Assembly: GCF_018143015.1 (NCBI RefSeq)
Contig: NC_054741.1
Coordinates: 65,260,697 to 65,324,696, forward strand
From: Lytechinus variegatus
Taxonomy: Eukaryota > Echinodermata > Echinoidea > Temnopleuroida > Toxopneustidae
Length of the DNA: 64,000 nucleotides
Direction: 5' to 3'
Shown here: one piece after another, positions 1 to 64,000 of the stretch
How the letters are laid out: every line of letters begins with the position of its first letter
How positions within the stretch are numbered: the first letter of the stretch is position 1
The notes under the pieces: generated by a model
The model's input: only the letters and a program-made list of their open reading frames with translations
Database searches by the model: none
What the model was told of the DNA's origin: nothing
Made by a program: the position numbers and the translations under genes

Positions 1-330
1 ATTCGATGAATTTAATATGGTATCTTTGAGAATGATTAAAGGAATAGAAATGAAACAATAGCGTGGCCGCCGCGCCGGCTTACGTACACTAGTTTCAAGT
101 TTATATTTTATATTATTTCAATCTCCATAAAAACATACGGGCACACAAAAAGAAGATGTATATAAAAAAAGCTTTATTAAAGCTACAGGGGCGCTGTTCT
201 GGGGCCAGGGGGGGGGGGGCACAGTGCCCTCGAGGCCACGACTTTTTGAAGCATGCACGTATACATTTTTTTTTACGCAAGAAAACGGCCCTTTGGCCTA
301 GCTTATCCCTATCGAACGTATACTTCGGGA

Positions 331-495
331 CATTGGCGGCGGAAGCCAAAAATTTTAGGAGGGGACAACCAAAAATTTTTGACAAGCAAAAAAAAAAAAA
401 AGGTTCTCAACAACAAATTTAGGGGGGACCGTCCCCCCCTCCTCAAATTTAGGGGGGGGGGCACGTCCCCCCGCTCATAACTTCCGCCGCCTATG
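331..495. mobile_element. 165-bp TIR mini-element with 8-bp target duplication
   Basis: The ends are CATTGGCGGCGGAAG and the inverted CTTCCGCCGCCTATG. CTTCGGGA flanks both sides exactly (323-330 and 496-503). An 8-bp duplication and CAnnGGCGG-like ends fit hAT-type transposition. The interior is A/G-rich and non-coding. Confidence 0.75.
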
Positions 496-923
496 CTTCG
501 GGATCGAGACCAAGGTGATATCTCCTTGATTAGACTGTGCTCTTTTCACCTGCATGCATGAAGATTGAGGAGGACCCGTTTTAGGTGTTCCCTCACTTCC
601 CTGGTGCCCTTTCTCGTATAAGTGCAAATTTCAAGCAAAAAAAAAAAAATATGCTCCCTCGCGAACGTGTTCTGTGCCCCTGCTTTCGCTATTTCTTTTT
701 CTTTTGATTATATTAATGAAATTCATCCCTTTTAACCTCAAATTAAGTCGATCCCTATATACTTTGATTAGCCTTTATTTACTTTAGACGAATGCACCTT
801 TTCTTTTCTAGTTTGTTCAAAATGTTAATGTTCTGATGGCATCCCTTTTCCTATTACATAATTCTAGAAAAACACACTTTAAATTTCAAATTATAATTAA
901 CAGCATCATTAGTAAGAAACCTG

Positions 924-1082
924 ATGGGCGTTTCATGAAAGAACTTGTCGGACGTTTCATCCGACAAGTCTCATTTTATCCGACAGTTACCATAGTAACA
1001 GTACCTCTCAGCCAATCAACGTCAGAGAAAGATGTCAGATCTGACAACTTGTCGGATGAAAATTTTGATGAAACACTCCCCA
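924..1082. mobile_element. Palindromic MITE with GTCGGA arms
   Basis: The arms carry CTTGTCGGACG and ACTTGTCGGATGAAA in inverted orientation around a short centre (CATAGTAACAGTACC). A second copy lies at about 25934-26094. The ORF across it is a repeat, not a gene. Confidence 0.65.
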
Positions 1083-1116
1083 GAAAACAATATTCTCATT
1101 TTATCTCACGTGCTTT

Positions 1117-1705
1117 AAAGGAGAATTAAACCATTGGAACAAGATAGCTTGTGTGAAAACAGAAAAATCAAAGAAACAGATCAAAGAAAGTTTGAGAAAA
1201 ATCGGACAAATAATGAGAAAGTTATGAGCATTTGAATATTGCGATCACTATTGCTATGGAGATAGCAAATTGGCAGTGCAACAAAGATGTGTGATGTCAC
1301 TTGTGAACAACTCTCCCAATTACTCTAGTATATATTTCACTTGAATTGCCTCTTTTATCACATCTATCCATAGATCATGTGTTCTTTCTACATGAGGGCA
1401 TGTAATACATATTTTTTAAGAATACATCATGGATAAAGAGTTTGTATCATCATAAGAAAAAGCAAAAAGAGACATTTTGAGGGTATTTTATAGTCCACCA
1501 AAGGGAAAGTTGTTCATCAGTGACATCACACATCCTTGTCGCATTGCCAATGGGAGGATCTCCACAGCATTAGTGATTGCAATATTCAAATGCTCATAAC
1601 GTTCTCATTATTTGTCCGATTTTTCTCAAACTTTCTTTATTCTTATTCTTTGATTTTTCTTTTTCTACACAAGCCTATTTGTTCCAAAGGTTTCATTCCC
1701 CTTTA
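1117..1705. mobile_element. Long-TIR MITE, about 590 bp
   Basis: The left end TTAAAGGAGAATTAAACC and the right end inverted (TTAAAGGGGAATGAAACC) extend as inverted arms of well over 100 bp, including the complementary AAACTTTCTTT and AAAGAAAGTTT blocks. No coding capacity. Confidence 0.65.
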
Positions 1706-2916
1706 AGTTTCATGAGTCATGCGAGTGGGATAGATATAAGTCACTTTTTTTTCTTCGTTAAAATTTGCCCTTTCCCCTGTGCCTCCAGTTTCCAGATCGC
1801 TCCACCTCCCTTGAAAAAAAAAAATATAAAGTTGCAACAAAACGAGCAAATGAGGATTAAACAGTTGATATATATAATCTATTTTTATCAAAAAATCCTA
1901 TCACTCTGGTTATCATGGTTATAGTGGTGAGATCCCGAAATGTATGGGATGATGACTATAAGGAATAAAGGTGCATTATAAAATGAATTAGCCACAGATC
2001 CGATGGAAATAGCACAACGATGCCGAAATGAAAAGGAAAAGATTGCAGAAATAAAAGGAAAGATTTTTAAATAATTGTCAAAACTATAGGCCCTATATAG
2101 GGGATGATATTCAGCATTCAAAATTCGATACAAATTTTCATTATTTTTTTTTAAATAATATGTTGACTTATGCGATAACCCTCCTTTAAAAATCATTTGT
2201 AATGATACGGCAAATATTGCTGTCCTAGATAACGGCACTAATTCGATCAATGTCATATTATTGTACATTGTTCCGCTCCACAACCCCATGTAGAGGATGT
2301 TTTGATTTGAATGAAACTCATTTGAATCAACCATGATGCAACAGATCTGCATTAACGGTAAGAGGTTGCTCATGTAATCACTTCATATTCCTTTTCACAA
2401 ATTTCACGCATAAACATTTGGGCCCGTGTATTCTGAAGTCGGCTTTTAATTTAAACTCAGGTTTAAAGTTGTGGTATGGATAGCCAACTTTTATAAAAAT
2501 CAATAACAGTATAGAGATATCATATTTCAGCTCATCTGGCTCTCAAATCATTCATAATTGCCTAGGAGGTAAAAATAGATGATTGTCTTCACCAGTAAAC
2601 ATAAGACACATACAACTTAATAAAAATGTTGACACTTTTGGCTTCCCATATTTAAGCACAGAGTTAGACCATGGTCTAGTTAAACCTGACTTCAGAAAAC
2701 GGGCCTTGATGATTAAAAAATTACCGTTTCTTTTTTTTAATTGTGATGGAGGTAATTGTATATGCCACCCCCTCGAGTATGGCGAGGGATATCCCCCCCC
2801 CGGAAGGATTTACGCCGTCGCGTTTTCTCTTTCTCTCTATGCTCTTTGAAGATGTGACCATTTCCTTTTTGTATGTATATAAGCATTATAAGCATTAATA
2901 ATTAGTTTACCATTAG
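1706..2916. other. Intergenic, no gene seen
   Basis: AT-rich sequence with only short ORFs lacking family motifs. I recognise nothing here. Confidence 0.4.
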
Positions 2917-4709
2917 CAGGGGCGATCCATCCTTCGACAATAGGGGCCGGGCGGAATTTTGTTTCAGTCCCCGGTTACAGCCATATTTTCCCCGATCGGC
3001 CGGTTGTATGTGATTTTTGTTTGTTTCTTTGAAGGGGTAGTCCTAATAGTCACGTCTTAGCATTAAACGATGCGAGCGCGAAGCGCGAGCCAATTTTGTG
3101 TGTGGAAATTATATATATTTTTCCTCAATGTGAACATTCTGGGCAATGTTTTTATCCTGAAAAGATGTCTATGCAACTAAATGATATACTACGAACGGGA
3201 AGCGCGAGCAGAAATGAACTGATGGAAAAGGTATGTTAAAGACTACTCGTAGTTAGCCATGAAGACGTTACATATTACAACAATCAAATAATGCTAGCGC
3301 GAAGCGCGAGCTGATTTTTTTAACATGTTCACCTAAAGAATGGAAATTCTAGGCACTTTTGATAACTTTAACAGAATAGGTATAACTAATCAAACCACTG
3401 ATGCGGAAAATTTCGAGATTTAGTCCTACTGAACGACACTATATTCATGTTTTGTAAATCAAGAAAAGGTTGAGTAATTTGGAATCTTATAATGCGAGCG
3501 CACTGAGCGCGAGAAGAACTAGCATAGTGCTGAAAATTTCATCAAAATCGGATGTAAACTAAGAAAGTCATGACATTTTAAAGTTTCGCTTGTTTTTATA
3601 CAAAACAGTGCATATGCACAATTAGGAGAGTAAGACGATGATGTCCACCACTCACTATTTCTTTTGTTTTTTAGTGTTTGAATTATACAATATTTCATTT
3701 TTAAAAATAGATTTGACAATAAGGACCAACTTGACTGAACCATATAATATTAGACAATGCAAATTGCACATGTTCATGGAGAAATTAATCGTTGTATCAC
3801 TTGACAATGAGGAGAAATTACAATTATTTCATATAATAAATATATTATATCATATAGTCTCCTCATTTGCATACCAGCCAGGATGTGCATATAACTGTTT
3901 TGGGAAATTAAGCGAAGCTTTAGAATGTTATAACTTATTTTACATCTGATTTTGATGAAATTTTCAATGTTATGCTTGTTAGATTTTTCTTTTTATTCAA
4001 ATCAACTTTTTGTTAGAGTGAATTTCTCCTTAACCAATTGATTCAAGCGCGAAGCATGCATGAGTGTAAAAATTTGAAATGTAAAATTAGACCTATATAA
4101 AAATGGGCCACTCTATTCATGTTTTGTAAATCATGAAAAGGATGAGTAATAGGGGATCTTCCAACATCAGCAAAAAGCGCGAACAAATTTTTGATATTGT
4201 GATCTGAAACTGGATGGTTTAAATATAGGCCTAGCTATATATAGCTGATACGTTTTGACAATCAGACATGTAAAGGGATACTTGTAAACTTTATGGAATA
4301 CACAAAATATTAGGTACCTGATGAATACAAAATCGTAAATATTCAGACCATAAACTGACATTTTTTACAGAGCACTTTTTAAAAATAAATTTGTAAATCA
4401 CACAAAATATTGAAAGTTCGATTTCCGAGGTGAAATATGTTATGTATAGCGACTTCCAAACTGGATATTCAAGCTCCATATATTGAACAAGATATCAGTA
4501 AATCACCTAAAAGGCAATGCGAGCGCGAAGCGCGAGCGAAAATTTTATACAGTGGCATGAAAGATTCGTTTTATTTTCAAATTCTTCTCCTCACTCTTAT
4601 TTTAGGCACTCGTCTTTCTTCCTCTTCGTTTTTCTCCTCTCTTCCCACCTTTTTTTGCTCCGCCAATTAAAAGGGGTCCCAGGCCCCTCGGATCCACCTG
4701 GATCCGCCT
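2917..4709. mobile_element. Non-autonomous hAT-like element with GCGAGCGCGAAGCGCGAGC units
   Basis: The left end is CAGGGGCGATCCATCC; the right end, inverted, is AGGCGGATCCAGG. The flanks ACCATTAG and ATGATTAG match at 6 of 8 positions, consistent with an old 8-bp duplication. The interior repeats the GC-rich 19-mer (about 3073, 3294, 4518 and degenerate copies). An inverted relative lies at 39455-41494. No transposase ORF. Confidence 0.65.
3517..4034. mobile_element. MITE nested in the hAT-like element
   Basis: This stretch breaks the GCGAGCGCG-unit pattern and matches the element at 21821-22414 (shared CACTCACTATTTCTTT and GGACCAACTTGACTGAACCA). Its ends are approximate. Confidence 0.55.
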
Positions 4710-4860
4710 ATGATTAGGCGTCCGGGAAATTGCTATACCATCATTTTACGCACATATCTTTAGGCCCCTTTATAGGCCTAAATATAAAGTTGAAAGCCTA
4801 TAATGGATTTTCGCACATATCGCCTTATTATTTGTCATGCCTACGAGTGCAAGTTTAATT

Positions 4861-5259
4861 CCGGGGGGGGGGATTCAAATATATTGCTGCCGCGCGTGCA
4901 CTCGTTAAGGGTATTAAAAAAAAACGATTTTCAAAAAAGGGGGCAGATTTGAAAAACTTTTCAATGAATTACAGGATCAAACGTATTTAGGGTATGTTTT
5001 TTCCAAAGCTTCCAAAGCTTTTTTTTAAGACTAACCAAATGTATTTAGGGTATTTTTCCCAAAGCTTTTTCCCCGAGGTCCATATTCTGGCGACAACTTG
5101 TTTAGGGGCAAAAATGTGTAAATAAAGCCCGCGAAAACTTGTTTAGGGGGTTATTTTGCACACAGAGAAAAACTCGTTTTGGGGGGTGTTTGACCGGTGT
5201 TTGGAAATAATTTGGCCACGCGTGTTTACAGCAATACATTTGACTGCCACCCCCCCCCC
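4861..5259. mobile_element. TIR element, CCGGGG/CAGTCAAAT family, 399 bp copy
   Basis: It starts CCGGGGGGG then ATTCAAATATATTGCTG and ends CAGCAATACATTTGACTG then a C-run. GTTTAATT flanks both sides (4853-4860 and 5260-5267). The interior shares GTGCACTCGTTAAGGGTATT and AACGTATTTAGGGTAT with the inverted copy at 61973-62574. No ORF. It sits about 170 bp upstream of the candidate PRR11 promoter. Confidence 0.8.
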
Positions 5260-5427
5260 GTTTAATTAAAGCCTCTCTTTACTTTTTGATAAATCCCCTT
5301 AAATAAATATAAATGGGCATGCCATTATTCCAGATTCCATTACTAGATCATAATGCAGACATTTCTGTGCATGTGGGTGTGGTTACTGATTTTTAAAGTC
5401 CGCTGTTTCGCAAGTGTAGAGATTTTC

Positions 5428-5510
5428 ATTGGTCAATTGCATTTGACGTCATTTTTGATCAGCTGAGAGAGCGGTCATTACAAACGCAGACGATGAAAGC
5501 TTGATTGACG
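5428..5510 (+). promoter_or_regulatory. Candidate PRR11 promoter and noncoding first exon
   Basis: ATTGG (inverted CCAAT box) lies at 5428-5432 and a perfect CRE palindrome TGACGTCA at 5444-5451. A good donor, GACG|GTAAGG, follows at 5510/5511. Splicing this exon to 7041 gives TGA TTG ACG ATG, so an in-frame stop precedes the PRR11 start. Human PRR11 is driven by an NF-Y (CCAAT) bidirectional promoter shared with SKA2; I see no SKA2-like exon on the minus strand here. The transcription start is not visible, so this is inference from motif arrangement. Confidence 0.4.
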
Positions 5511-5959
5511 GTAAGGAATTTTCTCAGTTTTTACATAATTAATATGAATACTTTTTATGATATTGCATCTGGAAGTATATATTTAGGGACATTTCTCACT
5601 GTTTTTTTTGCTGTCGTATCACTGATTAGCCTGAACTGAACTAGTACTCTCAGCTCAACTGCGCTCTGCTCTGCTCTGCCTCTTGCTGCCTCTGCACACC
5701 AATCATAATGATCCAAGCCCGAGGGCGAGGCAGACGTCAGGGCACGGAGCTCCCCGTGCGATGCGATGGAGCTACCTAATTTATTTATTTATGCTACGCG
5801 AACGCGGTGACAATTGCAGTGAATGAGTGCAGAGTGGCAATGCCGTCAGCTCGGTGCAGCAAGTATCAAAAGCATGTATGTAGGTCCTTCCTTGGTAATA
5901 ATGGTAGCATCTAGAAAAGACTAGAAATTTTAGAATCTATTCTCATGTCTTGATTCTTT

Positions 5960-6240
5960 GAAACAGAGAGGGTCGTGGGTTCGAATCCCAGCCATGGCGT
6001 AATTTCCTTCAGCAAGAAATTTATCCACATTGTGCTGCATGCTGCACTCGACCCAGGTGAGGTGAATGGGTACCCGGTAGGATTTTTCCTTGAACGCTTT
6101 AGCGCCTATTAATATGGCGGCTCAGCTACAGCTGGGGTAATAATATGATACCAATTATCAAAAGCGCAGTAGAGTAGGCCTATATGGATATGCACATAGT
6201 AGCTGCGCTATATAAATGGACCTATTATTATTATTCTAAT
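5960..6240 (+). mobile_element. tRNA-derived SINE, 5'-truncated
   Basis: It has a Pol III B-box-like GGTTCGAATCC at 5978-5988, the shared body CCAGCCATGGCG...TATCCAC...GCTGCA, and a TATTATTATTATT tail. It is similar to the SINE at 20667-20905. The A-box half is absent. It lies in the proposed PRR11 5' intron. Confidence 0.7.
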
Positions 6241-7040
6241 TGACAAAGTCATAGATCATTAATTTAAATAGCAAAACTTAAAATTATCCTTATTTCATGA
6301 AACAAGTTTGCTTTTTTTGATAATTCTTTGGGCCTTTTTGGCCAGCATCCACAAAAACCAAGTTTTCCATTTATTTGTACGACAATACACCAGACGGTGG
6401 ACTGTACTGTTTCCAGATCAAACTCAAAGAAGAAGATTTAGGCCTAATTTAGGCACTCAATTTTTATTTTGATGGGTTGTGGCTCACGAAACTCTGAAAT
6501 GGGGGTCTAACTAAGCCTAAGGTCAGAACTGACTACAACTCTACAAGAGTGAAATGCAGGATCTTGGGAACTAAAAATATACTGGGCGGTGTGAAAAATG
6601 GTCTAAAGAACAGGATCACGGTATATGATGTACGCTGTACGTGCTTGCGCTGGACAATATAGATGTTACGTAATGAGGTTTTGTGAGCAGCCTGAAGTCT
6701 GAAAAAGGGGGTCATTGAAGCGGCACATCCCCATACCACCAATTTATGTGAGTCCCCCCTCCCCCATATTACATGTGCCAATATTGACTTTTTTGTTGGA
6801 AATTCAGTGAATATTTTGTAGTCATCATCAATGCACACCCGGTAGTGTAATCAAGAGCTTAATTGTACAATTTTATAAGTTTAAATTATATAGAAAAACA
6901 TTTTTCTTGATTTTTTTTTTAAAATCACTACAAGAATAAAAAACACCCTAGTTGTTTTCTTACAATCCTTCTTTTATACCATTTTACATTGACTTGCACC
7001 TGCCATCTTACCCCTTTTATAATTACTCCTTTTTGTTCAG

Positions 7041-10000
7041 ATGAAGCACCGCAGCAATAAAGTGAATTTCTTGTCGTATTCTTCACATCGTAAGAGAAGA
7101 GGCAATCGGAGGAAAGTGAGGGAGCCGTCCAAAAGTCTGTCAACATCAACAGTGACCCTTCCAGGACTTCATGAACAGACTGATGCCTCAAGAATGGAAT
7201 TTGATGTCTCTCAAATGTAAGAATAATTCTTGGGCTCTGAGCTTCACTATTGACATAGAGTATTTTGATGTTTATGCAGCTGTCTCCTGTTAGACACACC
7301 TCTTGACCCCTGAATGATGCGTCATTGTGCTGAGGCGCGTCATACAATTTTATACCATGATGCATTCCTAGTCAGAAAAAGTGACACATCATACTTTAAA
7401 ATCCATAATCAATGAAGATTCACAACCATGATACCATTTCACAATAATGACTCAGACTGATTATTGACTAGATCTACAGATATGCATTTTTCAATAATAA
7501 ATGTTTCTGTCGAGGTTACATGTAGGGAAAGGCGGGGTAATTTGAGCATAGGGGCAAGTTGAGTCACTACCCCTAGGTCAATAATGAATAAGGAAGACAT
7601 TGTGGTGGTGTGAATGTATTGATGACCCCTTGTATAACCCCGCCAAATTGTTTTCAACTTTGTAATAAAAATACTTTTGTAGAAGGAAAAATACAAACTT
7701 CAGTCAAAAAAGTAAAAAAAAAGGTATGAAATAGATACTGTAAGTGCTTTTTACACATACACGTCTTTAAATATAATAAAGACATAAGAACAACATTGTT
7801 AGTCCAGGTATGGATCTTCATTTTTGTCGTAGTCTTTTAGATGATGGATGTGAAATTATCGCATTAAGTTCGAACTGGGTTAATTGTTGAGCCAGCCAAC
7901 ATGGGGCAAGTTGAGCTATGGTAATTATAAAAAAACAACCTTAAAAATCCATCAATATGCAGGCAGAAAGGAGCAAATTTACATGACTGTTCTTTTCCTT
8001 TTAGCAGATATTAGTATTTATAGAAAATTAGCAAGTGAAAAGACTTTGAATAAAAAATTTACATGCTGGTTCTTCACCCATACGATTTGAGCATAGTTTT
8101 TGATGCTCAACTTACCACACAGATGGGGCAAGTTGAGCCATTTGACATTTCTTTTTTCAATGGTGACAATGACCTTCAGTGAGGGGGTAGAAAGGTATAA
8201 GGGAGGGGGTTGGAAACTTCTTTTGTAATTTCAAATCTTTACCAACATTGATGATTATTTTGACACTTGTTAAATATACACAAAGAGGGGAAACATGGAC
8301 TAATCACTACTTTATCTCTTACACAGGTTACTTGATTATAGTCTTGGTGATCACATCCAGGAATTAGATCGCTCATCATCATCTTCAGGCAGTATGATTC
8401 CATTCATGGATGCAAGTTCTTGGCTGGCAGTGGCTGGAGAAATAAGTCTAACCAAGCTGCCAACTACTCTCTATCATGTCTGTAATTGGTGGAAAACGAA
8501 AGTTAATGAGGTACAGTGTAGTTAAATGTAAACGCTCGTAATAAGATGTATATGGTTTGGTGGGTCTAAGAGAAATAAACATACTTTTTTTCTTTTCCCA
8601 ATTGCCATCTAAAGCCACGTGCACACATTGTGATGGGATTACACTAGGATCTGATTGGTTGAAAAGGTGCCAAACGCATTTCAGTCTAATTACATCGCAA
8701 GTCGGCGCTCACGTTTGCAACGGCTTTTCAGTGCGCTGCACCTCAAGGCAGCGAATTGGCCATGATGCCATCGTTTAGTACAAATCTGATTCATTGAAAT
8801 GAGCAAAATCTCAGAAAGATTTGACATGTAAAATGTCTGAGATTCGTTCTGCAATCCTACTGCAACAAAGCGGGTCGCAGTTGCAGCGTATTGTAGGTTG
8901 GTGCACACTTTGATTTCGTTTCGCAATCGGATCTTGGTGCAGTCATGTTGCATAGTGTGCCCTGGTGTTTAATTTCCATAGCAATATCATTTTAGAGGAA
9001 ACATTCCTCTTTTGGTAATTTTCTTGAGGGCCTTTTAAGTGTATTCATGTTTCCTCTAATAAACATGTTTAACCCTATCTAGGCCAGAGCGGGGGGGGGC
9101 CTCCCCCTCAACGAGTTGCGCAATATTTTTGCCACGCAAACTTTTTAGACCGCGCTACTCGCTGACTTTTTACTTTCGAGTCTTTCGCAACTTTTGAGAC
9201 CAATTTTGCGTCACCCGGGTACGCAGTTCCGAAATTACGCAATGTCATGTTAGTGCATGTCAGACCAAAAATTGCTCAAAAACATGATTTCGTGTACAAA
9301 GTCAATGGAAATTGTGTTTTCAACCAAAAATCATAAATGTATGATTATTTTTAGTTTTGCTGGTCTAAATGTATGTATTTTATGCTGTTTATGATCTTAG
9401 AAGAGCCCCAAAGAATTTCATTAAAAAAGTAATGAAAAACAAAGTGTCCAAAAACAAAGAAATACCAAAGAAATTGCAAAAAAACAATATAATACATATG
9501 AAATCGATCTGATATCACAATTTTTTCATGTAAACTTACTAAGAACACAACAAAAATTTTCTATGCCAAAAATTAGAACATTTGCAGCTTTATTTATGGA
9601 GTTAGAGGAAAAAGTATGATTTTGCATACTAATTACGCATAACTTAGCATAAATACTTAATTCGCATGAAATAAATTACTATGCAATTTTGTAGATTATA
9701 TCCCAGACAACCTGCGTGCCAATTTTCGGCGTGATCGCGTGGTCGAATGCTGAGATCTCAAGGGGGGGGGGGGCCTGGGAGGCCCCAGGCATATGAACTC
9801 CCAAAATACTCCGGCCTAGATAGGGTTAAAAGTAAACAGGTATGAGATTTGTAATGCTGTGTTATTTGATGAATTAGATTGAGATACCAGCTATTAAGTG
9901 TACAGTACAAATATGCAAACGAAAAGCACTGTTTTAATTTGGCTATAACTAGGTAAGTTTTTATTGTGTGTTTGTGGGGGGGGATTGGGGTTCATGTCCA

Positions 10001-13000
10001 CTAAACACTGAAACATGCATGCTACTGCACACAAATGGTTAGCCCAACCACTTCAGCTGTATTTTGAAATATGATTTCAATGGTATTTGAAGAACAAATT
10101 GTGTCATTGAAATTAATTATTTTTATTCCGTCATTTGAATATTGTGGAAGAACGTGAGAGCTCACAATCTCTTGTTCTTACAACTGTATACTATCTCTCC
10201 AAATTCATCTGTAGAGCCTGGAGTTTGCCAAAGATGTAGTGTTTCCATCTCGTGTCTACCGTAGGGAGCTTTATGCCACCCAAGAACAGATCATTCTCCT
10301 TCAAGAACAACTTCAGAGAATCACAGAAGAGATGAAATCAAAGGTAAAGGCATTTAACCAAAATAGAAGCCAGTATGAAATATTTCATCAATGTTTTTAC
10401 CTTTTCTCAAATATTTATCTTTATTTTAAAGATTTAAACTATTGTCTGGGAGTGAGTATAAATTTTGTTTGCAAGGAAGTTTTTAAATTTTGATTAACTT
10501 TGTTTATTTCTCCTTTTGATCATACTGGTACCGTATATTATTGCAATTATTACAAGTGTAAGGGCCACTGCACACCTTTCGACTTGTCTGCAATCCGATT
10601 TTTGGAACAAATCACATCTTTTTCTGAAAATGTGAATGAACAGTAAATTTTTTGTTTGAGGTTCCATTTAACTTAAAGAATTCCAATATAGCAATTTTGG
10701 ATGCCTTTATTTCAGAGTAAAGGTCAGATTAGTTTCAAATCGTAGAATTCACTTTTATTCTAATATGGATGATAGCATAGTCACAAATTTAAACAGGTAT
10801 TCAAACGATGATTTAGAACATTACAAATTAAGATATTCCATGTCTCCATATTAGCATCAAATTCTACATTTCATTCCAAAATTGGGTTGCAGACTAATCG
10901 TAAGGTGTGCGGTGGCCTTAATGCAGAGAGACCTGTTTTTCTCATACCAAAGAGTGATTATTTGCTTAATATCAATAACATCTATCTCTCAGAAATCAGC
11001 GGAAAATACATCTGCAGCTTCAAGTTGCTCCCATTGTTGCTGTCCACTGCACAGCCCTACAGCAACCAACCCTATCGTAGGGGCAGTAGACCAACCTTCT
11101 ACTATCACACTGCCACCAGGCTCTTCAACTCTACCAAGTGTGCCGCCGCCACTACCACTGCCACCACCCCCACCCCCACCAGCAACACTTATGCCCCCAC
11201 CTCCCCCTCCTCCCCCTCCCCCTCCACCAGCAGTTGTTCCTCCTAAAGACTGGAGAAAGGACCTACCCAAGAGAAAGAAAAGCACCAGCAATGAAAATAA
11301 GGTAATTTGATACTCCACAACATATAGAAGAGGACGCCTTTTTTAGGATGACACAACATTTGCTCGTGCGACAGCTGCTCCGGGCCTAATTTTGTCTAAG
11401 ATGTAGGGTTTTATGTTAGGTTTAGGCTAGGCTATAGTGTTTAACCCAGGGTTGAAGTTTGTAAATTAATTACTTTAGAGCAGAGCAATTGTCGCAGGAG
11501 CATAAGATGGAACCTGTTGTAGATATGATATGACAATTCTCAAAAACATTTTTTATAGTGTTCTAAAATTGCCTCACTTTAAACATAACAATATATTAAA
11601 CATGCATTAAACACTTCTTTATAGTCTTTATAGATGGCCAAAGTGGCATTGATAATCTCATGTTTGACAATGGTGTTATCATGTCTTTAGTTTGTGCCAA
11701 TTATTATTAACATGCCAAGTTTTTGTTGTACAGCTTTACTGTGCCATCTCTTAATGAGCCATTGCATGAGTCTTGTAACGGTATTGCACAGCACAGTATT
11801 ATATTTTTTTTATACTTACCGGTACTGATATTGCCTGCTAACCCTTTTACATTCTTGTTTTTCACATCACAGGAAGCGAATAAAAATCCTGCTATTTCCT
11901 TGGATGACATCAAAGGAGTGAAACTAAAAAAAGTGGATAGGACAATTAAGGTGAGAGAATATTCAAGTTTGGTACTGCCTGCGAATATGAAAAAAAAATG
12001 CAGGAAACCATCTCAGAATGATTGTGAGAGGACGCATATACTGCACCTAAGAACCGGTGCTTTGCTGTAAAAATAAACCAAATCATTTGAATGATAACAC
12101 ATGTACAAAAAGTGTCCAATGATTTGTCCAGATTTGTAACTCTTAATAGACAACAACTTCTCTGAACTTAGGCCCTGATATTTTTCTCCTTGACAGAGGT
12201 CTAAATCCTCATCTGGCAGTGGGCCTCTTGTAACGTTATCTGATCTTCAAGCTGTGCAACTCAAAAAATCTTTCAAGTCTTCAACTCAGTCCCCTCAAAT
12301 CACATCTCCCATGAATCTGAGGAAAAGGTGAGTTTTCTTATTTATTGTAACAAAGTTTATACATCATTGACTACTTTCCTGCTAAACAGAGAACAAATTT
12401 TAAAGAGCTGATACAAAACCTGCTGGAAAAAGACACTTGTTATTCCTTGAAAAACATTTTGATTGTGGCTGAAGTTGTCTTTACAAGTAAATAACCCCCT
12501 AATGGACAACATGCCGAGGAGAGGGAAGATGGAAGAATATGAGGCACAAAGGTAAAAGGGGAAAATAAAACAAGACAAAGGTGGACATTAGAAGGAAGAT
12601 ATGGAGATGTGGCTAATGCACTGTATGGCTTACATTTTCCCTTCAAGTGTAATCCTGTATGTGTTATGTTGTTACTGTTGATGTTATCATTATAGTTCAT
12701 TTCAAATCAACCGTTTGCACTCTAACTGGAAGAAAAAAGGTGGGACATATGACTTTTTTTCATATTGAATTATAACGTGAGAATTCATTAACAAATCATT
12801 TTAATATTCATGAATGTTCATATGAGGGAAAGATGATATTCTAGAGAGGTATCACTGCCACATCAGTGACACATTGTATTGATGACATACTCTTTGAAAG
12901 TTCTTGTTATCGTATCTTGTTTCATAACAGGTTATCATTAGAGGCAGTGGACTTCAGGATGTCTTTGAAGAGAGTTGGTTTGCCGAGAAGTCCAGGTGGC

Positions 13001-16000
13001 ACTCCGTTCCGCATGAAACCGACTGAGAGTGGGGTAGGGCTTACTCCTATAATGACCAGGGCTCTCAAGAGGAAATTCAGGGTGAGTTACTTTCCACAGC
13101 CAATGCTCTTTTTTTATAAAGCCCAGTGCATACTATGTGATCCGATACGACACGATTGTTTAATAAATCATGTTTTGCATTAAATGTTCCAAGAAGAAAA
13201 TATAGTTTGGCATAATGTTAGGACCAACAAAATCATAATTTTACTTTGCGACAAGCCCCTTGGTCATAGCAAAGCCCAAATCTGCTTCAAGTTGCAGCAG
13301 ATGATGACATCATTATGATTTGGCTTTGAATTTGGTTTTATTCCTACAATGAGGCTCAAACTAGAATGAGTTTTTCAGTAGTCCTACCACAATTCTGAAC
13401 TCTAATCACTTAAATTGTATTGGTTGTAATGTCCAAATCAAGATACAATTACTTTGAAATTCGAATTGCAGTGAATCACAGAGTGTGTGCCGGGGCTTAA
13501 TATCCATTGAGATATCCATCTTTCTTTTATATCCCTCTTTAGAAGAATGCAGGGGTTAAACTTTATAATGTGCACTATTTATGCTGCTGCCACTGTTTGT
13601 ATCATATGTTCTCTTGTGAGCTTGCACGTTTACATGTACATGTAGGTCACATTTCTCAGTGGATTCCTTTGAAATTTGGTATGTAAGTGTATAATCTCTA
13701 AACCTTTAACGTTTCAATTTGGTGATTCTGCCTCTGTTTTGGTTCAAAGGTTTATTTTTTTGTGGATGGCCTCATTGGCCTGTTAGTGTGTATGTGCTTT
13801 AGGACGCATTACTCAATATATTCTTTTTAAATTCTGTGAGGGGGTCATTTTTGCACAATATGTAGTAGAAGTCTGTATGAGCTAAGGTACGATATTGAGA
13901 AAACTCTCTTGTACAAAGAAATCAGGATTGCAAGTCATGAAGCATCTGTACCGATCAGATGCAAGGATTTCAGTAGCTAATAATGCTTGGTGGTGAGAAA
14001 TCACTTATAAAGTGCTTCAAAGTTGTCATGAAATATTTTAGTGATGTTACAATTTTTTATGCCCCCGCAGACAAAGTCCGAAGGGGGCATTAAGCGTTGC
14101 CCCTGTCCGTCCGTCCCCCAACTTGGTTTCCGCACTCGAAAAATATTAAATGGATTTAAAAAAATTTTGTGTGTATGTAGATGACACCAAAATACAGGCT
14201 AAGTTTGAATTTGGAGTCTGCAGGTCAAAGGTCACAGCTCATTAAATATGCAAATTGGCTCAATGTTGTAAATTATATTGGTTTCTTCACGATATTAAGT
14301 TTAATCATATAGAATGAATTTCTGATCACGTTAAGCGGGGGCATCTGTGTCCTTTGGACACATCAAATTTCAAGTTGTAATATTATTTTGTCATTATCAT
14401 CATCGTCATCACAGAAAACATATATTATAATCATCATTATTCATGAATTTTTTTCTTAAAGCTTGGTAGGTTTAGTATGTTTTGATTTTTCTTGTCATTG
14501 TTTGTAGAGTGTGACTACTCCTCCATCACCTTGGAGCAGGCATGCCTCACCTAGCAGTAGTGATACATCACCATTCACACCACCAGGTATTAGATTCTGA
14601 GACTAAACACCATCAAGACGTGACTACATATCAGGCTTGCCTCATCTAGCAGTAGTGATACATAGCCATTCACAGTGCCAGGTATTAGATTGTGAGGCTA
14701 AACGACGACTTCCAAATGAATATTTTGTGACTATACAGCAAGCTTTCCTCACCTAGCAGTAGTGAAATGCCACCATTCAGACTGCCAGGTGTTAGATTGT
14801 GAGACTGACCTTCAACCCCTCCATCATTTCAGATGATTTTACAATGAAAAATCAAAATCAGTTGTAACTTTCTAGTGTATTTCTGCACTTCGTAGAGACA
14901 GGTAGACATGCCCATGCTAAAGTACTGAGAAGTCTTTCTTGTGCTGACTACTGTACATGTTTGATTTGAGGACATATGATTATTTTGGTTATAGGAAATA
15001 GGGTACAGCGGGCAATCTGCCTAACAGTCACATATAGGGGAAGGCGGGGTAAGTTGAGAATAGGGGCAAGTTGAGCCACCACACCCAGGCCAATAATGAA
15101 TGAGTCAGACATTGTGGTGGTGTCATGTATTGATGACCCATTTCATAACCCTTTTCCCAACCATATTGTTTTCGACTTTGAAACAAAAAGTACTTTTTTC
15201 GACGGAAAAATACAAATTTCAGCCCAAAAAGTAAAAAAGGGTGTAAAATGGAGGAGTGCTTTTTACCCACACACGTCTTTAAATATAATTAATAAAGAAA
15301 TAAGAACAATATTGTTAGTCCAGGTATGGATTTTCATTCTTGTCATTGTCTTTTAAATGATGGATGCATAAGAAATGTGTGGATGTGAAAATATGGCATT
15401 AAATTCGGACTGGGGTACTTTGAGCCAGCCAACATGGGGCAAGTTGAGCCATGGAAATTCTTATGGTAATAAGAATGAAAAATTAAAAAGCCATTGATAT
15501 GCAGGCAGAAAGGTGTAAATTCACATGACAGTTCTTTTACTTTTAGAGGATGTTAGTATTTATAGAGAATTAGCAAGTGAAAAGACTTGAAATAAAAAAA
15601 AAATTGACATGCTGCTTCTTCCCGCATACATTTTGTACATAGTTTTTGTGGCTCAACTTTCCCCAGAAGGTGGCACAACTTACCCCACATATGGGGCAAG
15701 TTGAGCCATTTGACATCGTTTTTTTTCAAAGGTCACAGTGAATTTCAGTGTGGGAGTAGAAAGTTATACATAGGTGAAAAATATTTCCAAAGAATCAAAC
15801 TTAAAGCCAAGGTACTTATTTCTACAATATTATTAGTCATATCAATTCTAACATGCAAAATGCAAAAAGTGTTACAACTTGCCCCGCCTTCCCCTACACT
15901 CAAAAGGTCTAGAACTATAGATTGGGTTCACAGAGCCTATTTTGTGCTTTTAACCCTAAAACTAGGGGGGAACCACCCCCCCCCCCCTGAGATCTTGGCC

Positions 16001-19000
16001 GCTGATCTCTGAAAATGGGCATGTGGGATGTACAATCTGCAAATCTGTATGGTTAATTTTCCCAAAATAAGATTTCTGAAAAATATGAATTAATTTATGC
16101 ATAAATCATACTTTTTGCTCTAATTCACTATAAAAAGCTCTTAGAATGTTAATTTTTGTGTAAATATTCTTTATACCATTGCAAACAATTACAAATGAAA
16201 AAAATCGTGGTTTGAAAATGAATTTGCTATGAATTTGATTGTTTTATGAATTGCTTATGTATTTCTTTGTATTTCGACACATTTTGTTTTTCTTTTCTTT
16301 TTTTAACCAAATTTATTGCAGAGCCTCTTTGAAACATAATTATGCTAAAAGTTATGCTGATGAGTTCTGAAAAATTAACCATACAGCTTCGCAGATTACA
16401 TCCTACACTCTTATCATGCCAATTTTCATGGTGATCGGCAGCCGACATCTCAAGGGAAGGGATTCTCCCCGATCATATAACACCCCAAAAAGCCTGGTCT
16501 GGTTAGGGTTGAATTGAGTCAAAGAATGCAACTTGTACTGTATGAATAAAGACAAGCACTTCAGCATAGGAACCTATTACAGGCCAGGCACTATGTGCTT
16601 GTCTTACTTGGCAGACAAGACAACTACATGTAGCTGTACATATTTGATTGAATTCAAATTATTTAATGGGTAGTCCTGGCTGAATATAATGATATCTAAA
16701 TCAATGAGTAAAATTCACAGAGAAAAACACTGAAAATGATCTTTTGATAATGAATATCAAGAGATATTGAATTGTAAAATTCAGCAATATTATGTGAAAG
16801 CAGTTATATGAATGGTGTAACAAATATTTAATGGCTGGGCTGATGATGTTACGGTTCATAACTGTTTGAAACCAAGCCAGGCTATGCTGATTTCAATGGG
16901 GCTGATAAGGTATTCATGCAACCCCATCCTCACCAATTTTTGGCTGTAAATTTTTGCATGCTCCACCTAGACATAGCACCAAAGACCGGAAATTCTGACT
17001 GGAATACCAGTACTCCAAAAGTGATGCCATCTCTCAGTACTCCATGGTGTATTCTTAGATAAGTGAAACTTTTACAGATCTTTGCAGAATTTGCAATGGT
17101 TTTTACTACATTTAAAGCATATTGTAACTTTGTTCATATACTGCGATGTGAATACCATTGGTCTGTGATAATAACTCCTGTTGGAATATTTTCAATATTT
17201 TTTAACAGAAGCTTAGCTAAAACTGCATTAGCAGTCTGGTCTGGTAGTTTCCTTCTTCCACAAAATTATTTTGTTTTGTTATTGACCATTGATCTGCTTA
17301 AAGCATGCACTTCTGCATATAAAATCATATCTATAATGTTGATGTGATTATCATTTAGCTGAATATCAAAGTTAGTTGATACGATGTCATTAAGTTATCT
17401 CAACTTTTTATACAATCTCATTAAAATTGTAGATCGTGTTTCATAACTTCTACATGCACTTAAATCTTATTGTACATTTTATTGTATTTAAAGCGTACTT
17501 GCTAAAATATTTTGCAAACATTTGACAATACTTTAGTGATTGCAGGCATTGGTATATTAAATGCAAATATAACATATCTAAAATGTCAACTTTCTATGTA
17601 CATCTTTTTACATTGTATTCTTCCGATGTATCATGAATGGTCATCATGTAAATATTTCTTTTCTAAAAAATATACTCATTTTCTATCAATATGATATGAT
17701 TATGTACTCAAGAAACTTCTATATTTTTTTATATTTTGCTTCTTATAATTGCATGTTAATTAATCCTATAGTGGACAATGAAGGTTGGTTAAATGAGTTT
17801 ATAACTTAAATTGTTTCCTTTAGAGATGTTTATGATGTTAATGTTTTGTTTTAACCCATTGAGGATTGGTTTCTCCTGTAAACACACTTGTAGTTTATCT
17901 CTGTTCTCAATGCTATCAATCACACAAATCATGAGGTAACATGTATTTTGATTGGACAGAGACACCCCTCAGGTCAAAATAAATGCAAAGGTTTTTTGTG
18001 TTTATTATTTTTTTTTTCATGATTTAAATCAATAATTTTTCAGTGCACATGTAATATCATTGCTCACCTGAATTTATACATTTGTAGCTGTTGTCTGGTG
18101 ATACAGGCCTATTACAGTAGTACAAATATACATGATTTTATTTTTCATATGTGAAGTAACCTGGTTTTGGTAGCAGTAACTTCCTGGGAAATCAATTCCT
18201 TAATCATTGGTGTTGTTTGATAGCTTAATGACTGGTAGCTATTCATGCAAATTAATCTTTTACCAATTACAATTACATATATGCAAATTGTTATTCTATA
18301 AGTCATTGAAATTGGAAAAGATCTAATAATTTTGGTGTGGAAACTAAACAAAGATACACATGGATGTTTCTCTTGTCTCAATAATAAGAAATGTAAATAG
18401 AATTCTTCCTTAACCATATGTCGATGTTCACAGTACTAATCATGAATAATATTGCTTAGTAGTTTGCAGCATAAATTGTATACGATGGCAGCTTATACGC
18501 AAATAGTATTGGTGCTTATAAAGTGTAAAGTAAGTTGTTATTAAAGTTTTATTTATTTGTTCAGTTAATTTTCTTAGTTTTGAAATGTATCATTATTCTA
18601 AAGTTGCAATAAAAAAGCTCTATATATCTGAGCATTTGGCTATGATCCTCATTTTTTTAGACATAATTGTTTGTGTACTTTCGACGTTCACACATTGATA
18701 CATTATTTTAATTTTTTTATTAATTTTTTTTTTTGGGGGGGGGTTGGTTAAGATCTGTAAGGGTTTGGAGTTGCTGCATGAAAATTGTGTTTGAATGCAA
18801 ATGAATGGCTTAAAAGCACACATTTGGGGCTTTCAATTTATTTCTCTGATTTGCCTTCAAACTCCAGTTGTCAGGGGTATTAATAGATATACTTACAGTG
18901 TTCGCAGATGAAGTTGTCTCTCCCCCCCCCTCTATATATATGTTTCTTTGTCTCGGTAGATCCATGTGTGTGTATATTTGTGTATGAGAGTGTTGATATA

Positions 19001-19942
19001 AGAGTATCTTATTCAAAGCTTGATGAAAACTAAATTGTTTCATTATTTCAATTAGTTTTTGTTGTGATTTTTTAAAAAGACTTTTCCAACGTAAAGGTTA
19101 GGAAAGTACTAGCCTGCTATGCAGACTCTGAATGGCTCGTGAAGTGGGATCTGCAGCTGGTTTGCGAAGGGCGAGCGAAGCGAGCCATTGCAGCTCCAGT
19201 AGACCTAGTCTGCTATGCAGACTCCTTGAATCAGCTGTGATACACACCCTGCAGATGGTGGGTCTACAGTTGTAGACTAGGAAAGTACATGTAATGATCA
19301 AAGTCTTGTTGGTACCCATTACCAATATACTCACCTTTTGAAATTAATTTTTTTCTGAAATTTTAGTGTGTTATAAAAGGGGAGGGTGCAGGAACACTCC
19401 AATTGGTCACATGATGTTAATTTAGATATTTCATTGGAATATATAATCCAAGTAGCAAATGAAGACATAAGGGTAACTTTTCTTGTAGTTGATTATCAAG
19501 CATGGGCCAGGGAGGGAGGGGGGTGGGCTCAGGGTCCACATTGTTCATAAAATGTTGCATTGTGCCTCTCCTTAATTAGAGGTTATCCTCCTCTTTTAAC
19601 ATTTTTGTACTTTACTTATTTATTTATTTTGGGTGGGGGGGGGGGCTTATTTGGAAAGTAAGAATATTTTGGGGTTTCTTTCTGGATATATTTGGATGCA
19701 GTTTCTCTTTGTGGAGTGGTAAACTTGTATCTCTTTTTTTCTGCGTGTCTACAAAATCTTGCAATCGCTGCTCAGTTTCCATGTGTTCCCACTCCCACAA
19801 AGCCCTTGATTCGCCCCTTGTTGATAGCATCAAGGATTGCAGACACTCAAGATGGGCACGTTCCCAGAGAAGGCGGAGCTTGGATGAATTATCTATACTA
19901 GTTCCTCCTCAATGGGCGGAGCACATGGAAAATGTAAACTGA
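7041..19942 (+). CDS. PRR11: PRR11 homologue (proline-rich protein 11), 8-9 coding exons
   Basis: Coding exons by GT/AG sites and matching phase: 7041-7216, 8327-8510, 10215-10343, 10993-11301, 11873-11950, 12197-12327, 12931-13081, 14508-14586, 19776-19942 (467 residues). If exon 8 is not spliced it reads to a stop at 14598-14600 (416 residues). Human PRR11 is 360 residues. Motifs that match my memory of human PRR11, in order: a Trp-rich stretch (SWLAVAG, NWWKTK); FPSRVYRREL followed by a short coiled-coil-like segment; SSCSHCC; a long polyproline tract in exon 4 (about residues 210-245); VTLSDLQAVQLKK; RSPGGTP; GLTPIMTRALKRKF. The last exon carries RRRSLDEL, resembling the human SSFDEQ tail, which favours the nine-exon model. 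The family is associated with cell-cycle progression and actin/chromatin functions in vertebrates; its role here is inferred. The start is the first ATG after an acceptor, and the proposed upstream exon puts an in-frame TGA just before it. Exons 1-7 are firm; the C-terminus is less sure. Confidence 0.88.
7526..8215. mobile_element. GGCGGGGTAAGTTG-family TIR element, right-truncated
   Basis: It begins AGGGAAAGGCGGGGTAATTTGAG, and repeats GGGGCAAGTTGAGCC and ATGGGGCAAGTTGAG like the complete copy at 15039-15895. The right TIR is not visible. It lies in PRR11 intron 1. Confidence 0.65.
8610..8971. mobile_element. MITE, TAAAGCCAC...GTGTGCCCTGG type
   Basis: Inverted ends AAAGCCACGTGCACAC and GTGTGCCCTGGTGTTTA, about 360 bp. 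It resembles 10561-10918 and 13118-13500 in layout and size. All three are in PRR11 introns. Confidence 0.55.
9073..9825. mobile_element. piggyBac-like MITE, 753 bp, TTAA duplications
   Basis: TTAA at 9069-9072 and at 9826-9829 flank ends CCCTATCTAGGCC and GGCCTAGATAGGG, which are perfect inverted repeats. TTAA targets with CCCT ends are the hallmark of piggyBac. G/C-runs follow each TIR. No transposase ORF. Confidence 0.8.
10561..10918. mobile_element. MITE, 358 bp, TA duplications
   Basis: Ends AGGGCCACTGCACACCTT and AAGGTGTGCGGTGGCCT are inverted repeats, with TA on both sides (10559-10560 and 10919-10920). It lies in the PRR11 intron just before the polyproline exon. Confidence 0.7.
13118..13500. 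mobile_element. MITE, AAGCCCAGTGCA type
   Basis: Inverted ends AAAGCCCAGTGCATACT and GTGTGTGCCGGGGCTT. Same style as 8610-8971 and 10561-10918. In PRR11 intron 7. Confidence 0.55.
14059..14370. mobile_element. ATGCCCCCGC-ended repeat
   Basis: ATGCCCCCGC at the left and GCGGGGGCAT at 14335-14344 form inverted ends, with TCCGTCCGTCC and GGTCAAAGGTCAC inside. Exact ends are uncertain. Confidence 0.45.
14533..14815 (+). repeat. Tandem triplication of the PRR11 exon 8 tail
   Basis: Three units share CCTAGCAGTAGTGA...CCAGGTRTTAGATT...TGA: about 14548-14600, 14641-14695 and 14750-14803, spaced roughly 100-110 bp. Unit 1 is the coding exon. Unit 2 has an in-frame TAG; unit 3 is open but its nearest upstream acceptor is in the wrong phase. 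Confidence 0.7.
15039..15895. mobile_element. GGCGGGGTAAGTTG-family TIR element, complete copy (~857 bp)
   Basis: The ends GGGGAAGGCGGGGTAAGTTG and CAACTTGCCCCGCCTTCCCC are inverted repeats flanked by TA. The interior repeats GGGGCAAGTTGAGCC in both orientations. It has no transposase ORF and serves as the reference copy for the nested one at 26639-29370. Confidence 0.75.
15954..16508. mobile_element. piggyBac-like MITE, second copy (555 bp)
   Basis: TTAACCCTAAAACTAGG at the left and TGGTTAGGGTTGA at the right. The right TTAA has decayed to TTGA. The interior (GATTACATCCTACAC, GCCAATTTTC, GACATCTCAAGGG) aligns with the copy at 9073-9825. Confidence 0.65.
16668..16850. mobile_element. Decayed MITE related to the GGTCCRGGCTG family
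   Basis: GGTAGTCCTGGCTGAATAT and AGTAAAATTCACAGAGAAAA resemble the left end of 43075-43656. Only a divergent left part is present. Confidence 0.4.
16850..19100. other. Long AT-rich stretch within the proposed PRR11 intron 8
   Basis: No exon, RNA gene or clear repeat is seen. It contains homopolymer and TA-rich tracts only. Confidence 0.4.
19776..19942 (+). CDS. PRR11: Proposed last coding exon of PRR11
   Basis: A pyrimidine-rich tract and CTCAG acceptor precede position 19776. The exon is open for 54 codons to TGA at 19940-19942, and its phase (2 leading bases) fits the phase-1 end of exon 8 at 14586. It contains RRRSLDEL, which resembles the conserved Ser-Phe-Asp-Glu tail of human PRR11. 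A possible ATTAAA polyadenylation signal lies at 19975-19980. The implied intron is about 5.2 kb. If wrong, PRR11 ends at 14600. Confidence 0.55.
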
Positions 19943-20666
19943 CACAGGTCCTTTGACACGATCTTGAATGACAGATTAAAGATGTAGGGAAAGAAAGACG
20001 AAAAAAGAAATGTATTTGTGTGTGGGGGCGTGCAAAGTAAGAAAAAGAGAGATATTTTTTGATGGCAAAATGTAATCGTTTCTACACACGCGCATAAATG
20101 CTGCCTTCCCTTTTACGAGTTGACCCATCAATTTTAAAACTTACATTTTTTATTGAAAATTTTCACAAATTTGACTATAAGTGTACACGAAGTGCTTCAA
20201 TTTCACTTGAGAAAAGGCAAAAGCGCCCCCATGTTTAGCTCGGTCTCGATCTTTGCTAACTCGCTTTCGAGTATCTTTGATAATTTCTATGCCTCTTGCC
20301 CCCAACAATTTCTGCGTAAAGCAATGCCCCACTCCCCCATCTCTCTCTCTCTCTTCTGATCACACACTTTTATCCATTAATTTTGCACTGAAATCTTCAA
20401 TTACGCCTAGAACGTGGACTGAAAAGAGATCCCCGAAATCTACAAAAAACGGAGATATGTTGTGAAATCAGTCCAGGCTACTAAAAACTACTTAAAAATA
20501 TAAGCAGATTTTATACACTACCTTACAAAAAATTGATGTGATACAGTTTCGACAGATTCTTTATTCAATTCTGTTTTGTTCAGTTTATATGACATCGACT
20601 CATGTTTATGCACAGTTTGATATTTCACGTAAAAATTTCGAGTATTTTTTATGACTTTATTTTGTT

Positions 20667-20905
20667 GAGCGTTGTGGCTCAGTGGATTAGTCTTCTGACT
20701 TTGAAACAGGGTCGTGGATTTGAATCCCAGCCATGGCGCAATTTCTGTCAGCAAGGAATCTATCCACGATGTGCTGCACTCAACCCAAGTGAAGTAAATG
20801 GTATACCTGAAGGAATTTATTCCTTGAAACGCTGTGAGAACAACCGGACTAGACTTGCTTTGCCGGGGTAATATAGGAGCTCCTTGAACATTATGTGGCC
20901 GCCTA
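20667..20905 (+). mobile_element. tRNA-derived SINE
   Basis: The A-box-like TGGCTCAGTGG is at 20675-20685 and the B-box-like GGATTTGAATCC at 20716-20727, followed by the body shared with 5960-6240 (CAGCCATGGCGCAATTTC, CCACGATGTGCTGCAC). The ORF across it is not a gene. Confidence 0.75.
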
Positions 20906-21820
20906 TACCCTAAATCATAGTTATTGAAGGTAAAATCTTCTCTGCTCAAAATAGTCGTATTCATACAATTGGAATGATTAGGCTTGTAATGAATATTTTA
21001 AAAATGATTCAGATCCGAAAAAATGAATCCAAGGCCACTAATGCTATATGATTCCGGTCAAAATTCACACAATCCGATTAAATCGACCTTAAACAGAGTC
21101 AATTTAAAATAATTCCATTTATAACATGGCATCGAATAGGTTATACACACGTACTCGAGTAAATAAGAGAAAAAGGTTGCGATTAAAACACATGTCGTTT
21201 GAAAATAGCGTGACGAAAATCTTAGTGAGATAAAGACGTGCCCGATTTTCAATGCGAAGTTAAGCTTATTGCGTCAAACGATTTTTTTTTAATGAACTAT
21301 ATACAGCGTGAATGGGATTTCAATTTTATTCATTTATTATATTTGAACAGATAGGATAAAAAGCTATTAACAAAATAAATGTATTGGGAGATTAAATGAA
21401 TAATATATCAAAGGGTGCAAATTGAGATATAATGAACAGTTTCTGAAAGATTACAAAAGAGTGGACCAAGCAGGCTCTAAACTAAAAAAATCTATAAAAA
21501 ATGAAAAAGATTTATTCGATTCAAATAGTGTTAAAAGACGATTTCCTTGGTAATTTTCTCACTTCCAAGATATTAATAGAACACCACTGACGTACATCCG
21601 AGGGTGGGGGATATACCCCCCCCCACACACACACTTTTCAGAGAAAGAGAGAAGGGGGAGATAATGACATATTATATAAATATATATTGATCATCAAATT
21701 ATTTATACAATATTGCATGAATTTGTATGTAAACCTTGTTATAAACGATTTAATCGGCCGAACTTTGCATTTAAAAAAAACCCCGCAGAATTTCTCTCGC
21801 AGTATTTCGCTCCCGCACTT
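20906..21820. other. Intergenic, nothing recognised
   Basis: AT-rich sequence with a CA/GA-rich tract near 21600-21660. No gene or clear repeat boundary is seen. Confidence 0.4.
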
Positions 21821-22414
21821 AAAGGTCAAGTACATCCCAGAAAATGTTGATTTGAATCAAACGAGAAAAATTAAACTAGCATTACGCTGAAAATTTAATC
21901 CAAATTGGATGTAAAATGAGAAATTTATGACATTCTAAAGATTCGCTTAATTTTTTTTCACAAAATAGTTATATGCTCCACTAAGTGACATGCAAATGAG
22001 AAAGTTGATGACGTCCCTCACTCACTATTTCTTTTTTTATTGTTTGAATTATACAATATTTCAATTTTTACAAATTTGACGATAAGGACCAACTTGACTG
22101 AACCACAAAATGTTACGAAAATTGTAATTCCACATATTTAGGGAAGAATAAAATTCTCTTCACATGACAGTGAGGAGAAAAATTAGAATATTTCATATTT
22201 CATTTAATAAAATACAAAAGAAATGAGTGGCTGATGTCTTCAGTTGCCTCATTTGCATACCGACCAGGATGTGTTTTGAGAAATTAAGCGAAGTTTTAAA
22301 ATGTCATAACTTGCTTATTTTGCATCCGATTTTGATGAAACTTTTAGTGTTATTCTTCTTGATTTTTTTTGAGAAAAATTCAAATCAACCTTTGTTGAGG
22401 TGGACGTGTCCTTT
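21821..22414. mobile_element. MITE with AAAGGTCAAGT...GACGTGTCCTTT ends
   Basis: The left arm AAAGGTCAAGTACATCCC...TTGATTTGAAT and the right arm ATTCAAATCAACC...GACGTGTCCTTT are inverted. The interior matches 3517-4034. Confidence 0.6.
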
Positions 22415-22564
22415 TATTTTACATTTAAAGTTAGGCAATGGAAAATTTCTGCGTTTTTGTCTTATTGCAAAGATTACAGTCCGCGTTGCTTGACTAATGA
22501 TTATAATAATGAGTTATTTATGAACAAATTTTGAATTTGATTAGAACTTTGATCATAAACAACC

Positions 22565-22815
22565 TTATAATAATAATAATAATAACGTTTTATTTACCCA
22601 GGGTAGCCACTTCAGTTAAGAAACTGCTCTACCAGCAGACCCTGCATAACATATTATGATATTATTACCCTTCTCCAATCTAAATGCTGAGCGCCAAGCA
22701 AGAAGGCAGAAGGTCCCGTTTTTATAAGTCCTTAGTATGACTCGCCGAGGATCGAACCCACGGCCTCCCGTTCATGAGGCGGACGCTCTACCATTGAGCC
22801 ACCATGCCCGGTTAA
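22565..22815 (-). mobile_element. tRNA-derived SINE on minus strand
   Basis: The minus strand reads CATGGTGGCTCAATGG (A box), then GTGGGTTCGATCCTCGG (B box at 22749-22758), and ends in a TTATTATTATTA tail. The tRNA-like head resembles a real tRNA, but the attached body and tail mark it as a SINE. Confidence 0.75.
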
Positions 22816-23227
22816 CATAACCTTAACATAAACTGGCATGAACATGAACATATACCACCCCATGCTTCAAGGGAAATATACTAATTACATTTATCAAACC
22901 ATTTAAGTCAACTTATAGGGTACCGAAATTCCATTATAATAAATAACTATCTTTAGCATTTCAAATGCAAATTAAGCTTTAAAAGATGAATTGTTGCTTC
23001 ATCTCTGAATATATACCATTTTAATGTCTAAAAATCTTTCGTTTCTGCAATCGTGATAGAAACAAACAATTAAATGCCTCCCTATTAATTATAAAATTCT
23101 TGGAGAATTAGACCCTAGGAGATATTTGCTGAAAATCTTATAAGGTTATTTTGAAAACAAGTATCATGATTAAATCCTCTTTTGATAATTAATCTAGTGT
23201 GTGCTGGGAATTTGATGAATGGGAAGG

Positions 23228-23235
23228 TATAAAAA
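23228..23235 (+). promoter_or_regulatory. TATA box of carboxypeptidase A copy
   Basis: TATAAAAA lies about 70 bp upstream of the ATG at 23299, a normal distance for a short 5' UTR. Copy B has TATAAATA at the matching distance. Confidence 0.6.
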
Positions 23236-23298
23236 GAATGAAAAGGGACGTTATAAGAATCTTTAGGTTGTGTGAATCGGGGCGATAGATTCTACAAG

Positions 23299-26200
23299 AT
23301 GAAGATTTTTATTCTTCTTGCTCTGGCTACTGCTGCTGCAGCCGTGCGATATGATGGGTGAGTAATGTATTACTTTGTTTTTTTTTATATTATGATTGAG
23401 AAGGGATTTTTGTTTCTTTCATATTCATCACGTTCATGAAGGTACAGCTTTTTGCTGTAAAAATAAATGAATGAAATGTAATAATTCAAAGACAATGAAT
23501 CATGAATGCATCAGTGAGAAGAACAAAAAATTAAAATAAAGATGACGATGATGTTGATAATTCTGATGGTGAGGATGATGAAGAATATTATAGGGATGGT
23601 AGTGGCAGGGTGGAAATGATAAACAGAAACAAAAAAACTATCCCAAATAAAACAATAAAACCAATAATTTAAAGAATTAAGCATAAATGCATCAATAATA
23701 AGAAGAAAATAATGATGAAGATTGTGATGGCAAGTTTGATGATGAAGATTACGGGGGCGAAGAAGATTATGTCGGTAAGTAAAATGTTTGAAAGTTCTTT
23801 TTAAACAATGCATAATTATGTGCATTACTAATAATTAGAAAACGATAAAAGATGATGATGGTGATAAAGGCTTCATTATTATTTCGTTAAAACAATTAAC
23901 TATAAACTAATATTCATTATATATGCTTACTAGAAAAACTATAGGTGTAATGGTAAACAAACAATGTAGAGCCAACGGGCGACTAAATACCTCGTATATA
24001 CAGTAGGTCCCGAGGAAAGATGTATAAAGTAAAATTGTCTATTTTGCCAAATTACTGGGAATATAACCCTGATGAATGAATAAATGTTCTCACATCTCAT
24101 CCATTGGCTTGGATTTATGTTGGGGCTTTAAGGTCCAGTCACAAATTTTTTTTTAGAAAACTCTTTGAAATATGAAAATAAATTTTCATTTAATTTTCAT
24201 CATTTTTGTGTCCTTCACTTTCCTAGATATCAGGCACTTCGTGTGGAGCCGAGGGATGAACTACAGCTTGACTTTCTTAACAACCTGAAAAATGAACTTG
24301 ACGGAAGGGTAAGGAGGATTTGGAACAGGATTTCATCGTGGAATACCATGGTGGGAACACTGTGTACCGACTGTTGAATACACATTACATGGACACAATT
24401 ATTTTCATACACACAGTGTACTGACTGAATTTCTAAAATTTGGATTCATTTATCAATTGTTATATATAATATAAATGAAGGTTACATGGAATTAAGATGA
24501 ATATGAACACTGCTGTGAATTCGAATACAATAATAGGATAATGTTTGGAGATGTATTAAGCGCTATTAAACGGCTTATGTTACATTCATTACGCGTGATC
24601 ATGGTGATTAACAAAGTGAAAATATGATACGAAGTCACCTGACCACGAATACCCAAGTTGAAATGAAAGGGATTGTCCAGGCTGGAGTTATTAATATCTC
24701 AATAAATATAGTAAAATTTACAAAGCAAAATGCTGAAAAAATTGATCGAAATTGGATAACAATTAACAAAGTTATTGAATTTTAAAGATTATTCCGGTGA
24801 AACAGTTCCAGGCATGTCTTTACGAATATTCGTTAGGTGGACTAGTGATGTCACATTCCCACTTATTCTTTTGTATTTTATTATATAAAATTAGGTTCAT
24901 TCAAAATTTTTATACCAAGAATAAAAACAATTGGAATTATTGCCGCAACCTATTAAATCATAATGGAGACATTTAAATGTTTTCATGTAATAACATACGA
25001 AAAAGGAAAGTGGGGATATGACATCATCAGCCCACCTAATGAATACTCATGCTGATGCGCATAATAACTGTTTTCACAAAATATTGATAAACTTTAAAAT
25101 TCAATAACTACGTCATTTGTGTCCGATTTTGATGAAATTTTCAGCATTTTGCTCAGTGAATTTTACTTTATTTATTTAGATATAAATATTTTCAGCCCGG
25201 ACCATTCCTTTTAACTGTTTAAGAAGAAATGAAGTTACTTTCCTCCCCCCTCTCTCTCCATATGTATATTTCTGAACTCGGCCGCGAACCACCAAAACGA
25301 CCTATATCGTTCAAGTTGCATATAGGAGGATCTTTTCATTTAATTAAGAAGTAGTAGTTATGGTGCGGTGGTAAATTCATTTCCCTCATCTTCCCTTAAT
25401 AGATATCATTCTGGTCTCAACCCCGAACCACAAAGCGACCGACCGACATCCTTGTCCAACCTCGCTTCCAGGATGACATCAAGGAATTGTTGGATGCTAA
25501 ACAGATTAAATATTCTGTCATGATCGACGATGTCCAGTCCATCATTGACTCCCAGGTCCGCTCTGAAGATGAAGTCGAGATCGGTGCGGATTTCATTTAC
25601 AGCCTATATCACACATATGCCGAGGTGAGTTTGGTAAAATCGAGCGAAAGATAGATATTCACACAGATGATGAAATATATCAGAACGAGAAAAAAAGAGT
25701 GAATTCAAATTTGGTTAACCCCAGTGTTCGCCAATTTTTTTCTTAAAGTTAAACAATAATCATGTAGCTATTTCAGAGGGCAACTAATTATAAAAATGTG
25801 TTTGAGTTATATCTTAACAGACATGACAAAGAAGGCTGTGTTATCTCGGGCCCATTGCAGAAAGAATTGCGATCAAAGGCAACTCAAGAAATCTTGCGCA
25901 ACTTGAGTTTCAGCCAATAAAGCACCCGTATTCGGGGGAGCGTTTCATTAAAGGACGTGTCGGGCGTTTATCCGACAAGTCCTGTTTTATCCGACATTAC
26001 TATAGTAACAGTGCTTCTCAACCAATCAGAATCCAGGAAAGTTGTCAGATCTGACAACTTGTCGGACGAAAATATTGAAGAAATGCCCACCAGGACTTGC
26101 GCTTGATATTTTGACTGCGTTTTTAAAAACGCAACTCTTTCTGCACCAGGCCCCAGAAGTGAAATAATGTATACGATGATGTGTGGAATAATGTGAACAT

Positions 26201-29200
26201 TGGTATATTTGACGTGCCATTTGTTAGTTCATGTTTTCATAGTGTTATACTTATAATGTCGAGACAACCGTCCATTTTACGGATGTCATGCTTATAGTGT
26301 TTAGCTAGTTAAATCTTGAAATATATTTATTATTTTCTTTCACTCATTACATAGATCCAAGCTTGGGTTTTTGATATTGCAGATGAATACAGCTCTATTG
26401 CTCAGCAATTCCAGATCGCAACATCTTACCATGGTCGTGCTATCAACGCTCTGAAGGTTTGAAATCGTCCACAAGCTCTCTCTGAATTATATACATTTCA
26501 ATTAGTTTAAAGATGTAAAGAACTATGATTATATGACTCTATATATAATCGTTGCAAACCTTGGACAGTGAACCAGGGTCATTTGAGATTGAACAAGGTG
26601 TATTTCATGACTTAGAAACTCATTGGCCATACGTATACAGGGATCGAAGGCGGGGTAAGTTGTGACACTCTTTGCATTTTGCATGTAAAGGTGGTGTCAC
26701 ACCTTGGCGTTTTAGACAGCGTATGCCCGACGTATCAAAATTTCTCTAAAACGTCGGCATACGCTGAACTTTGATTTTTTTTTCAACTCTGGGCGTATAC
26801 TTAGCGTATTCATAACGAGTTGGACGTATACATAACGTATTAGTAACTTATATCGAACGATTCGTTAACTTATAAGTAACGTATTCCAACGAATGCTTAG
26901 CGTTTTGCTGGCGTACACAACTTATGCCCTACGATAGCCTAACTTACGCATAGCGCGCGGCAGCGTATCGCTGACGTACGAACACGTGTCGTAGCCTATA
27001 TTATAAAAAGGCTGCCGCTCGACTATTCAAATCATAAGCGCACGATACATCACCGTATCAACACCACCGCCATGCCGAAGAAAACTCCTGTGAACCCCAC
27101 CTTTATATACCAATTCCTATAAACGTTGTCAATACGCCATTATACGGTAGCTGTAAGTTATAAACACGTTCAGTAAGTTTTGTGGTCGTCCGGAGCACGT
27201 CTTCATACGTCTTCATACGTCAATATACGTTGGAGTTAAGTTACACATACGTTCAAAGCACGTTACTCATAGGTTAGAAGTAAGTTTTAGGGTACGCTGG
27301 ACATTATCTCGACGTACATCGACTTATGAGTAACTTACGAATAACGTGTGTCAACGTGTATCAACGATCGCGTAACTTGCCTACAACTTATGGCCCGCGT
27401 ATGCGGGACGTATAAGCCATACGCTGGCATACGTCGAAAAATTTTGTGCTTGCACAAAATTTTTCGACAACCTCGCCGTATGACGACGTATACCAGCGTG
27501 TTTTAGCGTACTCTTAACGTATGCAAAACTTACCCGTAACGTATTCGACGTACGCCAGCGTATTCGCCAAATTCCTCATACGTCGGGCATACGCTGTCTA
27601 AAACGCCAATGTGTGACAGCGCCTTTAGAATTGATATGAATAATAATAATGTAGACAGAAATAAGTACCTTGCCTTTAAATTTGATTCTTGGGAAATATT
27701 TTTCACCTTTATATAACTTTCTACCCCCACACTGAAAGTCATTGTGACCTTTGGAAAAAATCGATGTCAAATGGCTCAACTTGCCCCATCTCTGTGGTAA
27801 GTTGTGTCACCTTCTGGGGTAATTTGAGCCACAAAAACTATGTACAAAATGTATGCGGGAAGAACCAGCATGCAATTTTTTATTTAAAGTCTTTTCAAAT
27901 ACTAGCATCCTCTACAAGTAAAAGAACTGTCATGTGGTTTTGCTCCTTTCTGCCTGCATATCAATGGCTTTTAAAAGATTGTTGTTGTTTTTATTGTACA
28001 TTACCATAAGAATTACCATGGCTCAACTTGCCCCATGTTCTCTGGTTCAACTTACCCCAGTCCTAACTTCATGCGATATTTTCACATCAGCACATTTCTT
28101 CTGCATCCATCATGTAAAAGACTATGACAAGAATGAGAATCCATACCTGGACTAACAATATTGTTCTTATTTCTTTATCATATTTAAAGACATGTATGGG
28201 TAAAAAGCACTAATGTATTTTACATGCACCCTTTTTTACTTTTTTGGCTGAAATTCGTATTTCCCTCGAAAAAAGTACTTCTTGTTTCAAAGTTGAAAGC
28301 AATGGGGGTGGGGTTAAGGGTTATACAGTGCGTATCAAAAAAAAGTTTACACTTAGAAAAAATCCTGTAAAATTATATATTTGTAATATCCTGACAATTT
28401 TCGCACATTTTAGCATTGGTACAGATCCATTTAAGCAAATGACGATATAACTGTCGAAAAATATTTCCGCTTGAGTGAGCACCACTTTGTTTTGAAAAGT
28501 TGGTGAAAAATGATTTGCGCAGAACTTTGAAATAGTTATGCGAATAAAAGTAGACCTTAATCATGAAGAACACGTGGAAATTAGCAAGTAAAATTGATAT
28601 GAAGATATCTTTTACCTTTTTAAACTTGTTTCCTTTCCCAAAACACTTCGAAGAGTGCATTGCGCCCCCCTCCCACTCCCCCACACACCGAGTCCATCGT
28701 GACGATATTTGCTTTACACTGAGCTGTGATTTACACGAAATGGCTTAGGCTTCATTTTCATTTTGTTAATCATTGCCAAGCTTGGAAAAAGTGTGGAGAA
28801 ACAAGTATTAAATGAAAATTAAATGTAAACCAACTTTAAATGATAAAAACTTAGTGAAAAATGCTGGAGATGGCTGATATAAACTTTTGTTCAGATTCAG
28901 TTATGTCCTCAGATCCAGCTGGCACAAAATGGGTAAAGGTTGCGCTTACTAAGTGTTAAAATTTCAAATTTGGGCGACAAAATTGTTACAAAATGCTTGA
29001 ATGTATCCGTTTTATTTCAATTGGCTAAAAGTGCTAGGGAAATTTATGAGAAATGCTTCGCAGGGTAAGTTTGATTTCGCCCTTTCCCCTTGACACAGCG
29101 TGAAAACAAGCATTTCTGCGCAAACAGATTTCTGCGAGCTTTACAAAAATGGACAGTGCTCACTCAAGTGTAACATTCTGTCAAAACTTTTACTTTCATT

Positions 29201-32200
29201 GGATAGATGAGACCCAAACCAATAATTATACGTGAAAAAAATTACCCACATGTTGTATATTTTTTAATTCCCAGGGCTTTTTCAAAGTGTAAACTTTTTT
29301 TTGATACGCACTGTATAATAGGTCATATACATGACACCACCGCAATGTGTCTCTTTCTCTTTCCCCGTCCATTCTATTCTTTGTCAAGTTCTTCGATCAT
29401 TCCAGTGTTGTCTTTTTACCTGATTATATTTCAATTTATCGTATCTCACGTATCCTTATTTTTCTAGATCAGTACAGGAGGTGGTGGCACAAAGAAAGCA
29501 GTCTACTGGCAGGGAGGCATCCACGCACGTGAATGGATCTCACCAGCTACAGTCATGTTTATCACCAAGTCTGTAAGAATCCTCCTATTATACAACTTAC
29601 GATGCTATATCTTCTAAAACTCTCACACACTTTAAAAAGGTTTACCAAATTGTTTGGGAAAAGGGAATACTCGTGCATTTTACTTAATGTACACCTGTAC
29701 CCAACTATACACAGGCAAGTCAGTCAACTTTTACTCAATAAAGGGTGATTTTCTCAACATCGTTTTACATTGCATACCCAATGGTAAAGTTAATAATTTA
29801 TCTTGATAATGAAGGGCCACATGAGTACACTATGGCTGTATAATGCATGGTTATGCTCGCAAAAAAGTTCTACTCTCTCTCTGAGGGACATGGAAATTAG
29901 GGGCAGGGGTTCCAATACTGATTTGTAATCGTGTAAGTTTACAAAAACATTGTTTCTATTTTTAATAATTCTTCTGAGATTAGTTACAAATATTACGTGT
30001 AATTTATAAAATAATTCCATGTATTAGTCATTATTATAAGCTATTGATAAAATCATAAGAATATAACTTTGATAATGAAACATTTTGTCTACTCGGTGCA
30101 GCTTCTGGAGAGGTACGGCGTGGACAACGATGTGACAGAAATCCTAGATACTTTCGATTTTTACATTGTACCCTCACTCAACGTCGATGGCTATTATCAT
30201 TCTTGGAACTTTGTAAGTAATATATAGATCATTCTTGCAATTCTGTAAGGAAAGACAATGCTTGCAACTTTACTACAAGTAAAAGAGTAACCAAATCTAC
30301 TTCACAATTCACCTTACTGCTTGTATGAATATGTTTTTACTATTTGTACTACGAGGATCAAGTTAACAATTTCACCATCAAACTATTTAAATGAGAAAAT
30401 TACATGTTACTGCAGAAAATGTAGGCCTATTGTAATAATATGCAAATTGTGTGTTTGTGTATGAATTTTAGGCAGAATTTGTGTTTAGATTTAGGATTAA
30501 TGATTATAATATTTCATTTACTTACGTATGTGGTGAATTTTGTAAAACGTTAAGAAACGTATACGAGGGAACGAAGCAAACGAGCTGAACTCATGGACAA
30601 TTTGGGGCAAATTCTAATTAACGTTCAAGGACCAGGTTATAGATTTTATATCAAAAATACGAGAAAAAATAGTTTTGGCAAGATCCAGAGGAAAATAATT
30701 ATAAGATATATATCAATAGTTCATCACTACTAGTAAGACTGATATGTGATGAAACATATTCATAACGATTTCATATCCTAGGACCGACTGTGGAGGAAGA
30801 CTCGATCGGTTAACAGGGGTAATGGATGCCGACAGTGGCGTACCGTGGGTCACGGCATTGGGGGGGCACCAGCAAAAATTTTGAGTCACCAAGTGAGCGC
30901 GCGAAGCGCGCTCAGTTGCTAATTATGCTGACCTAATAGAGATATTTTAAGGACAGTGTCATTAAACGGATATGTATGTCACTGATCACATAATGCGAGC
31001 GCGAAGCGCGAGCTGAATTTTTTTATATTCAGACCTAAAAGGGGAAATTATAAGCAAATTTTTTTATCATGATATGTACCTGTTTCGCTAAACAAACAAT
31101 GCGAGCGCGAAGCGCGAGCTGAAATTTTTGTATATATTAATCCCAATCAGACATTTTAAGGACTACATATTTTAGGAATCTATTAAGAGTATACATATCT
31201 CACCATAGTATTCTAATGCGAGTGCCAAGCGCTTGCTGATTTTGTTAGAATTATATGCATCCAAACACATAAAGCAATTGTCATTGTAATCATGATTAAA
31301 ATGCGCATCTTACTAATCAAATATTGCGAGCGCGAAGCGAGCTAAAAATTTAGGAAATTCAGACCTGAAGAGGGACATTTTAAGGCTTCTTTCGTTGGAA
31401 TTCACGACGACCCTACGTATTTCATTAACCAAATGAAGCGAGCGCGAAGCGCGAGCTGAAATTTTTGTATATATTGACCCCAAACATGGATATTTTAAGG
31501 ACTATTTTTAAAAGAATCCATTAAGAGTACACATATCTCACCATAGTTATCTAATGCGAGTGCCAAGCGCATGCTGATTTTGTTAGAATTACACCTAAAG
31601 ACATACTTTTTGTAGTCATTGTAGTCATGATTATCATACGCATCTCACTATTCAAATATTGCGAGCTCGAGATTTTGGAAATTCACACCTGAAGAGGGGC
31701 ATTCTAAGGCTTGTTTGTAGGAATTCACGTAGACCACTAACCAAATGATGCGAGCGCAAGCTGAAATCTTTGATATTCAGATTTTAAAAAATGGACATTT
31801 TAAGGACTGATTTTAGGAAATCATGAAGAGCAGACATATTATCTCACTAATCCACTAATGCGAACGTAAGCACGGACGGGAAATGTTTTATATTAAGACC
31901 TTAAAATGATATGTCACTACATAAAACAATAATAATTCGAAGTGCGTGGAGATATATTTCGTGTATATTGACTTGAAAACGGGAGGTTTTAGTACAACAG
32001 GATTATAATATCTCGTAAAACAGACAATGCGAGTATCAGGAACAATGGAGACATAGGCCCTGAGCATATTATGTTTCATAAAGTTATATATTTTTTATTT
32101 TTATGTAATATAACATAACATAATTATAATATAATATAACATAATTAACAATAATTTCTTCCTTCCCACTATGTTTCTTTCACTTTCTCCCTCTTTTTCT

Positions 32201-34964
32201 CTTTTTCCCTTTTTTTTCTGGCTAGCCGATTGGGGGGGCACGTGCCCCCCCATGCCCCCCCGTAGTTACGCCACTGGATGCCGAGGTGTCGATCCTAACA
32301 GGAACTACGAATATGAATGGGGAGGTATGTAGCTGTTCCTAATATTGTGGTGAAAAACTCAATAGCCAACAATTACAACTGTATTTGTGATATCAAAAAT
32401 GCAGTTGTAATTGTTGGCTTACTGAAATTGAAAATCTCTGTATATATCTTCAAATAAAAAAAAGTGTATGCAAACATAAGAAGTAATAGTAACTAATTCA
32501 ATATTTATAATATTAACACTATAACACTAGATTGGTCATATGAACTATTCTGTACAAAGCAGTTTGCTAATGTATAGGCCTACATTCTATTTGATTTACT
32601 TATTTATTTATTAGTATCAATAATTGACATAAAAGCTCACATAGTTTCTTAGAATCATGTGCTATATATTATGCCTGGTATTCTAACAAACCACTAAAAC
32701 AGTTGTAAGGGGGGGGGGGGGTCAACAAAAAGAACAAAGAATAAACTATTGAATCTTACAGATTTTTTAAATACGATTTTAAGCAGTAGTATACCGATAT
32801 CCCATTGATTCGATTTTCCTTAGCGGTAGCATGGATCCTTATTCATTTTGTTTCCTGCATGTATAGGTGAGGGTGCAAACCCCAATCCCTGCACAGAAAC
32901 CTACCCTGGACCGAACGCATTCTCTGAACGCGAGATAGCCGAAACAACATCTTTCCTTCTCAACGCCAACCAGGAGTTCGTTTGCTTCATCGACTTCCAC
33001 AGTTACTCTCAGCTCTGGCTTGCTCCCTGGTCGTACACGGCCAGGGCACGCCTCCCAGAGGACTTGGAGGATCACGTAAGGAAAAGGGAGATAATTGGAT
33101 GGAGAGAGCGAGGGAGAGAGAAGGGGGAGGGTGCTTGGGGTGTGTGTATAACTATGTAAGGGTGTTTGAGTTGTAAGTGTGTGTGCGAAAGAGAAAGAGA
33201 GGTATGTCTTGGTCGGGGGGATGTGTGTGGGATGGTGTGAGTGTGTGAGGGCGTGTGTGAAAGAGAGGGAGAAGAGAGAGAGATTGTGTGCGTGCGATAG
33301 ATATTGCATGGAGCTATTACAGAGAGCTTTATGGTATATGCGTCGGGGGGGGGGGAGGTGAGCGTGTGTATGTGTGAGGAAAAGATAAGTGTGTGGGTGG
33401 GTGGGTGAGTGTGTGTGTTGATCGGCCGAACTGGTGACGATGATGGTGGGTGAGATGGTGGAGATGTTGTTTGTGAACGAAGACGGCGATGCTGCTGGTC
33501 TTGATGATGACTGTAGCAAGTCAACGATCACGTAAAATAAAGAAATTCCACAACATCTTGAAGTAGTTGTAAATGTATATAAGGATGACGACGAGGATGA
33601 TACAGCTTTTCCTACCACCATGCGGATAAGGTCTTTGAATGGACGACCGTGCGAAATAATAAAATATAATTTATATTTGGGCATTATACAGTGATAGCGA
33701 AATCAATGTAAAATGCATTTCAGTGGCTGCAACGTTAGGTCTTGATCGATAAAAACTCCATGTACCCTTTTTACTAACATCTTTAATCATATTTTCTATT
33801 TTTCTTTTTTTAGTTTGACGCTGGAATGAAGGCTATCACCGCTTTAGAGAGTGTGTACAATACAGACTACCTCTATGGACCCTCCGCCTTGACTCTCTGT
33901 AAGTTAACAAATTTGTTATTGAAATATGAATATTTTTATTTTGGTCCTGGATTGCGAGGAGAAAATTTAGGCAGTGAAACAATCATCATCATCATTATCT
34001 CGACCGGCATTGCAGCTATTAGCCAATAAGGCAATATTTAGGGGTCATTTTGATTAATCTTTCGTATACAAATTTTTAAAGTTTTATCATGATTGGTATA
34101 TACAATATTCACATTCTTTTACATACATATGTAAATAATTGAAATGTAAATGACAAATAAGATATATCAGTCTATCAGTCTATCTATCGACGGATTTATA
34201 AGAAAGTAAATAAATGCATAAACAAAATGAATAAATAGATAGATAGATAGATAAATAAACAAATGATTGAAAGCCCTATGAAAGACCACTAGTCATGATT
34301 GAACGATCTCCCCTGCTAAATGATTCCAATATATAGCCGTTTGTCAGTCCTGGGTTGTCCTTTAAGTTCAACTCTACCAGAGGCCTCTAATTATTTACAT
34401 GATTTAGAGAACCTGTTGTTACGTGCATTTCAGCTGCGTTTCATGGAATACAATACATTCCCGATCGGTAGATATTTCCCTCACCTGGGTTGTGTGTACC
34501 ACAATGTGGATAAATTCTTTGTGAAGAAAATAATCACAGAAAGTAAGGTCTGAATCTACGACCCTCTGACGACGGTCTGGGGCCCGTTGCAGAAAGAGTT
34601 GCAATCAAACGCAACTCTAAAAATCATGCGCAACTTGATTTTCAACCAATCAACAGCGCGCATTTTTGACTTGCAATTGATTTTTTGACTTGCGTTTAAA
34701 CGCAACTCTTTGTGCAACGGGCCCCAGAACAGATAAACCTTGACGCCTCCGTTCTTTCTGGATTGTGTCGCAGACGCCGCCTCAGGATGCAGTGTGGATT
34801 GGGGTTACGCCAAACTGGGAGCCAAGTACTCGTACGTGGTCGAGCTGAGAGATATGGGATCATACGGGTTTCTCCTTCCCTCTGATCAGATCATCCCAAC
34901 CGGAGAGGAGACACTTGAAGGAGTCCTGGCACTCTGTAAACACATGGTGGAAGAATACAAGTAG
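23299..34964 (+). CDS. Secreted zinc carboxypeptidase copy A (family M14A), exon 7 interrupted by a transposon
   Basis: Exons: 23299-23357, 24227-24308, 25403-25624, 26355-26456, 29468-29572, 30102-30212, 30782-30832 plus 32285-32324 (one exon split by an insertion), 32867-33075, 33814-33898, 34774-34964. Without the insertion they encode 418 residues, the usual length for pancreatic-type pro-carboxypeptidases. Residues about 1-16 are a hydrophobic signal peptide (MKIFILLALATAAAA). The propeptide follows to about residue 100-105, with a candidate tryptic activation site after Arg100. Catalytic features by homology to bovine CPA: zinc ligands His174 and Glu177 (HARE) and His302 (DFHSYSQ); Arg232 (WRKTRS); Asn249-Arg250 (DPNRN); Tyr356; catalytic Glu379 (VELRD). 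The position-255 equivalent is Val363 (CSVDW), which suggests a hydrophobic, A-type pocket. Role: removal of C-terminal residues from peptides in the gut or extracellular space (family knowledge). All ten exons are otherwise open. Reading straight into the insertion gives about 30 foreign codons and then a stop, so the gene is disrupted unless the insert is spliced out or polymorphic. Confidence 0.92.
24666..25211. mobile_element. MITE, AAAGGGATTGTCCAGGCTG family
   Basis: Inverted arms AAAGGGATTGTCCAGGCTG and CAGCCCGGACCATTCCTTTT, about 546 bp, with TATCTCAATAAATA and AGTAAAATTYAC sub-blocks at both ends. Other copies: 43075-43656 and a truncated one at 58027. It lies in intron 2 of copy A. 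Confidence 0.7.
25845..26156. mobile_element. GGGCCCRTTGCAG MITE carrying a nested MITE
   Basis: The outer ends are CTCGGGCCCATTGCAGAAAG and CTTTCTGCACCAGGCCCCAG. Inside at about 25934-26094 sits a copy of the GTCGGA palindromic MITE (compare 924-1082). An uninterrupted outer copy is at 34577-34727. Confidence 0.7.
26688..27625. mobile_element. Foldback element rich in ACGTAT motifs, TA duplication
   Basis: The ends AAGGTGGTGTCACACC and, inverted, AAGGCGCTGTCACACA continue as a ~47-bp TIR (GGCGTTTTAGACAGCGTATG). TA flanks at 26686-26687 and 27626-27627, and the empty site is seen in the copy at 15039-15895. The interior is a dense array of CGTATAC/ACGTAT words with a perfect hairpin (AAAATTTTGTGC/GCACAAAATTTT) near 27436-27466. 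Confidence 0.8.
28324..29315. mobile_element. Tc1/mariner-like MITE, ~992 bp
   Basis: TACAGTGCGTATCAAAAAAA at the left and its inverted copy ending CGCACTGTA at the right, flanked by TA (28322-28323 and 29316-29317). The ends resemble Tc1/mariner termini. There is no transposase. A truncated inverted relative is at about 52293-53076. Confidence 0.75.
30782..32324 (+). other. Exon 7 of carboxypeptidase A, split by a TIR element
   Basis: In copy B this exon is an uninterrupted 91 bp (51385-51475). Here the first 51 bp (30782-30832) end in GATGCCGA. The same 8 bp recur at 32277-32284, right after the inserted element, and the remaining 40 bp complete the exon to the GTATGT donor. The break lies between the codons for the Arg127-equivalent and the Asn144/Arg145-equivalents. 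Confidence 0.9.
30833..32276. mobile_element. hAT-like element inserted in carboxypeptidase A exon 7
   Basis: It starts CAGTGGCGTACC and ends GTAGTTACGCCACTG, with exact 8-bp duplications GATGCCGA (30825-30832 and 32277-32284). The 1,444-bp interior holds nine GCGAGYGC-type units (30994, 31101, 31218, 31326, 31438, 31556, 31661, 31750, 31860). No transposase ORF. A second, inverted copy begins at about 63228. Confidence 0.9.
33095..33470. repeat. GT/GA-rich low-complexity tract
   Basis: GTGTGTG, GAGAGAGAG and GGGTGGGTGGGT runs in intron 8 of copy A. The long minus-strand ORF across it is a composition artefact. Confidence 0.7.
34577..34727. mobile_element. Palindromic MITE, GGGGCCCGTTGCAG family
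   Basis: Ends CTGGGGCCCGTTGCAGAAAG and CTTTGTGCAACGGGCCCCAG. The inner arms GAGTTGC...CAAACGCAACTC also pair. 151 bp, in intron 9 of copy A. Confidence 0.75.
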
Positions 34965-35007
34965 ATAGAATTTGATACTTATAGGAATGGAATCCCAATC
35001 TAAAAGG

Positions 35008-35013
35008 AATAAA
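35008..35013 (+). terminator. Polyadenylation signal of carboxypeptidase A
   Basis: AATAAA lies 44 bp after the stop codon of copy A, in a typical short 3' UTR. Another AATAAA lies near 35637, and more follow downstream. Confidence 0.5.
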
Positions 35014-35059
35014 GTGATCACATATTCACTCTTTTACGAGTAAGAAAAATTCTTGAAAA

Positions 35060-38000
35060 GGCAGAGTACTAATCCACTCCTTTTTTTTCACGGAACACTC
35101 TTCCAAGCAATAGAAGAACGATAGAAGAATACTAAAAGAGCATGTTAATGCTCTTAAAACAACAGAAAACATTTTTTGCCGAGTAAAAATTTATTGAAAA
35201 ATAAAACTTTACACTGTATTTGTAGCATTGCAAGATGAGACTTTGTGAATGTTTTTATTTCAGAAATCATTTTTGTGATAATCTACCAGGGAGCTCATGT
35301 TCTATTTTTAAAATCCTATCTAGGAATTAAGTATCGAAGCCAAAGTCGGAGGGAAACTATCCCATTGCTAAGGCAAGCGGCAGACCTCGGGGCCGAGTGG
35401 AGCCTTGCAATCTTAGACGCCCTTATTTTATTGTCATTTTGGTAGCTATTAACACTGTGTTGGCGAACTTTTACCTGAGAAGAAAAGATGATTCTAGACG
35501 TAGTAAGAAAGTTGGTTTACACTGATTTTTCTTAAGAGCCCGAGTATCGTGCGACTCAATAACGCAATTCATCGTCGATGCAACACTCATCCACCTATTT
35601 TTTCCCTTTTTGTGCGCCTCGGAGGAAGATTATTGTAAATAAAAGTTGTTTCACGTTTATGCTCATCACTACAATATGAGAGTAGTTATCATTATTTTAA
35701 TTGTTATTTTCAATATTAAGAGTATAATCGCCATTGGTATTGTGTTTGTTTATCTCATTACTGTCACTTGTATGCAGCGTATGAATAAATAACGTGATTT
35801 AAAGCGAATGTTGATTTTTTTTTGGGGGGGGATAAATCAGTGAGTCAAAACGTGTGCCAGGTAAAACAGTATGACATTGAAGCTTTTTAAGGAAAACATG
35901 AATCCAATATGAACTAAGAAATTGTTGTAATTCAATCCATAATTCCACAATTCACAGTATCATAATGTTATCTTTGATAAAACGAACAAAACAAATACAC
36001 ACTACAGTATGAGAAAATAGGAGAAAAGCCTCCACTAAATTCTTGTCATTGTGAGCAGATATGATTTTCAAGTAAAACGACAATGACCAATTAATACGCT
36101 GAAAAAAAAATTCAACTCAATGAACCCTCATGTGCAGCCCTCCTCTTTCTTTTCTTTGAGCACATCTTCCTGATCTACATGTAGGTGGAGTTTTGCACAT
36201 CTTTATCACTATAGGCAACATGTATGTAGGACTTTGCAATCTTTCAGACCAATGTCCATTGCTCAAGGTGCTATTTATTCTTAAACATAAACGAATCAAA
36301 CTATCTTTCAAAAACGAACAAATATTGCACTCGAGTAGTACAAATCTAAGAGAAGAAATAAACAGCGGAAATTAAAAATACAAGATAAAGATGAAGTTTC
36401 GCTACATTCTTTTTTAATGTATCGGAATTTAGATTAAAAGACCTGAATAAGGTCGTGTGCACATTATTTTGTACATTTGCATGTGTTCCCGCACGTGTTT
36501 GTGGTAGAATTTGAGTGTGGGGGTGTGGTTGTCTTGAAGTGGTTTTGAAAATCAAGGCCTGTGAGATTGGTACTATTGATCGCGTGTATTCTATGGAAGA
36601 GAGTTTGTTCGGGTGTGTAATATATGTGAATGTATGAAATCTGTGCGGATGGGCTTTATGTGCGTGTGTGTTCAAGCTAAATTCATTTCAATTAAAAAAC
36701 ATTTAGTTCCTTTCAATTTCATAAATTTCTCCATTTTTCGTAAACACAAATTCATGCAAATTCATACATTCGTCATGAAGAATTTAAACAGGCACATGTT
36801 AGGTAGATGTTGTATGTCGATGTACGGGCGTATGTTTTGTTGGAGAGCATATAGGTGCGGGAGTGGATAGCTGTGCAAGAATTGTGGAAGTGTGTGTTTA
36901 ATGTATTGATTTGCTATGGTCTGTGGGTAAGTCTTGGGTATTGTGTGTTTTATTTTGGGAGGGTGTGCACGCAGACGTGGAATAACATGCGTTGATGTTG
37001 TATATGGATCTACGGATGTACGTTTTTTGGAGAGCGTAGATGTGGGTGTGTGATATGTATTGATGTTGTGTGTGGGTGTGGGTAATGATCGGGTGATTAA
37101 TGGGAGAGAGAGCGTGCGGATATAGTTGAAAGTGTAAGTTTAGTGGAAGTATGTGTGTTTTATATATTGATGCAGGGGGGGGGGGCACGAGGATAGACCT
37201 ATGTTGATGTGGGGGGTGGGGTAGACACGACCTATCAAAAGGTGACGATATATTTTTTTACAAAAAGTTACATGGACAAGACTATCTCTTCATATATTCG
37301 ACTTTCTTTTCCCCTTTCTCCTTTCTTTTAATCCCATTTTCTACTCTTTTTTTATATCTGCTTGAAAAATCAAAGTGGGGGAAGGGATCATGCATCGCTC
37401 CAATGGCACCACCCCTTGTATAAAGGGGAATTGATTCGGAAAAGGCAAACATAATGATAAAAGGGCATAGATATGGCAGGCAAACAATCTTCATGAAATG
37501 TGCAGAATACTGCAAGAAAAGTTGAAAGGTTATGACGATTTTCCAACCTGATAACGATATACAGTGAGGTACACATGAAACAAGTGCGAGATTTATCGAT
37601 GATTTAACATAACGTAGTCACAAATGAACTATGTTCCTGTTTCATCCACGCATTAGCGAGTGAAAGCAATTTGAAGGTAGCCAATAATTGGGCGGGTAGT
37701 GTGCGAATTTCAAAAAATAATAATCACATGTCAAAAATATTCAACATGTGCTCTTTAATTGATATTTGATACCTCAATTCCAAATGATGGTAAAGAAATA
37801 GAAGTACTATTTATTTGAAATAGTGCTTGAATTCAAACTATTTTATAAAATGAAGACGTTTTATATGCTTGCTGTCGAACTTTCAATAGCTACGGTGTGG
37901 AATCCCAGCAGCGGGTCTACTGGGCTGCCAAGTAAATAAAAATAAATAAAAAACAAATGAAATATAAATAAGGGTGCTAGAGTGTCCACTTTTCAGGTCG

Positions 38001-38062
38001 TAAAATAAAAATTGTCTGAAAGTTAAGAAAAAAAAGTGGAACGCCTCTTATCTTATCTGGCG
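35060..38062. other. Intergenic, GT-rich, no gene seen
   Basis: After the 3' end of copy A the sequence is AT-rich, then strongly GT-rich (about 36450-37230, many TGTGTGT words). ORFs here are composition-driven. Confidence 0.45.
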
Positions 38063-39002
38063 GTCTCGCCTGCATTACTCGATTCGATATAGCAGCAAGC
38101 TGACTTTGAAAACAGCTATTAAATAATTATTCACCAAAGAATACTATGTCTATTGATCTCACATGACCTTTGACCATGATCATGTGACCTAAGACATGTG
38201 CAAAACAATCATTTATGCTTGATTACCCATATGTCTATGTATCATGAACTACATGTGTAGATCCATACACTTTCTAAGTTATGATGCAAATTCAACAAAT
38301 AGCCCAAACATGACCATAGTTCATTGACCCTAAATGACCTTTGATTTTGGTCATGTGACCAGAAACAAGCACAAGATGTTCAGGGATACATGGTAAATCT
38401 TATGTCCCAAGCTTCATGAACTAGATCTATAAACTTTAAAATTATGATAATTCAACCAATACCCCCAACATTATCAAAGTTCGTTGACCCTAAATGACCT
38501 TTGACCTAAATCAGGTGACACGAAACTTGCACAAGATGTTCATGGATACTTAATTGCTCTTATCTAAGTTTCATGAATCAGATCCATAAAATGTCAAAGT
38601 TATGATGACAATTCCACAAATACCTTGGTCATGTGACCTGAAACCTAGGCAGGATCCTAAGTGATATACACTATCACCCTTATGTCCAAGTTTCATGAAC
38701 TAGGTCTTTATACTTTAGAAGTTATGATGACATTTGAAAAACTTAACCTTGGTTAAGATTACGATATTGATTTCCCCAACATGGTCAAAGTTCATTGACC
38801 TTGGTCATGTGACCTGAAACTAAGGAAGGATGTTTGGTAATAGTTGATTACCCTTATGTCCAAGTTTCATGAACTAGGTCCATAAAGTTATGATGACATT
38901 TCAAAACTTTAACCTCGGTTAGAATTTCAATGTTGACGACGCCGCCGTCGCCACCGTCGGAAAAACGGCGCCTATAGTCTCGCTCTGCTATGCAGGTGAG
39001 AC
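38063..39002. mobile_element. TIR element with internal GGTCATGTGACC tandem units
   Basis: Imperfect inverted ends GTCTCGCCTGCATTACTCG and, from the right, GTCTCACCTGCATAGCAGAG. The interior repeats TTGACC, GGTCATGTGACC, CTTATGTCCAAGTTTCATGA and AAGTTATGATGA blocks roughly every 120-140 bp. Confidence 0.6.
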
Positions 39003-39040
39003 AAAAACCAGCTCGCTCTCCGCGCTCACGTCAATCATTA

Positions 39041-39258
39041 AAGGCATGGTCACACCGCCCGAGCGTTGTTGGAGCGGTCGTGGAGCGGTAGGGAAAGAGG
39101 GCCGAATTTCGCTCACAAAATTGGGGGAAAATCGAAAACATAAATCGAAAAAAAAAAACAATCAAAATCGAAAATGGTGAACAGTAGCGAGCGGTGATGA
39201 TTTTTTCTCTCCGCTCCACGACCGCTCCAACAACGCTCGGGCGGTGTGACCATGCCTT
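39041..39258. mobile_element. Short MITE with long TIRs
   Basis: AAGGCATGGTCACACCGCCC at the left, and the right end inverted begins AAGGCATGGTCACACCGCCC. The arms pair for about 45 bp around a short A-rich centre. Confidence 0.8.
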
Positions 39259-39454
39259 AAGATAATTGTATACCCATCCTGTTCATGGATATATTGCTTT
39301 GAATGTCCCGTTTTTATGATTATTTAAGTATAAAACTTTAAGTTCGCGGTCCGCGCTCGAATCATTTGATTGTTGAGGTATATATCGTGTTAGCGAGTCA
39401 CTGCACCGTTATAGCAAATTTTCACTAGTTCTCCCTCGCTTCCATAAAGATCAT

Positions 39455-41494
39455 AGGCGGATCCAGGGGGGGCCCGAGGGGCCCGGGCCCCCCCCCCCCT
39501 ATTGGCGGAGCAAAAAAAGGAAAAAAGAAAGGAAAAAAAGAAAAGGAAGGGAAAAGAGAGGAGAAAAGAAGAAAGGCAAACGTAAGAGGAGGAACATGAT
39601 TAAATAAAATAACATGAGGGGAAGACTTTGAAAATAATTTTTTTTTAAATCTATTTGTTAGGATACAAAATTTTCGCTCGCGCTTCGCGCCTTATTGTCT
39701 TTTAGGGTATTTGCATATCTTGCTTAATATGGAGCTTGAAATATCAAACTTTGAAGTCAATATACAACATATTTCAGCTGGGAAATTGAACTTTCATTAT
39801 TTTGTTTGATTTACAAATTGATTTAAAAAAAAGTGCTCTGTAAAAATGTCTGTGTTATGGTCTGAACACTATCATTTTCTGCTTGCGCTGCGTGCTCGCA
39901 AAATTTGATTTTTCAGGTACCTATTATTTTCCTGTATTCCATAAAGTTCTCAAAAAGTTCCCTATTCAGGTCAGATTGTTAAAACGTATCAGCTAGCGCC
40001 GCACGCTAGCATTTTGATTAGTCGGTTATGTATATCCCAATATTCTAAATCAAACTACTTTGATGACAGTTTATCAAAAAATTCGGCTCGCGATTTCTGC
40101 TCGCATTGATACATATAATCCCTCTTATGCATAATTACAAAGTGCTTTAAATGTCCAGTTTTCAGGCCATAATATTAACAGATTTCGCGCTCTCATGCTT
40201 AGGAAGAGAAATAGGAAGATGGTCATCATTTTCATATGATGACATAATGCCCTCATAGAATGTCCCGGTCCTATGTAAAAACTCAAAGTAATAATAATAA
40301 AATACATCAGCTCTTTTTTAACTGTGATCCATCACAATTCACAATTTTCCCACAAAGTGTTTGCATTACAGAGTTAAAATTCACCCTTTGTTAGATCGGA
40401 ATATCATATATTTTTAGCTCGCGCTTTGCTCTCGCTTTATTGATTTTCATGATAAGAAAGTTACTTAGAATACCCAAATTCTAGGTCGAAATCTAAAACA
40501 CACGTTAATTCAGATACGCAGATTGTTCTCTATTTAAATCATCCAGTTTCAGATCACAATATCAAAAAGTGTCTGCTCGCGGATAAATAACTTATCCTTT
40601 TCATGATAAAACATAAATAGTGTGTCCAGAATTTTTCCGCTCGCGCTTCACGCTCGCATCAATAAAATACTTAGAGTCCCTCCAAGATTACAAAAAGTGC
40701 TTAGCATTTCATTATTCAGGTAAAAAAGGTCAAAATTTTTCAGCTCGCGCTTCGCGCTCGCAATATTTGAATGTTGAAATATGTAAAGTCTTCATGGCTA
40801 AATGCAAGCAGTCCATAACAGGTATAATTTTGAGCAGTTCAAAACGTATACACAAAATTTCTGCTCGCGCTCTGCGCTCGCATTATTAATGTAAGGAAGA
40901 TCCCCACTTACTAATCCTTTTCATGATTTACAATAGGCCTGCTAATTGAATAGAGTGTCTTGTTTAGCAGGTCTAAATCTCAAAACTTTTTGCTCACGCT
41001 TCGTGCTCGCATGTTTAATTATTCCTTTGGTAAAAATGTCAAAAAATTTCGGCTCGCGCTTCGCGCTCGCATTATTTGATTTTTTAAAATGTGTAACGTC
41101 TTCATGGCTAACTGCAAGCAAGTATCTAACAGTACTTTTTCCATCACTTCATTTCTGCTCACTCTTTACGTTCGTAGTAATTATTAACTTGCATACACAT
41201 CTTTTTTTTCAGGAAAACAAACATTTCCCAGAATGTTCAAAATTTTAGGAAAAAGTACATAAGATTTCCAAAAAAATTTAGCTCACGCTTTGCGCTCGCA
41301 TTATACAAATAAGGGTTATGGTATTATACATTTATGTTTCATAAGAATAAATCTAAAAAGTGACCATTTAGGACTACCCCTTCAAAGAAACAAAAAAATC
41401 CCGGCAAAAATCATATTCGAGCGGCCGATCGGGGAAAATATGGCTGAAAAAAATTCCGGGCCCCCCCTATTGGCGAAGGCTGGATCCGCCCCTG
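39455..41494. mobile_element. hAT-like element with GCTCGCGCTTCGCGCTCGC units
   Basis: AGGCGGATCCAGG at the left and GGATCCGCCCCTG at the right, with AAGATCAT on both sides (39447-39454 and 41495-41502). The GC-rich unit recurs about 12 times. Both subterminal regions match the element at 2917-4709 in inverse orientation. 2,040 bp, no transposase. Confidence 0.8.
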
Positions 41495-41580
41495 AAGATC
41501 ATAGGATATGACCCCCCCCTTGACGCCAGTGTTTTCAAAGGATGTTCTAACTGGTTTTTGATGAAAGTTATAACCGTAAA

Positions 41581-42166
41581 GCCAGGCTGACACTTGCACG
41601 ACTTTTGGCCACGATTTTGTCGTGGCAAGTCGTGCCATTTTGGGGCACGAACTGGGAGGCTCCCGCACTGTTTACGACTTGTTCACGCATAGTTCACGAC
41701 AAGTTCACGACTAGTTCACGAATAGTTCACGAATGCGTGCCCGTCAGTGTCCACATTGACACGAACTGGCACGACGAGTTCACGCATAGTTTGCGCATAG
41801 TTTACGCACTTCCCGCATAGGCACGACGAGTTTGTGCAATTCGGACGGTGTCGTGCTGAACTATTCGTGAACTCGACGTGAGCTGTTCGTGAGCTATTCG
41901 TGACAGTCGTGGCATGGCGCGCACTGCCACGCATCCTCCCGCATCGTCCCGACGAGTTCACGACGAGTTCACGAACAGTTTGCGCATAGTTCACGACCTG
42001 GTCGCTAAATATTGTCGTGACCAAAATTTTGAACATTTCAAAATTCTCGTCCCGACATGGCACGCAGTCACGCCGTGTTTACGCACAGTTCACGACTAGT
42101 TTGCGCACTGGCACGACTTGAGTCGTGCCAATGCGTGACACAAAATCGTGCAAGTGTCAGGCTGGC
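41581..42166. mobile_element. Foldback element rich in GTTCACGA motifs
   Basis: Ends GCCAGGCTGACACTTGCACGA and, from the right, GCCAGCCTGACACTTGCACGA. The interior is an array of AGTTCACGAC, AGTTTGCGCA and their inverse. Overlapping ORFs on both strands are artefacts. Confidence 0.75.
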
Positions 42167-42851
42167 ATAACAGTTCATAAATGGACGTTTTATAACCATA
42201 CTCTCATGATGCAGTGGATCTAACCTTTGCAATAAGCTGAACGTAGGGGTTGGTCATGGCCAAACTTATAAGATTGTACATTTTAAGAACGCAAAATTGG
42301 GCCATTTAAAGCACTTTGACTCCGTTTAAAGATTAACCCACGCATTAACAGTGTGTCCTATAGATACGCCACCGAGTCTCGACGCTTTCGATATTCATAC
42401 TCATTGGGGGTGCATACATTCGCCCTAACCCTATTTGCCAGACTTTTCAAAATATAAAATATAGAGAGGTGACACTTTATTTAGAAATTATGATCGTTTC
42501 AAAAGAACTGAAGCTATGAAAACTAATGAGAAGCAAAATGCTGGATCTGAATATAGATATAAAGCCGCGTTCAGAAGCAAGCCTTGGTATACCTATTTAG
42601 GTGCAACCGTCTTCATACACGTCTGGCTATAAGTTTGTATTCACAAAAGTTGTCTTATTCATATTCCATCAATATGCACCTTTGGAGCAAATATAGTCCA
42701 TGTACAAGTTTGAACTAGTGTTATACACGTACCTGTAATGTTGTTGGGTTTTATCTATCTTTTTTTTAAAACTGGACTACTTTGTAGAACGGATTGATAC
42801 TAACACATAATGTGTCTTGCATTGAAAAATTGCATATTTTGATCACTGAAC

Positions 42852-43046
42852 TGAGAATGCAGAATGAATTTGAGAACAATGCAAATGTATTGAAAATGAT
42901 GCTCGTCAAATGACAATGAACAGTTGGGAGAGCTGAAAAAAACTGCAAATATGTCGTCTGCCCATGATAGCCCAGGACAAGACTGCTCATTTGATTTACC
43001 AATCTAAGACAGAGACTTCTTGCATGGTTGCTTTTTGTCACGGAGG
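42852..43046 (+). repeat. Degenerate relative of the 44.1-44.4 kb sequence
   Basis: Shared blocks in the same order: GCAAATGTATTRAAAATG, CGTCAAA..CAATGAACAG, GAGCTGA.GAAAA..TGCAAATA, CATGATAG/CATGACGA, TTTGATT.ACC.AT, GACAGA..CTTCTT. The distance and order suggest an old local duplication. Confidence 0.45.
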
Positions 43047-43074
43047 GTATTTGACAATATATTTCATATTTCTT

Positions 43075-43656
43075 AAAGGGACGGTCCGGGCTGAAAATAT
43101 TTATATCTTAATGAATAGAGTAGAATTCACTCAGCAAAATGGCGGAAATATCATCAAAATCGGACAACGAATAACAAAGTTATTGAATTTTAAAATTTAG
43201 CAATATTTTGTGAAAACAGTCGTCATGAATATTCATTAGGTGGCCTGATGTCACGTCTCCACTTTCCGTTTTCTTATATTATTACATTAAATCATTTTTT
43301 TCTCCATTTTTTTCATACTTGTGTGAATGATATATCTCCCTTATATTGAAATAGGTTTCAGCAATAAAATCTAATGCACTAAATCAGTTGTCAATCCAAT
43401 TCTTCTAGTTCTTGGAGGAAAAAATTTGACTAAACCTCATTTCATATAATAGAATACAAAAAAATAAGTGGATATGTGACATCATCAGCCAACTTAATGA
43501 ATATTCATGACGACTGTTTTCACAAAATATTGCTTAAGTTCAAATTCAATAACTTTGTTATTTGTTATCCGATTTTGATGAAATTTTCGGCATTTTGCGC
43601 AGTGAATTCTACTCTATTTATTAAGCCATATATACTTTCAGCCCGGACCATCCCTT
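43075..43656. mobile_element. MITE, AAAGGGACGGTCCGGGCTG family
   Basis: Inverted arms AAAGGGACGGTCCGGGCTG and CAGCCCGGACCATCCCTTT, with AATATTCATTAGGTGG and its inverse further in. 582 bp. Same family as 24666-25211. Confidence 0.75.
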
Positions 43657-44040
43657 TAAAAGCGTTCTGTGTTGCGGTTTGGAAATTCCCCATTAAGCTA
43701 TGAAAGGCAAATCATACTTAGTACGTTAAAGGATGATTATTTTGAATGCTGCACATAGTTCATTTAATGTGGTATCACTTACCATTTCAGCCTACGTGGC
43801 AAACATAAGAGTCACTTTGTAAATTTCCCTTGGTCCTGTGCAAACTTTCAGATTTACACACGGCACTAAAAGTGGGTCTGCACATTTGTACCTCAATGGT
43901 CCGCCTACCAAGATTCGCGCGCACACGCCATCAACCTCAGATTCGCCCAACGCGTGTCTCTGCTCAAAGTGCACGTTCGTAAATGCACGTATCCTCTTAT
44001 CATGTCTGTCCATTTGTTGAATTAATAAGATAAAGATTAT

Positions 44041-44259
44041 ATGACGTGCAAGATTACAAAAGAAGGTAATCTCGATGCAGTGACATCTGCATCATTCCCA
44101 TCCGAAACGTCGGCTCTTTTCAATATTGCCGAGTTTTCGCAATTCCAACGGGACGGATTCTTCAACATAGCAAATGTATTAAAATGCCCGTCAAACCACA
44201 ATGAACAGCTTAGAGGTCTTTATCGAAAATTGGTGAAGGGGGACAGCAGATTGTCTTAA
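44041..44259 (+). pseudogene. Possible phytanoyl-CoA dioxygenase-like fragment
   Basis: An open frame of 72 codons contains FSQFQRDGFFNIANVL, which resembles the N-terminal FxxDGFxxIxNVL segment of PhyH-family 2-oxoglutarate/iron oxygenases. The iron-binding HxD...H motif is not present, and the sequence after 44260 does not stay open. A degenerate relative lies at about 42852-43046, so this may be a dead duplicate or an isolated exon. The match rests on one motif. Confidence 0.3.
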
Positions 44260-44399
44260 GATTCGGAGCTGACGAAAATTTGCAAATAAGTACTTTGTCC
44301 AAAGTCCATGACGACATGCTGTTTTGATTCACCGATTGTCGACAGATGCTTCTTTGTCATGAAGGAATTTCGAAAATAGATTCTCTGTGTTGTAGAAAG

Positions 44400-45790
44400 C
44401 GTCTGCATAGTGATTGTGCAAACTCGCTAATCACAAGGTCACACAGACTTATTCGTCTCTAGACGATTGAAGCTATAACCTTTATCTTGAATGGCATATC
44501 AATGATCCGATTGGGTTCGATTTCGTTGATGTGACTGTGACATAAACCTCTCTGGAGAAAGATCTTACTAGGTTAACACTTATAAACCAAGAAACGAAGA
44601 GTTTTCACTTTTATAGTACGCCCGAATGCAATGCCTAAAATTGATCATTCAACAGTAATCATTCTCATAGCATGTTGAAGAAAAAAATTAAACAAATTAC
44701 TCTTTTAGAGGCTTTCATGTTTGATCTTTAAATAAATAACAATTAATGATAATTCTGGATATTCTCACTGGTTGCCTTGACACTGAGGTTCTGATTCAAA
44801 TTTTCTATAACTCAAGGAAACAAAGCTGCACAGTTTGCTCAGGTTAATTTTCACAAAATGACTAATTACTTTATTTTATAATATCTCAAGTACTTAATAC
44901 CATCCATGGGGTTTTGAGTGAGACAAAGAATTAAATGAATTTCGATGGATAAACGAAGTGTGCGAGAAATGAATGAAAAAGAAGATAACAGAATAGGCAC
45001 TGAAAATGTAATATGCTGCATGTTTTTTTGACAACATATGCTTGTTACATCAACAACCCGCTTATGATGCCACGCATCTCAGAAGCTTTTGGATAGCTGT
45101 CTGAAGATTTATGAGAGATGGGTAAAAAAAATTGCATATTCAAATGTCGCCCATTTTGTTTTTGTTTACCTAGATTTTGTTTTTATTTATTTATGTTTTT
45201 ATTTATCTATTTTAGGGGGTATTAATCAACTTCTTAAGGGTGGGATGGGAAGAATATCCCAATTTTCATATACAGCTTTCGGACATGTGGTAACAATTTA
45301 TAAGAAAAACTACATCAGGGAAGTGACGAGCAGCAAAATCTTATGTAACAGCCAATGCAGATCTGATTGCACCCTGTACTTGTATTGGCAGATCCCCTTC
45401 CTCCGAAGTGCAGAGAAAAAAACCCAGTTGGTTGGAATCAGAATCATTTCTGAATCAGTCACGAAAAAATGATGATCAAAATTCCCATTTCTTTGTATAA
45501 GATTGTAAAGTTAGAACACTTTTAGATGATACCGGTATCTATGCCAACCTTTGCGATTGAAATTAACTGTTATGTCCTTGTAAAAGAGTCCATGGGTTGA
45601 ATGTAAACCATCATTTCTGTGTTCTGAATTGTTTTTGTAATGAATTTTCATAACATTTCAAACTGATAAATATCTTTAAAGTTTGCTTACGGATTAGCAT
45701 GCGGTTACTGGTACCATTGGTATTAATACTGCTTATTTTAAGCAAGCATGATGGTTTAATCCTCTTTTTATTTGATAAAACGTTAACTAA
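44400..45790. other. Intergenic, no recognised gene
   Basis: A 127-codon ORF (45089-45472) has no family motif and a hydrophobic N-terminal half from a TTTATTTAT-rich tract. I see no support for it as a gene. Confidence 0.4.
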
Positions 45791-45799
45791 ACTATGTAG

Positions 45800-45807
45800 T
45801 ATAAATA
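45800..45807 (+). promoter_or_regulatory. TATA box of carboxypeptidase B copy
   Basis: TATAAATA lies about 80 bp upstream of the ATG at 45880. The 20 bp before the ATG resemble copy A (GATAG then ATCTCCAAG against GATAG then ATTCTACAAG), so a core promoter was probably duplicated with the gene. Confidence 0.55.
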
Positions 45808-45879
45808 TGTTTAACAAACTCATACAAAAGCTCCAAAGCATCATTCTTGTGAGAACTATAGGACGATAGGATCTCCAAG

Positions 45880-48800
45880 ATGAAGACTTTAATTCTTCTA
45901 GCGCTGGTTGCTGTGGCTTCTGCAGTACGTTATGACGGGTGAGTGTTGGTAAACATTATACAGGTAGAAATGTATAAACAAATACACTCTTAAAAACGTT
46001 GGGCAACATACTGCCTACACAACAATTGGTTAAAACTTAATCCCATTCTGGGTATAGTTATAAACCAATGTGTGTTTTGAGTGAAAACTGCGCAGTATTG
46101 GTTGAAAACTATCCAGGGCTGGATATTTTTTTAACCAATTGTTGTGTGGACAGTATGTTGCCCAACATTTTAAGAGTATACAAGTATATCATACACTGTA
46201 AACGCGCTTTTTAAAATGTTAAGCACGTTGTTAAAGCCCATCACTCTAACAGCTATTGTTAAAAACTGTTAAACAACTGTTTAAACAACTGTATAACTTT
46301 TTAAATTGTTTAAAAAGTTTTTACAATTACAAAAAAGTTTAAACAACTTTTTGTTAGAGTGACAGGCTTACACAATGTGTGCTATTTTTTTTTTACTGCG
46401 TATGGGCGTTTTTGCCGATAGACCTTTGTCAAAAAACTTAAAGTATGCTCAGTTTCCCCCAATTTTTTTTTAAATCTTGTCATATTTATCTAAATTTTCT
46501 TCAGATACCAGGCACTTCGAGTTGAGCCAGTGAATGAACTTCAGCTGGACTTTCTCAATACATTAAAGAATGAACTGGAGGGAAAGGTAGGCAAGCACTC
46601 CCACCAATCAACATGTCACTTTGGTATAATGGAAATAAGTGACAGAAAACTGTTGTTCAAAAATAACAAGTGCTTTACAATGGTTGGTTCATTTATCATA
46701 TACAGGCAAACCAGGTGTGCTAAATGTGGGAAGGGTGACACTATGAATTGCTAAAACACACTCCAAGAAAAAATATGTTAAACTTTGATTCTCTGATATC
46801 ATTATGTATGGTGCCGACCTATGCAGAAGCACCATAAGGAAACAAGAGCACCTTTAAACTGTCAACTTCGATTTTTTTTTTAGATCAGTGTTTCATTTGA
46901 ACACCCTTACTGGTGTATATTTTGACTGCTTTACTGAAAGGCACGAATTTTAACCTATTTTTCTTAGGGTCCATAGGGGTGCAAAATCTATTGAAAAAAA
47001 CGAACACGTGATCAACGGGCGGGTTCTTTCTGCAAATTTTCCTCCGTTTTAATGTTGCTAAAGTGAAAACCATGCCTAATAAATCTATTAATCATAGTTG
47101 ATTAATTTAAAACTTAATGCACCTGCAAATTCCCTCAAATCTGTTGCAGGTTTTACATTTTCATGCTGAATAACTTAAAAGCTTCACACAAAGTCATATA
47201 GGTGAGCTTATCTTAATCGTAGGCGCTGTCTACATCACACTTCCCGCTCATGATGACGGTCTGTGTTCACATTTTATGTTTAATTGTTGATTTCTGTACA
47301 AAGAAAGAAATTAGTTTTGCATTTATTTTCCTGGATGAAAGCTGTAACTGTATATGTGTTTATTTCTGTATTACTATGTTATCATGTATCATGATCTCCA
47401 AAATAATTTCAAATAAACAAACCAATACACAATGGATATAACTATTTCATTGCTTTATACACACTCATTCAAACACACACAAGCACCTCAGCACAATTTA
47501 CACAATGTTATCTGAAGTCTGGTGCAACTTGATTATACACTCTTTTTGGGCAACATACTGTCCATACAACAATTGATTAAAACTTTAACCAATCCTGGGT
47601 CGTTTTAAACCAATAATATGTGCTTTGAGTTAAAATACTCAGTATTGGTTGAAAACTACCAAGCGTTGGATAATTTTGTTTAACCAATTGTTGTGTGGAC
47701 AGTATGTTGCCGAACATATACCCTAACTTTTGGTAGGCAATGTAATGTAAATCTCCACATCTAGACGAACAAATTTTCATCACATTTTTCACTCAAAGCA
47801 ACATTCTTGGAGTGGTAAATACAATAGTTGTGTAAAATATAAACAATTTTTGTTTGCACTTATTACTAACCATAATCTTTTCCCAGAATTAGACCGAGTT
47901 CGGAATACTGGCACTAACGCTTACTTGAAATTGCTACATAGATGACATCAACGGAAGCATTCTTCTGTCATTTCCTTTTATCCATTCATTCATTAATTCA
48001 TTAACCTTGATGTCCATTTATAGCCGAAGTAATACATATATTTATAATATTGCAATTTTAATTAAAAAAGGAACGTGTAGAGGTAATGCATCGATTTCCT
48101 CTGTATTCCCCTAGATATCATTTTGGTCTCAACCCCGAACCACCAAGCGACCAACCGACATCCTTGTTCAACCTCGCTTCCAGGATGATATCAAGGAACT
48201 GTTGGATGCTAAACAGATCAAATATTCTGTCATGATCGACGATGTCCAGTCCGTCATCGACTCCCAGGTCCGCACCGAAGACGATGTCAAGATTGCCGCC
48301 GATTTCGACTACAGTGTGTACCACACATACGATGAGGTAACGTCTTAAGTCTACTTCAAGAAAATCAGGATGATTTATACATCGACGAGCGTATAGGCCT
48401 TTACCTAAAACAAACTTTGAAAGGAAGACATAATAAGCATGATTACTTTGTTCGATAATATTAATATTAGATCTTATTTACGATCACATGTTAATCCAAT
48501 ATTAGTGACATTTTCTTCATTTGAAAATGTTACATTAACATGTAAACTATTAGATGCTAAGCATGTTAATATTCATTTATTTTCCATCTGCAGAGCAGAA
48601 TGTATAAGTCAATATCTTTCTAGAACACATTTTGATAACAATCATGCTATTTCAGCATTTGGTAACTTTTCCAGATTCTTATTGTAAATCGTTTGATGGT
48701 GGATATCTATGAATTGTGCCATGTCACTGGGAAAATATAATGCGCGGTCATCAACATGTCAGATCTTAAGTATTTGACTACTGATTTACTTTCATGTAAG

Positions 48801-51800
48801 AACCCTAACACATAGAATGTCAGGTCCACGTGGCAAATTCGTCATCACTATAATTATGTATAGGCCTCTGTATCATATTCCACATTCATGAGAAACATTT
48901 TATTACATTTATAGATTACTCGATTTCAATTTTATGTGTTTTTTTCTTTACAATTTTCATTACTAGATCCAAGCTTGGGTATTTGAGATTACTGCTGCTC
49001 ACAGCGCCATTGCTCAACAATTCCAGATCGCTACTTCGACTGAAGGTCGCGCCATCAATGCCGTAAAGGTTGGAAATTACAATGTATATCTTTCTAGTAA
49101 AAAGATAGTGATCAAGATGATGTAAAGAATGATAACTAATACAATAAAAAGGAGTTATCATTTTCTTTTGCCTAACCAATATATATGAGTCAATAATCAT
49201 CTGTATCCTCTTCTGTCCACCTTTCCAGTTCTAGGCCCATCTCCTCTCCTCGTTCTTTTCCTACTCTTTCAGTTTCACTCCTTCAAACCCTCTACACACC
49301 TATTTATTGTATTTCCCGTTCTGTCGTTTTGTAATATGCCGACTCTCCTTTTTTGTATTTTACCTTTTTTTTAAATATATACACGTAAATTAGTTACGTG
49401 CTATATATTTCTGGTTACACTTCGTAATTCCGAAACACGTAAATTGCCTATACCTCAATGTTCATTAATCCGAAAACGTAAAAGGGTTCGTTAATCCGAA
49501 CATTTGTGGCGTTATTCCGAAGGTTCGATAATCCGAAAACGAAATAAGGTTCGATGTTCCGAAAGTTCGTTAGTCCGAAAACGAAATAAGATTCGCTGTT
49601 CCGAAGGTTCGTTAATCCGAAAACGAAATAAGGTTCGTTAATCATTTCGTTTTCGGACTAACGAACCTCATTTCTTTTTCGGATTAAAGAACCTTCGGAA
49701 TTACGAATCTCACTTTGTTTTTGGACTAACGAACCTTCGGAATTACGAACCTCACTTCATTTTCGGACTAACGAACCTTCGGAATTACGAACCTTCGGAA
49801 ATACGAACCTTCGGAATAAAGAACCTTCGGAATAACGAATGTATGCGTATATTTCTTGATGTTGTAGATGCGTTTTTCTCATTCCATTGAGTGGCTTATA
49901 CCGTATCAAAATAACATTTAATTAAGCAGTGAAATACAATCATAATTGTTTTACCTTTCTAATATACAACATTTTCACTTTTATAGATCAGTACTGGAGG
50001 TATTGGTACCAAGAAGGCAGTCTACTGGCAGGGAGGTATCCATGCTCGTGAGTGGGTGTCACCTGCAACCGTCATGTTCATCACTAAATCTGTAAGCACT
50101 CTATGTACCTTCCCACATGGTGTAATTGTGCACCTTTAGTGGTGCACAATGTAGCTGTCTGAACACTCTGATGCAAAATTTCTAAATTAATGCAATTTAA
50201 TCGCAATTGGGTTCGGAGTATCCCACCTGCTAAATGTAAATTTGAGCCTTTTAATCTCTAAATATATGAAAATGAAAACGCTAAAACAATTATAGCTTTT
50301 TCTCAAATACGACAAAATATAGTTGATGAGCTCGTATGACAGTGATATGTAAATTACTGGATGTTGTGTCTTACTTTGATACTTGTACAACATGTAGTTT
50401 ATGCGCATCGGAATACCAAAATGTCATAAATTTAGTTAAAGTGACCAATCATGTTTAGTGTTAGATTGTGTACTTTTTTCAAACAACTGTTCAGTACCCA
50501 GTCATACTTATGAATACCTACTGATCGTATCTTGTTCTTGAAAATAATATCAAATAAAATTAAGGTGCAAAGAATTTTTTAAAATCCTTTCAGTTCGAAA
50601 AACCCATCATCGGGGGGGGGGGGATAATGGAGAATGATATGCTTCCATTTTGTTATAGTACGCTCTTTGTAACGCGATATTCTATGAAATATTCACCAAC
50701 ACAGCTTCTCGAAAACTATGGTGTGGACAGCGATGTCACTGAGATCCTTGATGCTTTCGACTTTTACATCGTACCATCACTCAACGTCGACGGCTACTCT
50801 TATACCTGGACTCGTGTAAGAATAAATTATGAAAATAACAAGAATATGAGATATATTAGATGAAAGTGTGGTAGCTTCTTAATGTAGCCGCCCTAACCCA
50901 TTTTCTTCACTGAAAAAAGGCCATCATAATCATGTATACATCTTTATCGTTTTCTTCTCCGTTGCAGGTATGATATCGAAGAACAGATAATGGAAGGCTT
51001 ATGTCTTCACAAGTTCGTAGCATTCTGTTGTTCATTTTCGTAAAATAAATTTACCCTCATCAAGATTCCTTTATGAAGTAGACTAGATGTCAATGTGAAA
51101 TACGGCAAAAAGTTACAGATCCTCGAATACAATATTTTAAAAGTAGATCTGTGAATAAAACGGCATCTCGTCCACTCTACCTGTGGATCGTCTCGACCCA
51201 AGAGGTCAATCACACGCACTGATCAGTGATCACACGTTTACCCCACTCCCGCCCCTACTGCCGCCTGTTCTATTGGAGGTGATGATAAGTAATTGTCTAG
51301 TTCTATGAGTAAATGAACAATATAAATATAATGTAGATTTATGGAATTTAACAGTGTTTAAAACATGTTTTCATGACGCTCTAGGACCGTATGTGGAGAA
51401 AGACACGATCAGTTAACAGTGGTAGTGCATGCCGAGGAGTAGACCCTAACAGGAACTACGAGTATGAATGGGGAGGTACGTATGTTTTATGAAAAGGTGC
51501 CTATTTTTGTAAATATATAGAAAACAATAGCCTTCAATGATCCAAATAATTTACAATGAATATACTCATAATAACTATAGTAAAAGTAGTGTATAATTAT
51601 ATAATTATTAAGTGTTTTGTGTGTACTTGCTTTGACATACACCTTTGTTCTGACGACAGATGGGAGGAAACTAGAGAGAGTGATAGAGAGACAAGGATAG
51701 ATAAAGAGGGAGATATAGAGAAAGGACCCCTGAAACCTTAATAAAAAAGATTGTACCGTGATCCGTTGTAAACCAAGCGCAATTCGCTTCCCAGTATCAC

Positions 51801-54545
51801 ATAACTTGGTCCTGCTTATAATACCGTCTTGATTTCAGGCGAGGGTGCCAGCACCAGTGCCTGCTCAGACACCTACCGTGGCCCAAGCGCCTTCTCTGAG
51901 CCAGAGGTTGCTGGAACAACTTCTTTCCTTCTCAACGCCAACCAGGAGTTCGTTTGCTTCATCGACTTCCACAGTTACTCTCAGCTCTGGCTCGCTCCGT
52001 GGTCGTTCACCGCCAGGGCCATCCTGCCTATGGACAAGGATGATCATGTAAGAAAAAAAGAGGCTTAGGCCTGTGCTCTGAATTCCATTTCAACTTTGCT
52101 CATAGACTAACTTAGTTCTGATTTCAAAACCGATGTAAGTTACCAGTTGTGGTACCACTGACTACTGTAAAGTGATACTCCTGGATTAATTTGAACGGAT
52201 AGAGTCAAATCACACTAATAAAACCCTAAAGTACTCATCTAACTCGGACAAGGCATAACAAAGTAATGGCTTTTTAAATTGGACATTATTTCGGTGAAAA
52301 AAAGTAAAAAAAATTTTTTGACAGAATCTTACAGTTGAGTGAGCACTGTCAATTTTTGTAAAGCTCGCAGAAATCGGTTTGTAGAAATACTCTTTTTCAC
52401 TCTGTGTCAAGGAAAAAGGCGAAAACAAACTGACCGTGCCCTGCATTCCTGTGGCATTTTTAAATAAAACAGATACACATTTTGTTACCATCCAATTAAC
52501 AATTTAACCCTATAGGTAAGCACAATCTTTACTTTTTTGTGCCAGCTGGATCTGACGATATGACTGGATGTAAATAAAAGTTAATTTCAAGACATCTCCA
52601 GCATTCTTTCACAAAATATTTATTATTTAAAGTAGGATTACATTTCAAACATCATTTAATACTTGTTTGTCAACACTTATCCCAAGCTTGACAATGATAA
52701 ACAAAACGAAAATCAAGCCTACGCCATTTCATGTGAATTAAAGCAGATATTATCTCGATGGCCTCGGCGTGTAGGGAGGGGGAGGTGGCGCAATGGCGCT
52801 CTATGAATTGTTTTGGGCGAGGAAACAAGTTAAAAGGTGAAAGATATCTTCAAATCAATTTTCCTAGCTAAAGTCCATGTTTTCTTCATGATAAATATCT
52901 ACCTTTATTTAAATCATTTATCACGAACTTTTCAAAAGTATCCGGTGCTCACGCAAGCGGGAAGAATTTTTTTTTTCATTTGCTTAAAGAGACCTGTACC
53001 AATGTTTAAATGTGGAAAAAGATTCATGATATTACAAATATATAATTTTACAGGATAATTTTTTATACGCACTGTATATATCTATATATCTATGTATTAG
53101 CTCAAATATAATAAACAAAAAGGGTTATTGGCTGAGAATGGTTAGGAGTTTTGCAACAGGATTAGACAATCACAATTCTCATAAGCTTTTATGAAATTCC
53201 TGAAATCAAACAATATCAGCTGTGTCAGAAACTAGACTAGTTTATCATTAACAATGGATAAAGATATAATCCGGTCGAATAGTTTGCATTAAGAAGTTTG
53301 TATACTAATAAGGAAATTGAAACGGTGATCCTGATTGAATTGATGACAATTATCCCAATTCAAAAGTATTCACATTATCATCATCATTAAATCAGTTTTA
53401 TCATCTTATTTACAGGACGAGGCTGCTGCCAAAGCTGTAAACGCTCTTGCAAGTGTACATGGTACCGATTACATATATGGCCCTTCCGCAAGAACCCTTT
53501 GTAAGTATCAAAATTGACAGGGCCCTTTGAACGATTTTTTTAATAGGGGATCTTTAAGAAAAAAAAATTGACAAGCACAATAAAAGGGTTTCCACTCCGA
53601 AGTCAAAATGAAGTTGATTTCGCAGCACCCACAGACAAATAAATCTTAAGCACCACCGCTTCCCGGGATGCCATGGGCATGATAATAGGCTGTCACATCA
53701 GGGCCCCGTTTTACAAAGAGCTACTATTGATCTAATCAATCATAACTCCATTAGTGTCATAATTTTTTTTCTACAGGGAATTTGCAAACTTTCCTTTGTT
53801 GATAAAGGGCTGCACATCAAATTGACAAGAAAACGATACCTTTATGAAAAACATCATACCTAGAATTTTTTTTTAGCAAACATGCATTTTAAATGTGGGC
53901 ATTAATGGCTTTCCATAGTTAAGATTGATCAGATCAATCGCAACTCCTTGTAAGACGGGGCCCTGAACATTGAATCAGCATGATACCGACTTTCGTAGGT
54001 TGTGGAAAGGCATTGTCTTTTTATCCCACTTCTTGATCAAAAATTGCCTATTGGTAACAACGCAAACTGTTCTTCTTAAGAAATCAATACTTGATATTTT
54101 GAGTTATGAAAGTATACGAGTGAAATGCTTGGTATAAAGATATTTGCTTGGAGGAGAAAGCGATCGGCCAGTAAGTTGGCATACGCTGGCTGAACCATCC
54201 AGGTGAGTTTTTCATGCAGATGATTTTCGAAAGTTGCGAATAACTTGCAAATAATCGCACGATTGGTGCTGGCATTTTCTTGTGTTAAAGATGGCTGTAT
54301 ATATGTGTTGAAGCTGACTTAGCATCTAAGACCAGATCATGTTCCAGCCGTGTGTTAAGTCGTTTATATCTTCGTGAATTTTATATCATTGTCACCATTC
54401 TGATCATTATAATATTTGGTTGCAGTGTCGCAATTTGATCCCATTCATAATTTTCATCTATTCCGAAAAACGCAACATGATTTTATTTAAAGGGAAATTA
54501 CCTTTTAACTAGCATTATGATATAATAGTTGTAGTAGTAGTAGTA

Positions 54546-54579
<34 letters not shown>

Positions 54580-55150
54580 CAGTAGTATAATTAGTAGTCG
54601 TAGTAATAGTATAAGAGAAGTCGAAGTGGTAATAATTGATGATAGTGTGGTGGTAAACTAGTAATGGTGATGGTTGTAGGTAGTATAGTTGCAGCAATTA
54701 TATAGGATTATATCAATATAATATGCTAATGTTTAAATGTGATTATGGAACAGTGTATGCATGTTTAGCCTACAAATTTGCATATCACACACACAACACA
54801 CTCACAACCAAATAAAGGTTGGCTAACAAGTGAGAGGTCAAAACAATTACAGTTTCATTGTGAAATGAATGAAACTGATCCAAGTGATAGTCAAATGACA
54901 GGAGGCCAAAAGTATGACGCTGAACCCCTCCCCTCTTTCCTTATTTGAAACGTGCACAGACGCCGCATCTGGATGCAGCGAAGATTGGGGCTACGTCACT
55001 CTTGGAGCAAAGTACTCTTACGTTGTGGAGCTGAGAGATACTGGAAGGTACGGTTTCCTTCTTCCAGCCAACCAGATCATACCAACTGGCGAAGAGACGT
55101 ATGAAGCTGTAAAGGCTCTATGCAAACACATGGTGGAGGAATACAAGTAG
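45880..55150 (+). CDS. Secreted zinc carboxypeptidase copy B (family M14A), intact
   Basis: Exons: 45880-45938, 46505-46586, 48115-48336, 48967-49068, 49987-50091, 50705-50815, 51385-51475, 51839-52047, 53416-53500, 54960-55150. Every exon has exactly the length and phase of copy A, giving a 418-residue precursor with no internal stop. It has a signal peptide ([15 protein letters not shown]), an activation propeptide to about residue 100-105, and then the catalytic domain. Zinc ligands are His174 and Glu177 (HARE) and His302 (DFHSYSQ). Arg232, Asn249-Arg250, Tyr356 and catalytic Glu379 are present, as are the cysteines matching the Cys138-Cys161 disulfide of bovine CPA (ACRG and ACSDTY). The position-255 equivalent is Glu363 (CSEDW), an acidic residue at the base of the S1' pocket. 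CPB has Asp there and binds C-terminal Lys/Arg, so a B-like preference is plausible but unproven. It lies head-to-tail about 11 kb after copy A and is likely a digestive zymogen. Confidence 0.95.
45983..46180. mobile_element. MITE, TACACTCTTAAAAACGTTGGG family
   Basis: TACACTCTTAAAAACGTTGG and, from the right, TATACTCTTAAAATGTTGG. GGGCAACATACTG lies in both arms, with AACCAATTGTTGTGTGG further in. In intron 1 of copy B. Confidence 0.75.
46192..46385. mobile_element. Palindromic MITE rich in GTTTAAACAAC
   Basis: CACTCTAACAG...TTGTTAGAGTGACAGG arms with repeated TGTTTAAACAACT inside. The exact ends are unclear. In intron 1 of copy B. Confidence 0.5.
47535..47720. mobile_element. MITE, second copy of the GGGCAACATACTG family
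   Basis: TACACTCTTTTTGGGCAAC at the left and GGACAGTATGTTGCCGAAC at the right, with the same AACCAATTGTTGTGTGG block as 45983-46180. In intron 2 of copy B. Confidence 0.7.
49430..49845. repeat. Foldback array of TTCGTTAATCCGAAAACG words
   Basis: The left half repeats AATCCGAAAACGAAATAAGG and TTCCGAAGGTTCG; the right half carries the inverse (CGGACTAACGAACCTTCGGA). The whole region can form a long hairpin. In intron 4 of copy B. Confidence 0.7.
52293..53076. mobile_element. Tc1/mariner-like MITE, truncated and inverted
   Basis: It ends TTTTTATACGCACTGTA next to TA and matches the reverse complement of 28324-29315 (GACAGAATSTTACASTTGAG, GTGAGCACTGTC). The left TIR is missing. In intron 8 of copy B. 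Confidence 0.65.
53699..53965. mobile_element. MITE, CAGGGCCCCGTTTTACAAAG family
   Basis: CAGGGCCCCGTTTTACAAAG and the inverted CTTGTAAGACGGGGCCCTG, with GATCTAATCAATC and GATTGATCAGATCAATC inside. In intron 9 of copy B. Confidence 0.7.
54528..54610. repeat. (GTA)n microsatellite
   Basis: About 25 near-perfect GTA/TAG triplets with a few interruptions, in intron 9 of copy B. Confidence 0.85.
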
Positions 55151-55659
55151 ATCATTCAATTGCCGATTGCCTAAACGAACTCGAAACCATGATTTGCAGA
55201 CTTCCAAGAGATCATGTTTAGGGAAGACTAATCTAAAAGAATGAGAAATATGCATCATCTAAACGTTCTTTGCAAAGCTTTGGGAGATCTATCTCTTGAC
55301 GATTCTACTCCTGTTGTTTTGTCTACATATACCGCAGTCATAAAACCATTTCATTTGCAAATATATGCATTCGCTGAATATGGATTTGGGACAAGCAACA
55401 TGTCGACTACGAAACAAAGTATTGTTTTAATATGTTAAATGCACGTTAGATACATAATACAATAATAAGTATAACTGGAAATTACAGTGTCTGTGTCCTT
55501 TGTTATCATGTTGCTTATATTACATATATGTACGGGCGTAGCTGCTGTTGGTGCTTCCAACGCTCAGCGTATTCAAATAATTCATCCTGGCCATGCCGGT
55601 AGCTACCCATCATCTCGACTCGTTCGGGCAAAATTCTAGACGAAGCTAAAGATGTCCTG

Positions 55660-55977
55660 AGCTCCGTAACACAAAGGTTTGCGATGATTCGCAAATATGA
55701 AAGAACCGCACTGATTGGTCCCTGGTCAGTATTTTAAACCAAATGCGCGTGGAACATTGATATTGATTGGTCAGTTCATTTAGCGATTGATCGCTAATCT
55801 TTGTGTTACGGAACCCAGGGCTCCGTAACACAAAGGTTAGCCATTAATCGTTAAATGAAATGGCCTATCAAGATCATCGTTGCATGCGTATTTTGCTCCC
55901 TAGACTGATAGGAACCAATCAGAATTATTCTTTCAAATTAGCGATTAATCGCTAATCTTTGTGTTACGGAGCCCTGG
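55660..55977. mobile_element. Two abutting copies of a ~158-bp MITE
   Basis: Each unit starts GCTCCGTAACACAAAGGTT and ends CTTTGTGTTACGGA(A/G)CCC. The units are 55660-55818 and 55819-55977, directly adjacent. They lie about 500 bp after the stop of copy B. Confidence 0.75.
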
Positions 55978-56179
55978 AGGGGATTCGATCCCTCGACCCT
56001 CTGATTGAAAAAGGACAAACAGAACAACCAGAATATGACGCACCCAAACTTTATTGTAACCTCTGTTCAGGGTTAATTTTGGAGTTAAAAGACATTGCAC
56101 TGCATTTGACATTCGACAAGGCCATGTACGAGGAAAAACAACTAATATTTAACTCCTGCAATCCTAAAATACAAAATCA

Positions 56180-57140
56180 AAGATAACATGCATGAAACTT
56201 TCAACTCCCTGTACACATTCATAAAATAAAAGGGTTAACCAAATGGTGAAATTGTTATCTACTCATCCATGAGAAAAGAAGAACCTGCAGTTGATTTCTA
56301 TTTGGCTAAGACAAATATGAAAGAGAATAATATCAACTTTATCGATAGCGAGCTGATACTGAGTCAAAATAAGGGGTAAGACCTATATTGAATAGCTGGG
56401 TCTTACAAAATAATGGATTATGACATGGAGATATTGATTTCGTCTTGTCTGCAAACGGCAAAATCATTTAGATGGGGGGGGGGGGGGCTAGTGTAAGTAG
56501 CCTAAGCCTAATAAGTTTCTTTTAGGTAATAATATCGATGGGTACTTCATGACAACTCCATACGAACAGTTGATTCATTAGATACTAAGTATCGTTTAGT
56601 GTTATGTCGTGTCGAATACAACTGACAACTGATTATAGTTATCCTTATTATTTCAATATCCTAATATATCTTTTAAAATGTAGTGATATATTACATCTTG
56701 CCTATCTTACCAGATGCCTAGTTGCACATATAGGGCGTCTATCGAACGTCTCCACTCTGACCTTGACGCGTCGGCTGCCACACCTCTGGCTTCCGCCCAT
56801 GACCTCCATCAACACAGGGTCCTTTCTTTTTCTACAGAAAATGTAGTTATATAATTAAGAACAAGCATAAGACATAAAGAAAGGTTGTGTAAATCTATAT
56901 TCTGTATATACCCGCGATGTGATTAAAAATAGCGGCAATCTGCGAAGTTTAACTCGCTATGATATCAAGGAATTCCGGTGGCTCTGCCCCTGACCCCAAC
57001 CGCATAGCACTGCCGTATATGAATATGGAAGGTTTGGGCCATGGCCCCAAAACTTCTACAACCAAGAACAACAAAAATGAGGCAAGAAACACAAAGGAAA
57101 AGTGTAGGGTATAATTTTATTTACTGAATATAATGTAAAA
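56180..57140. other. Intergenic, nothing recognised
   Basis: AT-rich with a G-run near 56473. No gene, RNA or clear repeat ends are seen. Confidence 0.35.
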
Positions 57141-57144
57141 AAAT

Positions 57145-57472
57145 ATGTCAAAGTTAGATTCTCATGAAAAGGTTAGTTTTTTTTCTCGCTCGCTTCGCTC
57201 ACTCGGGACTTATATTAAGCAGCTTTTTGACACACGCGCCCCTCGTTTTTTTAAACTCTTCGCGCTACACAAAATTTCATTTTTTGTCAAAAATGTCAAA
57301 TATTTTGCTCGTTCGCTTCGCTCACTCGCAACTTTTTTTTTTTTAAGATTAATTCTGCCCGCAATATATCTAGCCCTTTCAAAATCGTCGCCTTATTACA
57401 CTATATGCCTGTTCATACCATTATGACCGGGAAATCCCCCCCCCCCTGGCCACCGACCCTGCTACGCCGCTG
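57145..57472. mobile_element. Right part of a hAT-like element
   Basis: GCTCGCTTCGCTCACTCG recurs at about 57187 and 57310, and the right end reads CTGCTACGCCGCTG, the inverse of a CAGYGGCGTAGC-type hAT terminus. The left end is not identified. Confidence 0.45.
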
Positions 57473-58026
57473 CGTAAAAGGTAGGGGGCAGGGGAAAAAG
57501 AAAAACGGGAAAAAGAGAAAATGGAGGGAGAAGTAAAAGTGAAAGAAAACTAAGAAAGAAAATGGAAAACGGAAGGAAAGCGGAAAAGGAACGAAATATC
57601 AGAACATGTGACAAAGAACAAACCTATCCGAAATAGCCCTACTAATAAATTAGCATGATTAAGAAAGGAAAATTAATTAAAATATGACAAAATGGCAGAA
57701 AAGCGGGAAACGAAGGTAGAATGGAATGAGCTAAAAGCTAAATTGGAAAACAAAGAAAAGGGACTAGAAAAAAAGAAAGATAGAAGACGACCGGGCTGCC
57801 GAGAATTGAAAATAAAAAATGGGAAGAAAGATGGACTGCATATTAAAATGTTATAAGCTTCCTCAATTTAATGCAATAACGGTTGCAATCATCAGATCAT
57901 TACTTTGGCTAAAACTCCAAAGCTTCCAGGGAATTTTCCCCGACCCCACTCAGTAGGGGCTTCATCTGTAACCTTCAAAGGGCTCTATAACCCCTCCCCC
58001 TCCCCCGTATGGACCCTTCCTACATT

Positions 58027-58270
58027 AAAGGGATGGTCCAGGCTGGAGATATATCTCAATAAAAAGAGTAAAATTCACAAAACAAAATGCTGAAAATTTG
58101 ATCAAAATCGGATAGCTTGTTCTTTTGTATTTTATTATATGAAACTAGGTTTATCAAAAATGTTCTTATTAGAAATAAAACAAATGGATTGACAACTGAT
58201 TAAGTGCATTATTTATTTATTGTCACAACTTATTTCATCATAATGGAGACAAATCATTTACATATTGAAA
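58027..58270. mobile_element. Truncated MITE, AAAGGGATGGTCCAGGCTG family
   Basis: The left arm AAAGGGATGGTCCAGGCTGG and TATCTCAATAAAAAGAGTAA match 24666-25211. The right arm is absent. Confidence 0.55.
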
Positions 58271-58549
58271 GTGACTAGGAGACTAACATCCTTGTTAGAG
58301 TCAGACATGCTTTATTATTCAATCTACCTTGACTACAAGAAATATTGATACTTCAAGACATTATCTGTCTCCCCAATACCAGGTATGAATAGGTACAATC
58401 TAGATTACTTTTAATATGTTTAACAAAGTACTACAATTTTGTTATCATTGATATTGACTCTTTGCCGTATTTTGAAATCTTTTCTAATTTTGCCTGCGTT
58501 TCATATGAAACTGTAATGAATTCGTTGGAATAAGTGCTACCAAAATAAG

Positions 58550-58701
58550 GGCCAGATAGCACAAGAGAGCATCTAGGACTCCGGCCGCAAGGGCTTTTGC
58601 GCTTCGCGCACTTTTTTTCTAAGTATCCTCTTCACCCTGGCCCTTTCAGGTTTATTTGGAGTCTCATCTGGCCCTTCAAAGAAAAAGTTTGAGAACCCCT
58701 G
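58550..58701 (-). mobile_element. hAT (Charlie-type end) MITE fragment
   Basis: Read on the minus strand it begins CAGGGGTTCTCAAACTTTTT, a typical hAT terminus, then GAAGGGCCAGATGAGACTCC. GGGCCAGATAGCACAAGAG on the plus strand is the opposing partial arm. Confidence 0.55.
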
Positions 58702-59004
58702 GTATAGGCAATATCCACCTGTGAATAGAAATACTGTAATAGAAGTGATACAACTGGACTTAGGTCTGCAGACGTCAACCTGATTAGAATCATAATTCAA
58801 AGAAATATTGCGCACGAGACGTCAACATGGGATATCGCGCAACTGAACACTGTTCACAATTATTAATTGAAATTTGTTAGGTTAAATGTATAGGAGAAGC
58901 TCCCCCGTTTTGGGGTCTCCAGTAAACAATAAATAGGCAGAGAAATTGTCTTAAACTTCATTTGTCTGTTCGTCACCATCGACGTCAAGACTACATTCAT
59001 CACG

Positions 59005-59069
59005 ATGAAGTTGCTAATTATCTCTTTACTTGTCGCTCTAGCCGTAGCCGAGAAGGTTCGATATGACGG
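59005..59069 (+). CDS. Exon 1 of a third carboxypeptidase copy (partial)
   Basis: This encodes MKLLIISLLVALAVAEKVRYDG, a signal peptide ending in the same VRYDG as copies A and B. It is followed by a GTACGT donor in the same phase (two bases of a Gly codon). The exon is 6 bp longer than in A and B, adding two residues (EK). I found no exon 2-like sequence (YQALRVEP motif) in the remaining 4.9 kb, although introns 1 of A and B are under 0.9 kb. Either the intron is long and repeat-filled with the gene continuing past 64000, or this is an orphan exon. An AATAAATA sequence near 58928 is a weak TATA candidate. Confidence 0.7.
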
Positions 59070-59079
59070 GTACGTCTCT

Positions 59080-60075
59080 TTTCATTATCATCCAAATACG
59101 CTAGGAAAACTTTCGAATAATTTCATAGCTCTAGGCCTTACTTATTCTTGAACAATCGATGGGCAATAGTGCATTTTAAGTCTAATTTGAACAGTATTCA
59201 TTCATTTAATTGACAACGTTCGAAAGGATTGATTAAAATCACCAATGCGTAGATGATTGTTTTCGACCGACAAAGTGGCCAAAATCAGCCAATAGTTGGT
59301 TATTATCTAACGGGACTTTATTGAACAGTTTTATTCGTCTGTCACATATTCACCAATAAACGATTAATTTGGCTTTAACCATTCCTTTTGAATATATTGA
59401 TAGCCGTTCTTTTTACTTGTCAATTTATCCGAATCAAAATGATCTTCGTTTTGTAGTGAAAGCCTTTTTTTCTGCTCTCTTATTTTTGCTATTCAAATTT
59501 CTCTGTCCCAAAATGACCTTCATTTTGTAGTGAAACTTGTTTTTGCTTGTCAAATTCACATCAGCGCACAGGGCCCTGGTGAAGTGTTGTGTAAAACGCC
59601 GTTTTCAGTTCATTCCTAAAACTAGTTTACTGGAAACTAGTTTAGTTGAAACAAGTTTAACGTGTAGTGAGAACGGTCGAAGCGATCTTGGAAGCGATCT
59701 TCCAAACCGGTTCAGAAAACCACCTCGCGATGTAGCATCGCTAGCATGTAGAACTTTGTACAGCCTTTTTGCTTCGGGACCCGTATTCAGAACGTTGATT
59801 TGATTTATTGATTAATAAATCGAGTCATGTGGTCATGTAGTTAGAAAATTAGACTCGTAATCGTTAGGTTGAGAGTTAGAATCGCCACTCTCTGTAATTG
59901 TCTGCACTTTGATAAAAAAATATATACTCCATAGTATAAGGTCAGCCACTATGCCTGATTAACCGAGAGGTAAAATGTTCGCCGTTTACCAGCAAAACGA
60001 GAAAAAAAATCTGCAGACTTTCGACGGGAATTAACATAACAGAAACAAAAATCGTTACCATGGTCTAAAAATCGG
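59080..60075. other. Start of intron after the third carboxypeptidase exon
   Basis: No exon 2 match is seen. A decayed tRNA-like stretch (GTAGTTAGAAAATTAGACTC, GGTTGAGAGTTAGAATC) near 59837-59885 may be an old SINE. The ORF at 59537-59803 has no recognisable motif. Confidence 0.35.
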
Positions 60076-60078
60076 GGT

Positions 60079-60233
60079 TTAACCTAGCCTCTTGTCGAGG
60101 CGGTGGCGACTGCTTCCCGAGCGAAGCGAGGGATATCCTAATTCGCAAAGCGAATTAATGGCTCGCTGCGCTCGCCAGGCCTAATTATCCCTCGCTTCGC
60201 TAGGGAAGCAGCCTCGACAAGAGGCTAGGTTTA
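60079..60233. mobile_element. Near-perfect palindromic element, ~155 bp
   Basis: AACCTAGCCTCTTGTCGAGG pairs with CCTCGACAAGAGGCTAGGTT. Inner arms CCCGAGCGAAGCGAGGGAT and ATCCCTCGCTTCGCTAGGG also pair, around AATTCGCAAAGCGAATT. Confidence 0.75.
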
Positions 60234-61269
60234 ACCGTGTTTGTGTAACATTTTTAGCCTCCAATGATTCTATTTAAGACTAAGACCATGGTTTATGCCA
60301 GAGTTCGGATCACGAGACCAGTCCAGAGGTCAGTTAAAGATTGCGTTTAGCGGAATATTAAAAAAAAATGTAAAACGAAATTGTGACCCTGTATGTGCGG
60401 TTCAGAGTGGGATCTATCTGTCTTAAAAGTTTGAGGGGAAAAGGGAAACATAAAAAAGAAAGAAAAAAAAATAAAATAATGAAAAACTGTAAGGTTCCCA
60501 TTTCATGCAGATTTGTTATAATTGCAAATGCACAGTTTCCGTAATAAATTTACGATAAGCCAATCATAATGAAGGATTTTGCTAGCGTTTGGTTGATGTA
60601 AATTTATTATTCTAACAAGTTTTTTTTAATAAGACCCAAGGATTGAGACAGTTCTTGAAAAATGTTTGTCTACTCTCCACCGACGACGCTTGATCACGTT
60701 GAAAAACCGATTTTCAATTTTTCTGTGTGTGGAAACGCCAAAATTCTCGAAAAGTAAGAGAGGTTGAATGGGGGTGCAACTGATGACGTCAAGCTGATCC
60801 CTCTCTGCTGACGATGGGATCTCGGTGTATACCATTTCAGGACTCTTATCGGAAGTCAGTACCTCGCTTATTGTTTGCGCGAAAATTAATCTTACACGCA
60901 ATCACATTTAGGTAAATGTAGCAAGTCAGGTAAATTGCATATTGATATCAATCTTCAAAATATTCAACATTGTTTGATTCATTTTCATAATTCGGGGAAT
61001 GTTTTTATTCTTTCTTGTGCACTCCTACTCTCGTCTAGTTATTTAACTCCAGTGACTCAGCTTATCTGAAGTTCGATTTCTTTACAAAAAAAATCTGGAC
61101 ACGATTAATATGCCAGAGTACACCAGTCACGATCAGAGACAGGTAGTGGAATCGCTATTCACGACAGCTCTTGAAATGTGACCCGTGTACTTACATGTGA
61201 AGTCTACTTTACTTATCCAACGATCCTTGTAGGAGTATGCCTGTTCATCGGTCCAATTAAGGGAAAACT

Positions 61270-62890
61270 GTAGGCTTCACACTATCAGTTTCAATAAGTA
61301 GCATTTTGCAATTAGTTGCATGTGGCAAGATATAAAATCAATTACTCAAAGTCGTACACAAAAGCAATACCCTTCCTGTGATTATCAAGCCGATTCTTAA
61401 AGGAATTTACAGAAGGTGCTGAAACCACATTTTCTGGTAAACTGTTCCAAGAACTAATAACTCGATTTGAAAAGAATAACTTCCTCACATCAAGCCTTGC
61501 ATACTGCTTCTAAAGTTTCTGGGAATGGCCGTTAGTCCTCCTTTCCTTTACTACGTACAAGTAGATCTATGCTAGTGTCATAGATACCATGCATTAACAA
61601 TTTTATAAAAATCTACCATATCTTCTATTCTACGACTATATAGAAGAGATGGTAGTTTCAAGTGTTGTAGTCACTCTGAACAGGACAAGTTCCTCAGTCC
61701 GATCAGTCGAGGGATTAGCTTGGTACTAAGCTCCTCGCTTCACACTCTCTAGCCGTTTCTGATCACCTTTTCTAAAAGATGACCAAACTAAATGGCCATA
61801 TTCTAATAATGGTCTAATTAGACCGCTATACATAAGATCCACAGTCTGTACCTTCATCCAAATTAAAAAAAGTCCTCATTAAACCCAGTATAATTTATTT
61901 GATTAATCATACATCAGCTAGATAGTACAACCAAGTCCCTCTCTACTCGACTTTCACTAAGAAGTACAGAGTCCCGGGGGGGGGGGGGGGCAGTCAAATG
62001 TATTACTGTACACACGCCTGGCCAAAATATTTCCTAACACCCCCTAAACGAGTTTTTCTAAATGTGCAAAATAACCTCTTAAACAAGTTTTTCGCGAGCT
62101 TCATTAACACATTTTGGCCCCAAAAAAGTTGTCGCCAGAATATGACCCCTAAACAAGTGTTGCCTTCTTGCTAACAAATATATTTGAATAAATTATAGAC
62201 AAAACTATATTCAAGGGTATTGCATGCCCCCCAGTGCAGTTAGGGTTAAAATACCACAAGCAGGAAGAAGAACCTGAACACTTCATAAACGAGGAGGAAA
62301 GCCTCGGGGAAAAAGCTTGGGGAAAAAACATACCCACGTTTGGCTAGTCTTAGAAAAAATAGCTTTGGAAAAAAATACCCTAAATACGTTTGACCCCGCG
62401 ATTGACCATTGGCCAGTCTTTCAAAACCAACCTTAATTTTGAAAATCGGTGTTTTTGATACCCTTAACGAGTGCACGCGCGGCCCACATCCAAAACTGAA
62501 AAAACGCCCCTTTAAACGAGTTTTTTTGGGGGGACATGCGTGTGTACAGCAATATATTTGACTGCCCCCCCGGGTACAGAGTCATCTTCTTTACCCATGT
62601 GATATTCAAATGCAGAATGCATACGACAAACTTTCAGAACAGCACACTTGTCTGGGTGGAAGCAAAGTTGCCATTTCTCAGCCCTTCTAGCAGTGATAGG
62701 TCATTCTGAAGTTGCCGACAAGACCCAGGTAGATCCGAGTGGGCATAAAGCTTTGTATCATCCGCAAAAATCTTGATATTTGATTGCTCTGTAATGGGAA
62801 GATCATTAATGTATGCCAAGAACAGACAGGGACCGAGCACACTACCCTGAGGAATACAACGATATGCTTGAGACTTCACACCAGTTCGAC
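61270..62890 (-). mobile_element. CR1/Jockey-type LINE reverse transcriptase fragment, interrupted
   Basis: Minus-strand 62879-62583 encodes the RT core: IPQGSVLGPCLFLAYINDLP and the catalytic FADDTKLY. Past the inserted element, 61964 downward continues with a YHMG...ESRVERDLVV-like block and LIRPLLEYGHLVWSSFRK, the usual C-terminal RT region. The reading frame has several breaks and the 5' half (endonuclease) is absent. It is an old 5'-truncated copy. Confidence 0.8.
61973..62574. mobile_element. TIR element, CCCGGGG/CAGTCAAAT family, 602-bp copy inside the LINE
   Basis: Ends CCCGGGG...GCAGTCAAATGTATT and AATATATTTGACTGC...CCCGGG. The TIR continues as CTGTACACACG/CGTGTGTACAG. Exact 8-bp duplications TACAGAGT lie at 61965-61972 and 62575-62582. 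It is the inverse of the 4861-5259 copy. No ORF. Confidence 0.85.
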
Positions 62891-63227
62891 TCCTATCAAG
62901 TCAGAGGTCGATCTTCTAAAGCCCTTTTCACAATTATTGGTCAGCGACCATTTTGTGACCTTTTGGTCGTAAGACAGGCCGCAACGGGCATCACAAACGC
63001 AACAGCTGTCGTACGACAAACCTTTGCACGAGTCATTCGAATTTTGAGATATACATGTATGTATCTCTATGCCTTTGGTTCACATGCGAGTGTTGCACGA
63101 GTCATTGCCAGTGGCTTCACACCAGTGTAATTAGTTGTACGTCACTGATTGCCTAGTCGTGAGGTCGCAATAGTCGATGTGAGGCAACGCGGTCGATTGT
63201 ACGATTGAATGAAACAGGTGCGAGCTT

Positions 63228-64000
63228 TGGCGTAACTACGAGGGGGGGGGGGGCATGGGGGGCACGTGCCCCCTTCCCCTCTATGGTTGTAGGAAAGAAG
63301 AAATTAATGTTCATTATAATGTTATATGTCATAATTATGTTATGCTATATTACATAAACACTTTTTAATAACTTTATGAAACATAATTTGCTCGGGGCCT
63401 ATGTCTTCATTGTTCCTGGTGCTCGCATTCTCTGTTTAACGATATACAATCCTGATATACTAAAACCTCCTGTTTCCAAGTCAATATACACCAAATATAT
63501 TTCCTCGCACTTCGAGATCTTATTTGTTTTATGTATAATAGCATGCTTCTTTTTCATGACGACTTAAAGTGATTTTTAAGGTCTTGATATAAAACATTTC
63601 ATGTCCGTGCTTACGTTCGCATCAGTGGATTGGTGAGATATGTCTGCTCTCCATGAATTCCTAAAATCAGACCTTAAAATGTTCCTATTCTGTTCTGAAT
63701 ATAAAAAAGCGCGAGCTGAAAACTTTTTCATCTGGTTAGTGAAATACGTACGGTCTTAGTGAATTCCTACGAAAAATCCTTAGAATGCCCTTCTTCGGGT
63801 CTGAATTTCCTAATTTTTTAGCTCGCACTTCGCACTCGCAATATTTGATAGAGAGATGCGTATTATAATCATGATTACTATGACTACAAAAAGTGCGTCA
63901 TGTGTTCACATGTAATTCTAACAAAATCTGCAAGCGATTGGCACTCGAATAAGATGGCTATGGTGAGATATGTATACTTTTAATGAATTCCTTAAAAATA
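63228..64000. mobile_element. hAT-like element with GCGAGYGC units, cut by window end
   Basis: It begins TTGGCGTAACTACGAGGGGG and GGGGCACGTGCCCCC, the inverse of the right end of 30833-32276. Its interior follows that element in reverse order (AATTATGTTATG, AACATAATTTGCTCGGGGCC, GCTCGCACTTCGCACTCGC). It continues past 64000. Confidence 0.75.

Follow-up and report, generated by a model that had tools for sequence, protein, structure and literature searches.

Transposons with short inverted ends in and near genes

hAT elements typically have short terminal inverted repeats (TIRs) that begin with CAG, and the target site duplication (TSD) of the Ac type has the consensus nTnnnnAn. For the Buster type, the TSD consensus is nnnTAnnn (PMC3517528). 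Drosophila Mar, a Buster-type hAT MITE, has mostly imperfect TIRs and 8-bp TSDs, and some of its copies lie in or near genes (PMC3517528). In the silkworm, four families of Pegasus-like MITEs are each flanked by eight unfixed bases, and their TIRs include CAGTGGCGTACCTA, CAGTGGCGGATTA, and CAAGGGCGGATCCAG (PMC2997013).

DNA elements with TIRs and TSDs can also be present within exons, as in the case of Introners (PMC9860276). Some Introners carry a 3' splice site and take the 5' site from the TSD or from the adjoining exon, and some add codons. Introner families number from 5 to more than 2,000 similar copies in a genome, and their median lengths are 30-654 nt. Across animals and land plants, they are reported from just two taxonomic groups, each of them animal (PMC9860276). 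For Ds1 of maize, splice sites within the exonic element have been reported in earlier work, as cited in a later paper (PMC5432752).

A carboxypeptidase gene with an interrupted exon

The stretch of Lytechinus variegatus DNA analyzed here (64,000 nt, "the window") contains two neighboring copies of an animal-type M14 preprocarboxypeptidase gene, which have a common exon structure. Copy A (23299-34964, + strand) has ten coding exons: exons 1-6 (23299-23357, 24227-24308, 25403-25624, 26355-26456, 29468-29572, and 30102-30212), a split exon 7 (30782-32324), and exons 8-10 (32867-33075, 33814-33898, and 34774-34964). By splice sites and frame, the halves of exon 7 lie at 30782-30832 and 32285-32324. 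A TATAAA is present 71 nt ahead of the ATG, and an AATAAA is present 43 nt beyond the stop codon. Copy B (45880-55150, + strand) is an open, ten-exon paralogue of 418 aa with TATAAA at -80; AATAAA is not found within 400 nt of its stop codon.

When exon 7 is read as an empty site, copy A encodes a complete 418-aa proenzyme, a propeptide plus M14 domain according to Pfam (PF00246, 3.1e-88; PF02244, 3.5e-22), which aligns over nearly its full length with CPA4, CPA2, CPA1, and CPB (5 of 49 matched chains). In this alignment all of the M14A catalytic motifs are present. These comprise His69, Glu72, Arg127, Asn144, Arg145, His196, Tyr248, and Glu270, which we take to be the zinc ligands and substrate-binding residues. 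Alignment with the solved CPA/CPB chains places WRKTRS (Arg127) on the left half of exon 7 and DPNRN (Asn144/Arg145) on the right half, and so bears out the original prediction that the exon is split between these residues.

Two other features lie near the coding exons. A tRNA-like match at 22738-22808 (- strand; Rfam score 32.2, gathering threshold 29) lies 0.5 kb ahead of the ATG of copy A, and intron 7 contains a 28-bp inverted repeat that is 93% complementary and has no spacer (32364-32419), 40 bp past the interrupted exon.

Anatomy of the insertion

Exon 7 of copy A is interrupted by a 1,444-bp, non-autonomous TIR element (30833-32276) that has hAT-like/Pegasus-like ends and no recognizable coding sequence; the longest stop-to-stop frame overlapping it is only 69 aa. 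Perfect 10-bp TIRs, CAGTGGCGTA, are present at its left (30833-30842, + strand) and right (32267-32276, - strand) ends, and these are the only two exact matches to this sequence in the window. The left end starts CAGTGGCGTACCGTGGG, and the opposite end, read inward, starts CAGTGGCGTAACTACGG; past the 10 inverted bases both ends are G-rich, yet unequal. Degenerate repeats make up the interior, many of them at a spacing of 89-118 bp, and three contain an exact GCGAGCGCGAAGCGCGAGC.

As had been predicted, the element is flanked by a perfect 8-bp TSD, GATGCCGA, present at 30825-30832 and at 32277-32284. The number of these 8-mers alone proves nothing: there are three in the window, the third at position 2019, and at least three were also obtained in 7 of 100 shuffles. 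Rather, the weight lies in their exact placement against the element ends, since by simple arithmetic an 8-bp direct repeat adjoining a 10-bp inverted repeat is expected by chance at about 4^-18 per site pair. The joined exon halves (91 bp) match exon 7 of copy B (51385-51475) without a gap at 86.8% identity, and this gapless match fixes the empty site. Together, the perfect TIRs, the perfect TSD, and the empty exon confirm a TIR transposon within a coding exon: the anatomy is that of a cut-and-paste insertion into exon 7, with duplication of 8 bp of target.

The assignment of the element to the hAT superfamily, made from its ends and TSD length, is a provisional one because no transposase was seen. 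The 8 bp of GATGCCGA on both sides and the short TIR starting with CAG agree with the predicted hAT-like class. However, GATGCCGA fits neither the Buster nnnTAnnn nor the Ac-type nTnnnnAn, although one insertion cannot define a consensus.

Consequence for copy A

Being non-autonomous, the element would have been mobilized in trans by a transposase encoded elsewhere in the genome, and its entry into exon 7 duplicated 8 bp of target. When the frame of exon 7 is followed into the element, the first in-frame stop is a TAA at 30920-30922 (+ strand), after Arg127 and ahead of the equivalents of Asn144/Arg145, His196, Tyr248, and Glu270. Read-through would end here and, with the strongest splice sites out of frame, the transcript would contain a premature stop. 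An early stop that lies ahead of exon junctions triggers nonsense-mediated decay, an established mechanism. Since three exon junctions lie downstream in copy A, such decay of the message is likely; otherwise, translation would be expected to yield an inactive fragment that ends before Asn144/Arg145, His196, Tyr248, and Glu270. Copy B is still open. Skipping of exon 7 would shift the frame, since the intact exon is 91 bp. Within the element there is no AATAAA polyadenylation signal; ATTAAA is present twice, at 30961 and 31295. Thus, the allele in the assembly is very probably a transposon knock-out of copy A, most likely null, that is recent and may still segregate. The insertion itself is a clean but ordinary type of mutation.

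Can the insert be removed by splicing?

Alternatively, the element could be a new intron, in which a GT of the host exon (30819) and a TAG of the element (before 32226) are used together and an in-frame protein with its catalytic residues is made. All GT and AG dinucleotides of exon 7 with its insert were scored with consensus tables, a source that itself tempers this reading. On this scale the 18 real donors of copies A and B have a mean of 7.0 (range 3.1 to 12.2), and the 18 real acceptors have a mean of 5.5 (range -0.5 to 8.6). The exon plus insert contains 14 stop-free donor-acceptor pairs that keep the downstream frame. The best of these, which defines a hypothetical intron at 30819-32225 (+ strand; donor ACAGGG/gtaatg in the host exon, acceptor ctggctag/CCGATT in the element), combines a donor of 5.7 with an acceptor of 6.0 for a total of 11.7; thus, its donor is below and its acceptor above the mean of the real sites. 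Removal of this intron is predicted to change NRGNGCRG to NRADWGGTCPPMPPRSYATGCRG, adding 15 residues and one cysteine, which counts against the reading; the catalytic residues on either half of the exon are kept. In its favor, the element can be read from either end in the frame of the gene without an immediate stop, and Ds1 (PMC5432752) and Introners (PMC9860276) are precedents for exonic elements that supply splice sites; a spliced insert would come closest to an Introner.

Three controls of 300 sequences each were scored in the same way: dinucleotide shuffles, shuffles in which the 60 bp at either end were preserved, and random segments of the window. An equal or better in-frame pair was present in 18/300, 27/300, and 24/300 of these, respectively, so that the original suggestion of an insert removed by splicing gains no support above the chance level: a possible in-frame intron exists, yet 6-9% of controls match or beat it. 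The top-scoring pair regardless of frame is a different one, a hypothetical intron at 30893-32265 (+ strand; donor CACCAA/gtgagc, acceptor ccccgtag/TTACG) that is out of frame and scores 15.7 versus 11.7. It was matched by 138/300, 117/300, and 189/300 of the controls. The strength of this competing pair speaks against the new intron but counts for little on its own, because the in-frame pair was the strongest pair in 0/300 of each control as well. In the reverse orientation the element gives a weaker in-frame pair (4.7).

A C-rich tract followed by a TAG acceptor had been noticed at the right end of the element. This acceptor (before 32266) does exist and, at 7.22, outscores every other acceptor of the exon plus insert. 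However, its only partners in stop-free pairs that keep the frame are two poor donors, with scores of 0.7 and 0.4. The second acceptor (before 32226), absent from the original prediction, has a longer T-rich tract.

With 6%, 9%, and 8% of the controls equal and a stronger pair out of frame, removal by splicing was rejected as the main explanation, and we consider it unlikely that the element serves as an intron. If it did, copy A would encode an active carboxypeptidase, lengthened by 15 residues close to those that bind substrate. An intron and an insertion in the protein would then have arisen in a single step, seen while still within a population, and the locus would be a rare example among animals of a transposon that becomes an intron at once.

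Age of the insertion and constraint on copy A

The knock-out reading holds that the insertion is recent. Outside of the insertion, copy A is intact, as predicted: its remaining exons are open, with no stop, frameshift, or splice loss, and all of its introns are canonical (9/9 GT donors and 9/9 AG acceptors, 18 intron ends). Given this lack of other disabling changes, the 95% bound on neutral divergence since loss is 0.0116-0.0199 (about 1.2-2.0%), assuming neutrality since loss and indel:substitution ratios of 0.15 to 0.05. Divergence of this size is within the standing variation of highly diverse animals. Consequently, the insertion is probably recent relative to neutral decay, and because it is recent on this scale it may still be segregating.

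One part of the evidence speaks against a very young loss of constraint. In the catalytic domain, copy A is changed at 8/92 positions that are invariant in copy B and three reference enzymes, whereas copy B is changed at 4/88 otherwise invariant positions; thus, A departs twice as often. In relative-rate counts (positions at which only A equals the reference versus those at which only B does), CPA2 gave 7 vs 23 (chi2 8.53), the only lopsided one of the three; CPA4 gave 11 vs 17 (1.29) and CPB gave 9 vs 16 (1.96). Given the excess of conserved-site changes and the lopsided CPA2 rate, constraint on copy A could have relaxed before the insertion, and a mild relaxation ahead of it is possible. A more extreme form of this idea, that an ancient insertion has reached fixation and copy A has long been a pseudogene, draws on the same somewhat greater divergence at conserved sites. 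We regard it as very improbable, since it has to contend with perfect duplications and element ends, with the freedom of the other exons from stops, frameshifts, or splice loss, and with the 1.2-2.0% bound on neutral decay. That the join is an artefact of assembly or haplotype merging is scarcely credible, as the exact TSD/TIR anatomy and the gapless empty site are the mark of transposition rather than misassembly.

Overall, the two copies differ with a dN of 0.111 and a dS of 0.974 (exon 9 alone gave no computable dS), which indicates that the pair as a whole has been constrained. This suggests that copy A itself was constrained for most of its history, although the pairwise value averages both lineages.

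Within exon 8, A (32950-33020) and B (51922-51992) do not differ at all over 71 bp surrounding the His196 motif, while third positions elsewhere match in 231/396. None of 5000 codon shuffles reached this identity, although such shuffles ignore the clustering of conserved codons. The identical stretch resembles the product of gene conversion between the two copies.

The two enzymes also differ in exon 10 (A, 34774-34964; B, 54960-55150). At the equivalent of position 255, which is presumably the specificity position of carboxypeptidases, A has Val and B has Glu; in the reference enzymes this column contains Ile (CPA4 and CPA2) or Asp (CPB). Judged by these residues, A and B may cut different C-terminal residues and are not obviously redundant, so that losing A could remove one substrate class.

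Related elements

A diverged relative of the copy A element is present at 63225-64000 (- strand), where it is cut by the end of the window. The two longest aligned pieces are 76-77% identical, and the outermost bases of its right end are CAAAG where CACTG is expected.

A separate stretch at about 39455-41494 (- strand) has CAGGGGCGGATCCAG at one end and a shortened, similar end at the other (compare BmMITE-13 of the silkworm, PMC2997013). It is flanked by AAGATCAT at 39447 and 41495 (an 11-bp match, AAGATCATAGG), and is probably another element of the 8-bp-TSD type. The GCGAGCGCGAAGCGCGAGC motif is common to this stretch and to the element in copy A. A further stretch, at window positions 2917-4714, includes pieces akin to the 39.4-41.5 kb stretch and also carries GCGAGCGCGAAGCGCGAGC internally. 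Its presence in these stretches indicates that one internal repeat is common to elements with different ends.

Scanning viral contigs with the left-end pattern gave 2 loci; positions 1-3600 of one of them (L001) have the appearance of repetitive genes for structural proteins in which the pattern matches by chance. Among the matches listed in literature searches on this TIR, on echinoderm/hAT polymorphism, and on sea urchin non-autonomous hAT elements, the locus is unreported, and those listed for sea urchin carboxypeptidase duplication likewise contain nothing on it.

Comparison with known systems

Like Introners, the element described here is a TIR/TSD DNA element inserted in an exon. Unlike Introners, it is represented by one insertion whose predicted splicing is not above chance, and the relative in the window is only about 76% identical (PMC9860276). 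The resemblance to maize Ds/Ds1 is of the same kind: an exonic hAT element with potential donor and acceptor sites. However, the splice sites here are predicted ones, with the top-scoring pair out of frame, whereas those of Ds1 are reported in work cited by that paper (PMC5432752).

As a knock-out, the locus joins the clean examples in which a non-autonomous element has inactivated a duplicated enzyme, here a probably digestive one. In being non-autonomous with 8-bp TSDs, the element is like the Drosophila Buster-type hAT MITE Mar; it differs in that GATGCCGA departs from nnnTAnnn and no transposase relic is seen (PMC3517528). It also differs from the Pegasus-like BmMITE-15 of silkworm, which is 300 bp long, by its 1,444-bp length with internal degenerate repeats and by having only 10 bp common to both ends (PMC2997013). 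Nevertheless, like BmMITE-15 it is short and non-coding and has an 8-bp TSD without a fixed sequence, and the first 12 bases of the BmMITE-15 TIR (CAGTGGCGTACCTA) are identical to the left end here, CAGTGGCGTACC, a likeness of ends and TSD (PMC2997013).
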